From Posidonia oceanica (taxonomy: Eukaryota; Streptophyta; Magnoliopsida; Alismatales; Posidoniaceae): a DNA stretch of 64,000 nt. Under the pieces are notes generated by a model that saw only the letters and a program-made list of their open reading frames with translations, was not told the DNA's origin and did no database searches. The position numbers and the translations under genes were made by a program. Below, one piece after another: positions 1-64,000 of this stretch (the first letter of the stretch is position 1; every line of letters starts with the position of its first letter). The stretch is taken from contig JAZBRS010000029.1 of NCBI GenBank assembly GCA_037176725.1, positions 121,553,001 through 121,617,000 on the forward strand, read 5' to 3'.

Positions 1-609
1 CGAACCATATATATACTTAGAACTGAACTAAACCGAACCGTCCAAGAGTCGGTCGGTTCGGTTCGGTTCGGTTCTCAGTTTTTAATCTAAATATCTATCA
101 AAACATGATTCAACAGTATTATAACTTCTAGATTACTTATACAATATATTTTGTTGGCCTACAGAAAAAAAAATGCACAAACAGACATACATTTCAATGA
201 ATAATTGTATTCCATTTGTAGTTGATCCTTTCTCAAATTTTATAGTGTTAGGTAGTGTAAAACTGTACATGAGATCATTGAAGCAAATCATTTCTTGATG
301 ATTAAAATGTAAAAAGCTTTTATATTACTTTGAATAAAAATGAATGGAAGATATTTAAATCCATTTAATCCAATGGTAAATGAAGGGTAGAGATGTAAAA
401 TATTTATATATATATATAATATATTAATATATGGATCGGTTCTCGGTTCGGTTTGGTTAACCATACCTAGAACCAAGAACCGAACCACTAAGAACGGTTC
501 TAAAATTTGAGAACCGAACCGAACCATTCAACAAACCTAAACCAAACCGAACCATCAAAAATGGTTCGGTTCGGTTAACCGGTTCTAACCGAATCGTGTG
601 CACTCCTAA
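1..609. mobile_element. Non-autonomous hAT-like element, right part (cut by window edge)
   Basis: The stretch is AT-rich in the middle, with clusters of the short motif GGTTCGGTT in both orientations near positions 30-80 and 430-600. It ends in a sequence that reads on the minus strand ATTAGGAGTGCACACG followed by GGTTCGGTT-type repeats. Many plant non-autonomous hAT elements have ends of this style. The other end lies outside the window, so the TIR pair and the 8-bp target duplication cannot be checked. No coding capacity is seen. The hAT assignment is inference. Confidence 0.4.
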
Positions 610-1884
610 TCGTGGGACGGTTTAGTAGGAAACAGTCACAGGATAGTGGTGATCCCTCTGCTTGCTTCCTTTCCCCCTTGTAGGTCTTTACACCTGCGTT
701 GTGTGGTCTTTAAGTGGTGTTTGTTCTTACACTTACACCGCTTGTCTCTCCTTACTTGTCTTGCTCTTCCCCTTTGCATGTTTTTACATCTGTATTGCAT
801 GGCTTTTACGATGTTTTGTTTTCGCTTGTTTCTTGCACCGTTTTGCGTGCCTGCTTTGTTGTTGCACCGTTTCGCGTGTCGGCTTTTTTCTTGTACCGTT
901 TCGCATGCCCGTGTTGTTTCTTACACCGTTTTGCGTGCCTGCTTTGTTTCTTGCACCGTTTCGCGTGCCGGCTTTGTTTCTTACACCGTTTCGCGTGTCT
1001 ACTTTGTTTCTTGCACTGTTTTACGTGCCTACTTTGTTTCTTGCACCGTTTTGCATGTCTGCTTTGTTTCTTGCACTGTTTTGCGTGCCTGCTTTGTTCC
1101 TTGCATCATTTTGCGTGCTTGCTTTGTTTTTTGCATCGTTTTACTTGCCGATTTTTGTTTCTCACACCGTTTTGCGTGTTTACTCCTGTTTTCCTTTGCA
1201 TGTCGCTTGCATTGCCTGGTTTTACCGATGTTTTGTTTTATCGCCTGCATTTACATTTAGGGTAGTGATGCTTACTTCCTGGAGTTCTCACGAACCAGGG
1301 TTCACCCGGTTCGGAACACAGATAGCACTACTGAGCACTTAGATAGTACGTTTAATTCTTTGCACGCATTTCATCACTTAGAGCACACCTATGAGCATTT
1401 AATTAGGCATTCATGGCACTTAGGCATTCAAAATCTGTATTTCCCTGCATATGCGAGCGTAAGCCTAGAAAGACCGACTCTCGGGCGTGTCGGGGGTGCC
1501 TAACACCTTCCCCACACGTAACAGGAGTCCTTGCCCTTTCTCTTGGCCCGTAATGACCATATTGAACTTATCCTAGATATGAGTCACATCATTTGCATTT
1601 CATTGCATCTCATTTCATTTGCATTGCATTGCATTGCATCTTTTGCTTGATTTTGCGTGTTTATTCACACATTTCCCCGATTTTCCTTGTCTCCCGACTT
1701 AATAAACACGGTGGCAACTCTGATTTGTCTTATCTTCTTTTTTTCTTTCCTTTTTTTCCTTTTTAAGTGTTTTCGAGTTAAGTCTTCCTACTCAGATACA
1801 ACCGCTAATAGTGAACTTGATTCTGATCGGTGCACGCGAGCTTTGGCAGTATGCATGGACGATCTGAACACCGGGATTACTACA
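610..1884 (+). mobile_element. 3' part of a decayed Tat/Ogre-type LTR
   Basis: This matches the last third of the element 1 LTR in order. First come degenerate TTTTGCGTGCC-type repeats (about 830-1200), then the block with GGTTCGGAACACAGA (about 1305), the conserved GGTGCCTAACACC block (about 1464-1560), TTAATAAA followed by TGGCAACTCTG (1712-1722), and finally GGGATTACTACA ending at 1884. No primer site follows the CA end, so this is the end of a 3' LTR or a solo LTR rather than a 5' LTR. The left boundary is uncertain. Open frames across the repeats are low-complexity and are not called as genes. Confidence 0.7.
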
Positions 1885-4158
1885 ATATCATGCAAAGCAA
1901 TCAAAGTAAATAGTCAGAGGAAATATTTAATGGCATGGCAAGCATGGAACATGATTTACTCTTTGTAGGGTGTTGGACGCTAGAGTACACAACGTCCAAC
2001 ACTGGACGCTGAAGCACTCTATGTCCAACAAGGTGCAAACAGAAGCATGGAGAAAGGCATACAAACTGATAGGAAAATCATAGAGGCATACATCTAAGTT
2101 GTTGTAAATAGGTGTAGGCTAAGCATGCATACATGGGTCAAGTAAAAATCCAAAGAGGAAAGGCATCTGCAAAGCATACAAGAAAAAACATAACCAGAGT
2201 GTAGGATGCAAGCACCACCTGCGTCCTATGTAGGACGCCAGTAGTACCTACGTCCAACATGTTGGAAGGCCAAAGCATGGATAAACCTGCATAAAACCTT
2301 GATAAAAACCAAGAAAGCTTGACAACAGCTGCTGTGAGGGCTGAGGACAAGTATGCAAGCATGGATCAAGCAAACACAAGTGATTAAGGCATCATGCAAA
2401 CATTTAAACAACAGTAGCTAAGCAGAAACATAGGACACAGAGCACATCTGTGTCCAACATAGGACATAGAGTGTACCTGCGTCCAACACATAAAAGAGGT
2501 ATATCATACTGTAAGCAAGAACTGAGCTTAGAAACCACTTAAACATGCATGTAAGCTATAGAAAGTAGACTAAACCAAAGCATGCAACGTAGATCAAGCA
2601 AGCATTCCATGTAGAACATCTTAAGAAGCATGTATAAGGAGAAAAGGGGACAAAAACCCATGCAAATCCACATGCAACCTTAAAAGGAACTTGCAAACTT
2701 GGAGAATAGCAGCCACAGGGCCCAAACGCCACTAAGCATATATGGAGCAAGTATACAGCTCAAAAGGAAGCAATACTCAAGCATGGCAGCAAGTATAAGC
2801 ATGCAGATAAATAGGACGCTGGACACACCAGCGTCCAACGTTGGACGCAGTGTGTTCCAGCGTTCAACACAGGTAAACAGCATACTGAACTAAAGCATGA
2901 AATATGGATCCAAACTAAGATCAAAGCTTGATATTGAATATACCATAGCATCTGTAAGCATAAGAGAAAGTATGTAGAATAATCTCACAGAGTTGCAACT
3001 AAAGCATAACAACATAAAAGCAAAATGGAGCAAAATAAACTAAATGACTTGCAGTGTTGTTGGACGCTGCCTCAGAGCACGTCCAACGTTGGACACACCA
3101 GCATGTGCGTCCAACAGGTCAGGAAGTCTCCCGGCCAAGATCAGTGACCATAGTGGCCAAAAATCTCAAACAAATTTGCTAGAAAAGCAAGAGTGAGTGA
3201 CGACGAGCATGTCCATATGCTCGGCGCCAGAAATAGGTGGGTGGATTGCTCCACCCACCTCCTCCTCCTCGCGACCGGAAAACCAAGGCGAGGGGGCGTG
3301 TGTGCTGTGCTAAACCACGTAAAAACTAGCTAGCTACACTACCACATACATGTACGAGCTAGAGGTGAAGAAAGGCCTACCTAGTTGTGGCTTAGATGGC
3401 ATGTCTGCACTCGGCCGGTCGGCACGGAAGGAGGTGGCCGATGAACTCTGGCGAGCTTTCTGGACGTGAGGGAAGCTCGGGGAACTTGGCTGAGGGCTCG
3501 GGAAGGTTCGTGGGAGTTCACTCGAGGCTATGGATTCTCAAGACGATAAGTGTGGTGAGCTCTGGATCGAGGTGAAGTGCTGGTTTTGTGTTGGGTTCCT
3601 GACATTGGCAGCGGCTTGGGTAGAGGTTGGCAGGCTTTGGCAGGCAATGACAAGGCATGGCGTGAGTGGGGAGGCCACAAGGGATGTCAGGGGAGTTAGT
3701 GGGGTGTGTCCAGAGGTGGCTGTGTGAGCGGGAAGGCCGCTGGCGGAGGAATGGACACCGTGGCAGGGAGTTACTTGGCTTGGCACCTAGTGGGTGGCTG
3801 CAGTGAGGTGAGCGGACGGCTAGTAAATGCGGTATGGGCGGTGGAGAGGACGAAAGCGGTGAGCCAAAGGTGGTGGTGGCCGCTGCAACTCCCGACTCAT
3901 TGGACACTGGCATAGAGCACGTCCAACGTTAGACGTTACCAATGCCAGCGTCCAACAAGCCTGAGAGGAGAAAGGCTTAAGTTGGACTTTGCTTGGGTTT
4001 AAAACTTCGGCTAAAAGTGGCCTAAGGCCTAGGTGGGCTTGAGTGAGGGTTTTAGGGTGGGTTTAGGTGGGTTTGAGAGAAAAAGAACCATTCCAGAGTC
4101 CGAGCGAACTTACAGGAGTATCCACCATCTTCCAGACAGTCATAATGGGGTGTCTACA
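1885..4158 (-). mobile_element. Probable minus-strand LTR of the TGTAGACACCCCATT family
   Basis: Read on the minus strand from 4158, the sequence starts TGTAGACACCCCATT. That is the 5' terminus shared by the Tat/Ogre-like LTRs at 31726, 48955, 56719 and 63210 (TGTTGACACC/TGTAGACACC). It continues with the same AAACCCACC-rich style. A possible polypurine stretch, GGAGGGTATT, directly precedes it on the minus strand. The far end is not recognisable and may be cut by the LTR relic at 610-1884. It could be a solo LTR, a 5' LTR or a 3' LTR. No gene is supported; short ORFs across it are scattered and antisense to one another. Confidence 0.4.
1971..3957. repeat. Six dispersed copies of a GTCCAAC/GTTGGAC palindromic module
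   Basis: Modules of about 50-65 bp lie near 1971-2033, 2214-2263, 2428-2495, 2816-2874, 3056-3117 and 3897-3957. Each contains several TTGGACGC-like and GCGTCCAA-like half sites in opposite orientation. The best core, at 2831-2848, is the perfect 18-bp palindrome GCGTCCAACGTTGGACGC; 3081-3094 is a perfect 14-bp version. The sequence between modules is rich in AAGCATG and does not look repeated. Function unknown. Confidence 0.7.
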
Positions 4159-4224
4159 AATACCCTCCAAATGTATCCAAAAACCTTCATCATGAAGAGT
4201 GAAGACCGAATTAGAGTGGATAGA

Positions 4225-6200
4225 CTAAGGTGCAAACGAAGCTGGCAAGGCAACCAAGGTAGCCCTTGAAGTCTTTAAGGCTTCGTCTCTAATAGACTGG
4301 GAAGAGAATTTAACCAAAAATTTCCCATTGACAAACTTGAAGACTTCCCAAGCTAGGGTTTCAGGCCAATGACTCATGAGGTGAAATTCTAGCTCATCCT
4401 TAGTCAACTATGGAGCATGGGGTGTGATAATAGCACAAGAGGAGAAAAACTCAAGTTGCTTGTAAGTCTCGTCAGAGGGCGGTATAATAATAGGGAAGTA
4501 GAGAGAAAGGCCTGCCATTAAGGGGGTTTGTTGGGAGTTATGAGGTCTCCGAGAAGAAGAAAAGTATCTGCATATAGCAACAGAGTGATCAGGGGATTTA
4601 CAGTGGTAACGAAACCCTTTAAATCTACAATGAGATTTATTACGACCAACAATATCGCATTTAAAGCACCTACTAGTTTTAGTACAAAACTGGACTAGCG
4701 AGGTTTAGACCCTTCTTTGTGTTACTTTCTACCACCCGTCCTCAGATTGATCAGACAGTATGCTTTGGTCGGAAGGGATGGGAGGAGGGAATGGCAGGAT
4801 GGTCGGCTTAAATGGAGATGTCACTTGAGGAGAAGCCAGTAAAGAGAAACAAGAACCAACAGACGCGTCTATGTATCTCCCTCCACACTCGAGACAAAAT
4901 TATTTGAATCAAGAAAAGAAGGGAGAAATGTACAAGATCCCCCATGAATCGCCACATTAAATGCAGACAAGCTTGCACCATCTTTTCCATGCATTAGGCG
5001 GCGAGGAGAATTGTAGATGGGAGGGGAAGAAATCGAGGCATTAACTCCATAGATCTTTGATTCACTGTGCGAATCTACCAAATTCATGTCATCACCCATA
5101 AGGAAATTTCCCACCATATTAGATTGAGGCGAATTGATACGCCCTGGAAATTGCTTTAATCGCTACTCAGCAGGTGTGTTAGAGGTGGAATACGAAAGAT
5201 TACCGTAACAATTTTCCTTAATTGAGATGTTGAACGACGAATAAATAAAAAGATTAAACATAAAGGAGTTTTAGGGAACTAAATCGCCCAGGGATGGTTG
5301 ACGTGCTGTTGCCACACGCAACTTTTATTGCCTTGGGAGTCACACTTCAATAAATTTTGACGACTGTCCATCTCTGAGGATGAAAGCCAACAACTGGCCA
5401 GAATAGATACCGCTGACGCTAGAGAAGAACTACTTTGGCCAGTTAGCCCATTATCAAAATTAATACAAAGTATAGTTTGAGAGCGTTCAAGGATTCCAAG
5501 TTCTAAATCCTCACTACCAGAACTACAAACGAAAGGCTTATCTTCTATAGCAAACTCAATACTCCCCATCGACATCACCAGGTAGGTGGCTGGGCGCTCC
5601 ATAGAAGATAGATTTGACTCTAGAAGCATCTCATCAGAACCAGCCTTCAACAGCTCATAGCAATACTCATTTGTTAATATTCGATCCACAATAGAAAGGA
5701 AAGCAGTGGATGAAGTTCTACGAGAGACATTGAGCTGTTCAATAGAAGGTGAAGCAGCCAGCATAAGAGGTCTCTCCATAGATATCTCTCTCTCAAGAGG
5801 ATTAGGGCGAGAGGAGGGAGAGGAAGTCAAAGAATTTCCAAAATTCGATCCCATATTTTGATCCGTCGGTTCACAGTATTTTTGCCTATAAAGATACCAA
5901 AAGGGGAGGGGAGTGGAATCTACTGTTAACATCAGGGGTGTCTTCCCCATGTGGAGTAGATGGAGAAGCTTTAGAAGAAGAAATAGAGGACTCCAAAAAA
6001 AATACAAGGAATCCAAAAGAAAGAAAGGATCCACATTTCAAAGAGGTAACAGGATAGACACCTTCAACCCTCGCTTTCGATTGCAAAGGCACTGAAGTAA
6101 AAAAGAATCTAAAAGGATAAGAGGGATCCAAGACCCGTCCTATCTTTTCCAAGAATATTCTCCAAAAACCATTCTTTGAAACCTTTTGCCAGTTAGGCAT
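4225..6200 (-). pseudogene. Broken retroelement-like ORF with zinc knuckle and DUF4283-like segment
   Basis: On the minus strand, open segments follow one another: 6200-5886, 6034-5279, 5117-4869 and 4407-4225. They are separated by stops and frame changes. A Cys-rich stretch encoded around 4690-4590 shows a CX2C...H...C spacing (CFKCDIVGRNKSHC), as in a CCHC zinc knuckle. Downstream, 4407-4225 encodes WEVFKFVNGKFLVKF followed by RDEAL, which resembles the DUF4283-type nucleic-acid-binding fold that follows zinc knuckles in plant retroelement ORFs. The long acidic, Ser-rich segment at 6034-5279 has no family I recognise. The probable role is a retroelement RNA-binding protein, now decayed. 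The minus-strand LTR at 4158 may have inserted into its C-terminal end. Confidence 0.4.
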
Positions 6201-6297
6201 CTACAGTTGATAAGTCATAACATAAGTGCATCATGAATTCCTATTTCACTAATACAAAACCAATTAACATTGTTATAGTCCGGTGGGTCCCGCTCAA

Positions 6298-6417
6298 CAC
6301 GTGAGGGCAGAGAACAGAATGGATAACTACGACCCTCACCTCGCACGCTTGCGAAAGCCCGCCGGAACACCCGCTTCACGTGTTAGGGTCTCGGCCATTT
6401 CCCGAAGACTATAAATA
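6298..6417 (+). promoter_or_regulatory. Core promoter of the host gene: two G-boxes and a TATA box
   Basis: Two perfect CACGTG G-boxes occur at 6298-6303 and 6377-6382. A TATA box, CTATAAATA, lies at 6409-6417. CT-rich 5'UTR-like sequence follows from about 6425. G-boxes bind plant bZIP and bHLH factors, so light, ABA or stress responsiveness is a reasonable inference. The transcription start probably lies near 6440-6450. Confidence 0.65.
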
Positions 6418-6595
6418 CCTCTCCTCCTGTCCCCCGCAATCTTACCCCCATTTCCTCCTTTTTTGCCCTAACAAATCCAGGCACTCCACCGACCTCTTTC
6501 CCTCCCATCCTTTCTCCCCATTCTCCACCAAATCCAATTCCAAAACCAAACCCTCCCGTTCCTCCCCATCCTTCGCCCGATTGCCATGGAGGTCC

Positions 6596-9500
6596 ATGGT
6601 TCTCGGGGGCGGAGATCGGCGGTTGGTGCCTGAAGCTGGTGTTCTTTCTGGTGTTGGAGGAGGTGTTTATTTGTTTCGTTTGGTTATTTGTTCGTGGGTT
6701 GGTTCCGCTCTGGTGGGGATGGACGCGGTCGAGGTGCCTCTTCCTGTGGCGAAGCTTGTTGCGACGGATGGATCTGGTGTTTCCGTCCCGAGGTTCTCCA
6801 GTGGTGGTGGTGATGGAGATTCTGGTGTTTTCGGTGGGCTCAAGATTTCGTTTGGGTGCGGTTCTCTACATAAAGGTAAGATAAGAAAGGGGACGGGGCC
6901 GTTGGGGATGGGGTGTACATGAAAAAGATTTGATTATTGCTAGTTTGGGATTAATGAGGTTGTCGGGTTTGTTCATGGAATGGCGTACTGCTGCTTGTTT
7001 CGGTTGTTTGCAAAGATTGAAGGCTTCTTGGTTCGGAAGTTTGGATCAACTGATGTGAAATATAATCTGTCTATGTAGAATGAATATTGTGTGTATTGGT
7101 TGTCACACAGCCTTCGAATTCTTCCGTAACCTTTTTTTTTGTTTTTTGCGTAATACGTGGTTGCAATTTTCAACTACCTAGTTAATACTTGAGATGTGTC
7201 ACGTCTGATGTTTGAGCTTTACCTGTCTGGTATCTGAACTTCCCTTTTCTTAGTTTCACTTAAAAACCTAATGCAGTTTTGATTTTTGGATGTGGAATTC
7301 CCCCTGATTTGTTTACCTTCCACTTGTGTGCTTCTATCAGTTTAATTGCCTAACCAGGACCTTTAATTGGCAACAAACCCAAGTTCTCCTCATTCAGCAC
7401 CAATCAGCAGCTTTATGATCACATTAGTTCGTGTTGGCTTATTTGTTTGGCTGTTTCGGAGTCGACATATATGAGGGGAAAAACAACACATGGATGTTAT
7501 AACATTTTCTGGTGCACAAGACAGATACCAGCCATGGAAAACCTTAAATTAGTTAAACGATGAGATGTGATTGAGTGTGTTACTCTCTGAATACAATCAA
7601 AAGGTCGGGCATCGAACCATTTTATCCATTCAATGGTTTCATGACAAGAGCATATGAACGTGACATGGAAATTATATATTGAGCTTCGACGATTCAGTTG
7701 ATTGTGTTCGTGCTATGAGACGTCAAGTGATGCTTCAGTGAATTCTGTATCCAGTGAACCATGATACAAGGGAACGTATTTTTGAGAATAATATACCTTC
7801 ATGAACCATTTAGCATTGATCTTTTATGCAATTTTTTTGAATACTATTATGGTTGCTTGTACTGAAATTGTCATGTGGGCTCCTTCAAGTTTAAAGGGAT
7901 GTAATTGTACATATAGACAAGTACTATTTGAAAGAATATTACAATAATTCCTTCTGTCAACATTTTTAGTTAAGAGAAGTATAAATTGATAGAGATATGC
8001 TAACTTATGTCACAAGTAGTATGGTCCTAACATGACTAGAAATGAAGATTTATTTGTTATTTTCCCCTGTAAACACACCTTTTATATGTCGTTTTCTTTT
8101 CTCTAAATTTACACACAAATTCTGATTGAAAAGTAGATGCACGCTTGTAATTGATATTTTTATGATGTTTGGTTCATCCATTATATTCAAAACAGATACA
8201 AGATATCCAACTGCCAGTACCAAATGTAATTCTGCTTCTAGAAATAAAAGTGATGGGCCTGACAGTGTGCTTCTTTGTACCAAGAACGAGAGGAATGGCA
8301 AAAGGCATTGTACTGAGGAGACACAGTCTTCTGTTTTATCGTCACCCAAGCATGAGTGCCAGCAGACACAGAAGAAATCTATGAAGAGGTTGGGTAGCAA
8401 TCCCTCTTCAAAAAGACCAAGAAAAGATCAGCCAGAAAATCCTATGAGTCCTGGTTTCGTTAGTTGCAGCTCATCTGGTAAACACTATATCTTACTTTTG
8501 ATATTTTAGAAAAACTCCTTTTCCATGATTGTAGAGTTCCATTAAAAAAAAAGGGAAATGCTTGTAAAGTAGAAGTGGAAAATTCTTTAAGTGAATATAT
8601 GATGCTCTTGTTTTTTGTTATTAATGTTTGATGGTTTCCTTTTTTTTTTAATGAGGTTTCAATGCGGAGCTGCACTTATTTAGCCTTTTTATTTATTTGT
8701 TATTCATCATGCTGTGTCAGCTGCACTTATTAATGAAATAGTATTGCTGTTTTAGTATAGTAGTGAATCCTATCTCCTAGCATCCTATGTGCAGTACAAT
8801 TATTTCTAAGAATAATAGTTTACTGGAGCACCATAGTATTTGGTCATTAAAATTGTAAAAATATATCAATAATTAATAATTCATGTTTATATTTCGTGGT
8901 AGTTATCGTTATCCTATATAAGCTATGTTTGCATGTATGCCATCCTAAGTTCCAAATTACCTATATATTACCAAAATAATTCAACCTTTGCATCATTACA
9001 ATTGTAGTGGCATCAATGCAACAATAAGTGGAGAAGATATGACGCATGTTGTGTTATAGGAGCAATGGGGCATTCAGAATGAAAATAATGTTGGCCTCTT
9101 CAGTTTAATATGAAATCATGAAGCTTATGTTGCTCTGGCTTTATCGGTTTGATAAGTCCTTTTGATTTCCTGTTTCTATTGGGTTTTCAGTAAAATTTTC
9201 TTAACGGATAAAAATAATATCATTAGTATTATACATGGAGAATCTCATCTTTATGATGATACTTGTGTAAACCCTTAAGTTTAATGTGCAACAGTGAATA
9301 CAGTTCATGACTTCATGAATTTGTAAACCTGCATATTCTGGTGAAAGAGCATTTTTTTAAGGATACTAGTAAGAAGCTCGTGCCCTTGCACGGGACTCTT
9401 TACAGAAATCAGTATGTCAACAACAACAGAAACAGAACCAAAGCACTTGAATTTTCCAGGAAACACTCCACACCAACCAGACTGAGCGAAAAGACGCTTT

Positions 9501-12500
9501 CTTTCTTTCTTTTCTCTCCCAAGAAAAGAATCATGAAGTGAAAAGAGCAAACAACCTTCATTCTCTTCTCTGCTGCGTTCTCATCATGGTGGAGCTGCTG
9601 TGTCTGTGGGGGTATATCCACCTGTACGGAATCTACAACCTCACATATTCCATCATGGATTCTTAATCTAATTTCCAAGCAAAGGCAAGAAGAAGAACAA
9701 CAGAACTCATCATTTCCTATAATAGTTTCTCACTGCTACCCATTTTATTATTCTTCTTCTTCTGTTGCTGTTGATGACTGGTCATATTCTTCTCAGCAAC
9801 TACTAAACCCCATCAACTTCAGCTCTGGCACAGCAGCCAACACAGTCCCGGCCTTCCCCATCATGCAAATGGAGAACCAAAATTGCCACCTCGACCTCTC
9901 CATCATGCTCGTTGGCAGGGTGGCCCAAGCCTGCTGTCAGACACTCGACTGTAGCAGTTGCTGCCTGTCCTCGCCACATCCTCCTTACCGCCCATGCCTG
10001 CTCCACCCTCGAGCTCCATGGTTCTCAGGCGGCGTTCCAACCGGACTCTGTCCTGACATATCTTTCTTGCTCCACCCAACTTCTCCTTTTATGCTGTGCT
10101 TTGTTTTTATGTCATCTGGTTCGACGAGATCGGTCACTTGCCCAGAGTGAGGCTGTGGAGGGGGCTCGGCGGCGCTATAGCAAAATGGTTTCTAGGTGTG
10201 AGATGTCACTGAAGACTTGGAGGAGAGATTGAGAGAAGTATATGGATGGTATTATGTTTTGAAGGTAGGGTTAGTTTTGGCAGAAAAATGCTAGAATCAC
10301 AACTCTCATTTTTAATTGTAGGGTATAGGATGTGTGGGATGATTCTCAATTTTTCATTGAAGAAAAATAATCATCATTCTAACAGGATGTGGTGAAAGAG
10401 CAAGTTGATTAGCAGTACGTTAGCTTAAAATATGAAAATGCATTTGAAACTTGTGAGGTGTATATTTTCAACTGACAAAATCTTCTAAAGCTTATAGAAT
10501 CTGCATTAATAATAGCTTTTTATTTTGCACATGCATTTCAAAACATGTTTTCTTACTTTCTAATCGTTTCAATAGTTTGATTGGACACATCAAATCATTT
10601 GGTGTCAAGTAAATGTTCCGTAGTCCTTACCCGTTTTCTAACATCATATGACATGGCTAAGGCAAACATGGCTATATTGCCTGCTATAATATGTTGTTGC
10701 TTCACTTGATTATGTGTTCTTAATAGATTTGTAACAAACTGAGAACAGGGATTATGGACAGAAGAATGATGGCATTGACCTTGTGTTACATAGACATTTA
10801 CTGTTGGATTTTCGAACATACTAAAATGATGTTTATGAGCCTCAAGTCGGGTTTAACATAGACATAAGACATTTACTGTTTGATTTTCGAACTTACTAAA
10901 ATGATGTTTATATGCCTCAAGTCGAGTTTTAACATGGCATAAGATATTTACTGTTTGATTTTCTAACTTACTAAAATGATGTTTATATACCTCAAGTGTT
11001 TATTTAAAAATGGTCCTTTCTAATTGGTGGACATTTATGACACAAATAAATAAATTGTTTATACATTAGGTCAATTTAATTATGCAGTTCCCATTTCATT
11101 TAACTTTTGATGACCGTTACAGCTGCATATTGATTTCAGATAAATCACGGGCCTTCAGACAAAAGAATGTTATAGATGGAAAAAGATGTGATAAAAAGAA
11201 CTTCAAAGTAGCTGGGAAGTCGAAATTTGATTCTTTTATTCCAAAAAATGGTCAGGCAAGCTCTGATTCTAGTTGCGGGAAAAATATTCTTGGTACATAT
11301 CATTATATTTTTTTCACTTTATTTTTTATTTCCACTTATTTAAATTACAGATTATGTTGTGGAAGAAAACATGGAATTGTAGAAAAAAAACTTGTTGAAT
11401 ATTACCACTTTTCTTAACTTTGATTAATTTTCATAAAGTTTGAAACATATTCATAATTTCCAGCCATTTCCAATAACACAGGCTGTTCGTAATGTAGATA
11501 TTGTAGTTGAGACACTGGTACAGTATTGTCTCTTTTTGGTAGCCATATTTGCTTTTCATTTCTTCAGGGAAGAAGAGTTTGCAATTCAATTTCTGTTTTA
11601 ATTTATTTATTTACATAATTGTAGCATTAACTTCTTGAAAAGATTGAATCTTGCACTACCAACCTCAGGGCTTATTTGTTGCCTCAGGGCTTATGTATTT
11701 TTAAATCTTGCTTGCTAATGTTGCTCTTAAATTTCTGATAATATGTCAGATGCTATACCTAAGCTCTTTGGTGTTAATTTCTTATTTGTCGAAGTTATTT
11801 ACACTTCAAAATAAAATCAAGTTTTCTTGGTTGTAGTAGATGACATTTTATTCTCTTCTTGACCAAGTTTAACATCTAAGCACCAGACTAGGTGGTTTAG
11901 TTTTGAGTGTCAATCGATGTATGATGTCATGGGAGGTATGTTTTACTTTTGTAAGAAATTTGTGCAATAAGTTGTGAAATGGCATAAGGTATGTGACTAG
12001 TCCTTTTTTTCAACTTTTACAGGAATTTACGGTCTCAAAGCAGATTTCCACAATGTCACAAGGGATGTAGATGATCTGTCACTGTCTGAACTCCTTGATG
12101 GCAGTTATAAATGTCCCAGTCCATTTCAGGACAAAGGGAAAAGAGGTCAAACTGCGAATGATGGTATTGTACTATCAGTTAGGAAAGCATACTTGCTTCT
12201 TCTGTTTCATGGCTCTACTGATAGTCCAGGGAAAAGAAATATTCCGAGTTGTCCACTAAATTTGAGTTCTAGCCTAACCTGTGCAAATGATTGTGATGGT
12301 GAAGCTAAATGCATAGAAGAGACACTGCCATCAAGTGAGGTGTGACAGTTTCCAATAAATTTGTACTCCTATTTCTGGTCTTCAATCATGCTATATGTGT
12401 TTAACCTTTTATTTTTTGTTCTAATCAATATTTAGGAAAGAGAAATTCCAAGAAAATCCCAGTTATACCTTCCCAAGGACATGTTGAAAAGGCTTAAACT

Positions 12501-14556
12501 TCCAATTGCCCCAGACTTGGATTCTCTACTACATGATACAAGTATGATTTCTTCATCTTCCTTACATGGCGTAAGTGGTACAGAAAATGTTCTTAGTGCT
12601 AGTCTGCCACAATTTTCTTGGTCGCTATGTCACAGTGGAGTGTCTAAACCTAGCACAGACACCAGTAAATTTATTTCAAACAGGAACACCTGTCAAAGCA
12701 AATGGGTTAGGATAGGAAGCATTCCAAATTCCAACCTAGATGTTGGTAGCTGCTTTACAGAATTGGATCAGATGGTACATATTCACAATGGAGATCCTTC
12801 AAAACAGCAGAAATGTAATAATCTTCTTCAAGATGTGAGAAGTCTGACAATGGATTTTAGTCTTCCCTGCTACAGAACACCTAAGGAGCCATGTGTTTTG
12901 ACCGATACCATTGAATCCCGTAGTTTAGATGATGAGATATCATTTATGGGCTTTGGTGGTCTAAGATTAAATGACTCTCTTGATCCCAATCCACTGGGTG
13001 TGGGCAAGATTTCTTCTGACAACTATCAGATGTGTGGTTACAAGGGCTTCATGTACCGAAAGAAGGAAGCTGATAGCAGTATGCAGTATCATGAAAATTG
13101 TTTGCCTAATCCATCATCATCGAACTTCAGGTTCTGTGGGAATACACATAGCAAGGAGAAATCAGCAGGTGTTTCACACGGCTGCCTTAAAACTAGTTCT
13201 TTTCTAAAAAACTCAGATGGATGGAAGCAACTACCTACTTACAAGATCCCCAAACTAGGTAATGTCTTGCATAAATTATCAAATAAATTGTTGTTAATTT
13301 GGTGTGCTGATTATTGCTTTCCTAATCACGTGAATTTGATTGTTCATTAACATGCCTTAATTATTTTTGTTGGTTGTTATTCAATTTTAATTCTTAAGAA
13401 AGAATTAGGAGTTTACTTATTTAATTATGCACATGAAGTCTCAATTGTTTTGGTAGGCTTAGTTCTCTTTCTTAGAGAAAGGCGTGAAGTTACTTTTTAT
13501 GTCAATTGACCGTTCCAGTATTTTAGTCAGATTCAGGCAGTTGTATGGTCAAGTGACATCAAAAACGACACAATGTTTCTGCATCTGATTGTTTTTATTG
13601 TCTAAACACCTGTGAACTAAACTTTTCTTTCTATACATGAGATTTTCCTCTTTGTTCTTGTCCTCTTCTTTTTTTTTCCCCTCTTTTTCCTTTTTTTACT
13701 CTTTTGTGCCATGGAAAATTAAATGCTGGTTATTTTGAGTGAAAAACAATATGACATCTATTGATGACAATTATTTCTTGAACTTATTATTATCAGTTTT
13801 ATTATATATCGATGAAAACCCTACAAACTATTCTCTTTGTCCCTAATTTGACAAGGTTCCTGCAAATACAGATACACCAGAAACTTTTGCTTCAGTTGAT
13901 TTGCTGAGTGCTCTAGTAACAATTCTAGGCTTCTAGCAAGAGAGTGAATTATGCCTAAACCCAAAATGAATACTTTTCGGTATGTATTAGTTTTGTTTGT
14001 TATATAACCACAAGTATATACAGTTGCCAATCCTGTAGGCCTTTGTCCACAACTTATGGCTGCTGCGAAGGTGCTATGTGAGTTGACCAGGCACACTGAT
14101 TTCTCAAGGAAATGGAACCGTAGCAGTGGAAAGATAAAATGGCATGATACAGATTCACAGATGACTGTGAAAGCTAACAAGTCAAGGCCTCCACCAGGGA
14201 ATACAGACAGATTCTTTATGGAAGCAAGGTCAAGCAGTACAATCAGAACTAAAGGCCAAACATTATCAAAACATTTGCCTGTGACAAGCAGCAAGAAAAG
14301 TAAGGTTTCTTGCGTGAATAATGTTGGTAGAGGACACATAAGCTGGAGTGCTGCTTCTGCAGAAACTACTATTCCTGTAAAACAACTTCTCAAAAATCCA
14401 GCTAGAGAAATGGATTCAGCTCTGCTACCTATAAGAATAGAAAAAGGAAGTGATATTCATCGGGATTTCAGAAAGGGGACAGTGATAGCCTCATCATATG
14501 CTGTTGCAGGTGCTTGTGATAAAGGCTTGAGCAGAGGGCAGAGCAAGAGGATGTAA
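6596..14556 (+). CDS. Host gene, six exons, 795-aa protein of unknown function with a nuclear localisation signal
   Basis: Proposed exons are 6596-6875, 8196-8477, 11140-11292, 12023-12339, 12436-13258 and 14024-14556. All introns are GT-AG, and junction phases (1,1,1,0,1) agree, giving 796 codons including TAA. I do not recognise the family. The protein is hydrophilic and Ser-rich, without membrane segments. Exon 2 carries basic clusters (QKKSMKRLG, SKRPRKDQP) that look like a nuclear localisation signal. Exon 4 has LSELLDGSYKCPSPFQDKGK and exon 6 has CPQLMAAAKVLCELTRH, both looking like conserved blocks. The start is uncertain. The first ATG after the TATA box (6586, good context) opens only a 15-codon overlapping uORF. 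The ATG at 6596 is in frame but in weak context; the ATG at 6719 is in frame with better context and would give 754 aa. The 3' end is the TAA at 14554. Intron 2 (2.66 kb) carries insertions. A DNA- or chromatin-associated role is only a guess from the basic motifs. Confidence 0.75.
9340..10235. other. Possible inserted gene fragment inside intron 2
   Basis: A segment starting near GCTCGTGCCCTTGCACGGG (about 9376-9394) is higher in GC than the rest of the intron. It contains an exon-like open stretch on the plus strand (about 9655-9940) encoding Ser/Gln-rich sequence including SSQQLLNPINFSSG and PAFPIMQMENQN. It could be a captured or duplicated exon carried by a transposable element. No splice sites join it in frame to the host gene. 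The source gene is not recognised and the boundaries are not defined. Confidence 0.25.
10794..11000. repeat. 75-bp tandem repeat, about 2.75 copies, in intron 2
   Basis: Copies begin at 10794, 10869 and 10944, each starting ACATTTACTGTT or ATATTTACTGTT and containing TACTAAAATGATGTTTAT. The period is exactly 75 bp; the third copy is incomplete. It lies about 140 bp upstream of the exon 3 acceptor. Confidence 0.85.
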
Positions 14557-16400
14557 CATCTTTTGCAAACTGAGACAGATCTGGCAGGCATGCTATCGGT
14601 TTGGATGGATGTTGAAGTGGATATAATCAGGCTTCTCACTAAATCAATTTCCAAAGAAGTTGATCTGTTATGGCTGATTAATTGTATCCTTCTGCACCTT
14701 GCGCAGCTTGAGCGGTTGTGCCACATGCATGCCTTGGTCAGGTTCTGTGTACTAGAAGATCTTGGGACCTGTCTATCCCAAACAGCAGGAGGAGCCAGTC
14801 CATTGCAAACTTTCAGTGGTTGGAGCTGGTGTGAGCTTCATGCCTATTTTGCTGGTTAGCATTCATTTTCTGGACCTTCCTGTAGTCCTTGATCACAAGG
14901 ATCATCCAAGAGGGAGTCACCCTTGCCAGCGGGATATACCTCCTGGTATATGGTTGTGCAATCAGCTAATTTACTGCAGTTCTCTGACAGAAGGTGTTTT
15001 CTACGCCTATATTGCTGTACATTTCATTGAAATGGTTAATTTGCGGTTCAGAATGACATAGAGGGAAGTGATCACACAGATCTGCGACACGTGGTATGCT
15101 ATGAGCTGGTGCCTGGTAGCTGAACATGATCACATTGCAACTGCCCCGGGCTAAAGGAAGCTTGCCACATGTATGTGGTTGTAAGACTGGTTACATTGCA
15201 GTCTCTTATATCAAAGTAGGCATGTTCCAGAAAGGTGATTTATACATTCTTGATGACATTTGTTGAACTTCGCAAGTGTGATTTGCTCTAACTCCAATCA
15301 TCCATTGGAAATAAGATACAGGTAGGAGGCTTGACCAAAATGCCAGTGTGCATGAGACCAAAATGCAAGTGTGGTATTGATTCTTGAATTGGAAACTTTT
15401 GGTTGATTGGTAACCGAATGACAGGAATTCTTACCAAGAGTAGTAGTGCCTGTTGACGTGTATTTGCAATCCCCTTAGTTTACTGAATTCTTCTTTGACA
15501 ACTAAAGATGAAACGAGTATGGGATTAGTTGAACCGAGCAAATCCCTGGAATCACCATACTGGATTGCAGGTCCATGTTTCAGTTCATTTAACCGGTGAA
15601 AATTGTAGAGCACAGGATGACAGAATCATGTACATTATTCAGGTATACAATGATATTTTTTTTCCTGGATTTGGAATCAGATACTGTAATTATGGTAAAT
15701 GTTGTTTTTTTTTCCAACCAAACAGGTCGTTAGCAGTGATTTGAATATGGGGATAATTGTTAAACCTAAGTTTATGGTAAATTTAAAATGTTTTACAAAT
15801 CCTATTCGGCGCAAACTAATGAATCGTTCTAGATGGGGATATTTATACACAGTACAAATCAAGTTTATGATAAATTTAAAATGTTTTACTCAATATTTGT
15901 CTTTCGTTTCTAGAAATCTAACATTGCTATCAAGCTTATTACTTCAGTTGTTTAACTGTATTGCCATGAAAAAACCTTTCTTAGTCGGCCCTGTATTGAT
16001 AAGTTTAAGAACTTGTTCAAATTACCAGACTGAATGGGTCAGTGGCATCGTTGTTGACGTATTACAGACTAGTTTTAGGTCGTATTTCCAATCCTGAAGT
16101 TGATTACTGGTCTATTATGAATGTAAAACCTTTTTTTATCTAGTGCCATGCCAACTCCAATTTCTTGGTTACTAAGTGTTGAGTTTATTTGTCCTTGTAG
16201 TGACACCGATGGTTCTGCCACCTTTGTCGACCTAAAAAAGACATTCAAATGTAACTCAACCCAAGTAGCAATCAATCACATCAGATGCTGGAGATATTGC
16301 AAAGAGAAGTCCATTTCACTCGTTAATCAATCTAAAACTTAAATATAATACATAACATGAAAAATTGTATCTGTAATATTCTTCACAATTTTGTTATTTC
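14557..16400 (+). other. 3' UTR and downstream flank of the host gene
   Basis: The sequence after the TAA is plausible 3'UTR but shows no clear AATAAA signal near the stop. Open frames to about 15060 are short and not supported. Farther on, a short near-duplicate, AAATTTAAAATGTTTTAC, occurs near 15780 and 15873. No further gene is supported. Confidence 0.35.
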
Positions 16401-18127
16401 TATTATAGTAGTGTTGACATGAACGTGCACAAATAGGTCGAGTCATCACAACTCCCAAGACTAGTGGCGCATGTTGCGCAATGCACATGGAAAAATAAAA
16501 AATATTTATGAATAAAAAAGAGCCGGAAACGCAAAAAGAATTGAGGATTGAACGGTGATAAATTAAGAGGATGTTAAATCAAATAAAGCTCAAAAGAAGG
16601 GTCAAGGAAGGAATTCCGTTGGTAAGAAACAAAAATCTTACATAGAGATCAATGGTTCTGTATATTAAACTAAGCTCCTTTGATTGAGATGGTAAAGTTG
16701 AAAATTAAGTTTGGTAGTATAGCTTAACCATCAGTTCTAACTTGTAAAGGTTAATGATGGTTCTTAGTAAGTTGAATAGAGTACGATAGTTACGTTTTGT
16801 TCATAAAGTTCGACTTTTGAGATAACGATTTGATCAACCCATGACCTCATTTTAACCTTCCCACAAACACACCTTCCCACAAATGCACATACACATGTAC
16901 ATACACACACACACACACAGGTAAATTATCAGGTTAGATCTGACTTTACTTAAGATAACTAAGGCTCATCATCATCAATTGTTGATATTACATCTTATGT
17001 TTTATATTAATTGTTGTTTTTTAATTTGCAAAATTGCCTATATTGTAATGGTAATTTTGTGATTTTTCATCTTTTCTTTATTTTCATTTATTGATAATTT
17101 TTTATGATAACTGAATCACATTAATATCTCTTTTTATATGGCAATTTTGGTTTTTTTGATTCATAACATTTTAACTTTAATTTTAGTTTTAGTTTTGGTT
17201 TCATACTTTAATATCTCTTTTTATATGGCAATTTCAATTTTTTTGATTCGTAATGTTTTAGTTTTAATTTTAGTTTTAATTTCGATTTCATACTTTAACA
17301 TCTTTTTTTAAATGGCAACTTCGATTTTTTTTTGTTCGGAACGTTTTAGTTTCATACTTCCTTATTTTGTATCAGTACTACTAGTTTTTTAGTTTTAGTT
17401 TTAGTATTTGAGACTGTAGTTAGGGTTTTCTCTCAAGCTTCTTCTCCTAACGCCAATTATATAACTATAGTAGATGGCAATGAAAAAGGATGTTTTCATA
17501 GATGTTCAGGTGAAGGATGACAGTGGAGGAGGGAGGACACTGCTTGCAATAGTTGGGAACGTCAAGGTGGTCAAGGACAGAGGGCAATGGTGTCGGTAGT
17601 GAGGCTCTCGTAGATCGTGGCAGTGGCGAAGTCAATGGTGAAGGAGGGAGGAGAGGTTTACGGCGAAGCTCCATAAGGTTGTATTGTTGATGGTGAAGGT
17701 GGCAGGGGAGAGGGAGGGTGATGGGTTTTCCTCCTGGATGAGCGACGGGCAACAGTCTAGGTGAGAGGCAGGCGTCAGTATAGGCAGGCGATGGGGGGAG
17801 GGGTGGGCGACAGGAGGGAGGGGAGGGCGACGACGGGATACGGGGAGGAGGGCAGCGGCGAGGGGGAGGTGAGGGCGATGGTGGCGACGGGTAGCGGTGG
17901 GTGGTTGTTGCCATCCTAATTTTGTAAGGGGGTGGTTTTATTGAGGGGTGGAGAGGTTTTATTTTAATAATAGAATGAGAGAGATTTTGAATTTTAAAAT
18001 GAAAAATTTAGGTGGTTTTTGAAAGTAGTTTCTGGTTTGATTAAAACTAAATCATAGGATGATATTCACGATGGACAAGATCAAGGACGTTACCATTTAA
18101 AGTAACGATGGGCTTTTCTAGATATTA
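16401..18127. other. AT-rich intergenic stretch; no gene supported
   Basis: It contains an (AC)n microsatellite at about 16903-16919. A GC-rich part near 17520-17910 gives a Pro/Ser-rich minus-strand open frame, but its composition is simple GGGAGG-type repeats and there is no conserved motif. No gene is called. Confidence 0.4.
17122..17370. repeat. 87-bp tandem repeat, about 2.8 copies
   Basis: Units begin TAATATCTC or TAACATCTT at 17122, 17209 and 17296, an exact 87-bp period. Each contains TATGGCAATTT-like sequence followed by several TTTTAGTTT blocks. It is T-rich on the plus strand. Confidence 0.8.
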
Positions 18128-18128
18128 A

Positions 18129-18173
<45 letters not shown>

Positions 18174-18190
18174 GATAGATAGATATATGG
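18128..18190. repeat. Compound microsatellite (CT)n(AT)n(AGAT)n
   Basis: Runs of CT, then AT, then AGAT follow one another without interruption. They border a 9-bp inverted repeat, GGGCTCAAT (18211-18219) with ATTGAGCCC (18228-18236). Confidence 0.9.
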
Positions 18191-18834
18191 GAGTGTTAGA
18201 ATGAGCCTAGGGGCTCAATTAATTTATATTGAGCCCTCACATTATCTGTTGTTGGAAACACATCCAATGCCCCGCATTAATTCATGTTGATTTTGAACTA
18301 AAATGGGCAATTACATAATTTGATAAATTCACTATTCTCTCTCTCAAAATTGTTTCCTCTATCTCACTCTTCCCTCACCCTTCACTACTCTCTCACTCTC
18401 TAGCTCTCTGTGATTGACGTCTATGAAGGTGTTGCAGTTATCGTCAATCGTAGCTAGTAGTTCCCAAATCTCACACACAGATGCTGCTATCGACTCCATC
18501 TTCTTCAACGTCGACGTCGATGAAGTTGCTTTTTGTCTTCCTCTTTGCTTTTGCCACAGTTGACATCGTCTTCTTCAATGTATTCGGTTTCTCCGACATC
18601 CTTCACTTCTTCTTGTTCTTCTTCTTCCTTCATTTTCCATCGTCTACATCTTTGTGTCACATATTCTTCTTCATCTACATCACTTTATTAGGTAAAAAAC
18701 CCTAAAAATTTCTACAAAATTTTCAATTGTTGTAATCTCTTCATCTATTGTCATTTTCAATTGTATTTAGTATTGAGGTTTGTAATTCTTCAAAAATTTC
18801 AATTATTATGAATTTTTTAGTTTAATTAATATAA
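18191..18834. other. Unassigned sequence left of Copia A; possible host transposon arm
   Basis: It begins with GAGTGTTAGAATGAGCC and the small GGGCTCAAT hairpin, then CT-rich sequence and a 74-codon hydrophobic open frame (18481-18705) ending near an AAACCCTAAAAA stretch. No gene is supported. Together with 25316-26460 it may be the flank of an older element into which Copia A inserted. Confidence 0.25.
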
Positions 18835-18903
18835 GAATACCTTCGATTACCCGAGGAATTCTTTTGGTTACTAGAAGAATTACTCTGGTTACCATAGTTA
18901 TTC
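18835..18903. repeat. 21-bp minisatellite, left part, interrupted by Copia A
   Basis: About three units of the pattern GGTTACYAGAAGAATTNYTYT with 21-bp spacing occur immediately before the Copia A insertion point. The array resumes after the element, at about 25430-25715. The last five bases, TATTC, are the target duplication. Confidence 0.7.
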
Positions 18904-19391
18904 TGTTAAAAATAGAGATCAAAACCATCTGAATTTTATATTATTAAAATTCATTATCCCAAGATCTATCATGACAAATCATCACAAAATAGAGTATGTG
19001 CGGAAGCATACCTGAATCTATATGAAAAATCTTAGATATCTTTGATCACCAACCTAGATCTGGTCTTCCAAGCCTCTAAGTCATCTTTTCTTCTTCAAAC
19101 TCAAGATGGGGTGAGAGAGAAGGGAGGCTATGATATATCATTTGTACTTAGGGTTTGGGGACCAAGACCCTATTTATAGAATTCTATAAAAACACATATT
19201 CCTAATTTGACCCATTAACAAATGATAATATGTCCAAATAGTCTCTACACATAAGATTCACATCACTTAAGATGTCAATTGACTCAACCCAAACCAAATA
19301 GATCACTTTTAGTGAGCCTAATCATAAAATAATCTATAATACTTTAATTGATTTTATATTGGCTTATATATTATTAGATTTTAACCCAACA
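18904..19391 (-). repeat. Copia A 3' LTR
   Basis: This 488-bp LTR starts TGTTGGGTTAAAATC on the minus strand and ends ...TTTTTAACA. It is closely similar to the right LTR over its full length, with scattered substitutions and small indels. Confidence 0.92.
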
Positions 19392-19745
19392 ATCTCCTAC
19401 TTGAGCCACACATAAAATTAACAATTAAAGCATTAAAACTTTATGAGCACCAAATGGCTATTTCAACAAAGACATTTTACAATCTGGTCCATGAATTGTA
19501 TCAATATAGGATCAAAGAAGCTTTCATTACTTTTGACGTAATTCAACCCACATTGGTCACTAATGTTAATACAACAAATTACATGAATCAAGTGTGGATG
19601 TGTAGCATGAAATTTAGGCGAAGTGATCTAAATACGCCCATATCTAACTAGTCCAACATTTAGTAAGATCAATATAAATATCCAGAATGTAAATAACTGA
19701 AAATTTTATTTCTACAGAAAACAATGTCTATTTCAATAGAGTATT

Positions 19746-21472
19746 TCAATACAAACTCTGACTAAACCAAACATCATCAAATGATGCAACACCCATATGA
19801 GCCACATACTCATGAAAGACCCTAGGTGATATTCCCTTAGTAAGCGGATCCATAATCATGGAGTTTGTCCCAATATGCTCTATAGACAACTGACCATTTT
19901 GGATTCTTTCTTTCACAACCAAGAACTTAATGTCTATATACTTAGACTTTGATGAGCTCCTGTTGTTATTGGAATACAGCACCGTAGAGTTATTCTCACA
20001 ACATAACTTAAACGGTCTTTCAATTCCATCTACAATCTGTAAACCCGTGACAAAATTTCTTAGCCATATTCCCTGATTGGATGCCTCATAGCATGCTATA
20101 TACTCAACTGCCATAGTAGAAGAAGCTATAAGTGTTTGCTTGACACTTTTCCATGATATAGCTCCACCTGCTAGCAAGTATACATAGCTTGAAGTGGATC
20201 TACGACTATCTTGGCATTTGGCGAAATCAGAGTCAGAATACCTAATGATCTTCAACTCATCTGATTTCCTATACACAAGTGCGGAGTTTTTTGTTCTTTG
20301 CAAATACTGCATGACCCGCTTAACAACTTTCCAGTGATCCATACCTGGATTGTTTAAGTATCTGCCTAATATGCCAACAATGTACGCGAGATCCAGACGC
20401 GTACAAACTTGAACATACATAAGACTCCTAACTGCCGAAGCATATGGAATCTTTTGCATTTCCTTATGTTGCTTAAGTATCTGCCTAATATGCCAACAAT
20501 GTACGCGAGATTCGGACGCATACAAACTTGAACATACATAAGACTCCCAACTGCTGAAGCATATGGAATCTTTTGCATTTCCTTATGTTCAAAATCATTT
20601 TTAGGGCACTGTTTGAGACTAACCTTGTCTCCCTTAGCCATAGGAGTATTTCCTGCCTTGCACCCACTCATGCCATACCTATTAAGGACTTTTTCTATAT
20701 AGTTCTTTTGTGATAATCCAAGAATACTTCGAGAATGATCCCAAAGTATTTGGATTCCTAATACAAAAGAAGCTTCACCATGATCTTTCATTTCAAATTT
20801 GTTTGAGAGAAATTTCTTGGTCTCTATAAGTAAGTTCATATTATTAGTGGCAAGAAGTATGACATCAACATACAAGACCAGAAAAATATATTTACTTCCA
20901 TTGAACTTATGGTATACACAATCATCTACTGAATTCATCTCAAACCCAAACGAGATGACAACTTGATGAAATTTACGATACCATTGATGGGATGCTTGCT
21001 TTAAACCATAAATGGACTTTTTAAGTTTGCAAACTATTTTCTTTGCATCACCTAATGCAAAGTGTTCTGGTTGCACCATATAGATCATCTCATCAATGTT
21101 ATCATTGAGAAACGCTGTTCTTACGTCCATTTGGTGTAGCTCAAGGTCAAAATGAGCAACTAATGCCATAATAATCCGAAAGTCTTTCGATGAAACCAGA
21201 GAGAAAGTCTCTTTATAGTCAATGCCTTCCCTTTGAGTAAAACTTTTAGCGACAAGACGAGTCTTATATCTTTCCACATTACCTAACAAATCTCTCTTGG
21301 TTTTAAATATCCATTTACAACCAATGGGTTTCACACCTTCAGGTAATGGGACAATATCCCAAACGTCATTGTCCTTCATGGATTTAAACTCATCATTCAT
21401 GGCATTTATCCACTTTTGAGAATCGGAACTATTGATTGCTTGATGGACGTTGATTGGATCGTCGTCCATCAA
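19746..21472 (-). pseudogene. Copia A reverse transcriptase and RNase H
   Basis: RT copies the element RNA to DNA and RNase H removes the RNA. The minus-strand frame from 21472 shows Copia RT landmarks in order: PIGCKWIFKTK, RLVAKSFTQREGIDY, HQMDVRTAFLN, SIYGLKQA, and the catalytic box as YVDV (normally YVDD) near residue 205. The second catalytic aspartate is therefore lost. RNase H follows in another frame (20525-19746) with YSDSDFAKC, SSTMAVEYIA and the C-terminal HIG block. The frame change is caused by the 119-bp duplication at 20351-20588. Both defects predict an inactive enzyme. Confidence 0.9.
20351..20588. repeat. 119-bp tandem duplication inside the Copia A RT/RNase H junction
   Basis: Units 20351-20469 and 20470-20588 are near identical (about six substitutions). 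The length is not a multiple of three, so the duplication shifts the reading frame. It duplicates the peptide segment beginning IPYASAV, at the RT-RNase H connection. Confidence 0.92.
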
Positions 21473-21654
21473 GTCACCATCTACTTGATGTTTCTGAAGA
21501 AATACGATGTAATCATCTGAAATCGCACTTTTCTTCTCTCTAGTGGACCTCCTAAGTGGTATTGACTCTTGAGGGGGTTGAGTTTGTTCTACTTGAATGG
21601 GGAGCGGATCAACAATGTCTTGCTCCAGATTTGCCTCTTGAACAATGTCAGGAA

Positions 21655-22748
21655 TTAATTCCTAATCATTGTCAATAGTAAGTCAATAGTAACTGTAGGA
21701 AGAGAAATAAATTCCTTTTTAAAGACAATGTCTCTACTCTTATCTTCCCCCTCAAACTCTACTTCCTTAAGAAACCTAGCATTACCCGTCTCAAAAAATG
21801 ACCTCATAGTGGGATCATAAAACTTAAAGCCCCTAGACCTCTCAGAATACCCAACAAAGTAGTAGCAAATGGTCCTAGAGTCCAGTTTCTTTTCGTTAGG
21901 CTTATAAGGCCTAGCCTTAGCTAGACAATTCCACACATGAAGATGCCTTATGCTGGGTTTCTTCCCAATCCATAATTCATAGGGGTTTTAGCCACTGCCT
22001 TAGTAGGTACTCTGTTTAAAATGTAAGCTGCAGACTTAAGTGTCTCGTCCCAGAGAGATTCTGGTAAGGTAGAATGATTAATCATACTCCTCACCATGTC
22101 CTTAAGTGTCTTATTGTGCCTTTCGGCAACACCATTCATTACTGGAGAACCAAGCATGGTGTATTGAGGGACAATACCACATTCTTCCAAGAACTTGGCA
22201 AATGGGCCAGGACGTTGTTCACCAGATTCGTCATATCTACCGTAGTATTCATCACCACGATCAGATCTAACGACTTTAATTTTTTTGTTGAGTTGGTTTT
22301 CAACTTCAACCTTAAATTATTTGAACACATCCAAGGCTTGTGATTTTTCATGAATAAGATATAGGTAGCCATAACATGTATAGTCGTCTATGAACGTAAT
22401 AAAGTATTGTTGATCATTCCAAGATGTCGTAGGGAATAGTCCACAAATATCCGTATGTATTAGTTCTAAGACTTCTGAACATTTATTGGTACCTAATCTT
22501 CTAACATTGGTTTGTTTTCCTTTAATACATTCAATACAAAATTGAAAATTTGTTGAGTCAAGAGAAGGAAGAATTCCATCTGACACAAGCCCTGCTATTC
22601 GTTGTTTAGAGATATAACTTAAACGCTTATGCCATAACATTAGGGAATCCTTACTAATTTTTCGCTTTGTACCTCTAGATGTAAAATGTAAGGTTTCATT
22701 ATAAGAAGCTATTGTATCTAATAAATATAAATTGTCATTATGCATCAA
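21655..22748 (-). pseudogene. Copia A integrase
   Basis: Integrase inserts the cDNA into the genome. The N-terminal zinc-binding part shows LWHKRLSYIS and CIECIKGKQ. The catalytic core retains all three acidic residues: HTDICG, FITFIDDYT and GVAERHN. An in-frame TAA at 22317-22319 separates the second aspartate from the glutamate. A further frame break lies near 21945, before the C-terminal part (21936-21655, with GYSERSRGFKFYDP). Confidence 0.88.
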
Positions 22749-22802
22749 AGAACCGGTACCAATAAGATTAGAATCCTAAAAAAGACTTACTTTTCCATTT
22801 CC

Positions 22803-23498
22803 TTAAAGACAAGAATAACTAGATTTTTCCAATACAGAAACAGAAATTAAATTCCACCTAAAAGATGGTACAACAAAAGTCTCTTTCAAATCTAAATAAC
22901 AACTAATTTGTAACAACAATCTAAAATGACCAATAGCTTCCACTTCAACTTTATTGCCGTCACTCACAAAGATGTGTCTTTCACCATCACTTAGTGTCCG
23001 ACAACTTAGGCAATCCTGCATAGACACACTTATGTGAGTAGTAGCACCAGAATCTATCCACCAAGTGTGTCTAGGTACAGAAGCTATATTAACTTCAAAA
23101 CAAACCAAAGCAAAAGTGGCACGTAAACTCAATCTGCCTTTGTTGCTTCTTGGGTGAAACACCTGCAGCCTCTTCATAGAAACAAAATTTGCCAATAGCA
23201 TACTAGTTTCCGCCTTTTCATTCTTGGCAAATCGTTTCTCAAAGTCATTGAGAAACTCTCTGGCAGTTATCTCTTCGGACATTGTGCCCCTAAAAGTCTC
23301 TGGAATGGTGCGCCTTATGATCATCAGACTTAGCCTATTGGAACGCTCCCACTTTTCATAAGCTTTCTTGTCCTCAGTCGAATTGTCGGACTCAAAAGTA
23401 AGGGGTTGTTTCGTCCTTAGGGCTAAATCTAGATCCATGCACTTGAGAACTATCATAACATTCTTTTTCCAGTACTTAAAATTTGTGCCATTAAGCAT
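22803..23498 (-). pseudogene. Copia A gag-protease, internally shortened
   Basis: Gag forms the particle and the aspartic protease processes the polyprotein. The N-terminal part (NGTNFKYWKKN, KWERSNRLSLMII, PETFRG) is Copia gag. The sequence passes from MSMKRL-like gag almost directly into the protease motif WWIDSGATTHIS, with no CCHC zinc knuckle between them. A deletion has therefore fused gag to protease. The 231-aa length is much shorter than a normal Copia gag-protease. Confidence 0.85.
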
Positions 23499-24198
23499 GG
23501 GAATGGAATTTATGTTGGCAGTTATTAAAGAAGATGCATTGACTGATTCAATTCATAAATAATTGAAAAACAAAAGAATAGTTAGTCCAATGAAAATCAT
23601 ATTAATCTTTAATAATAAAGAAACAAACAAATAAATTCAATATATAGTAGGGCCTATCTCAAGATACCTAGCGCAACATCAACATTTAGCCTTTGGGCAG
23701 AAATGTCAACTTGCAAGTGGTACTCTTTAATGTAGTAATCAAATGCTGACAATTAGTCCTGTCAAGTAACATACCTTCCTTTAGGCCGACTAGTTACTCA
23801 CATGGCACAACCATATAATCGTCACATATTTATTACCACAGGTGTGCTTGATATTTAGCCAAATAGTAATATTCCTTTGGGCTGATTACTATCCGCATGA
23901 ATCTCAAACATACTATCATCTTTCTATCCCAAATAGACTAATCTAGGCAAGAGAGCTTACTTTGGTAGGATGTTGCTTTGATTTATCTATTCGTAAATAG
24001 AAGACAATTTATTATTGATCACCAATAACGAATTTATTTGAATTCAAATGTCATGATTTAACAGTTAAGCATTAAACCATGGATACTTAAGTTCAGGAAC
24101 TAAATAATAAAATTCTTGAAACATACAGAATTTACCACAATATTAATTAACCAGAGTATGATAACAAGAAAACTTAAGATTAACTAGGAATAGATTAC

Positions 24199-24482
24199 CT
24201 TTTGACCAAGTCATAACCAGGTAATTAATGACCTTAATTAACCTTTGACCATGTCATAACTACGTAATTAATGACCTTAATTAATCTTTGACCAAGTCAT
24301 AATTAGGTAATTAATGACCTTAATTAACCTTTGACCAAGTCAAAATCAGGTAATTAATGACCTTAATTAACCTTTGACCAAGTCAAAATCAATTAATTAA
24401 TGACCTTAATTAACCTTTGACCAAGTCATAATCAGGTTATTAGTGACCTTAATTAACCTTTGACCAAGTCAAAACCAAATTT
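24199..24482. repeat. 43-bp tandem repeat with W-box cores in the Copia A leader
   Basis: About six and a half units occur, each with CTTTGACCAAGTCA followed by AATTAATGACCTTAATTAA. Each unit holds one TTGACC, which matches the W-box core bound by WRKY factors. The array lies between the primer site and gag. Confidence 0.85.
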
Positions 24483-24806
24483 TTAGAAACCCTAAATAGC
24501 ATAAGAAACACAAAGTCAGATGGGTGTCGGCGGCACCGCAACCTCTGACGGCCGGAAGGCTGCTTGAGGGGCGCCGCCCAGGCGCCTGGCCGGCGATCTA
24601 GTGCCTAGGAGGCGCTGGAACGGCAAGATCTGGTAGCGACCAAAAAATCCGATCTAAAAGAAACCATATTTTCTAGATTTTGATGCACGAAAACACAATA
24701 GCAGGATTTTTCATGCACAAAACAATCATAGAAAACAAAAAACCAACGATTTTCAACATGATTAAGATAAAAAACATAAGATTTCATAATGAAATGACAT
24801 GATTTA

Positions 24807-24816
24807 TCTGATACCA
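24807..24816 (-). other. Copia A primer binding site (tRNA-iMet)
   Basis: The minus strand reads TGGTATCAGA two bases inside the right LTR. This is the standard plant Copia complement of initiator methionine tRNA. Confidence 0.9.
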
Positions 24817-24818
24817 CT

Positions 24819-25315
24819 TGTTAGAAATAGGGATCAAAACCATTGGAATTTTATATATTAAAATTCATATATCCAAGATCGAATCATGACAAATCATCAC
24901 AAAATAGAGTATGTGCGGAAGCGTACCTGAATCCATGTGAAAAAACCATAGGTATTCTTGATCACCAACCTAGATCTGGTCTTCCAAGCCTCTAAGCCCT
25001 CTTTTCTTCTTCAAACTCAAGATGGGGTGAGAGAGAAGGGAGACTATGATATATCATGTGTACTTAGGGTTTGGGGACCAAGAGTCCAAGACCCCTTTTA
25101 TAGAATTCCATAAAAACACATATTTCCAATTTAGCCTATCAACAAATGGTAATATATCCAAATAGTCTCTACACATAAGACCCACATCACTTAAGATGTC
25201 AATTGGCTCAACCCAAACCAAATAGATCACTTTTAGTGAACCTAATCATAAAATAACCTATAATACTTTAATTGATTTTATATTAGCTCATATATTATTG
25301 GATTTTAACCCAACA
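24819..25315 (-). repeat. Copia A 5' LTR
   Basis: This 497-bp LTR starts TGTTGGGTTAAAATCC on the minus strand and ends TCTAACA next to the primer site. It is slightly longer than its partner because of small insertions. Confidence 0.92.
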
Positions 25316-25320
25316 TATTC

Positions 25321-25715
25321 ATCTAAAAGTATTTACATTGGATCATTTGCATTTGAGAATTCATGATTTGCATTAGCGATTTCTTCAAAATTGTTAGTTA
25401 TTGTGTATGTTTTTTTGTAATTACCATAGTAATTCATTTACAAAAAATGAATTCATCTTAAAATAGGAATTCCTCTAATAATATCATAAGTTCATCCTAT
25501 TACCAGATAATTTTTTTTTGTTTACCAAAGAAATTTCTTTAGTTTCCAAAAGAATTCTTTGGTTACTGAAGAAATACTTCTAACTACCATATGAATTCAT
25601 GCTATTACCAAAAAAAATCTTATGATACTAGAATTCCTTCTATTACCAGAGAAATGCTTTTTATTACCAAATTAATTCATCATATTACCATATGAATTTG
25701 TAGTGTTACAATATG
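25321..25715. repeat. 21-bp minisatellite, right part, beyond Copia A
   Basis: From about 25430 the sequence resolves into degenerate 21-bp units beginning ATTACCA or GTTACTG and often containing GAATTC. It is clearest at 25500-25715. The same unit occurs at 18835-18903, so Copia A split one array. Confidence 0.65.
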
Positions 25716-25759
25716 AATACAATTTCTCATTTATTCATTCATTAACTTTTATTCTCTAT

Positions 25760-26465
25760 TACTGTGTAGTATTTAAGATGGTGAAGAAATCATTAGTTTG
25801 TGGATCCTCACAAGATGTAGATGAGCCAAAAAGAAGAGAAAGAAAGAAACTAGTTAAAGATGGTGAAGGAGGTATTCTTTACTTAAGATATTTTTCTAAA
25901 TTGTAATGTTTTGTTACATTTGCAAACGATGTTTGTCTAATAATTTATTTATTACTTTGTAGTTGTAGATGTGTATCTCATAAATGCATAATGAGATACT
26001 ATGTTGACAACATGAATGGACTCAAATTGACAACGACATAGGTGAAAAGACTAAGTGATACACCCTTTGGGAGTCTCCTAAATGTTGGTACAATGAAAGT
26101 AAATCAATTATTGTTGGATGACCTTTATGGTCATTACAAAGGAGACAAAAACTTCCTAGTAGCAGGGAAGTTGATAAAGTTTACAGTTAATGATATTGGA
26201 GGGATTCTTAGGCTGGTTGCAATGGATTCTTTGTCATGCTAGACAAGGTTGATTATAACTAGTCAATTATTGGAAGAAAGTACTATTCTAGGAACATAAT
26301 GAAAAAAGGTAAAAGAGATAATATCCTGGAAAGAATGAAGACCGTCAAAAACTCTGATGCAACTGTTGATTTTGTATGGTTGTGGATAATGCTAATGTTT
26401 GCATGCTTTTTGGCTCCTCACGTGGCTTATGATGCCCCAAAAGCACTATTTCGCTACATGGATTA
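25760..26465 (+). pseudogene. Degenerate transposon-derived ORF pieces
   Basis: Short plus-strand pieces encode KPKRRERKKLVKDGEGG-like sequence (about 25820), then TPFGSLLNVGTMKVNQLLLDDL...GKLIKFTVNDIGGIL (26042-26242), then APHVAYDAPKALFRYMD (about 26410). The middle piece resembles the plant-mobile-domain-like/DUF1985-like segment found in plant Mutator-like ORFs that also carry Ulp1 proteases. No Ulp1 domain is visible here. Stops separate the pieces, so this is a remnant. Family assignment is weak. Confidence 0.35.
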
Positions 26466-26747
26466 GAAACTTCTAACATATAGATTTATTTATACACAAA
26501 TTCAATGTTTCTCTATGAGTTATAACAAGTTATAATAAGTACATTCTAAATTCAGTACTTAGGAATTTCAAAATCACTTGATTTTTGATATACAAGTATT
26601 TTAAATAGTTTCGATCATATCTAGTAGCTTAGATTTTTAATTCAATGGTTAGATATTGAGATATAAAATGTTGTTCTTAAATACTTAAAATGAGGACTGC
26701 CCTTAATGGAAGCTGATTATATATATATACATATATATAGGGAAATT

Positions 26748-26910
26748 CTATGGTACCATGGGGTGATCTCACATAATTGTAACTACCTATTAGTAGTTAC
26801 AATGGTTTATTTGCAACTATAAATCTCACCATCCATATGCTTGGATAAATGGTCAAGATTGAAAGTTTTGGTACCCAACAAAATTTTTGGTACCCATGTG
26901 GGTACCATAG
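26748..26910. mobile_element. Small inverted-repeat element, MITE-like
   Basis: The ends CTATGGTACCATGGGG (26748 onward) and CCCATGTGGGTACCATAG (ending 26910) are imperfect inverted repeats about 163 bp apart. AT dinucleotide runs flank both sides. There is no coding capacity. A target duplication cannot be defined in the AT runs. Confidence 0.45.
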
Positions 26911-27829
26911 ACACAACTATATATATATAATCTATAGATCAATATTTCGTAGATATCATCAAGATTTTCAGAAGTTCATCTATACCACTGAAAATCTTAA
27001 AAATAATTATAGATGCTATCAAGTTATTGCTTGAGTTAGCAAAAGAAAGAACATTTCATTTGTTTTCCTAACATTGTTAAATTTCAAACACCTATTCCAT
27101 TACTACTCCTGCCTACAAAAATCTTAAACCCTTAAATTAAAAAATTAGAATTAAACATGTAAAAGCCTTAAACCCTTAAAAATGGCAATCCTCCAAATTC
27201 AAGAGTGTTGTAATAGGGGTAGATAAATAATATTTAAGGGGTAAGTTGATTTTTAAATTAGGATATAACCAGACGTTGACAATAATGTCATTTATGGTTT
27301 TAGTTTATATGCATGAACTTTGAAAATCTTGATGGTATCTACGGAATTTTGACATTATATTCGAATATGCATGGAAAATATATGTTAATCTCAACACTAT
27401 ATTCATAATTACATATGAATTCTTTCGTTTGCCAATAATGCGTAACTATATATATTATAATTTGTTTTGTTCTTTTATTCTGGAATATGTGTGTGACGAT
27501 TGCTAACGAGGTTCTCCTATGATAATTAACGGACTCTCATCAGAAGTAGTCCGAGAGAAGTTCGAACAATAAAAATCCACGATAATACCCCGAGATTTGT
27601 TGGAAATTATAAATTCCATGTGGGGTGAAAAAAGAACTCGCGAACAAAATAGCATGCTTGGTGGGACTTCTCTTCCTCGGACGGTTGACACACGTAAACC
27701 AGAAGGTGCCTATGACAACCAAGGTACCTCCTTGGCTCATGCTCGTCGAGCTTGAAAAGATGGCAACTGAGGCTCAACAACAGCACAACCGACCAAGTCC
27801 TCTACATGACATTGGCCAATCGAGTACAT
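26911..27829. other. AT-rich stretch, then a possible Ty3-type leader remnant
   Basis: Nothing is recognised to about 27480. Near 27640-27665 the sequence AGCATGCTTGGTGGGACT resembles a decayed plant Ty3 primer-site region, followed by a short plus-strand open piece (ATGGCAACTGAGGCTCAACAA, about 27760). This is weak and could be chance. Confidence 0.2.
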
Positions 27830-27968
27830 AGTGATTGAGAACATACTGATCAATGACAGACCAATTGAGGACACACCGATCAAAGACATTGATTGATGAC
27901 GTTGATCGAGGACATGCCTATTGCTGACAGGTTGATTGACGACATCAATCATGGACATACCAATTGAT
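27830..27968. repeat. 15-bp minisatellite, left part
   Basis: Degenerate units of the form GATCGATGACATACC run up to the Copia B insertion. They continue on the far side at 56283. The last five bases, TTGAT, pair with TCGAT at 56283-56287 as a near-perfect target duplication. Confidence 0.75.
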
Positions 27969-29082
27969 TGTTAGGATTTTAGGCTTCTCTAGAGGAGGGT
28001 GAATAGAGATTTAAGGAAAAGTATAGAATTTAAAATACATATTCAACAAACACAAGCAATATATAAGTAAATGAAATAAAGTGAGGGATTTGGATATTAA
28101 ACTATAAGTATATAAAGAAGGGGATGAGAGAAATTAATGTGCACAGTGATTTATAGTGGTTCAATCTCCCATGCTTAGTTCACTCCTCGAGAACCCCTTT
28201 AGTTTCCTTAATCCGATCTTGTTCTGGGCCAAGATCCCATCGTTATACTCCTTGACGAATCCTCACCAAGCTCCGCAAAAACCACGGCCTTTCCTTTTCA
28301 CAACCGAAGAAGAACTTACACTAGAATGGAAAGATTTATAACTCTCAACTCTTTTCTACAATCTTCCAAACTCTCTTTTGCCAAGGTGAATAAGGCTGCA
28401 AATGAAGCTCTGTTGCTTGGGAATTCCTCTTACAAGATGGGAATGGAATGCTTAGAAAATGATGGGAATTGAAGCTCTACAATGTATGTTCTATTTTGTG
28501 TCAAATAGGGTGCCTATATATAGTAATCAAGGGTAAAAAGTGTGTGCTAACGTCTATATTTTTACCTTAATGGCTAGTCCATCGGCATACTAAAAATAAT
28601 TCGATCGACCGATTTCCCATTGATGTTTACAACAGACAAGCAATTCGGTAGACCAAAAGTAGTTCGGTGTGCCGAATTGGTTCTCGGTTGTAAACACAGA
28701 ATGCCTAGATTTCGGTATATTGAAAATGTTTGGTATGTCGAAATGCCCTATTTAAGCCCTATACTAAATGTTTTCAATGAATGTTTGGTTTTGAGGCTAT
28801 GGCTATTTTCCTAAGACACTATGGGGGTATTTGGGAGATTATTACATGTTCTTACAACATATTACATTTACATGACACTTAAATTACAATAAAAACTTGG
28901 TCTCCAATTTTCAATATATTTGACTTGAACTGCCTTAATCTTCCACAGAGATATTTTCTTTGCCAATTTTGCCTTCTTCTTTTTTCAAAGTCTATGAGAA
29001 CTCTTCCTTGACCTATTAAGAAGATTAACTCACAAATATGTTTTGTTATCATCAAAATAGAGATGAAGCAAATTTGCTAACA
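27969..29082 (-). repeat. Copia B 3' LTR
   Basis: This 1,114-bp LTR starts TGTTAGCAAATTTGC on the minus strand and ends CCTAACA. A TATA box (CTATATATAG, 28514-28523) precedes R/U5. Upstream in U3 lies an array of TTCGG..CCGAA palindromes (28590-28745). Confidence 0.88.
28590..28745. promoter_or_regulatory. Palindrome array in Copia B U3 (left LTR)
   Basis: Sites include TTCGATCGACCGAT (28600-28613), TTCGGTGTGCCGAA (28663-28676, perfect hairpin), TTTCGGTATATTGAAA (28710-28725) and TTGGTATGTCGAAA (28730-28743). They lie 70-230 bp upstream of the TATA box on the transcribed strand. The right LTR has the same array (55790-55945). Confidence 0.6.
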
Positions 29083-30574
29083 ATCTCTCTCTTTTTGATG
29101 ATAACAAAAATCACAAATATTTCACAGCTATAGAAATGGCTCTCCCTTGGAATATGCATAAAGATATGTCAATAAAAACCTCAATGCTCCCTCTAACTAT
29201 ATGAGTCCAATATAAAATATCAAAAATATATAATCAAAGTTAAAAACACAAAAAAAATTGCTTGAGCAATGACTCATCCACCATCTTACCTTACATTAAC
29301 ATGATAAGCTCAAAACATAGTTTTGGAAAACCCATCCTTATTCTTCTCATCCTTTTTGTCATAAGCAAAAAGAATATACGGCATAAATCTAAAGAAATAT
29401 AAGCAATATAAGTAAGAGTATTATCAAAAGGTAAATGATATTCAATAAGCATCCAAATCAACTTTTATAAGATATTCAATAAGAATCATCAAAATCAACT
29501 TTCAATAAAAATCAACTTCATATGGTAAATAATATTCAATAGACATCAAAATCAACTTTTATAAGAAACTAATTATTGGATCTATACCAATTGTTAGGTC
29601 TATAGGCATCAAGATCAACTTTTATATGAAAGATATTCTATCATAATCATATGATGGAAAATATATTCAATATGCTCATCCTATCAACAAGCATGGGTAA
29701 AGAGAATTTTTTAATAAAGCTCCTCCTTTCATCAAGCATGTGTGAAAAGAATAGTTCAGTGGAAATCTATACACATTATAGCAAAAGATGTATCATTGAA
29801 AGCATAGGCACAAACTCAAATTTTAAGTACTAATTTCAATAACATCATGAGTAAGAATATATAGTTTTGAAAAACTCTCATTTCCTTTTTGACATGAGCA
29901 AAAATATATAACCAGATGTTAACATAATCAGGACAGAGAATCACATTAATCCATAATCCAAACATGATAAAAAAATAAAGCACTATAGTCTGTAATAAGA
30001 TAAGATATGTCGATCAAGTACAATCACATATAAAATTGATAAGATTTCTTCATTAGGTTCAATCGTGCATGTATTGATGCATATAATCAATCAAAAATTT
30101 GATCAAATGCGTAAGATACCAATAATCAGTATAATCACAAGCCATGGTTAACATTTCAAATAATTTTTTTTACAAGAAATCAATAATTTATTTTGAATCA
30201 AAAGATTCAAATTGCCAGACATTTCGGTAGACCGAAGAAATTCGGCAAACCGAAATCTAGGTAAGAATATAAGCACATAATAATTCAATACAAATTGACA
30301 TAAAATTTTAAAAAATCATATAAAATCATGTTAATTGAATTTGAGATATATTCTATCCAAAATTTTCATTAAGCAAAATGTTTTAAAAAAAACTTATATA
30401 GAATCATGTTTTAACATAAAGTAATTAAAATATACTCTTTCAATGGGATTACCAATATTTATCAATGTTTCAAAGTCCCATGTTCCTTCTCCTCCTTGGT
30501 GTTATCAAGCACTTGGAACAAGTAGAGATTTTGTACCCACTTTATCTTGTTCCAAAAGTGTTAGTCAAAGGAAT
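29083..30574 (-). other. Copia B non-coding region between gag and the 3' LTR
   Basis: AT-rich sequence with no open frame of note. It holds one more TTCGGTAGACCGAA-like palindrome pair near 30222-30262. Just downstream of gag the minus strand has short stop-broken pieces (about 30570-30440) that look like the decayed end of the coding region. Confidence 0.5.
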
Positions 30575-31725
30575 TCACTTATTTTTAACTTTTGGATTCC
30601 ATCTTCCATTTACTACTTTTTTAATGACAAATTCAAATTTTTCATTAATTTTAGCTCTAACAAAACCATTTTCATATGGAATAATCTTTCTATGCACATT
30701 TTCACTTCTATGCTTCCTTACAACAAAAGATTTCTTCTTAAGTGTAAACTTACTAACATCATTAAGCAAACTTTCACTTTTGACTTTTAATGATGCAATG
30801 TCATTTTCTAAAACATCAATTTTACCTTTCATGATATTCAATTCATTTTTCAAGTCATCATTTTTTATTTCAAATGCTTTATTCTTATTTCTTAATTCAT
30901 CATTTTCATTTGTAATCATTTCTTGTTCAAGAGATATATCAACAAAACTTTGGTTTATACTTTTGCATTTAACATTCAAAAATCTATATTTCAAGTAAAG
31001 ATCAGTAAAAGCATCAAGTAGTTCATCTATAGAAAAATCAACAACACTATCTAGAGATGACACCTCATTAAGTTTTGCCATAAAGCATGTGTGAGCAACT
31101 TCACCATCGGATGAGATTTCCTCATCAGTTGAAGAGTCACTATCATCCCAAGTTGCTTGGAGAGCCTTCTTTTTCTTGTCTTTTCTTTTGTTCTTTTTGT
31201 CCTTCTTTTGAACTCTTCTTTCCTTCAAGAAATCCTTGAACTTGTGAGAGATGAGAGCAAGATCATCCTCCGAATCATCTGACTTGAAAGAGGCTTTAAA
31301 TGTCATACTCTTCTTCTTTTGAACATCTTCAAATTCCTTCTCTTTCATTTGTACTTCATAGGAAGTGAGATTTGCTATGAGGCTTTCTAAGGAGTACGTA
31401 GAGAGATTCATTGCTTCTTCAATTGCGGTGGTTTTCTTCTCCCATTCTAGAGTAAGAGATCTATGAACCTTTCTAATTAAATCACTTTCAGAATAACATT
31501 TACTGAGAGATTGCAAATTATTAGTGATCTTACTAAATCTTGTAAACATATCACCAATAGATTCATATGGTTGCATTTTAAACATTTCATACTTATGAAC
31601 AAACATATTTATCTTAGTTTCTTTTACTTGACTTGTTCCTTCATGTGTAATTTCTAAAACATGCCATGCTTCATGAGATGTGCTACAATTTGAGATACGA
31701 TTGAATTGTTCTTGACTAATAGTAC
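30575..31725 (-). pseudogene. Copia B gag, main part (C-terminal side of the element 1 insertion)
   Basis: Gag packages the element RNA. The minus-strand frame opens by splitting a Copia gag with FVHKYEMFKMQPYESI, LSKCYSESDLIRKV and SLESLIANLTSYEVQM, the UBN2-type gag core. A Lys-rich stretch (about residues 130-148) and a long predicted coiled coil rich in NDDLKNELN-type sequence (about residues 225-295) follow. No CCHC knuckle is present. The protein frame continues on the other side of element 1 (54860-55090); the junction lies at the AGTAC target site. Confidence 0.85.
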
Positions 31726-34700
31726 TGTTGACACCCCATTTTGACAGGCTGGATCGTTTGGAGCCTTCCGGTGGCTGCTGGACCCGAATCTAGACCCAAA
31801 TCCGCGCTTTCCTCTCCTTCTTTCCCTTCAAAACAAGCCCAAACTCAACCTAGGATTACCCCCCTTTCCCGAACCTGAAAGCCAACCAAAATCCATAGGA
31901 AAACTCACCCCTGATGACTTAGCAAGCCCACCAAAAAGCCTTCAAAATCTCAAACCAGACCCCTCCCAAAAACCCTAGGAAACTTAGGCAAAACTACCCT
32001 TTTTCTACACCTCAAAACCCCTCCAAAACTTCCTCAAAATCAAACCAAAACCCTGGGACCAAAACTAGAAACCCTAGACCCCGCGCCCGCCAAGTTTCAC
32101 CCCTTTCCGAGACCTCTAAGCCTCCCTTTTGCACAAATTATCGTTTTCTCTCTCTGGGATTATCGTTTTCTCTCTCCTCTCTCTCTCCTGATTATCGTCT
32201 CTCTTTTCATCCCCTTCTTGTCCTTTTTCTGGCTTGGCTGTGGGCCCCCTTTGTACTCCTGCCCTTTCTCTATCTTATTCCTATTTTTATTTTATTTTTA
32301 GCATTTTCCCTGAATTTTAAAAATCTTTTCCCTCAAACCTATCTCTTTCCCCTTTTATTCTCTTTTTTCCCCTTTTCTTCTTCTTTTCCTTTTCCTTCTT
32401 CTCTCTTTTGCAAAAACCCATAAAAATCCTTAAAAATCTGTAAAACCCCAGAACATAAAAGAAACAAATCAGAATTCCAAGAAAAGCAACTAAAAAACAT
32501 TAAACAAATGATTAAAAACTCAAACTTAACTAAATCAAGCTAAAAAGAAAACCAAGCATGCAAACTAAAAAATGCAAAACAAACTAAAAGAAAATACTGT
32601 AAAATCAAGTAAAAAACTGAAATAAAGTCAGAACCTACCAAAAATAAAAACCCCACTAAAAGAATTAAAAAACAAACCCTAAAGAGAAGAATTAAAAATC
32701 AAACACTAAAACAAGTAATTAAAGGAGGCAAAAGACCTAACCTAATAAGCATAAGAAAAACAACATAAAAACTTAATTAAAAAGGAAAAGGAAAATACAG
32801 TTGAAAGACTTAAAAACACTTAATCAAACCAGAAAAATCCAACTAAAAAACATCAAGAAGAATTAACAAATAAAAATCAAAAGCATAGTTCAAAAGACTT
32901 AAGGAAGAAAAAACATAAAAGACTAGAACTAAAAAGCCCAAAACCCTTTTTAATTAATATGAAAATAAATCCTAAAAATCCTAACTAACATCCTAAAATA
33001 CTTAACAAGAAAACACAATTTTAAAAACAATTTAAAAAGATTTAACCAACACCTAATCAAGTGGAAAACAAATTAAAAACAAAATAAAACCCTAAAACCC
33101 TAATCAAGCCTAAAACATATTAATTAACCCCAAAACAGTCATTAAAAAATTTTAATTACAACCCTAACCCACAACACAACCTTTCTAGTATATTTATTTA
33201 TTTTAACTTATTTTTTTCTAATTTTATTTCCCTCCTTCTTTCCCTCTTTCTTTCTTTCTTCCTTTTTATTTTTTTCTTTTCTTCCTTACTGGGCTCATCA
33301 GCCCGTTACCCCGTTTTTTTTCTTTTTTTTTCAAACCTCGGCCCGGCCCGCAGCTACAGTCCTCCTTCATCCTCCTTCCCTCTCCCGCGTTGCAGAGCTA
33401 CAGTGGTCGCCGCCTGCAGCTCTGCCCAGCCTGCCACCTCCTGCTCGAGCAGGGCTGGCGTGCGCCGAAGCTTCGTCCTTGCTCCTGCCGTGGCCTCAGA
33501 CCTGCAAAGCTAAGAGAGGAATGGTCAGAATTCAGGGGAGGAAAGTCGGCAGGAGTCAGGCCTGAAACGGGAGGAGAAGAGAGGAGAAAAAGGAGAGAGT
33601 TCATCCGAGAGAAACCCCGAGCATTTCGGTGGAATCCCCAGCGAGAGAGAGGGCGGAATTTCCTCTGAAATCCACCGAGAAATTCAGACCTTCCGCCTCT
33701 TCCTTCCACAGCAAACCCAGACCCGAAACCCCCGGGGAATCCTTCAGAATTCCCCCCCCAATCTCACCCAAGCCTCCTGCAACTCCTCCCTTCCTTCCCA
33801 TAGAGAAACGAACCCACATTTCGCCTGAATCCACCTGAAATCCAGACCGAACCCAACACGAATCCCTTCTGGAATTCCCCGCACCACAGACCACTAACTC
33901 TCCCCAAACTTTGCCCAGACACTCGCCAAGATACCACCTCCCTAAGCCACCCGACCTTCAGCCTTCTCCCCCACCACAGACGAAACCTTCCACCACAAAC
34001 ACCTACGTCCGATTCTGTCCAGAATTCACTCCACCAGCAAACTTCACTCACAGCCTCCACAGACCTAACCTAACCCTCCAAACACCATCACCGAACCTCC
34101 AGCTACCCATCGGAAGCCTCCGCTCGATCCAGAGGGCGACAACCAGCTCCCCCGACCTCAGGCGACACCTGCAGCACCCAAAAATCCCATCTTCTTCCTC
34201 CAGCATCAGAGCTTCACTCCGAGCGTCCAGGAAGAACCGGAGGACTCCACGGAGCAGATCTGGGCGATCGCGAGCCGCTGACGACGCCCGCACGCTCCGG
34301 ACGATCATCGCCGGCATCTGCAGAACCCACCGACGTCGGGGAGACGCTTCGGACAGCGCAACAGGTATATTTTTCCTCCTTCAGCCTCCTCATCCTCTCC
34401 TCTTGCTTCTCCACCCCTCGAAAAGGGGTTCTGCAGCCGTTTTCGCGAAGGTCAGCGCCGTCGCTGACCTTCTTCCCCGACGAGCTCAACGCTCGTCCCG
34501 CCGCGTCGAGCTGCAGAACGACCCCCCGTCGGTCGCCCTAGCTCCGCACGGCCGCCAGGACTCCAACCGTGGTCTCCGTTTCCTCCGACAGCGCCTCCTC
34601 TCGCCGAACTGCCTTCAGGTCAGTTCAGACCTCCGGTGGCTCCTTAGCACCGCTCCAGGCCACGTCGCCGCTCGCCGGACGTCTCCCACGCTCCGCCAGG

Positions 34701-34839
34701 ACCTGGCGACTCTCCCCCGCCGGTCCGCCTCGCCGTCAGCAGCCATTTTCCCCCTTTGTCGGCCACTGGTAGCAGCTGCTACAGTGGCCGACGACCTGCG
34801 TTTCCACTGTAGCTTAATTTTCATTTAACTTAGCTATTT

Positions 34840-35700
34840 CGCCTCGTATTGCATTTTTTCATTTCAGTTTCCACCCATTTGCGTTTCAGTCCTTATTTCG
34901 TTTAATCTGCTGTTTTTCTGAATCAAAATCTTATTAAATTGCATGATCTGTTTATGGTTTTTAATATTTGCATGATAGTCCAGTTACTGTGCTTTTCAGT
35001 AGTAAAAAGTTTAAGTTTAGCCCTTCTGGTTTCAATTTTTGCATCTGAATCCTGCAGTAGATTATTTAATTTTAATGCATGAAATTTACCTTATTATATT
35101 GCATTTCAGATCCCTGTTTTTTGTCATTTTTGCATATAGGTCCATGCACTGTAGGAACTTAGCTTTCATTTTCTCATTTTGCATACTGCATTGCATTTTT
35201 TACCTTCTGGCTTTGCATATTTGCACTTAGGTCCATTTTAAATGGACAGTAGCTGTTATGCATGCATTTTAGCCTATTGTATTGCATTTTTACCCCTGTT
35301 TTTTCCAAATATTGCATTTCAGTCCTGTTCCTTGATTCCAGAGCATGTTTTCCATATAAAATTGCATATTTGACCCTTACATGATTTAAAAATCACACAT
35401 AGAGCCTTGCATCTTTCAAAAACCATGTAAAAAGACTGTTTTGCCCCTAAGTTGCATTTTAACTCCTATGCTTGCAAAATTGCATGTAGGCCCTCCACTT
35501 GCATTCCCGGACTCCCCAGAACCCCTGTTTTCTGGAAAATTTGCATTTTAGCCCATTTCTTTCTTCAAAAATGCTTTTGGATCCCTGTTCTTTCCAAATT
35601 GCTTTTCTTTGTCTTTTCTTGCTTTGCATGCATTCTGCATCCATTTAATCTTGCATTTAAGCTCCCCTTTGCATACACTAAGCACTTTTAACTCCCCTTC
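34840..35700 (+). repeat. Irregular TTGCATTT..AG phrase repeat in the LTR
   Basis: About a dozen degenerate phrases of the form TTGCATTTYAGNCCCTGTT occur at irregular 40-80 bp spacing, for example near 35098, 35140, 35300, 35325 and 35540. Many end in a pyrimidine run plus AG. The partner LTR has them at 52068-52930. Confidence 0.6.
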
Positions 35701-35949
35701 ACTTGGGAGGACCTTCAGCACACCCCTAGGACCTCCTGAACACTTAGATATGTTCTTCTCTCCTATTCTGGCCCTTCTGCTCCGAAGCTGCGATATCTTC
35801 CAATCCGACCGTTGGATCTCCTCAAGTAAGCTGCCCAGGCGACCGCGGTGAAGTGCTCTTCAGCATGGACCAAGCAGATCTCCGATCAGATTCCCGGATC
35901 TCCAGGTATGTCTTCTTGAACTCCTGCACTGCATTCATTTGCATGCCAT

Positions 35950-36790
35950 TTGCATCGTTTTGCGTCCCCTTTAGTTTTCTCGCCTCGTTTTGCGTGCCGC
36001 TTGTTTTCTCGCTCCGTTTTGCGTGCCGTTTCTTTGTCTTGCACCGTTTTGCGTGCCCTTTAGTTTTCTCGCTCCGTTTTGCGTGCTCCTAAGTTTTCTC
36101 GCTCTGTTTTGCGTGCCCTTTGGTTTTCTCGCCTCGTTTTGCGTGCTTCTAAGTTTTCTCGCTCTGTTTTGCGTGCTGCCTCTTTGTCTTGCACCGTTTT
36201 GCGTGCCCTTTGGTTTTTCTCGCCTCGTTTTGCGTGCTTCTAAGTTTTCTCGCTCTATTTTTCGTGCCGCTTCTTTGACTTGCACTGTTTTGCGTGCCCT
36301 TTAGTTTTCTCGCCTCGTTTTGCGTGCCGCTTGTTTTCTCGCTCCGTTTTGCGTGCCGCTTCTTTGTCTTGCACCGTTTTGCGTGCCCTTTAGTTTCCTC
36401 GCTCCGTTTTGCGTGCCGCTTCTTTGTCTTGCACCGTTTTGCGTGCCCTTTAGTTTCCTCGCTCCGTTTTGCGTGCTTTCAAGTTTTCTCGCTCCGTTTT
36501 GCGTGCCGCTTCTTTGCCTTGCACCGTTTTGCGTGCCCTTTAGTTTTCTCGCCTCGTTTCGCGTGCAGTCTTGTTTCCCTGCACCGTTTTGCGTGCCCTT
36601 TCGTTTTCTCGCCTCGTCTTGCGTGCCCTTGTTTTTCTTGCCCGGTTTTGCGCCCTACTTTCGTTTTCGGGCACCGTTTTGCGTTCTTGTTCCGTTCCTT
36701 GCATCATTTGCATGTCAACCTTGTTTTCGCATCTTTTCGCATCCTTGTTTCGTTCCTCGCACTGTTTTACGCTGTTTCCTCTTGCATGTC
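35950..36790 (+). repeat. 28-31-bp TTTTGCGTGCC minisatellite in the 5' LTR
   Basis: Roughly 27 units begin GTTTTGCGTGC and continue with CTTT(A/G)GTTTTCTCGC or GCTTCTTTGTCTTGCACC. The matching array in the 3' LTR (about 53180-54170) is 151 bp longer, about five units. That accounts for almost all of the LTR length difference. Confidence 0.85.
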
Positions 36791-37473
36791 GCTTGCATTG
36801 CCTGTTTTCCCCGCTGTTTTGTTTTATCGCCCGCATTTGCATATAGGGCGATGATGCTTACTGTTCGGAGTTCTCACGAGCCAGGTTCCGCCCGATTCGG
36901 AACACAGACAGCGTAGCTGAGCACTTAGAGAGCACGTTTACTTCCTTGCTTTGTTTCTTCCCACTTAGAAGCACACCTTGAGCATTCATTTGGGCATTCA
37001 TTGGCACTTAGGCATTCAAAGTCTGCATTTCCCTGCATATGTGAGCGTAAGCCTAGAAAGACCGATTCTCGGGCATGTCGGGGGTGCCTAACACCTTCCC
37101 CGCGCGTAACAGGAGTCCTTACCCTCTCTTGGCCCACAATGACCATATTGCCCTTGTCCTAGGCACGAGTCACATCATTTGCATTCATTTGCATCTCATT
37201 TCTTTTGCATTGCCATGCATTGCATCTTTTGCTTGGTCTTGCGCGATTATTCACGCATTTCCCTGGTTTTCCTCATCTTCCGATTTAATAGACTTGGTGG
37301 CGACTCCGATTTTGTCTTGTCTTCTTCTTTTCTTTCCCTTTTTCCCTCTTTTAAATGTTTTCGAGTTAGGTCTTCCTTCTCGGACATAGCCGCTAATAGT
37401 GAGCCTGATTCCGATCGGTGCACGCGAGCTTTGGCAACGTGCATGGACGATCCGAACACTGGGATTACTACAG

Positions 37474-37491
37474 TGGCGACTCCGCTGGGGA
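37474..37491 (+). other. Element 1 primer binding site (tRNA-Arg)
   Basis: TGGCGACTCCGCTGGGGA begins two bases after the LTR. It is complementary to the 3' end of a plant tRNA-Arg, including CCA, with one mismatch as I recall that tRNA. tRNA-Arg priming is typical of Ogre-type elements. Confidence 0.8.
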
Positions 37492-38807
37492 TGCTAGACT
37501 CCGGCTTTCGCTTTCGCTTTCGCTCGCTTGGGATTTGCTTTCTTTGTTTGCCTTTGTGTTTCCTTTGTCTGTTTTGCTCGTTTTCCTGTGCAAACTCCTA
37601 GCAAGTCGCCTTGTGGTTACTTCGCTTAGGTTTTGCACCCCCTTTCGGCTGCTTTCGCCTTGGTTTTTGTTCCGTCTTGCTCTGCTTTGTCTAACTTGCT
37701 TGTTTGCTTGCCCTTTTCCTTCCCTCTGCTCTTATTTGCTTTACAGTTTACCTGTCTTTGCTTTCTTTGTCTTACTTGCTTATTATTGCTTTAATTATCG
37801 CACATTGCATGTCTACATACTTGTTTGGCAACAATACATGCCTTTTGAATGTTGAATGCTTCTTTTACACCTTTGCTATGTCACTACGCACGCACATGCC
37901 TTGCATACATGCCTTTTGACTTGACGAATGTTTTTTCTTCACCATTATGCTCACAAACACTTGCACATGCCATGCACATGCCTTTTGTTGTGTTGTATGA
38001 TTGTTTGCTTGCCATGCTTGACTGATTTTCTTCCCTTTCGCACTTGCCATGCCTAGGATAGTAGAAACTTGTTTGCTCTCCCCATGGTTAACTAAAAACC
38101 GCAAGTAAAAAGAACTCCTAGGAGCAACTAGAGACTCTGAACAATCCTTCACTCCCTCTGGTTAATAAAATGCGCAAGATAAAAGACTTTAATCATTTGC
38201 ATAAGCATCATATAGGGCATGCATTCTTCTCCTCTGAGTCCACTTACTAGTCTGCGAAGGATGGTTCCGGCTTCTCACCCCGATGCTTTGGCATGGTGTG
38301 AGTCAGTCGGTCTGTCCCCCCTTGTCCGGGGTCGTGTCGGTGTTAGTGGAGGGTACCACCCACGCTTTGGCAGGGTAGAGGCCACCAACGCACCACCCTG
38401 TCATTACCTGAGCTTTGGGCCGGGAGTTAGACAGGGAGCCTACTTTTCTGACTCGAGTCAGTGACCCGTACACTTGTGGATATCCGGAGTAGACTACCTA
38501 TCAGGAAACACTAGATTGGTGAGAGAGGGAGCATGCTAGAAAGCATACATGTCATCCATGCCTTAACTTAGTGCATTTTGCATCTCTTTTTTTCTCTAAC
38601 CCTAGTTTTCTGTTGTGCCTTTAACAGAGTTCAGTAAGCGATCTCCTTAGCTGGAGCTCGGGTCTCTCCTTTGTTGACATCTCTGCTGAGACACCTGTGC
38701 TCGACCATCCTTTTTCTGAGCTACTCGTCTTTGCGAGCATAGCTCCTCGTAGAGCCCGTCCCCTTTTCCCTCGTCGCAGCCCCGTTTTGACTCGCTCTCG
38801 GTCAGTA
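37492..38807 (+). other. Element 1 leader (5' untranslated RNA)
   Basis: The first part is T/C-rich with no conserved frame. The block 38216-38510 is clearly conserved with 61026-61312 of element 2, although neither keeps an open frame. It includes a CCCC...GGGG stem whose loop differs between the two elements (CCTTGTCC versus CCTTGTTA). This is the position of retroviral packaging or dimerisation signals. That role is inference. Confidence 0.55.
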
Positions 38808-41800
38808 ATGGCCCAGCGCACCGTCGAGACCCCCCTCACCCTTGCCTCGGAGGTAGTTCCCGCTCCGGCCCCTCCGGCTCCCGTTTCAAACCCCTCTGTG
38901 CCCTCTGTGACGCCAGGCTTTTCCCCTCTGTCGTCTGGGGCACCTCAGTTTGCTGTGGGACAGTGGCAGACGCTCGCTCCTCCTGATCCGGTCGCCGAGT
39001 CCATCTTGATGGCCACTTCACGTGTTCTAGAGGCACCACTGACCCCACCTCCTCAGGGTTTTGTCACTTTTGACCCCCCTTCTGCTGCGGCGACTCTCGC
39101 CCTAGGATTCCAGTCTCCCGGACAGTCCGGATCTCTTGGTTCTGGTTCCTCGCTGGCATTGCAATTCAGTGTTCCCACTGACGGGACACCTGAAGAGCAG
39201 TACCAGCAACTGATGGACACTATCCAGCGGCTGCAGGGTATAGCTCTATCAGTCCGCCCTCCTTCCCCTCCTGTTGTTCCTGAGGTTCCTGTGCGGCCTG
39301 CTCTCGCACATCTTGCATTGCACACGGCACTCCCGCCTAGACCATCGTCCCAACTGCTCACGGTTCCGACGATGGGGGCACGTATTCCGCCTCTTGCATC
39401 TGCACCACATCTCACACAGCATGCACCTCCGCCACCTGGTGGCCAGTCGTTCGGACTGGTGGGAGCACAGTATCTCGCAGGCCCGTCCCCCGGCACCGCC
39501 CCGGTACGGCCGTTGATGCTCCATCATCCTGCACCCACCACACAGCATACCATCTATCCTCCCCCTTTGCATCAGGCTCAGACTTCCACATGCATCCCTC
39601 CTTGCACTCCACCACAGCACGGGTATGCCGGCCATCACTTTGCGTCACCAGGCGATGTGATGGTGGATCCGGAGGAGCACCTCGGTGCGACCCAATCGGC
39701 ATACTTGGTCCCTGCCCCCGCTGCCCCATCACCTGTAGCAGCTATTCCAGACCCCATCAACAACAGGATGGATGTTCTGGAGAAAGCACTGCGTCTAGTG
39801 CAGGGCACGGACCACCAGACCTACCAGTTTCGAGACCTCTGCTGTTTCCCAGAGGCTGTACTCCCCCCAAAGTTCAAAATACCGGACTTTGAGAAGTATG
39901 ATGGTAGGGGCTGCCCCATAGCCCATCTGAAGGCGTACTGCGGTGATCTCGCCCAACTCTAGGCGGACGAGAGGTTGCTGATCCGCCTGTTCCAAAAGAG
40001 TTTGTCTGGTCCGACCCTCAAGTGGTTTACCTCGCTTGACATGGCTACGATCAAGACTTGGAACGACCTAAGCCAGGCGTTCTTGGAACAATACTCCTTC
40101 AACCTCGATCTGGTCCCAAAGCGCGCGGACTTGATCGCAATCAAGCAGAATCCGGGTGAGCCGTTCGGGGAGTACGTCGGCCGCTGGCGTGCCCTTGCCT
40201 CGCAAGTTCGAGATAGGCCCTCCGACGAGGAGTCTATCGAGATCATCATAAAAGGGGCACAGCCGTCTACCGGAGCTTTGCTTAGCATCCAACCCGTCAC
40301 AACCTTCACTGCTTTGATCCGAGCTGGCACTCGCGTAGAGAGTTCGTTGCGGAGTGGCAACTTCCCCGCACTCTCTGTGCTTGCCAGGCAGGCCCCCGCC
40401 AGCAACGACGGTAGTAGCAGCAGCGCCATCAACAACAACAGCAGTCTCAACAACAATCGTCCCAAGAGGAAGGATCCACCGAAGCCCGTTGTTGCGTACG
40501 TCGACTCCCCTGTTGCGCCCGTCCGTCTGGCGTCCCGGCCTGCCCCTCCTCAGATCTATTACGCACCTGCACCTAGGGCACACCCTACACCACAAATCAC
40601 TACCACCGCTCGACCGGTCTATCCTGCCGCACCGGTTCAGCAAGGACAATTCCAGAGACCGAGATGGCCACCCATGGAGAAGCAGAAGTTCGCCCCACTG
40701 GTGGAACCGCTCACTGCCGTCCTCCCGAAGGTTGCGTCGCTCCTGAGATTTCCGGAGGTTCGCCCGCCACCAAACCCACTACCGCATTGGTTTAAGGCGA
40801 ACCTTTTCTGCGACTTTCATCGAAGCGTCGGGCATTCGACTGATAGTTGTTTCACTCTCCGGAATGCTATCCAAGACTTGATCGAATCGGGAACGATTGT
40901 GATCGACACGCACGAGGCATCCACTTTTGCACCATCTCATGCACCTGCATTAGCATCTACCCCAGCTAATGTTGTCCGCCGACCCCTGCCGGAGCACTCC
41001 TATTCAGGAGGCGCAGGGACCTCAGGAATTCACTCCTTGTTTCCTTCTGGGTCTCTCACATCTGTGGTGGATCCTTCCGAGCTTATCCATGATGTTTCTA
41101 CTCCCTTTCCAGTCCCTCTCTATCTTGCAGCTATCGCCGGTTCCGAGCCGGGCGTCCATATGATCCGACCGCGCGCCAGGCCGGAGCGTTCTCCTGCATC
41201 AGTCGCCATGCTTTCCCGGGTCCAAGCCCCAATACACCTCCTAGCCAGACCTCAACCAGAGCTTCCCGTGCACCTACTAGCAAGACCTCAGTCCCCACCT
41301 AGCTTGCCTTCCCAGCTACCCTCCTATCCGTGCCCTCCTCAGCCTGTAGCCCCTCTCGTGCTCGCTGCACGCGCTCCCGTGGTTATTAACCTAACCCGGG
41401 ATACCCATCGCTTACCTTACAGCTACGCCACAGAAATGTGTGCGGAAGTGACGCGATCGGGGAGGGTCTACAGACCTCCGGCACCAGTAACCAGACCTAG
41501 CCACCCAGAACCTGCAATACCATTGCCCTTAGCCCAGCCTACAGCCCCACTACCTTCAGGCCAGCCTCTTGAATCCACCATAGCTGAACCTGTCCCTACA
41601 ACTGCACCACCTGCTACCAAAAAATGCCAGCCTAAAGCCGACATCACATCCCAGCTCAAAAAGGTTAAGGCCGACATATCTATCTGGGACCTAATACACA
41701 CTTCGGCCGAGCACTGCGAGGCTTTCCTTCGCGTGTTCCAAGCCGCCCGTGTGTCCCAAGCCATAGAACCCGCTGCCTTGGAAAGCATGGTCGGGATGAT

Positions 41801-42737
41801 CGCGGAGCCCCAGGTCATCACTTTCACGAGTGATGAGCTACCTCCGGTGGGGATTAATCACAATCAACCCTTGTTCATCACGGTACAATTCAAGAACTTT
41901 CGCATTCCCCTTGCACTGGTCGATAATGGGTTAGGCCTTGACGTCTGTCCCTTGCGAACAGCAACCAAGCTCGGATTCAAGGCCGAGGACATTACTCCAG
42001 CTGTAAAGGGAATGACAGCTTTTGATAACACTCACCATGACGCTCTAGGGATTTTGATTATTCCTCTTACCATTGGCCCGGTCACATTCGATGTGGAATT
42101 CTACGTCGTCGACTTGGAACCTAACTTCAACTTTCTGCTTGGGCGCCCTTGGCTCCACAAGCATCAGGTTATCCCCTCGACCCTCCATCGCATGATCAAG
42201 TTCCGCCGAGGCGACGATGTTATCGTTGTCATGGCGGAGAATTTTGAGAAGGAGTGGATCGAGGCGGTTTCCTCTATCTCTTCGCGGACTGTCCCCTTTG
42301 ATCCTGATCTCTCGAACGCCTTGTATCGCGTTAATCGGTGCGAGCCGGTTAACTTTTTACCAGATCTTGAGCATGTCAACTCCTTGGCCATTCACAACAA
42401 CCCCTTTCAGATGGTCGAGAACGTTTGTCACAGATGGGGCTACGTCAAAGGGACACCTCTCGGGCGACATGGCCAAGGAATCGCCGAACCAATCATGGCG
42501 GAAGAACGAAGAGACAACGAGGGTCTAGGTTACGACCCTCACGCCGATAAAGGCAAGCGCCCGCAAGCGAAGAATCAGAGAATGGTCATACCTCGGAGCT
42601 TAGCTAACTTTACAAGTGCAGGTATCCTGGGTTCAAGCGCAGTTCAAGCCGTAGTGCAGTCAGAGCCGTGTCAAAGCCCTCCGCCACCGGAGGAGGACTG
42701 GGTCTGCGTTGAGGACTACTACTCGGACGAGGAATAG
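38808..42737 (+). CDS. Element 1 gag-protease polyprotein with one internal TAG
   Basis: Gag makes the particle and the aspartic protease matures it. The ATG at 38808 (MAQRTVETP) is supported because upstream sequence is not kept open in element 2. A Pro/Ala-rich N-terminal half is followed by the gag core (CPIAHLKAYCGDLAQL, RLFQKSLSGPTLKWF, TWNDLSQAFLEQYSFNLD). A Cys/His segment CDFHRSVGHSTDSC occurs near residue 666. The retropepsin segment has ALVDNGLGLDVCP near residue 1038, with the catalytic triad as DNG, and FNFLLGRPWLH beyond it. A G-patch-like stretch, GTPLGRHGQGIAEP, follows near residue 1220. One in-frame TAG (39960-39962) sits inside the gag core, and the frame closes at TAG 42735-42737. 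With the TAG read, the product would be 1,309 aa. Confidence 0.82.
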
Positions 42738-44079
42738 TCGGGCACGACGGGGGCAGTTCAGACTTGTAATGGAAGCCAGCCAAGCCCAACAGCACCTCGA
42801 TCAGTTTGTTCAGTCCTTCCGACCGAGGATCATGAAGCAGCAGACTTGACAGAACCCTTGGTAGATTGGGCAGTCTTTGATTCTCCTGCAGTCATGTCAG
42901 CAATACCAGCACCAATTCAAGCACAGTCAGTCAGTTCGTGTGCAACCGTTGTCGCATCAGTACAACTACCACCTTCGCAGAAAGGTCAATCGCTGAGTTC
43001 AGTCAGCAGCACAGCTCAGTCCTTTTCAGAGGCCGCATCATAGGCAATACAGCCAGCTCAATCAGTCATGCACCCCTTTGCCGCAGACCGGCAACTTTCA
43101 TGGCCAGATCCTATGGTATCGGAGGCCGAGCTCTCGTCGTCATCACCAGTCACGGAGAACCAGCTGAGCATCGCGGTCTCCCGGCCCTCAGGCCTTCAAG
43201 AGAGCACCTCTGCCCATCCTCTGACAGCAGCAGTCACTCTGGCAGCATATCCATCTGCAATCCCCCTGACTAGACCATCTGGGTCTCCCTTGCCGAGATA
43301 GTCGCAATCAGGCGCGCCTGTGAGTCAGAAGATACAAGTACCAGAGACAGTAATCCATCTCGCAGCCGAGCCAGTGCCTCAGGCCCTCGGCGCCTACTAT
43401 GTCGATTCACCCTTAGATGAGGAAGAAGGAGGGGCGATAGAAGCCCAAGTCGATTCATGGATGTCTGATTTGGAGCTACTTTACCAAGAACAGCTCGAAT
43501 CCATAGTAGAAGACCTAGCACAGCACCAAGCCGCAGAAAGGAAAGGAAAAGCCGTGGTTACGGATCCTCCTCTGCGAGAGAACCACACCTCCATCATGGT
43601 CCTAGGAGAAAGCTCAGTGGTGTCGGATTCTCTCAGACCCGACGAGCTCATTACCATTCAACCCGAAGGTGGGTCTAGTTGGCTCGTGCAGCACATGCCT
43701 CACTCGGGCAGGATAGCAAAGGGCGGCAGTATCCAGGTCAGCCGCCAGTCCGATACGCCCTCCACAAGCATGTTAGCAGATTCAGAAGAAGAGGCACCAG
43801 TGGATCACACAACAACGGCAACAGAACAGAAAGCAGAATCAGTGACAGAGTTGTCAGAAGTTTCAGTGGCAAAGTCATCAGCAGTATTAGTCGCAGAACT
43901 GGCAAGGCTTTCAGTAGTATCAGCAGAACATGCAGCAGTATCATCAGCAGCAGAGCAGACGGGAGAAGTTGTCAGAACAGAGGCCGCGCGCCGAGGATAC
44001 AGAAACTCTTGAGGACATGGACCAGGTCGAGCAGCCCGGGCCGGTCAACATGTGCTACCTCAAGAAGTACTATCAGTAG
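42738..44079 (+). pseudogene. In-frame low-complexity extension where pol is expected
   Basis: After the TAG at 42735 the same frame stays open, apart from TAG at 43041-43043 and 43299-43301, to a TGA at 44010. It encodes Ser/Ala/Gln/Glu-rich sequence without a known domain, including YYVDSPLDEEEGG and SWMSDLELLYQEQLES. Near 43970 a frame change gives a better C-terminus, EDMDQVEQPGPVNMCYLKKYY, closing at TAG 44077-44079. Such a tyrosine-rich tail resembles the end of Ty3 polyproteins. No RT, RNase H or integrase motif is present. It may be a gag-pol remnant after loss of the enzymes, or a real extension. Confidence 0.5.
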
Positions 44080-45416
44080 CTGAGAGTAGCCATTGCGGAT
44101 CCTTCCTCCCACTTGTCATATCTTCACCACTTTCATGACTTTGTATCTCTTTTCGCTCTATCTCCTCCCCACTTCACTTCATCCACTCTCTTGCATTTCC
44201 TGACATCGCAACACTCCCGTGCATCCCTCCGCTCATCCCATTCGCATCTCTTATCAGATCATACATTGCATTCTGCCCGGTGATGAAAACCGGAGGTGCT
44301 TGCCTGCTGCGAAAGGAGTCTCCCGACCTCACCCGATGCTGCTTAGATGTCTTGACTAGTGAGGGAGCCACCACTCAATGAGAGCGGGCGAAATGCCCAA
44401 ACCCCTAAGGACTTACGCCCTTTAGAAGAGTGCTAGGTGCTAGTCAGAAAGCAGTACATATCCCAGCCTAGAAGAAAAAAAGGGAGAAAGAGAAAGCCAA
44501 AAGCCTGTACCCGAAAGACCCTAACGCCCATCTCCCCTGGGGGAGGGGACAGCGGAAACCTGCAAGCCAAAAAAAAAAAGGAAAATGAAAAAGAAAAAAG
44601 AACGAAAAAAGAAAAAAAAAAAAAACAAAAGGAGAATGATAGAAAAGAAAAGGGAGAGGGGGGGAAAGGCCCCATTCCCGCAAAAAAAAAAGAGAAAAAG
44701 GAAAAAAAGAAGAAGAGAATAAAGGCCGGCCGCGCAACCCCGCACCTCTCACCTACCCCAGAAAAGAGGCAAAGCCCGGGTCGAGTCCTCCTTGCTTCCA
44801 AAATAGGAATGAGGAGAGCTCTGCACACCGACATTAAAAAAAAGAGAGAAGAAAGAGGTAGGAGTGAGTGTAAGTCCTTGAGAGTTTGACATGGAGCCCG
44901 TCTTCTCTACACCACCACCAAACATCACCAACACCCCTTCCTCGAGTGCCACCAACAAGTTAGGAGTCCAAGTAGAGTCCGGTGAGTTAGGGACCGCTCC
45001 CTTTCCATACAGCAGGCACCAAAGCACCCCGATACTGAGGGCAAACTACGCCAAATCACACGCATCTGCATTTTCCAGTCATCTCCACCCTCTCTGATCA
45101 TCCCACTCCGCAAAGGCTCACCCCAGCGCTGAGACAGTACTTCTACTTAGCATGCGTTGGCACCGTCAGGCTGCGACAACCCGGGGTTCCCGACAGTCCC
45201 CGCCACATCAACAGAATGCCCTTATGCTTATACATGTTCAATTGCCATAGTCTGAATGTTTACTGCTAAATGTGTTGCACCTATTTCTACCAGTTTCAGA
45301 ATCTGCTTTCCTATGACGGTTTTGTGCCTATATGAGCTCTGATAATTCACAGTCTTGGCAACAGGTATCTGAAGACTCTTGTAACAGCCGTCTGCCCACA
45401 TCCTGCAATCTGTGCA
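44080..45416 (+). other. Non-coding spacer with an internal polypurine tract
   Basis: The spacer contains an A/G-rich tract (about 44470-44730; nearly pure purine at 44640-44688) that produces open frames of K/E or F/L runs on the two strands. These are not real genes. Just upstream of the next ORF, TTGCACCTATTTCTACCAGTTTCAG (ends 45299) and GATAATTCACAG (ends about 45352) look like splice acceptors. Confidence 0.5.
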
Positions 45417-46619
45417 ATGGGTTTCCCCACTCTGGTGACCTCGGCACACTGTTCTGAGATCCTGCGAGAATGGATCGGCAAGCTTACAAAAGATGACTGT
45501 GAGAAGCTGCGCCTGTGGGGCATTCCGACCAAACTGCTAAAGGCTGCTGATGTAGAGGTGAGCCGCCATCTTCTGTGTGCTGCTGCGCGATTCTGGAAAC
45601 CAGCACACCATGTCTTCCGTTTCGGCAGAACTGAATTGACACCTACACTGGAAGAAGTGCGCCGGATCTGTGGCTTTTCCAAGATCTTGGGGCCGCCCAT
45701 CTTCATGAGGCATGACGGATACATGGCAGTCCTGAAACAGCTAACCGGTCTCTCTACCCAAAGTTGCCAGCAGAAGCTGATTTGTACTAGCGGGCCCATG
45801 CCTCTGCTTCGCCTAGCGTACTTTGATGATATTGTGGAAAAGCGCACTGAACTCGGAGACGAGCTGTGGCTCCGAGGGTTTGTCACCCGTTTCCTAGGCG
45901 AGCTGGTCTTTACTCATGGCAAGGTAACAGTGGCCGTCGAGATCGCTGAAATAGCACTCGCCGTGGTGACTCGCCAGATAGACCTAGCACCGGTTGTCTT
46001 GGCAGAAACCTACCGCGGTCTGGACCGCATCTCTCATCGCTGCCGCCACTTTCATGGTTGCGGATCATTCATTCAGGTCTGGCTAGCGGTGCACACTGAG
46101 ATAGACCTTCTGCGCCCCCAAGTGCATGCTTTCGAGGCCTACTGCAGCAGCGGCCATGCCAAGGCAGTCAAGAGCGTCAAGGAAGAATATGAAAGGCTAT
46201 CGGGACTGACAGACGACACAGTCACATGGCGCATCATTCCTTCTGCAGCCGAAGCATTCACTGTCTTCTTCAATGCACGCGACATGCGTTTGGCCGTGCT
46301 ACCAGGATTTACCGCGGGTGTAGAATATCACCCTATCAGAGTCATGCGTCAGTTCGGCTTCCAGCAGGGCGCCTTTGTCGACAGCATAGCGCCTAAGCTC
46401 CTTCAAGAATATCCCCTCAGTACAATTGCCCCCACGAAGGAGCTGGCCAACCTGATGCAGCATGGGGTGCGATCAACAGACATCGCTGCAATAAGAGGTG
46501 CAGGGTGTACCCCTGAGTACATCACTGAAGTGCAGGACCTCTGGCCCATTGACGAAGTCCCGCCGAGCGGTCCCTTGTTCCCTGACTCTGGAAGATCAAA
46601 GAAGGCCCGAATCAGCTAG
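45417..46619 (+). CDS. Plant-mobile-domain/DUF7745-like protein carried by element 1
   Basis: This is an intact 400-codon ORF starting at ATG 45417. Landmarks in order are an N-terminal helical part (EWIGKLTKDDCEKLRLWGI), FWKPAHHVFRFGRTELTPT followed by LEEVRRICGF (about residues 60-88), APVVLAETYRGLD (about 195-207), GCGSFIQVWLAVHTEIDLL (about 216-234) and a basic C-terminus (GRSKKARIS). The pattern FW.P....F.F...ELTPT.EE plus LAET.R.L and GC...VW matches the DUF7745 type of plant mobile domain seen in ORF1 of Ogre-like elements and in host MAIN-like proteins. The molecular function is unknown. In Ogre elements the extra ORF usually lies upstream of gag; here it lies downstream, in an env-like position, possibly expressed from a spliced RNA. 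Unlike the gag frame it contains no stop, so it may be under selection. Confidence 0.75.
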   Translation: MGFPTLVTSAHCSEILREWIGKLTKDDCEKLRLWGIPTKLLKAADVEVSRHLLCAAARFWKPAHHVFRFGRTELTPTLEEVRRICGFSKILGPPIFMRHDGYMAVLKQLTGLSTQSCQQKLICTSGPMPLLRLAYFDDIVEKRTELGDELWLRGFVTRFLGELVFTHGKVTVAVEIAEIALAVVTRQIDLAPVVLAETYRGLDRISHRCRHFHGCGSFIQVWLAVHTEIDLLRPQVHAFEAYCSSGHAKAVKSVKEEYERLSGLTDDTVTWRIIPSAAEAFTVFFNARDMRLAVLPGFTAGVEYHPIRVMRQFGFQQGAFVDSIAPKLLQEYPLSTIAPTKELANLMQHGVRSTDIAAIRGAGCTPEYITEVQDLWPIDEVPPSGPLFPDSGRSKKARIS

Positions 46620-46977
46620 AGCCATCATGCAGCTGTCATTCTGCCTTCCTTTCAAGTTGTGCTGTACTTTTTGGCCTGTCACGGGCATGTAACCAACAAT
46701 TCTATCAATGCAAAACTGTTTTGCGCTGGCTGTTCACATTTCAAAGCTGATCATGCATTCCATGCTCCTCGTCGCTCACGTTCGGAGGCCCCTTGGCCCG
46801 ACTGATTGCTCGCATGACGCAGGAAAGTCCTCAACAAACGACCCAGGCTCCAGGACCTCTGCGAACCCGCGCCGTCTGACCTGCCACCGGATATCCCCGG
46901 CTGAGTCTCCTTTGGGCTGGTACCCCAAACTACTCGTCTGACAAACACGTTAGTTTTGTCCACCCTTCGCTTTTCTC

Positions 46978-47053
46978 GATACCAGGGACGTTTCGACCAA
47001 CCCCTGGTATCATCCTGATACCAGGGGCATCTTTTCAGACGCCCCGCGGTATC
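46978..47053. other. Two adjacent GATACC...GGTATC hairpins
   Basis: Hairpin 1 pairs GATACCAGGG (46978-46987) with CCCTGGTATC (47002-47011), ten perfect pairs with a 14-nt loop. Hairpin 2 pairs GATACCAGGGGC (47017-47028) with GCCCCGCGGTATC (47041-47053), with one small internal mismatch. They lie downstream of the plant-mobile-domain ORF and could act as RNA 3'-end structures or protein sites. Confidence 0.75.
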
Positions 47054-47084
47054 TCACCCTTGCTCTCATTCCCCTTTTGCCGAC

Positions 47085-47335
47085 CGATAAGTCCGATATC
47101 TTATCACCTTTCCCAATCAATCAATCTCATCATTATCTCATCTCCTCTTTGCCGGTCGATAAGTCCGATATCTTATCACCTTTTCCAATCAAGCTCTCAT
47201 CATTACCTCATCCCCCTTCTTTAGCATTAGCTCTCATCATTACCTCATCCCCCTTCTTTAGCATTAGTTCTCATCATTACCTCATCCCCCTTCTTTAGCA
47301 TTAGTTCTCATCATTACCTCATCTCCCTCTTTAGA
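47085..47335. repeat. GATAAG..CTTATC motifs and 37-bp tandem repeat
   Basis: GATAAGTCCGATATCTTATC occurs near 47086 and again near 47159, each a potential short hairpin. From 47194 a 37-bp unit (TCTCATCATTACCTCATC followed by a TTCTTTAGCATTAG end) repeats about four times. Confidence 0.8.
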
Positions 47336-47477
47336 AGTAGCCTCTCATCATGATCTCATCCCCTCTTATCAAGCAATCAAGCACTCATCAATCAATCATT
47401 CAGCAATCAATCATTCAGCATTCAATCACCCATCAACCAATCACTCATCACTCGATCATTCAACAATCAAGCACCCC

Positions 47478-48460
47478 CAGGCTGATATTCCTAAACTATC
47501 TACTCTCAGGCTGATATTCCTAAACTATCTACTCTCAGGCTGATATTCCTAAACTATCTACTCTCAGGCTGATATTCCTAAACTATCTATTCTCAGGCTG
47601 ATATCCTAAACTATCTATTCTCAGGCTGATATTCCTAAACTATCTATCTTCTGGCCGATCCATGGTTGGCCCGCAGTTGTGTTATACGGCTGACATCCAG
47701 TAACTGTCCCTCGCAATGCCGCCAGGCTGATAACCTAAACTATCGATCTAGGCTGATAACCTAAACTATCGCTAGGCTGATATCCTAAACTATCTATCTA
47801 GGCTGATATCCTAAACTATCCGGCATTTGCGTAATACGGCTGACATCCAGTAACTGTCCCTCGTAATTGCCCCTTCCAGTTGATAGGACTGTAAACTATC
47901 GATCTAGGCTGATATCCTAAACTATCTATCTAGGCTGATATCCTAAACTATCGATCTAGGCTGATAACCTAAACTATCGATCCAGGCTGATATCCTAAAC
48001 TATCTATGGCAATTACGTTATACGGCTGATATCCAGTAACTATCCCTTGCAATTGCTCTTTCCAGTTGATAGGACTGTAAACTATCTCTAGGCTGATAAC
48101 CTAAACTATCGATCTAGGCTGATATCCTAAACTATCGATCTAGGCTGATAACCTAAACTATCGCCAGGCTGATATCCTAAACTATCTATCGCAATTGCAT
48201 TATACGGCTGACATCCAGTAACTGTCCCTCGCAATGCCGCTAGGCTGATAACCTAAACTATCGATCTAGGCTGATAACCTAAACTATCGCTAGGCTGATA
48301 TCCTAAACTATCTATCTAGGCTGATATCCTAAACTATCCGGCATTTGCGTTATACGGCTGATATCCAGTAACTATCACTCACAACTGCGCCTTCCGGTTG
48401 ATAGGACCGTAAACTATCGTTCCGGTTGATAGGACCGTAAACTATCGCCCTCGGCTGATG
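47478..48460. repeat. GGCTGATAT..AAACTATC array upstream of the 3' LTR
   Basis: First come about six 29-bp units (CAGGCTGATATTCCTAAAC then TATCTACTCT; 47478-47650). Then 22-26-bp units (AGGCTGATATCCTAAACTAT with CGATCT) run to about 48460, broken at intervals by TACGGCTGACATCCAGTAAC segments. Most units hold GATA facing TATC, so each can fold as a small hairpin (for example GATAGGACTGTAAACTATC). Tandem arrays in this position are common in Ogre-type elements. Confidence 0.85.
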
Positions 48461-48941
48461 ATCCGAAACTCATCCGGTCGATAAGTCCGACAACTTATCA
48501 CCTCCCCGCGCGACTTCGTCCCAAAAGACGGAGCCCCGCATCCTTCTGCGTCCGGGAAAAGGTCCACCTCTCCCGTCACGCCTTTGTGGCTTTGGCTATC
48601 CTTCTTTTCGTGGCAAGTCTGGACCTCCCGTCAAGCTCCGCGGTGCACCGCAACGTCCCCCTTCAGCGTCGTCAGCATCGCCAGCGTCACCCGCGTCGCT
48701 TCGGTCCCCCCATCGGTATTAACTCCAGCACTAACTTTTGCATTGCATCCGCATTAGCATGCATCGCATACATTGCATCTCATCCATTTGCACCTGCACA
48801 TTGCACCGCGGCAACGATCCACGATGTTCGGCGCATCCGCCGAATAAGTGGCTCACGCCGATAGCAACCCTCTGCTCTCGCTGGTCAAATGGGGTGTCCC
48901 GTCAACCCTGAGCAGCGGCCTCGCTTCGCTCGGCCTCGCTC
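48461..48941 (+). other. Element 1 3' untranslated segment before the polypurine tract
   Basis: A GC-rich segment with an unremarkable 92-codon open frame (48586-48864) and a TTGCATCC/GCATTGCATC-rich middle. It leads into the polypurine tract. No gene is supported. Confidence 0.4.
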
Positions 48942-48954
48942 AAGGAGGGGCATT
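48942..48954 (+). other. Element 1 polypurine tract
   Basis: AAGGAGGGGCATT directly precedes TGTTGACA of the 3' LTR. It is the expected plus-strand primer for a plant Ty3 element. Confidence 0.85.
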
Positions 48955-51900
48955 TGTTGACACCCCATTTTGACAGGCTGGATCGTTTGGAGCCTTCCGG
49001 TGGCTGCTGGACCCGAATCTAGACCCAAATCCGCGCTTTCCTCTCCTTCTTTCCCTTCAAAACAAGCCCAAACTCAACCTCGGATTACCCCCCTTTCCCA
49101 AACCTGAAAACCAACCAAAATCCATAGGAAAACTCACCCCTGATGACTTAGCAAGCTCACCAAAAAGCGTGCAAAATCTCAAACCAGACCCCTCCCAAAA
49201 ATCCTAGGAAACTTAGGCAAAACTACCCTTTTTCTACACCTCAAAACCCCTCCAAAACTTCCTCAAAACCAAACCAAAACCCTGGGACCAAAACTAGAAA
49301 TCCTAGACCCCGTGCCCGCCAAGTTTCACCCCTTTCCGAGACCTCTAAGTCCCCCTTTTGCCCAAATTATCGTTTTCTCTCTCCGGGATTATCGTTTTCT
49401 CTCTCCTCTCTTTCTCCTGATTATCGTCTCTCTTTTCATCCCCTTCTTGTCCTTTCTCTGGCTTGGCTGTGGGCCCCCTTTGTACTCCTGCCCTTTCTCT
49501 ATCTTATTCCTATTTTTATTTTATTTTTAGCATTTTCCCTGAATTTTAAAAATCTTTTCCCTCAAACCTATCTCTTTCCCCTTTTATTCTCTTTTTTCCC
49601 CTTTTCTTCTTCTTTTCCTTTTCCTTCTTCTCTCTTTTGCAAAAACCCATAAAAATCCTTAAAAATCTGTAAAACCCCAGAACATAAAAGAAACAAATCA
49701 GAATTCCAAGAAAAGCAACTAAAAAACATTAAACAAATGATTAAAAACTCAAACTTAACTAAATCAAGCTAAAAAGAAAACCAAGCATGCAAACTAAAAA
49801 ATGCAAAACAAACTAAAAGAAAATACTGTAAAATCAAGTAAAAAACTGAAATAAAGTTAGAACCTACCAAAAATAAAAACCCCACTAAAAGAATTAAAAA
49901 ACAAACCCTAAAGAGAAGAATTAAAAATCAAACACTAAAACAAGTAATTAAAGGAGGCAAAAGACCTAACCTAATAAGCATAAGAAAAACAACATAAAAA
50001 CTTAATTAAAAAGGAAAAGGAAAATACAGTTGAAAGACTTAAAAACACTTAATCAAACCAGAAAAATCCAACTAAAAAACATCAAGAAGAATTAACAAAT
50101 AAAAATCAAAAGCATAGTTCAAAAGACTTAAGGAAGAAAAAACATAAAAGACTAGAACTAAAAAGCCCAAAACCCTTTTTAATTAATATGAAAATAAATC
50201 CTAAAAATCCTAACTAACATCCTAAAATACTTAACAAGAAAACACAATTTTAAAAACAATTTAAAAAGATTTAACCAACACCTAATCAAGTGGAAAACAA
50301 ATTAAAAACAAAATAAAACCCTAAAACCCTAATCAAGCCTAAAACATATTAATTAACCCCAAAACAGTCATTAAAAAATTTTAATTACAACCCTAACCCA
50401 CAACACAACCTTTCTAGTATATTTATTTATTTTAACTTATTTTTTTCTAATTTTATTTCCCTCCTTCTTTCCCTCTTTCTTTCTTTCTTCCTTTTTATTT
50501 TTTTCTTTTCTTCCTTACTGGGCTCATCAGCCCGTTACCCCGTTTTTTTTCTTTTTTTTTCAAACCTCGGCCCGGCCCGCAGCTACAGTCCTCCTTCTTC
50601 CTCCTTCCCTCTCCCGCGTTGCAGAGCTACAGTGGTCGCCCCCTGCAGCTCTGCCCGACCTGCCACCTCCTGCTCGAGCAGGGCTGGCGTGCGCCGAAGC
50701 TTCGTCCTTGCTCCTGCCGTGGCCTCAGACCTGCAAAGCTAAGAGAGGAATGGTCAGAATTCAGGGGAGGAAAGTCGGCAGGAGTCAGGCCTGAAACGGG
50801 AGGAGAAGAGAGGAGAAAAAGGAGAGAGTTCATCCGAGAGAAACCCCGAGCATTCCGATGGAATCCCCAGCGAGAGAGAGGGCGGAATTTCCTCTGAAAT
50901 CCACCGAGAAATTCAGACCTTCCGCCTCTTCCTTCCACGGCAAACCCAGACCCGAAACCCCCGGGGAATCCTTCAGAATTCCCCCCCCAATCTCACCCAA
51001 GCCTCTTGCAACTCCTCCCTTCCTTCCCACAGAGAAACGAACCCACATTTCGCCTGAATCCACCTGAAATCCAGACCGAACCCAACACGAATCCCTTCTG
51101 GAATTCCCCGCACCACAGACCACTAACTCTCCTCAAACTTTGCCCAGACACTCGCTAAGACACCACCTCCCTAAGCCACCCGACCTTCAGCCTTCTCCCC
51201 CACCACAGACGAAACCTTCCACCACAAACACCTACGTCCGATTCTGTCCAGAATTCACTCTACCAGCAAACTTCACTCACAGCCTCCACAGACCTAACCT
51301 AACCCTCCAAACACCATCACCGAACCTCCAGCTACCCACCGGAAGCCTCCGCTCGATCCAGAGGGCGACAGCCAGCTCCCTCGACCTCAGGCGACACCTG
51401 CAGCACCCAAAAATCCCATCTTCTTCCTCCAGCATCAGAGCTTCACTCCGAGCGTCCAGGAAGAACCGGAGGACTCCACGGAGCAGATCTGGGCGATCGC
51501 GAGTCGCTGACGATGCCCGCACGCTCCGGACGATCATCGCCGGCATCTGCAGAACCCACCGACGTCGGGGAGACGCTCCGGACAGCGCAACAAGTATATT
51601 TTTCCTCCTTCAGCCTCCTCATCCTCTCCTCTTGCTTCTCCACCCCTCGAAAAGGGGTTCTGCAGCCGTTTTCGCGAAGGTCAGCGCCGTCGCTGACCTT
51701 CTTCCCCGACGAGCTCGACGCTCGTCCCGCCGCGCCGAGCTGCAGAACGACCCCCCGTCGGTCGCCCTAGCTCCGCACGGCCGCCAGGACTCCAACCGTG
51801 GTCTCCGTTTCCTCCGACAGCCCCTCCTCTCGCCGAACTGCCTTCAGGTCAGTTCAGACCTCCGGTGGCTCCTTAGCACCGCTCCAGGCCACGTCGCCGC

Positions 51901-54854
51901 TCGCCGGACGTCTCCCGCGCTCCGCCAGGACCTGGCGACTCTCCCCCGCCGGTCCGCCTCGCCGTCAGCAGCCATTTTCCCCCTTTGTCGGCCACTGGTA
52001 GCAGCTGCTACAGTGGCCGACGACCTGCGTTTCCACTGTAGCTTAATTTTCATTTAACTTAGCTATTTCGCCTCGTATTGCATTTTTTCATTTCAGTTTC
52101 CACCCATTTGCGTTTCAGTCCTTATTTCGTTTAATCTGCTGTTTTTCTGAATCAAAATCTTATTAAATTGCATGATCTGTTTATGGTTTTTAATATTTGC
52201 ATGATAGTCCAGTTACTGTGCTTTTCAGTAGTAAAAAGTTTAAGTTTAGCCCTTCTGGTTTCAATTTTTGCATCTGAATCCTGCAGTAGATTATTTAATT
52301 TTAATGCATGAAATTTACCTTATTATATTGCGCATTTCAGATCCCTGTTTTTTGTCATTTTTGCATATAGGTCCATGCACTGTAGGAACTTAGCTTTCAT
52401 TTTCTCATTTTGCATACTGCATTGCATTTTTTACCTTTTGGCTTTGCATATTTGCACTTAGGTCCATTTTAAATGGACAGTAGCTGTTATGCATGCATTT
52501 TAGCCTATTGTATTGCATTTTTACCCCTGTTTTTTCCAAATATTGCATTTCAGTCTTGTTCCTTGATTCCAGAGCATGTTTTCCATATAAAATTGCATAT
52601 TTGACCCTTACATGATTTAAAAATCACACATAGAGCCTTGCATCTTTCAAAAATCATGTAAAAAGACTGTTTTGCCCCTAAGTTGCATTTTAACTCCTAT
52701 GCTTGCAAAATTGCATGTAGGCCCTCCACTTGCATTCCCGGACTCCCCAGAACCCCTGTTTTCTAGAAAATTTGCATTTTAGCCCATTTCTTTCTTCAAA
52801 AATGCTTTTGGATCCCTGTTCTTTCCAAATTGCTTTTCTTTGTCTTTTCTTGCTTTGCATGCATTCTGCATCCATTTAATCTTGCATTTAAGCTCCCCTT
52901 TGCATACACTAAGCACTTTTAACTCCCCTTCACTTGGGAGGACCTTCAGCACACCCCTAGGACCTCCTGAACACTTAGATCTGTTCTTCTCTCCTGTTTT
53001 GGCCCTTCTGCTCCGAAGCTGCGATATCTTCCAATCCGACCGTTGGATCTCCTCAAGTAAGCTGCCCAGGCGACCGCGGCGAAGTGCTCTTCAGCATGGA
53101 CCAAGCAGATCTCCGATCAGATTCCCAGATCTCCAGGTATGTCTTCTTGAACTCCTGCACTGCATTCATTTGCATGCCATTTGCATCGTTTTGCGTCCCC
53201 TTTAGTTTTCTCGCCTCGTTTTGCGTGCCGCTTGTTTTCTCGCTCCGTTTTGCGTGCCGCTTCTTTGTCTTGCACCGTTTTGCGTGCCCTTTAGTTTTCT
53301 CGCTCCTTTTTGCATGCTCCTAAGTTTTCTCGCTCTGTTTTGCGTGCCGCTTCTTCGTCTTGCACCGTTTTGCGTGCCCCTTTGGTTTTCTCGCCTCGTT
53401 TTGCGTGCTTCTAAGTTTTCTCGCTCTGTTTTGCGTGCGGCTTCTTTGTCTTGCACCGTTTTGCGTGCCCTTTGGTTTTCTCGCCTCGTTTTGCGTGCAG
53501 TCTCGTTTTCTCGCACCATTTTGCGTGCCGCCTCTTTGTCTTGCACTGTTTTGCGTGCCCTTTGGTTTTCTCGCCTCGTTTTGCGTGCTTCTAAGTTTTC
53601 TCGCTCTGTTTTGCGTGCTGCCTCTTTGTCTTGCACCGTTTTGCGTGCCCTTTGGTTTTTCTCGCCTCGTTTTGTGTGCTTCTAAGTTTTCTCGCTCTAT
53701 TTTGTGTGCCGCTTCTTTGTCTTGCACCGTTTTGCGTGCCCTTTAGTTTTCTCGCCTCGTTTTGCGTGCCGCTTGTTTTCTCGCTCCGTTTTGCGTGCCG
53801 CTTCTTTGTCTTGCACCGTTTTGCGTGTCCTTTAGTTTCCTCGCTCCGTTTTGCGTGCTTTCAAGTTTTCTCGCTCCGTTTTGCGTGCCGCTTCTTTGCC
53901 TTGCACCGTTTTGCGTGCCCTTTAGTTTTCTCGCCTCATTTCACGTGCAGTCTTGTTTCCCTGCACCGTTTTGCGTGCCCTTTCGTTTTCTCGCCTCGTC
54001 TTGCGTGCCCTTGTTTTTCTTGCCCGGTTTTGCGCCCTTCTTTCGTTTTCGGGCACCGTTTTGCGTTCTTGTTCCGTTCCTTGCATCATTTGCATGTCAA
54101 CCTTGTTTTCGCATCTTTTCGCATCCTTGTTTCGTTCCTCGCACTGTTTTACGCTGTTTCCTCTTGCATGTCGCTTGCATTGCCTGTTTTCCCCGCTGTT
54201 TTGTTTTATCGCCCGCATTTGCATATAGGGCGATGATGCTTACTGTTCGGAGTTCTCACGAGCCAGGTTCCGCCCGGTTCGGAACACAGACAGCGTAGCT
54301 GAGCACTTAGAGAGCACGTTTACTTCCTTGCTTTGTTTCTTCCCACTTAGAAGCACACCTTGAGCATTCATTTGGGCATTCATTGGCACTTAGGCATTCA
54401 AAGTCTGCATTTCCCTGCATATGCGAGCGTAAGCCTAGAAAGACCGATTCTCGGGCGTGTCGGGGGTGCCTAACACCTTCCCCGCGCGTAACAGGAGTCC
54501 TTACCCTCTCTTGGCCCGCAATGACCATATTGCCCTTGTCCTAGGCACGAGTCACATCATTTGCATTCATTTGCATCTCATTTCTTTTGCATGGCCATGC
54601 ATTGCATCTTTTGCTTGGTCTTGCGCGATTATTCACGCATTTCCCCGATTTTCCTCGTCTTCCGATTTAATAGACTTGGTGGCGACTCCGATTTTGTATT
54701 GTCTTCTTCTTTTCTTTCCCTTTTTCCCTCTTTTAAATGTTTTCGAGTTAGGTCTTCCTTCTCGGACATAGCCGCTAATAGTGAGCCTGATTCCGATCGG
54801 TGCACGCGAGCTTTGGCAACATGCATGGACGATCTGAACACTGGGATTACTACA
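48955..54854 (+). repeat. Element 1 3' LTR (5,900 bp)
   Basis: Collinear with 31726-37472. Differences are mainly C/T and G/A transitions, more frequent in the GC-rich parts than in the A-rich block, plus the 151-bp longer TTTTGCGTGCC array and a 2-bp insertion near 52331. It ends GGGATTACTACA at 54854, followed by the AGTAC duplication. Confidence 0.92.
53180..54170 (+). repeat. 28-31-bp TTTTGCGTGCC minisatellite in the 3' LTR
   Basis: Same unit family as 35950-36790 but about five units longer, with internal blocks reshuffled (for example a GTGCAGTCTCG unit near 53494 not seen in the same place in the 5' LTR). The open frames it produces are repeat artefacts. Confidence 0.85.
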
Positions 54855-54859
54855 AGTAC

Positions 54860-55090
54860 AAAACAGAGTATTTAACCCCTTAGCATCCAATGCTGTTAAA
54901 TTCTTTTCATTTTTATTCCAATCCTTATAATTCTTCTTACTAGGAGTATATCCGTTTATAACAATATTTCACAAATCAAGATTGATAGATTTAAGATAGG
55001 TTTGCATTCTACATTTCCAATAGTTATAATTGTTGCCATCAAAAAATGGTGGTATATTTATACTTTGTCCCTCAATAATGCTAGAGTTTA
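54860..55090 (-). pseudogene. Copia B gag, N-terminal part
   Basis: The minus strand encodes IIEGQSINIPPFFDGNNYNY then WKCRMQTYLKSINLDL, a stop, then NIVINGYTPSKKNYKDWN and LDAKGLNTLFC up to the AGTAC site. This is the start of a UBN2-type Copia gag whose remainder lies at 31725-30575. The stop (TGA, 54969-54971) replaces what is usually Trp (TGG) in this gag family. No ATG is seen at the expected start, so the start codon is probably lost. Confidence 0.85.
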
Positions 55091-55150
55091 ATAAACAAGA
55101 ATATGAAGCTATATTTAGAAGATGGTTAAATCTTAAAACTAGAGAAACGA

Positions 55151-55163
55151 GGCTCTGATACCA
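55151..55163 (-). other. Copia B primer binding site (tRNA-iMet)
   Basis: The minus strand reads TGGTATCAGAGCC two bases inside the right LTR, complementary to initiator methionine tRNA. It fixes the right LTR as the 5' LTR. Confidence 0.92.
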
Positions 55164-55165
55164 AT

Positions 55166-56282
55166 TGTTAGGATTTTAGGCATCTCTAGAGGGGGTCAAT
55201 AGAGATTCAAGGAAAAATGTGGAATTTAAAATAATTATTCAACAAACACAAGCAATATATAAGTAAATGAAATAAAGTGAGGGATTTGGATATTAAACTA
55301 TAAGCATGCAAAGAAGGGGATGAGAGAAATTGAAGTGCACCTGTGATTTATAGTGGTTCAGCCTCTCTGGTTTAGTCTACTCATCGAGAATCCCTCAAGA
55401 GTTTCCTTAATCCGATCTTATTCTGGGCCAAGATCCCACTGTTATACTCCTTGACGAACCCTCACCAAGCTCTGCAAAAACCACGGCCTTCCCTTCTCAC
55501 AACCGAAGAAGAACTTACACTAGAATAGAAAGATTTATAACTCTCAACTCTTTTTTACAATCTTCCAAACTTTCTTTTGGCAAGGTGAATAAGGCTGCGA
55601 ATGAAGCTCTCTTGCTTGGGAATTTCTCTCACTAGATGGGAATGGAATGCTTAGAAAATGATGGGAATTAAAGCTCTACAATGTATGTCCTATTTTGTGT
55701 CAAATAAGGTGCCTATCTATAGTAATCAAGGGTAGAAAGTGTGTGTTTAACGTCTATATTTTTACTCTAATAGCTAGTCAATTGGCATACCAAAAATAAT
55801 TCGGTCGACTGATTTCCCATTGATATTTACAATAGATGAGCAATTCGGAAGATCAAAAGTAGTTCGGTGTGCCGAATTGGTTCTCGGTTGTAAACCGTGA
55901 ATGCCCATATTTCGGTATACTGAAATTGTTCGGTATGCCGAAATGCCCTGTGTAAGCCCTAGACTAAATGTTTTCAATGAATGTTTGGTTTTAGGGCTAT
56001 GGCTATTTTCCTAAGGCACTATGGGGGTATTTGGGAGATTATTACAAGTTCCTACAACATATTACATTTACATGACACTTAAATTACAATAGAAATTTGG
56101 TCTCCAATCTTCAATATATTTGACTTGAATTGCCTTGACCTTCCACATAGATATCTTCTTTGCCAATTTCACCTTCTTCTTTTTCCAAAGTCCATGAGAA
56201 CTCTTCCTTGGCCTAATAAGAAGATTAGCTCACAAATATGTTTTGTTATCATCAAAATAGAGATGAAGCAATTTTGCCAACA
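55166..56282 (-). repeat. Copia B 5' LTR
   Basis: This 1,117-bp partner of 27969-29082 has scattered substitutions. The TATA box is degraded to CTATCTATAG (55713-55722). The U3 palindromes are better preserved here: TTCGGTGTGCCGAA (55863-55876), TTTCGGTATACTGAAA (55910-55925) and TTCGGTATGCCGAA (55929-55942). Confidence 0.88.
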
Positions 56283-56718
56283 TCGATGACATACCAATCA
56301 AGTACAGACCAATTGAGGACATACTGATCGATGATATACCAATCGCTAACAGACTGATCGATGATAGGCTGATCGATGACATATCGATCGACGACAAACC
56401 AATCATGGACAGACAGATCGAGGACATACCGTTCAATGACATACCGATCGATGATAGGCCAATTGATAACATATCGATCGACGACAGATCGATTGCGGAC
56501 AAATCGATCGACGACAGACCAATCAACGACATATCGATCGATGACATGTTGATCGCTAACAGATCCGATTGAGGATAACTGATCGATGACAATCATCCGT
56601 CTGACCATTTGACAACTATCCACCGTTTATCCAACCAATCATCAAGCCGATCGACAAAAGGCCAATGGACAACCCATTGATCGACATAAGGCTGAGGGAC
56701 AATCTCCCGATTGACAAC
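56283..56718. repeat. 15-bp minisatellite, right part
   Basis: About eighteen units of GATCGATGACATACC type are regular to about 56600, then more diverged to 56718. Because 15 is divisible by three, all three minus-strand frames tend to stay open and encode pentapeptide repeats such as SSIDM/SSIGL. These are repeat artefacts unless proven otherwise. Confidence 0.85.
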
Positions 56719-57412
56719 TGTAGACACCCCATTTTGACAGATTGTGTTGGTGGTGTTCTCCAAAACCCATTCTCAAAAGCCCACTCCCTTTAGGCCCAAT
56801 ACAGCCCATTCTCCCCTTTTTTTCCTTCCTTTTACTTCACAAAAACCCACTTCCAAAACCCCAAAACCAAACCCCAAAACCAAACCCACCTTCAATCAAA
56901 GCCTAAGTCCATTTCCCCTTTTTTCTTCTTTCTCTTTTTCACTTAACAGCCTAGCCTAGCCCATTCTCCATCTCTTTTCTTTTTTCTTTTTCTTTTTTCT
57001 TCACCTACAGGCCCAACACAAGCCCAACCCATTCCTTCTTCTTTTTCCTTTTTTCTTTCTTTTTCTCCACCTGCAGCCCAAGCCCAGCCCATTCTTTCTT
57101 TTTCCTTTTTTTTCTCCTCTCTTCTTCTTCTTCCTCTTCCAGCCCATGACACAAGCCCACTCAAAGTAACACCTCCTTCCTTCCTCCCCGACTCAACACC
57201 TGCTCACTGCACTAGTACAGCTCCAAACACTACCGGCCAACCTACACTTGCTACCCAGAGATTTCCACGCCACTGTTCGGCCACTGGCCTCTCACAAACC
57301 ATTTGCCGACCTGCCAGAGGAAGCCGCCATCTCCTGCCAATCCCACTGCCATCCTCTGCGCCTCCCCTTCCCACTCGAGTGGCCAACAAAAACACACCAA
57401 CCCAGCAGTAGC
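56719..57412 (+). mobile_element. Element 3: LTR start, interrupted by element 2
   Basis: It starts TGTAGACACCCCATTTTGAC and continues in the CT- and AACCC-rich style of this LTR family for 694 bp, until the next LTR begins at 57413. The rest of element 3 must lie beyond element 2, outside the window. Repeated pyrimidine runs around CAAGCCCA are typical of the first part of these LTRs. Confidence 0.65.
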
Positions 57413-60397
57413 TGTAGATACCCCATTTTGACAGACTTTCGGTTGGGGAATCTCCAGATATTTGTTTAGTTTGTGGCATAGTGAAACCCAATTTCAAACT
57501 CATTTCCAACCCTAAACCAACCCAAAACATTCCAAATACCCAGAATCCAAAATCACAAGCCTTTTCAAAGCCCAAAACCCATTGGTGGGTCAAGGACAAG
57601 GAAATGGGCCTGGATTCCACTGTACAGGCCTAGTCCACTGAGTTGCATGCTTGGTTGCCACTCGCAGAGGCGACTAGACCTTGTCGCCACTCGCAGAGGC
57701 GACTAGATCCTGTAGCAACTCTAAGCGGTGACTGGGTTTGTCGCCAGCGAGACCGGTAATTTTCTGCAACTCAGACCACTGCTTGAATTTCTTCCTGCCT
57801 ACCACCGTCGGTCACCTTATCCACCGCGTGGCCTGCAACGCCATCCTCTCCCACACTTACTTTCCTCTACCTCCACACACTACACTCCAACAGCCACTTA
57901 CTTCCTTGCCACCGGTCACCCTCTTCGCTGGCGGTCTTCTCGCTCTCTCCTAAGCCACTGACCGGCCGACCTGCAACCTTGCCACCAACGACTTCTTCAT
58001 CGTCCTTCCCTGCCCGCAGCTTCGCCACTTACTTCCTCGACTGCCAAGCCCACTCTCAGCCACCCTCACTGCCACCACCTGGTCCACTGAGCCCTTGGCC
58101 AGTGAACAAAACCAACACACCCATCACTGTTTCCAACCACCACACCCACAATTGAGAATCCTCAGAGAGAATTCAAGCATCCCAGAGCGATTCCCTTCTT
58201 CCCTTGTGCATTCTAGTGAGAATTCAAGCCTTCCCAAGCCTCCTACACCTTGCCGTGCCACGGGAACCCATCGCCGGCCTTCTTCCTCAACTCCATTCAT
58301 CTTCTCCGGCAAGCCACAGAGGTGAAACACCTCACCCCATTGTCTGTCTGAGGGTCCGGGAACGTTCTTGGAACTCCTTCCTTCGTGGCTGAGTGACTTG
58401 ACCGCCTCCTTGTACTCTCAGCCGTGCCAATGACCGACGACGTGTGGCAACGCCGGCCAACAGCCGGTGGGGGCGAGAAAGAGGCACTTGCCTCTTCTCT
58501 TGGTTCGCAGATACTTCCCTCACATCCTCCTCATCCTTGCAAGGCTTCCTAGCCGACTCGTAGGGTCGCTAGCCGCTCACATGGTCGGCCTCTGACGAGC
58601 TCCAGTGGCGCAAAGAGGAGGAGGTGGTTGGAGCGCTCCAAGCTACCATTTTCCACACCGAAGGTGCGGCTGGGTTCGTGGGAACGTCATTGACGTTCTC
58701 CGATCCTCCCCAGCCTTTTCCACTTCGCCTGGAGCAAGCAGTTCACCATTGAAGTCCGTTCATCGGACTGCCAGATCAGCCATCGCTGCAAGTGGCGACT
58801 GATTTGCAACTTCGAATCGTCGTCGGCCGATCTTTGGGCCGATGCTCTAGGCAATCTAGGACACCATTTTGCATGATTTTTGTATGTCTGTGATCATGGA
58901 TGAATGCTCTTTAATGTCATATACTTGGTTGCTCATTTTGCATCGCGTGTGGTGCGAGATTTGACTCCAAAGTCTGTTGTTCGGATTGCCTGATTGCAGA
59001 GGTGTCACCGGTTCCACCGGCGACTAACCTACAACTTTGGCAGTCTACCGGTTGGACTTTGAGCCGGTGTATCTCGTTACCCAAGCTTCTATTTTAAGTG
59101 ATTTTTGTTTTCTTGTAATTGCGGTTGATTGCTTTGCAGCTTTGCATCTTTAGTTTTCAATCTTGCATGGCTTTGGGTGCGGGACTTGGTCATGGAGTTG
59201 GGTCCTGGACTACCAATTGAGCCGCTGCTCACACTGGCGACTCGACTATATTTTTAACAGTCCACCGGCCAGACTTTAGGGCATCGTATCTCGTTACCCA
59301 TATTTCCATTTTACAAAGTGATTACGTAGTTTTAATCATGGATATGCCATCTTTAATTCTGCATGCTTGGTTTCCTGTTTCGCATAGTCTACATAGCTTG
59401 TTTTTAGCAGCAAAGGCTACTACTTGGGAGTACTGTGCATGGCTTTGTCGCCTTGAAGCATGGTGACTTGTTCAGGCGCCTCTCATAGTGGTGACCTGGT
59501 CAGTTGCAGCTCTCAGCGGTGACCCACGTTGCAGTCCAGGTAGTGGGCTGTGCCACTCGCTCGCCGCCCGCTCACTTTGTTGATCGATTTGCTTTAGTGC
59601 CAACTTTTAGCTTAAGAATGCTATCTTTATTGTTATGTCACCAGTTTTGTCTTTCGTATGATTTTCTTAGCTTTCCTTGGCGATGATTGCCGCTGTATTG
59701 GTAGCAGGGTATGTGCTCCATGTCACTTGTTCTACCGGTGACAAGCACTACCACTGCTCAGGCCGGTGACCCCCGCACTGAACCAGGCAGTAGGTATAGC
59801 CACTCTCGCTGTCGCCTCTTTTTTTTATTCGACTCCTTTGGTTTCAGTTTCGCTTTCCCTTGCTTGTTTATCGCCTCTTTACAATGCTTTAACTTCAATT
59901 AATTGCTTTTAAACAGGGTTTGCTAAGCTTCGCATGGTTTATAATTGCATATTGCATACCGCTTTAGGGCGAATATAAACCGGCATTCATTTACCAACAT
60001 TTGCCACATAATAGTGGATCAGTTAAGAAAGACCGATTCCTCGGGCGTGTCGGGGGTGCCTAACACATTCCCCGCACGTAACAGGAGTCCTTACCCTTTC
60101 TCTGGACTGCATTGACTTTGTGTCACACATTTAGATTGGATTTTGCATACTTTTAAAGTGTACAAGTTTTCTTCGCATGTTCCTTATAGGGTTTTCCTAG
60201 TTTTTCCATTTTAATAAATTAGGTGGCAACTCCTTGTCTTTTCTTTCATTTTCCTTTTGCGTTTGTCTCTGCTTTTTTTGGTGTTTTCGAGTCGAATATC
60301 CCTCCTCGGATCCATCCGCTAATAGTGGCCTACTATCGGTTGGTACACGTGAGCTTTGGCATCGTGCATGGATGCGCCGATTTTTCAGGTTACTACA
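57413..60397 (+). repeat. Element 2 5' LTR (2,985 bp)
   Basis: It starts TGTAGATACCCCATTTTGAC and ends TTACTACA. It contains repeated TGGCGACT-type motifs (58793-58800, 59235-59242) and GTCGCC..GGCGAC inverted pairs (57680-57710), the conserved GGTGCCTAACAC block (60025-60117) and TTAATAAA followed by TGGCAACTCC (60224-60233). Confidence 0.82.
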
Positions 60398-60398
60398 G

Positions 60399-60416
60399 TG
60401 GCGACTCCGCTGAGGA
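60399..60416 (+). other. Element 2 primer binding site (tRNA-Arg type)
   Basis: TGGCGACTCCGCTGAGGA differs from the element 1 site by one base and has the same position relative to the LTR end. Confidence 0.8.
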
Positions 60417-61635
60417 TACTAGACTCCAGCTTTCGTTTCTACTCTTCCACTTTTTCTGTAGCTTGTTTCTTTGCTTAGCTTAGCATTTGTTGCCTTGTTT
60501 ATTTACTTATCGCATTATTCTTTATTCATTGCCTATCTCAGCATTTATTTACCTTATCTGCTTATTTATTGCTTTAATTCACGCACTTTCCTTAATTTAG
60601 CGTTTGATTACCATGCCTGCTTGATTATTGCACTAATCCATGCCCTTTGCCTGATGCTTGGGTTATTTTACACAAGTATGCCATGTCACTTCACTTATAC
60701 ACATGCCATGCTTGTATATGCCTTTTGATGTGCTGATTGTCTTTCATTTTCACATATCATGTAACACAATACTAGCACATGCCATGAGCATGCTTTTTGC
60801 AATGATGTGTGATGTTTGCCTACCGTGCTTGGGTGATTTTCTTCCCCTCTTGCACTAAGCCTAAGAACAATTAGAGATTGATTGCTTCCTCCATGGCTAA
60901 TTAAAAGTGGCAAGTAAAATTGATTCTAGGTACAACTAGAGGCCTCAACACACTTTCATCCTCTTTGAGTTAATAAAACATGCAAGATAAAAAACTTTAA
61001 CCATATTTGCATGAATAAGCATATAGGGCATGCATCTTCTCTCCTCTGAGTCCACCTACCAGTCTGAGAAGGATAGTCCTGGTCTCTTGCTCCATCGCTT
61101 TGGCATGGTGCGAGTTGGTCGGTCTATCCCCCCTTGTTAGGGGTCGCGTCGGTGTTAGTAGAGGGTATAGCCCATGCTTTAGTAGGGCCAAGGCTCCTAA
61201 AGCACCACCCCGTCACTACCTAAGCTTCGGCTAGGATTTAGACAAGGACCTACTTTTTCTGACCTGAGTCGGTGACCTATACACCTGTGAGTATTCGAAG
61301 TAGACAACCTACTAAGACACATTAGATTGGTAAGAGAGAGCATGATAGAGAGCATACATTTGCATGAATGCCATTCATATCACGATTAAATACATTTGCA
61401 TTTTACTTTTGGGTTTTAACGCCTGTTTTTGTTTGTGATGTGTCTCGTCACAAAGAGGTCAGTGAGCGAGTTCCCTAGCTAGTGCTCGAGTCTTTTCTTT
61501 TACTGACACCCCTGTTGCGACACCTGTTCCCGACCATCCTCCCTTGAGCTATCCGCCTTCGCGACAATAGCTCCTCCTAGGACCCGTCCTCCCATTTTTC
61601 GTCGCAGCCCTGTTCTCACTCACTCTCGGTCAGCT
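60417..61635 (+). other. Element 2 leader
   Basis: It is T/C-rich at first. The block 61026-61312 matches the element 1 leader 38216-38510, and the stretch before gag (61455-61635) also aligns. No open frame is kept, so conservation is at RNA or DNA level or reflects shared ancestry. Confidence 0.6.
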
Positions 61636-63209
61636 ATGGCCTAGTTTGCTGGTGAGCCCCTGATCTCTGTTGCCTTGGAGGGAATTTCCACTTTGGTCCC
61701 TCCGACTCTCACTTCGACTCCCTCTATGCCTCTTGTGATACTAGGGTTTCACGCTCTAGTGCCTAGGATACCCCAACATGCTGCGAGGCATTGGCAAACC
61801 TACGCCCCTCTGGATCCTGTCACCGAGCCCATCTTGATGATCCCCACTCGCGCTTCGAAGGCGCCTCTGACCCCTCCGTCCCAGGGCTATGTCGCTCTCG
61901 ACATCCCTTTCGCTGTGGCGACCTTTGTTGTAGGTTCCCTATCTCCTGGACAGTCTGTGTCCTTACCTTTTGGATCTGGTCTCCTGCCGGCACTACACCT
62001 CAGCATTCCCACTATTGGATCCCTTGACGTGCAGTATCAGCACCTGATAGAGACTGCCTAGAGACTGCAGGGCATGGCTCTATCTATTCCCCCTTCTTTC
62101 ATTCCCGCTTCTCCCGAGGTTCCCCCAGCGCCTGCTCTTGCATTTCAGGCTTTCCCCACTGCACCCCCGCCTAGACCATTGCCCCAGCTACTCACTGCTC
62201 CGGTGATGGGGGCACGGTTTCCACCTCCTGCATTTACACCACTCACCGCACAGCATTTACCTCTGCCATCTGGTGGCTAGTCCTTCGGGCTGGTTGGAGC
62301 ACAGTACCCCACAGGCCCTCTGCCTGGCACCGCACCTGCGCAGCCACTGTTGCTCCAGCACTCTGCGCCACCCACTGCACAGCATGCTACCTACCCCTAC
62401 CCCATGCATCAGCAGGTTCCTACCCCAGCATGCATCCCATCATACACTGCACCCACACACGGATACGCCAGCCATCACGTTGCATCACCAGGCGACGCAA
62501 TGGTGGATCTGGAGGAGCACCTTAGTGCGACCCAGTCGACGTATATGGTCCCTGCCCTTGCTGCCCCATCACCTTCGGCAGCAAATCCAGACCCCATCAA
62601 TAATAGGGTGGACGTTCTAGAAAAGGCACTACGTCTAGTGCAGGGCAATGATCACCATTCCTACTAGTTCCGGGACCTCTGCTACTTTCCAGAGGCGGTA
62701 CTCCCACCGAAATTTCGTATCCCAGATTTTGATAAATATAATGGTAGGGGCTGCCCCATTGCTCATCTGAAGGCGTACTACGGAGATCTCGCCCAGCTCT
62801 AGGCTGATGAGAGATTGCTGATCCGCCTGTTCCAAAAGAGTTTGACCAGCCTGGCCCTCAAGTGGTTCATCTCGCTTGACATGGCCACCATCAAGACTTG
62901 GAACAACCTTAGTTAGGCGTTCCTGGAACAATACTCTTTCAACCTGGACCTGGTCCCAAAGTGCGTGGACCTAGTCGCCACCAAGTAGAATCCCAACAAG
63001 CTGTTCGGGGAGTATGTCGGCCGTTGGCGCGCCCTTGCCTTACAGGTTCGAGATAGACCCTCTGATGAGGAGTCTATCGAGATCGTTATCTAGGGTGCGC
63101 AACCATCTACCGAGGCTCTGCTTAGCATTCCGCCAGTCACAACCTTTGCATCACTGATTTGGGTTGGCGTTCGCGTGGAGAGTTCGCTGCAGAGTGGCAA
63201 CTTCACTAT
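61636..63209 (+). pseudogene. Element 2 gag with eight in-frame TAG codons and no other stop
   Basis: Collinear with element 1 gag from ATG 61636. The frame has no net frameshift: all 524 codons to the insertion point stay in one frame. Eight stops occur, all TAG: 61642, 62059, 62278, 62665, 62800, 62914, 62986 and 63091 (first base). Six of these are CAG (Gln) in element 1, one (62800) is also TAG in element 1, and one is AAA. Conserved gag landmarks include CPIAHLKAYYGDLAQL, LLIRLFQKSL and FLEQYSFNLDLVPK. As read, it cannot make a full gag without readthrough. Confidence 0.88.
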
Positions 63210-63289
63210 TGTAGACACTCCATTTTGACTCCTGCATTAATGGCTCTTCTTTGGTGGACTCAAATCCCAAACCACAACCATCCCAAATC

Positions 63290-63460
63290 CCAAAACCTAA
63301 AACCTAACACCCAAAACCCTAAATCCTAAACCCAACACCCAAAACCCTAAAACCCTAAACCCTAAACCCTAAACCATAAACCCTAAACCCTAAACCCAAC
63401 ACCCAAAACCCTAAAACCCTAAACCCTAAACCCTAAACCCCAAACCCTAATCCCAAATCA
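63290..63460. repeat. Interstitial telomere-like (CCCTAAA)n inside the element 4 LTR
   Basis: Short perfect runs of CCCTAAA, the plant telomere unit, are mixed with AACACCCAAAACC variants. The same style resumes after the SINE (63655-63720). Because it lies within an LTR between retroelement sequences, it is not a chromosome end. Confidence 0.75.
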
Positions 63461-63461
63461 T

Positions 63462-63656
63462 AATGGTTACTGTAGTGGTTGGGTCACCTCCACTACCCTC
63501 TCATGACGTGGGTTCGAAACCCGCTCGGTGCATATTGAGTGGGATTTTCCCATTCTTTCTTGCATGGGATTAATTTCCTTTCCGTGCGACCTGTGGGATT
63601 TTTTGAAGAAAAAATCCGTTAAGCTATAGTAGGTTAGGGTATAAAAAAAAAAAAAA
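63462..63656 (+). mobile_element. tRNA-derived SINE
   Basis: The 5' part has an A-box-like TGTAGTGGTTGG (63471-63482) and a perfect B-box GGTTCGAAACC (63511-63521) at RNA polymerase III spacing. The 3' end is a run of fourteen A (63643-63656). The total is about 195 bp, normal for plant SINEs. The head resembles the Au-type SINE family. No convincing target duplication is visible because the flanks are themselves repetitive. Confidence 0.75.
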
Positions 63657-64000
63657 TCCTAAACCCTAAACCCAAAACCCTCAAACACAAACCATTAAAC
63701 CCAAAACCCTTATTCCACTAAAAAACCAAAACCTAAACCCATGCATTCAAACCAAAAAGACGCAAATGCCATTCAAGAAAAAAACCAAAAACAAAACCTA
63801 AACTCATGCATTCAAACCCAAAACCCTAATTCCACTAAAAAACCAAAACCTAAAGCCATGCATTCACCCAAACCCTAGGGCCATTCAAAAAAAACCAAAG
63901 AAACCTAAAACCCTAATCCCATCCCCATTTGGAAACCTAAACCCTAATCCCATTGCCTCCATCTCACCCTCATCCAGTGGCCCTCATCGCCTCCTCACCG

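Follow-up and report, generated by a model that had tools for sequence, protein, structure and literature searches.

Methylated cytosine is well known to tend to become thymine. The CHG>THG transition signature is established across plants (PMC12994199), transitions are raised at CG, CHG and CHH sites in the transposable elements of wheat (PMC2996936), and the repeats of Welwitschia present another case of long-term deamination (PMC8275611). The terms of the Tat/Ogre lineage of Ty3/gypsy LTR retrotransposons are taken here from PMC6317226 and PMC11963269. Among the matches listed, and in the text that these offered, nothing was on point for stop codons in Ogre/Tat elements, for CHG deamination with stops or for amber readthrough in plant retrotransposons. 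The window analysed here, a stretch of 64,000 nucleotides from the seagrass Posidonia oceanica (contig JAZBRS010000029.1), harbors two related elements (Table 1). Similar to the plant transposable elements of PMC2996936 and PMC12994199, it contains a silent-looking retroelement with C>T changes enriched at CG and CHG over CHH; unlike those cases, the changes, at presumably methylated cytosines, take the form of nonsense codons within a single gag.

Element 1 resembles the Tat/Ogre lineage in being very long with very long LTRs (5747 and 5900 bases) and in possessing a gag-protease frame, a 5-base target duplication (AGTAC on either side) and an additional ORF with a Plant mobile domain. The gag-pro piece following the internal TAG gave Pfam matches to Retrotrans_gag, to G-patch and, weakly, to Asp_protease_2, while the ORF downstream of gag-pro (45336-46616) matched the Plant mobile domain (PF10536) and DUF7745; element 1 thus combines a Ty3-type gag with an additional ORF. 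Pfam scanning of six of the frames of element 1 matched no reverse transcriptase, RH or integrase, so that the domains diagnostic of the lineage offer no comparison. Past its stop, the gag-pro frame continues open to 44009 (region 42735-44012) with two more TAGs at 43041 and 43299. The part 42738-44009 looks coding, with strong codon periodicity and A-rich third positions; two of its three pieces showed no match to the gag relative P0001, and none of the three had a Pfam match.

Of element 2, a Ty3-type LTR retrotransposon that is probably Tat/Ogre-like, a remnant is left. What is seen of it comprises an LTR end, TTACTACA, finishing at 60397, a leader of which 60635-61635 was aligned to the leader of element 1, and a gag piece whose homology to element 1 ends at 63204. 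The LTR end is followed by what we take to be a primer binding site. Telomere-like AAACCCTAA-type repeats extend from about 63257 to 63866, just past the end of the gag homology.

Table 1. Positions of the retroelement features in the window.
Feature	Position	Strand	Remarks
Element 1, complete LTR retrotransposon	31726..54854	+	LTRs 31726-37472 and 48955-54854
Element 1 gag-protease frame	38808..42734	+	gag ATG at 38808; one internal TAG at 39960
Element 2 leader	60398..61635	+	after LTR end and putative primer binding site
Element 2 gag remnant	61636..63209	+	translation, stop scan, codon alignment to element 1
Element 2 gag TAG positions	61642, 62059, 62278, 62665, 62800, 62914, 62986, 63091	+	
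Copia-type gag	30578-31789	minus	within copia-type pieces 19749-31789
Copia-type Pol_BBD	22806-23552	minus	
Copia-type RVT_2	20369-21661	minus	

Rfam gave no match at gathering score anywhere in the window. Three of ten other long frames in it matched Pfam families, all of them copia-type parts (Table 1), so that no second decayed Ty3 gag is at hand as a control. The left end of element 1 lies inside the copia-type gag frame. On both sides of element 1 stands a repeat pair (27967-29082 and 55164-56282, 91% identical), possibly the termini of a previous element into which element 1 inserted, and an LTR fragment at 823-1885 shares about 80% identity with the end of the element 1 LTRs.

Translation and stop scanning of the element 2 gag-like frame bore out the original prediction of an unbroken frame of 524 codons with eight in-frame stops, all TAG and all at the predicted positions; TAA, TGA and frameshifts are absent. 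In the remaining two forward frames of this segment there are 20 TGA, 15 TAG and 3 TAA in total, hence the all-TAG pattern exceeds what base composition gives. In the codon alignment to element 1 the gaps are in-frame only (three events, of 2, 1 and 1 codons), and six of the eight TAGs face CAG, as had been proposed. Of the other two, 62800 aligns to 39960, the sole TAG of element 1 gag-pro, a coincidence on which the prediction was silent. The TAG at 63091 is opposite AAA and is therefore no one-step change of CAG; it needs a different change or two steps.

Ancestral residues were sought in related gag protein fragments, of which 37 of the 39 fetched were used, P0001 and P0025 being left out as distant. 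P0001 and P0005 carry the accession PF19259, which we take to be the Ty3 capsid. The relatives are stop-free by construction and so show the ancestral residue, not the frequency of TAG in other copies. Among the rows covering each site, glutamine is present at 62059 in 1/1, at 62278 in 2/2, at 62665 in 15/17, at 62800 in 19/20, at 62914 in 18/27 and at 62986 in 21/22, whereas site 63091 is variable in 21 relatives (R 9, K 6, G 4, W 1, E 1); 61642 is covered by none. The proposal that the TAGs descend from CAG holds for the six sites facing CAG and, through glutamine in nearly all relatives, for 62800, but 63091 has no simple CAG ancestor. DNA relatives were not found in viral contigs with a one-protein query or with one 12-protein alignment.

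The ends of the relatives' open frames carry some information on their decay, to which contig ends may contribute. Of the 37 frames, 22 are scoreable, since the family has a clear consensus for the residue that would follow their end; this residue is Gln in 11, Trp in 4, Lys in 2 and Y, T, R, L and E in one each, against a background of Gln in 17/268 and Trp in 3/268 such columns. The frames of P0027, P0029, P0030 and P0031 terminate exactly at site 62986. As protein fragments do not show the stop codons, TAG is indistinguishable from TAA or TGA at these ends. The relatives seem to decay in further ways as well, given that four of the 22 scoreable frames end before Trp and that P0003 and P0028 finish out of register with the rest of the family. 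P0006-P0009 start soon after 62800 and could be cut by an upstream stop.

The mutation spectrum was derived from the element 1 LTR pair, which differs at 85 positions over 5747 aligned bases, 68 of the mismatches being transitions. Counted on either strand and unpolarised, C>T changes affect 27/516 CG (5.2%), 20/476 CHG (4.2%) and 21/1658 CHH sites (1.3%), CG and CHG sites thus being hit more often than CHH. In gag, first-position C>T in CAG (6/24) is as frequent as C>T at second-position CHG (13/63; Fisher p 0.77), with nonsynonymous first-position CHG outside CAG at 10/62. The TAGs of element 2 gag act like other CHG changes, and CAG>TAG is not commoner than missense CHG change. At codon positions 1 and 2, C>T/G>A changes from element 1 to element 2 outnumber the reverse (89/612 vs 51/571, p 0.003), whereas at position 3 the two directions are similar (69/308 vs 58/293, p 0.48); the second-position CHG asymmetry is borderline (13/63 vs 3/48, p 0.054). 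Among 190 conserved columns, 17 show a departure in element 2 only. C>T/G>A alone accounts for 12 of these, namely two TAG and ten missense, and the remaining five need other or several changes. Departures confined to element 1 number 11, of which 3 are wholly C>T/G>A.

These data speak for the cause originally proposed, deamination of presumably methylated CHG cytosines: the LTR-pair spectrum agrees with it, as do the glutamines that relatives carry at those CAG/TAG sites they cover, the equal rates at other CHG sites and the C>T/G>A missense damage. Judged from sequence, the element 2 gag stops very probably represent decay after insertion through deamination of methylated cytosine in CG and CHG contexts.

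The prediction had also offered tolerance of amber codons as an alternative. If UAG in gag-pro of this retrotransposon family were read through, for example as glutamine, gag would be functional despite its TAGs. The two elements together have twelve in-frame stops (eight in 61636-63209 and four in 38808-44009), among which TAA and TGA are absent and TAG is the sole type; they share a TAG at one codon, and dN/dS between them is 0.10 in the gag core, as such a mechanism would have it. However, constraint is not maintained in the TAG-bearing copy: the ten missense changes that C>T/G>A alone has made at conserved element 2 residues are unexpected for a working gag, TAG is no more frequent than other CHG changes, and the shared codon is Gln in the great majority of relatives covering it, which lack stops by construction. 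ARAGORN detected no tRNA genes in the window, which says little about the genome. Because of the missense damage and the TAG rate equal to that of other CHG changes, readthrough was set aside as highly improbable. The TAG count of element 1 was also compared with expectation. Its gag-pro holds 41 CAG, for which the LTR rate predicts about 0.9 TAGs, and one is observed. Over 38808-44009, with 57 CAG, 1.2 TAGs are expected and four observed (P 0.03), or three (P 0.12) when 42735 is counted as the natural stop.

The divergence of the two gag genes points to selection before insertion. Overall dN/dS is 0.28 (bootstrap 0.22-0.37), with 0.10 (0.06-0.17) in the gag core, formed by the final 196 codons of the alignment, and 0.44 elsewhere. 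Indels between the elements are divisible by three in all 3 events of the coding part and in 4 of 17 in the leader. The low dN/dS and the indels in multiples of three imply that most divergence arose while gag was under selection, and the intact gag frame reflects selection before insertion. In the element 1 LTR pair five of six indel events fall at 36115-36392, inside a tandem-repeat zone, and the lone one outside is of 2 bases at 35100; since LTR indels are this rare outside tandem repeats, a gag free of frameshifts after recent decay is unsurprising.

The codon that is TAG in both elements might instead descend from a TAG-bearing ancestor mobilised by partner elements, the remaining TAGs being later decay. 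Besides the identity of the codon, the lack of a reverse transcriptase match in the six Pfam-scanned frames, by which element 1 may depend on partners, is in line with this proposal. Against it stand the distance between the elements (dS 0.70 overall, 0.85 in the core) and the strong constraint acting over that interval, the prevalence of Gln among relatives at the shared codon, and the roughly 7/25 chance that an independent element 1 TAG meets a CAG-derived TAG site of element 2, which means that coincidence at 39960/62800 is not strained. We regard common inheritance as unlikely; most simply, the TAG at 39960 would be an independent second hit.

The odds of an all-TAG pattern depend on the model. 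When the codons of element 1 were mutated sequentially at rates taken from the LTRs (40-120 mutations), 8-22% of the simulated runs with 6-8 stops had TAG only. The figure is 1-9% in a cruder simulation with fixed context, 1-2% for context-free C>T and 2-4% for unbiased mutation, and seven of seven TAG from the at-risk codons of element 2 itself has a probability of 33%. Element 2 gag at present has 19 CAG, 8 TAG, 5 CAA, 1 CGA and 5 TGG codons, and the small number of CAA and CGA codons at risk partly accounts for the scarcity of TAA and TGA. Together with the rarity of LTR indels beyond the tandem repeats, this means that TAA, TGA and frameshifts were not to be strongly expected. What the original prediction called a clean signature is therefore real as regards the exclusive use of TAG but less diagnostic than was held, since the other kinds of damage are not strongly expected. 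Six or more TAGs arose in 3% of the runs at 60 simulated deaminations, in 10% at 80 and in 21% at 100. The excess of transitions (158 vs 109) would suggest about 50-60 deaminations in element 2. Against that figure the TAGs are rather numerous, and the case for deamination is at its weakest here.

In the history that we infer for element 2, the gag lineage would have evolved under selection up to insertion, after which the inserted copy would have been silenced and left to decay. At its CG and CHG sites, presumably methylated, cytosine would then have deaminated to thymine. CAG, which provides a CHG context, would be the commonest gag codon one such step from a stop, and for this reason the stops would have come out as TAG.

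The all-TAG pattern is tidy yet ordinary, with most of the eight stops attributable to methylated cytosine turning into thymine. Readthrough, if true, would give a plant element a novel means of outliving its own decay, but the data speak against this. Decay in cytosine contexts, combined with codon usage, can yield a striking pattern of a single stop codon, and amber-only pseudogenes in plant repeats should not be read as recoding.
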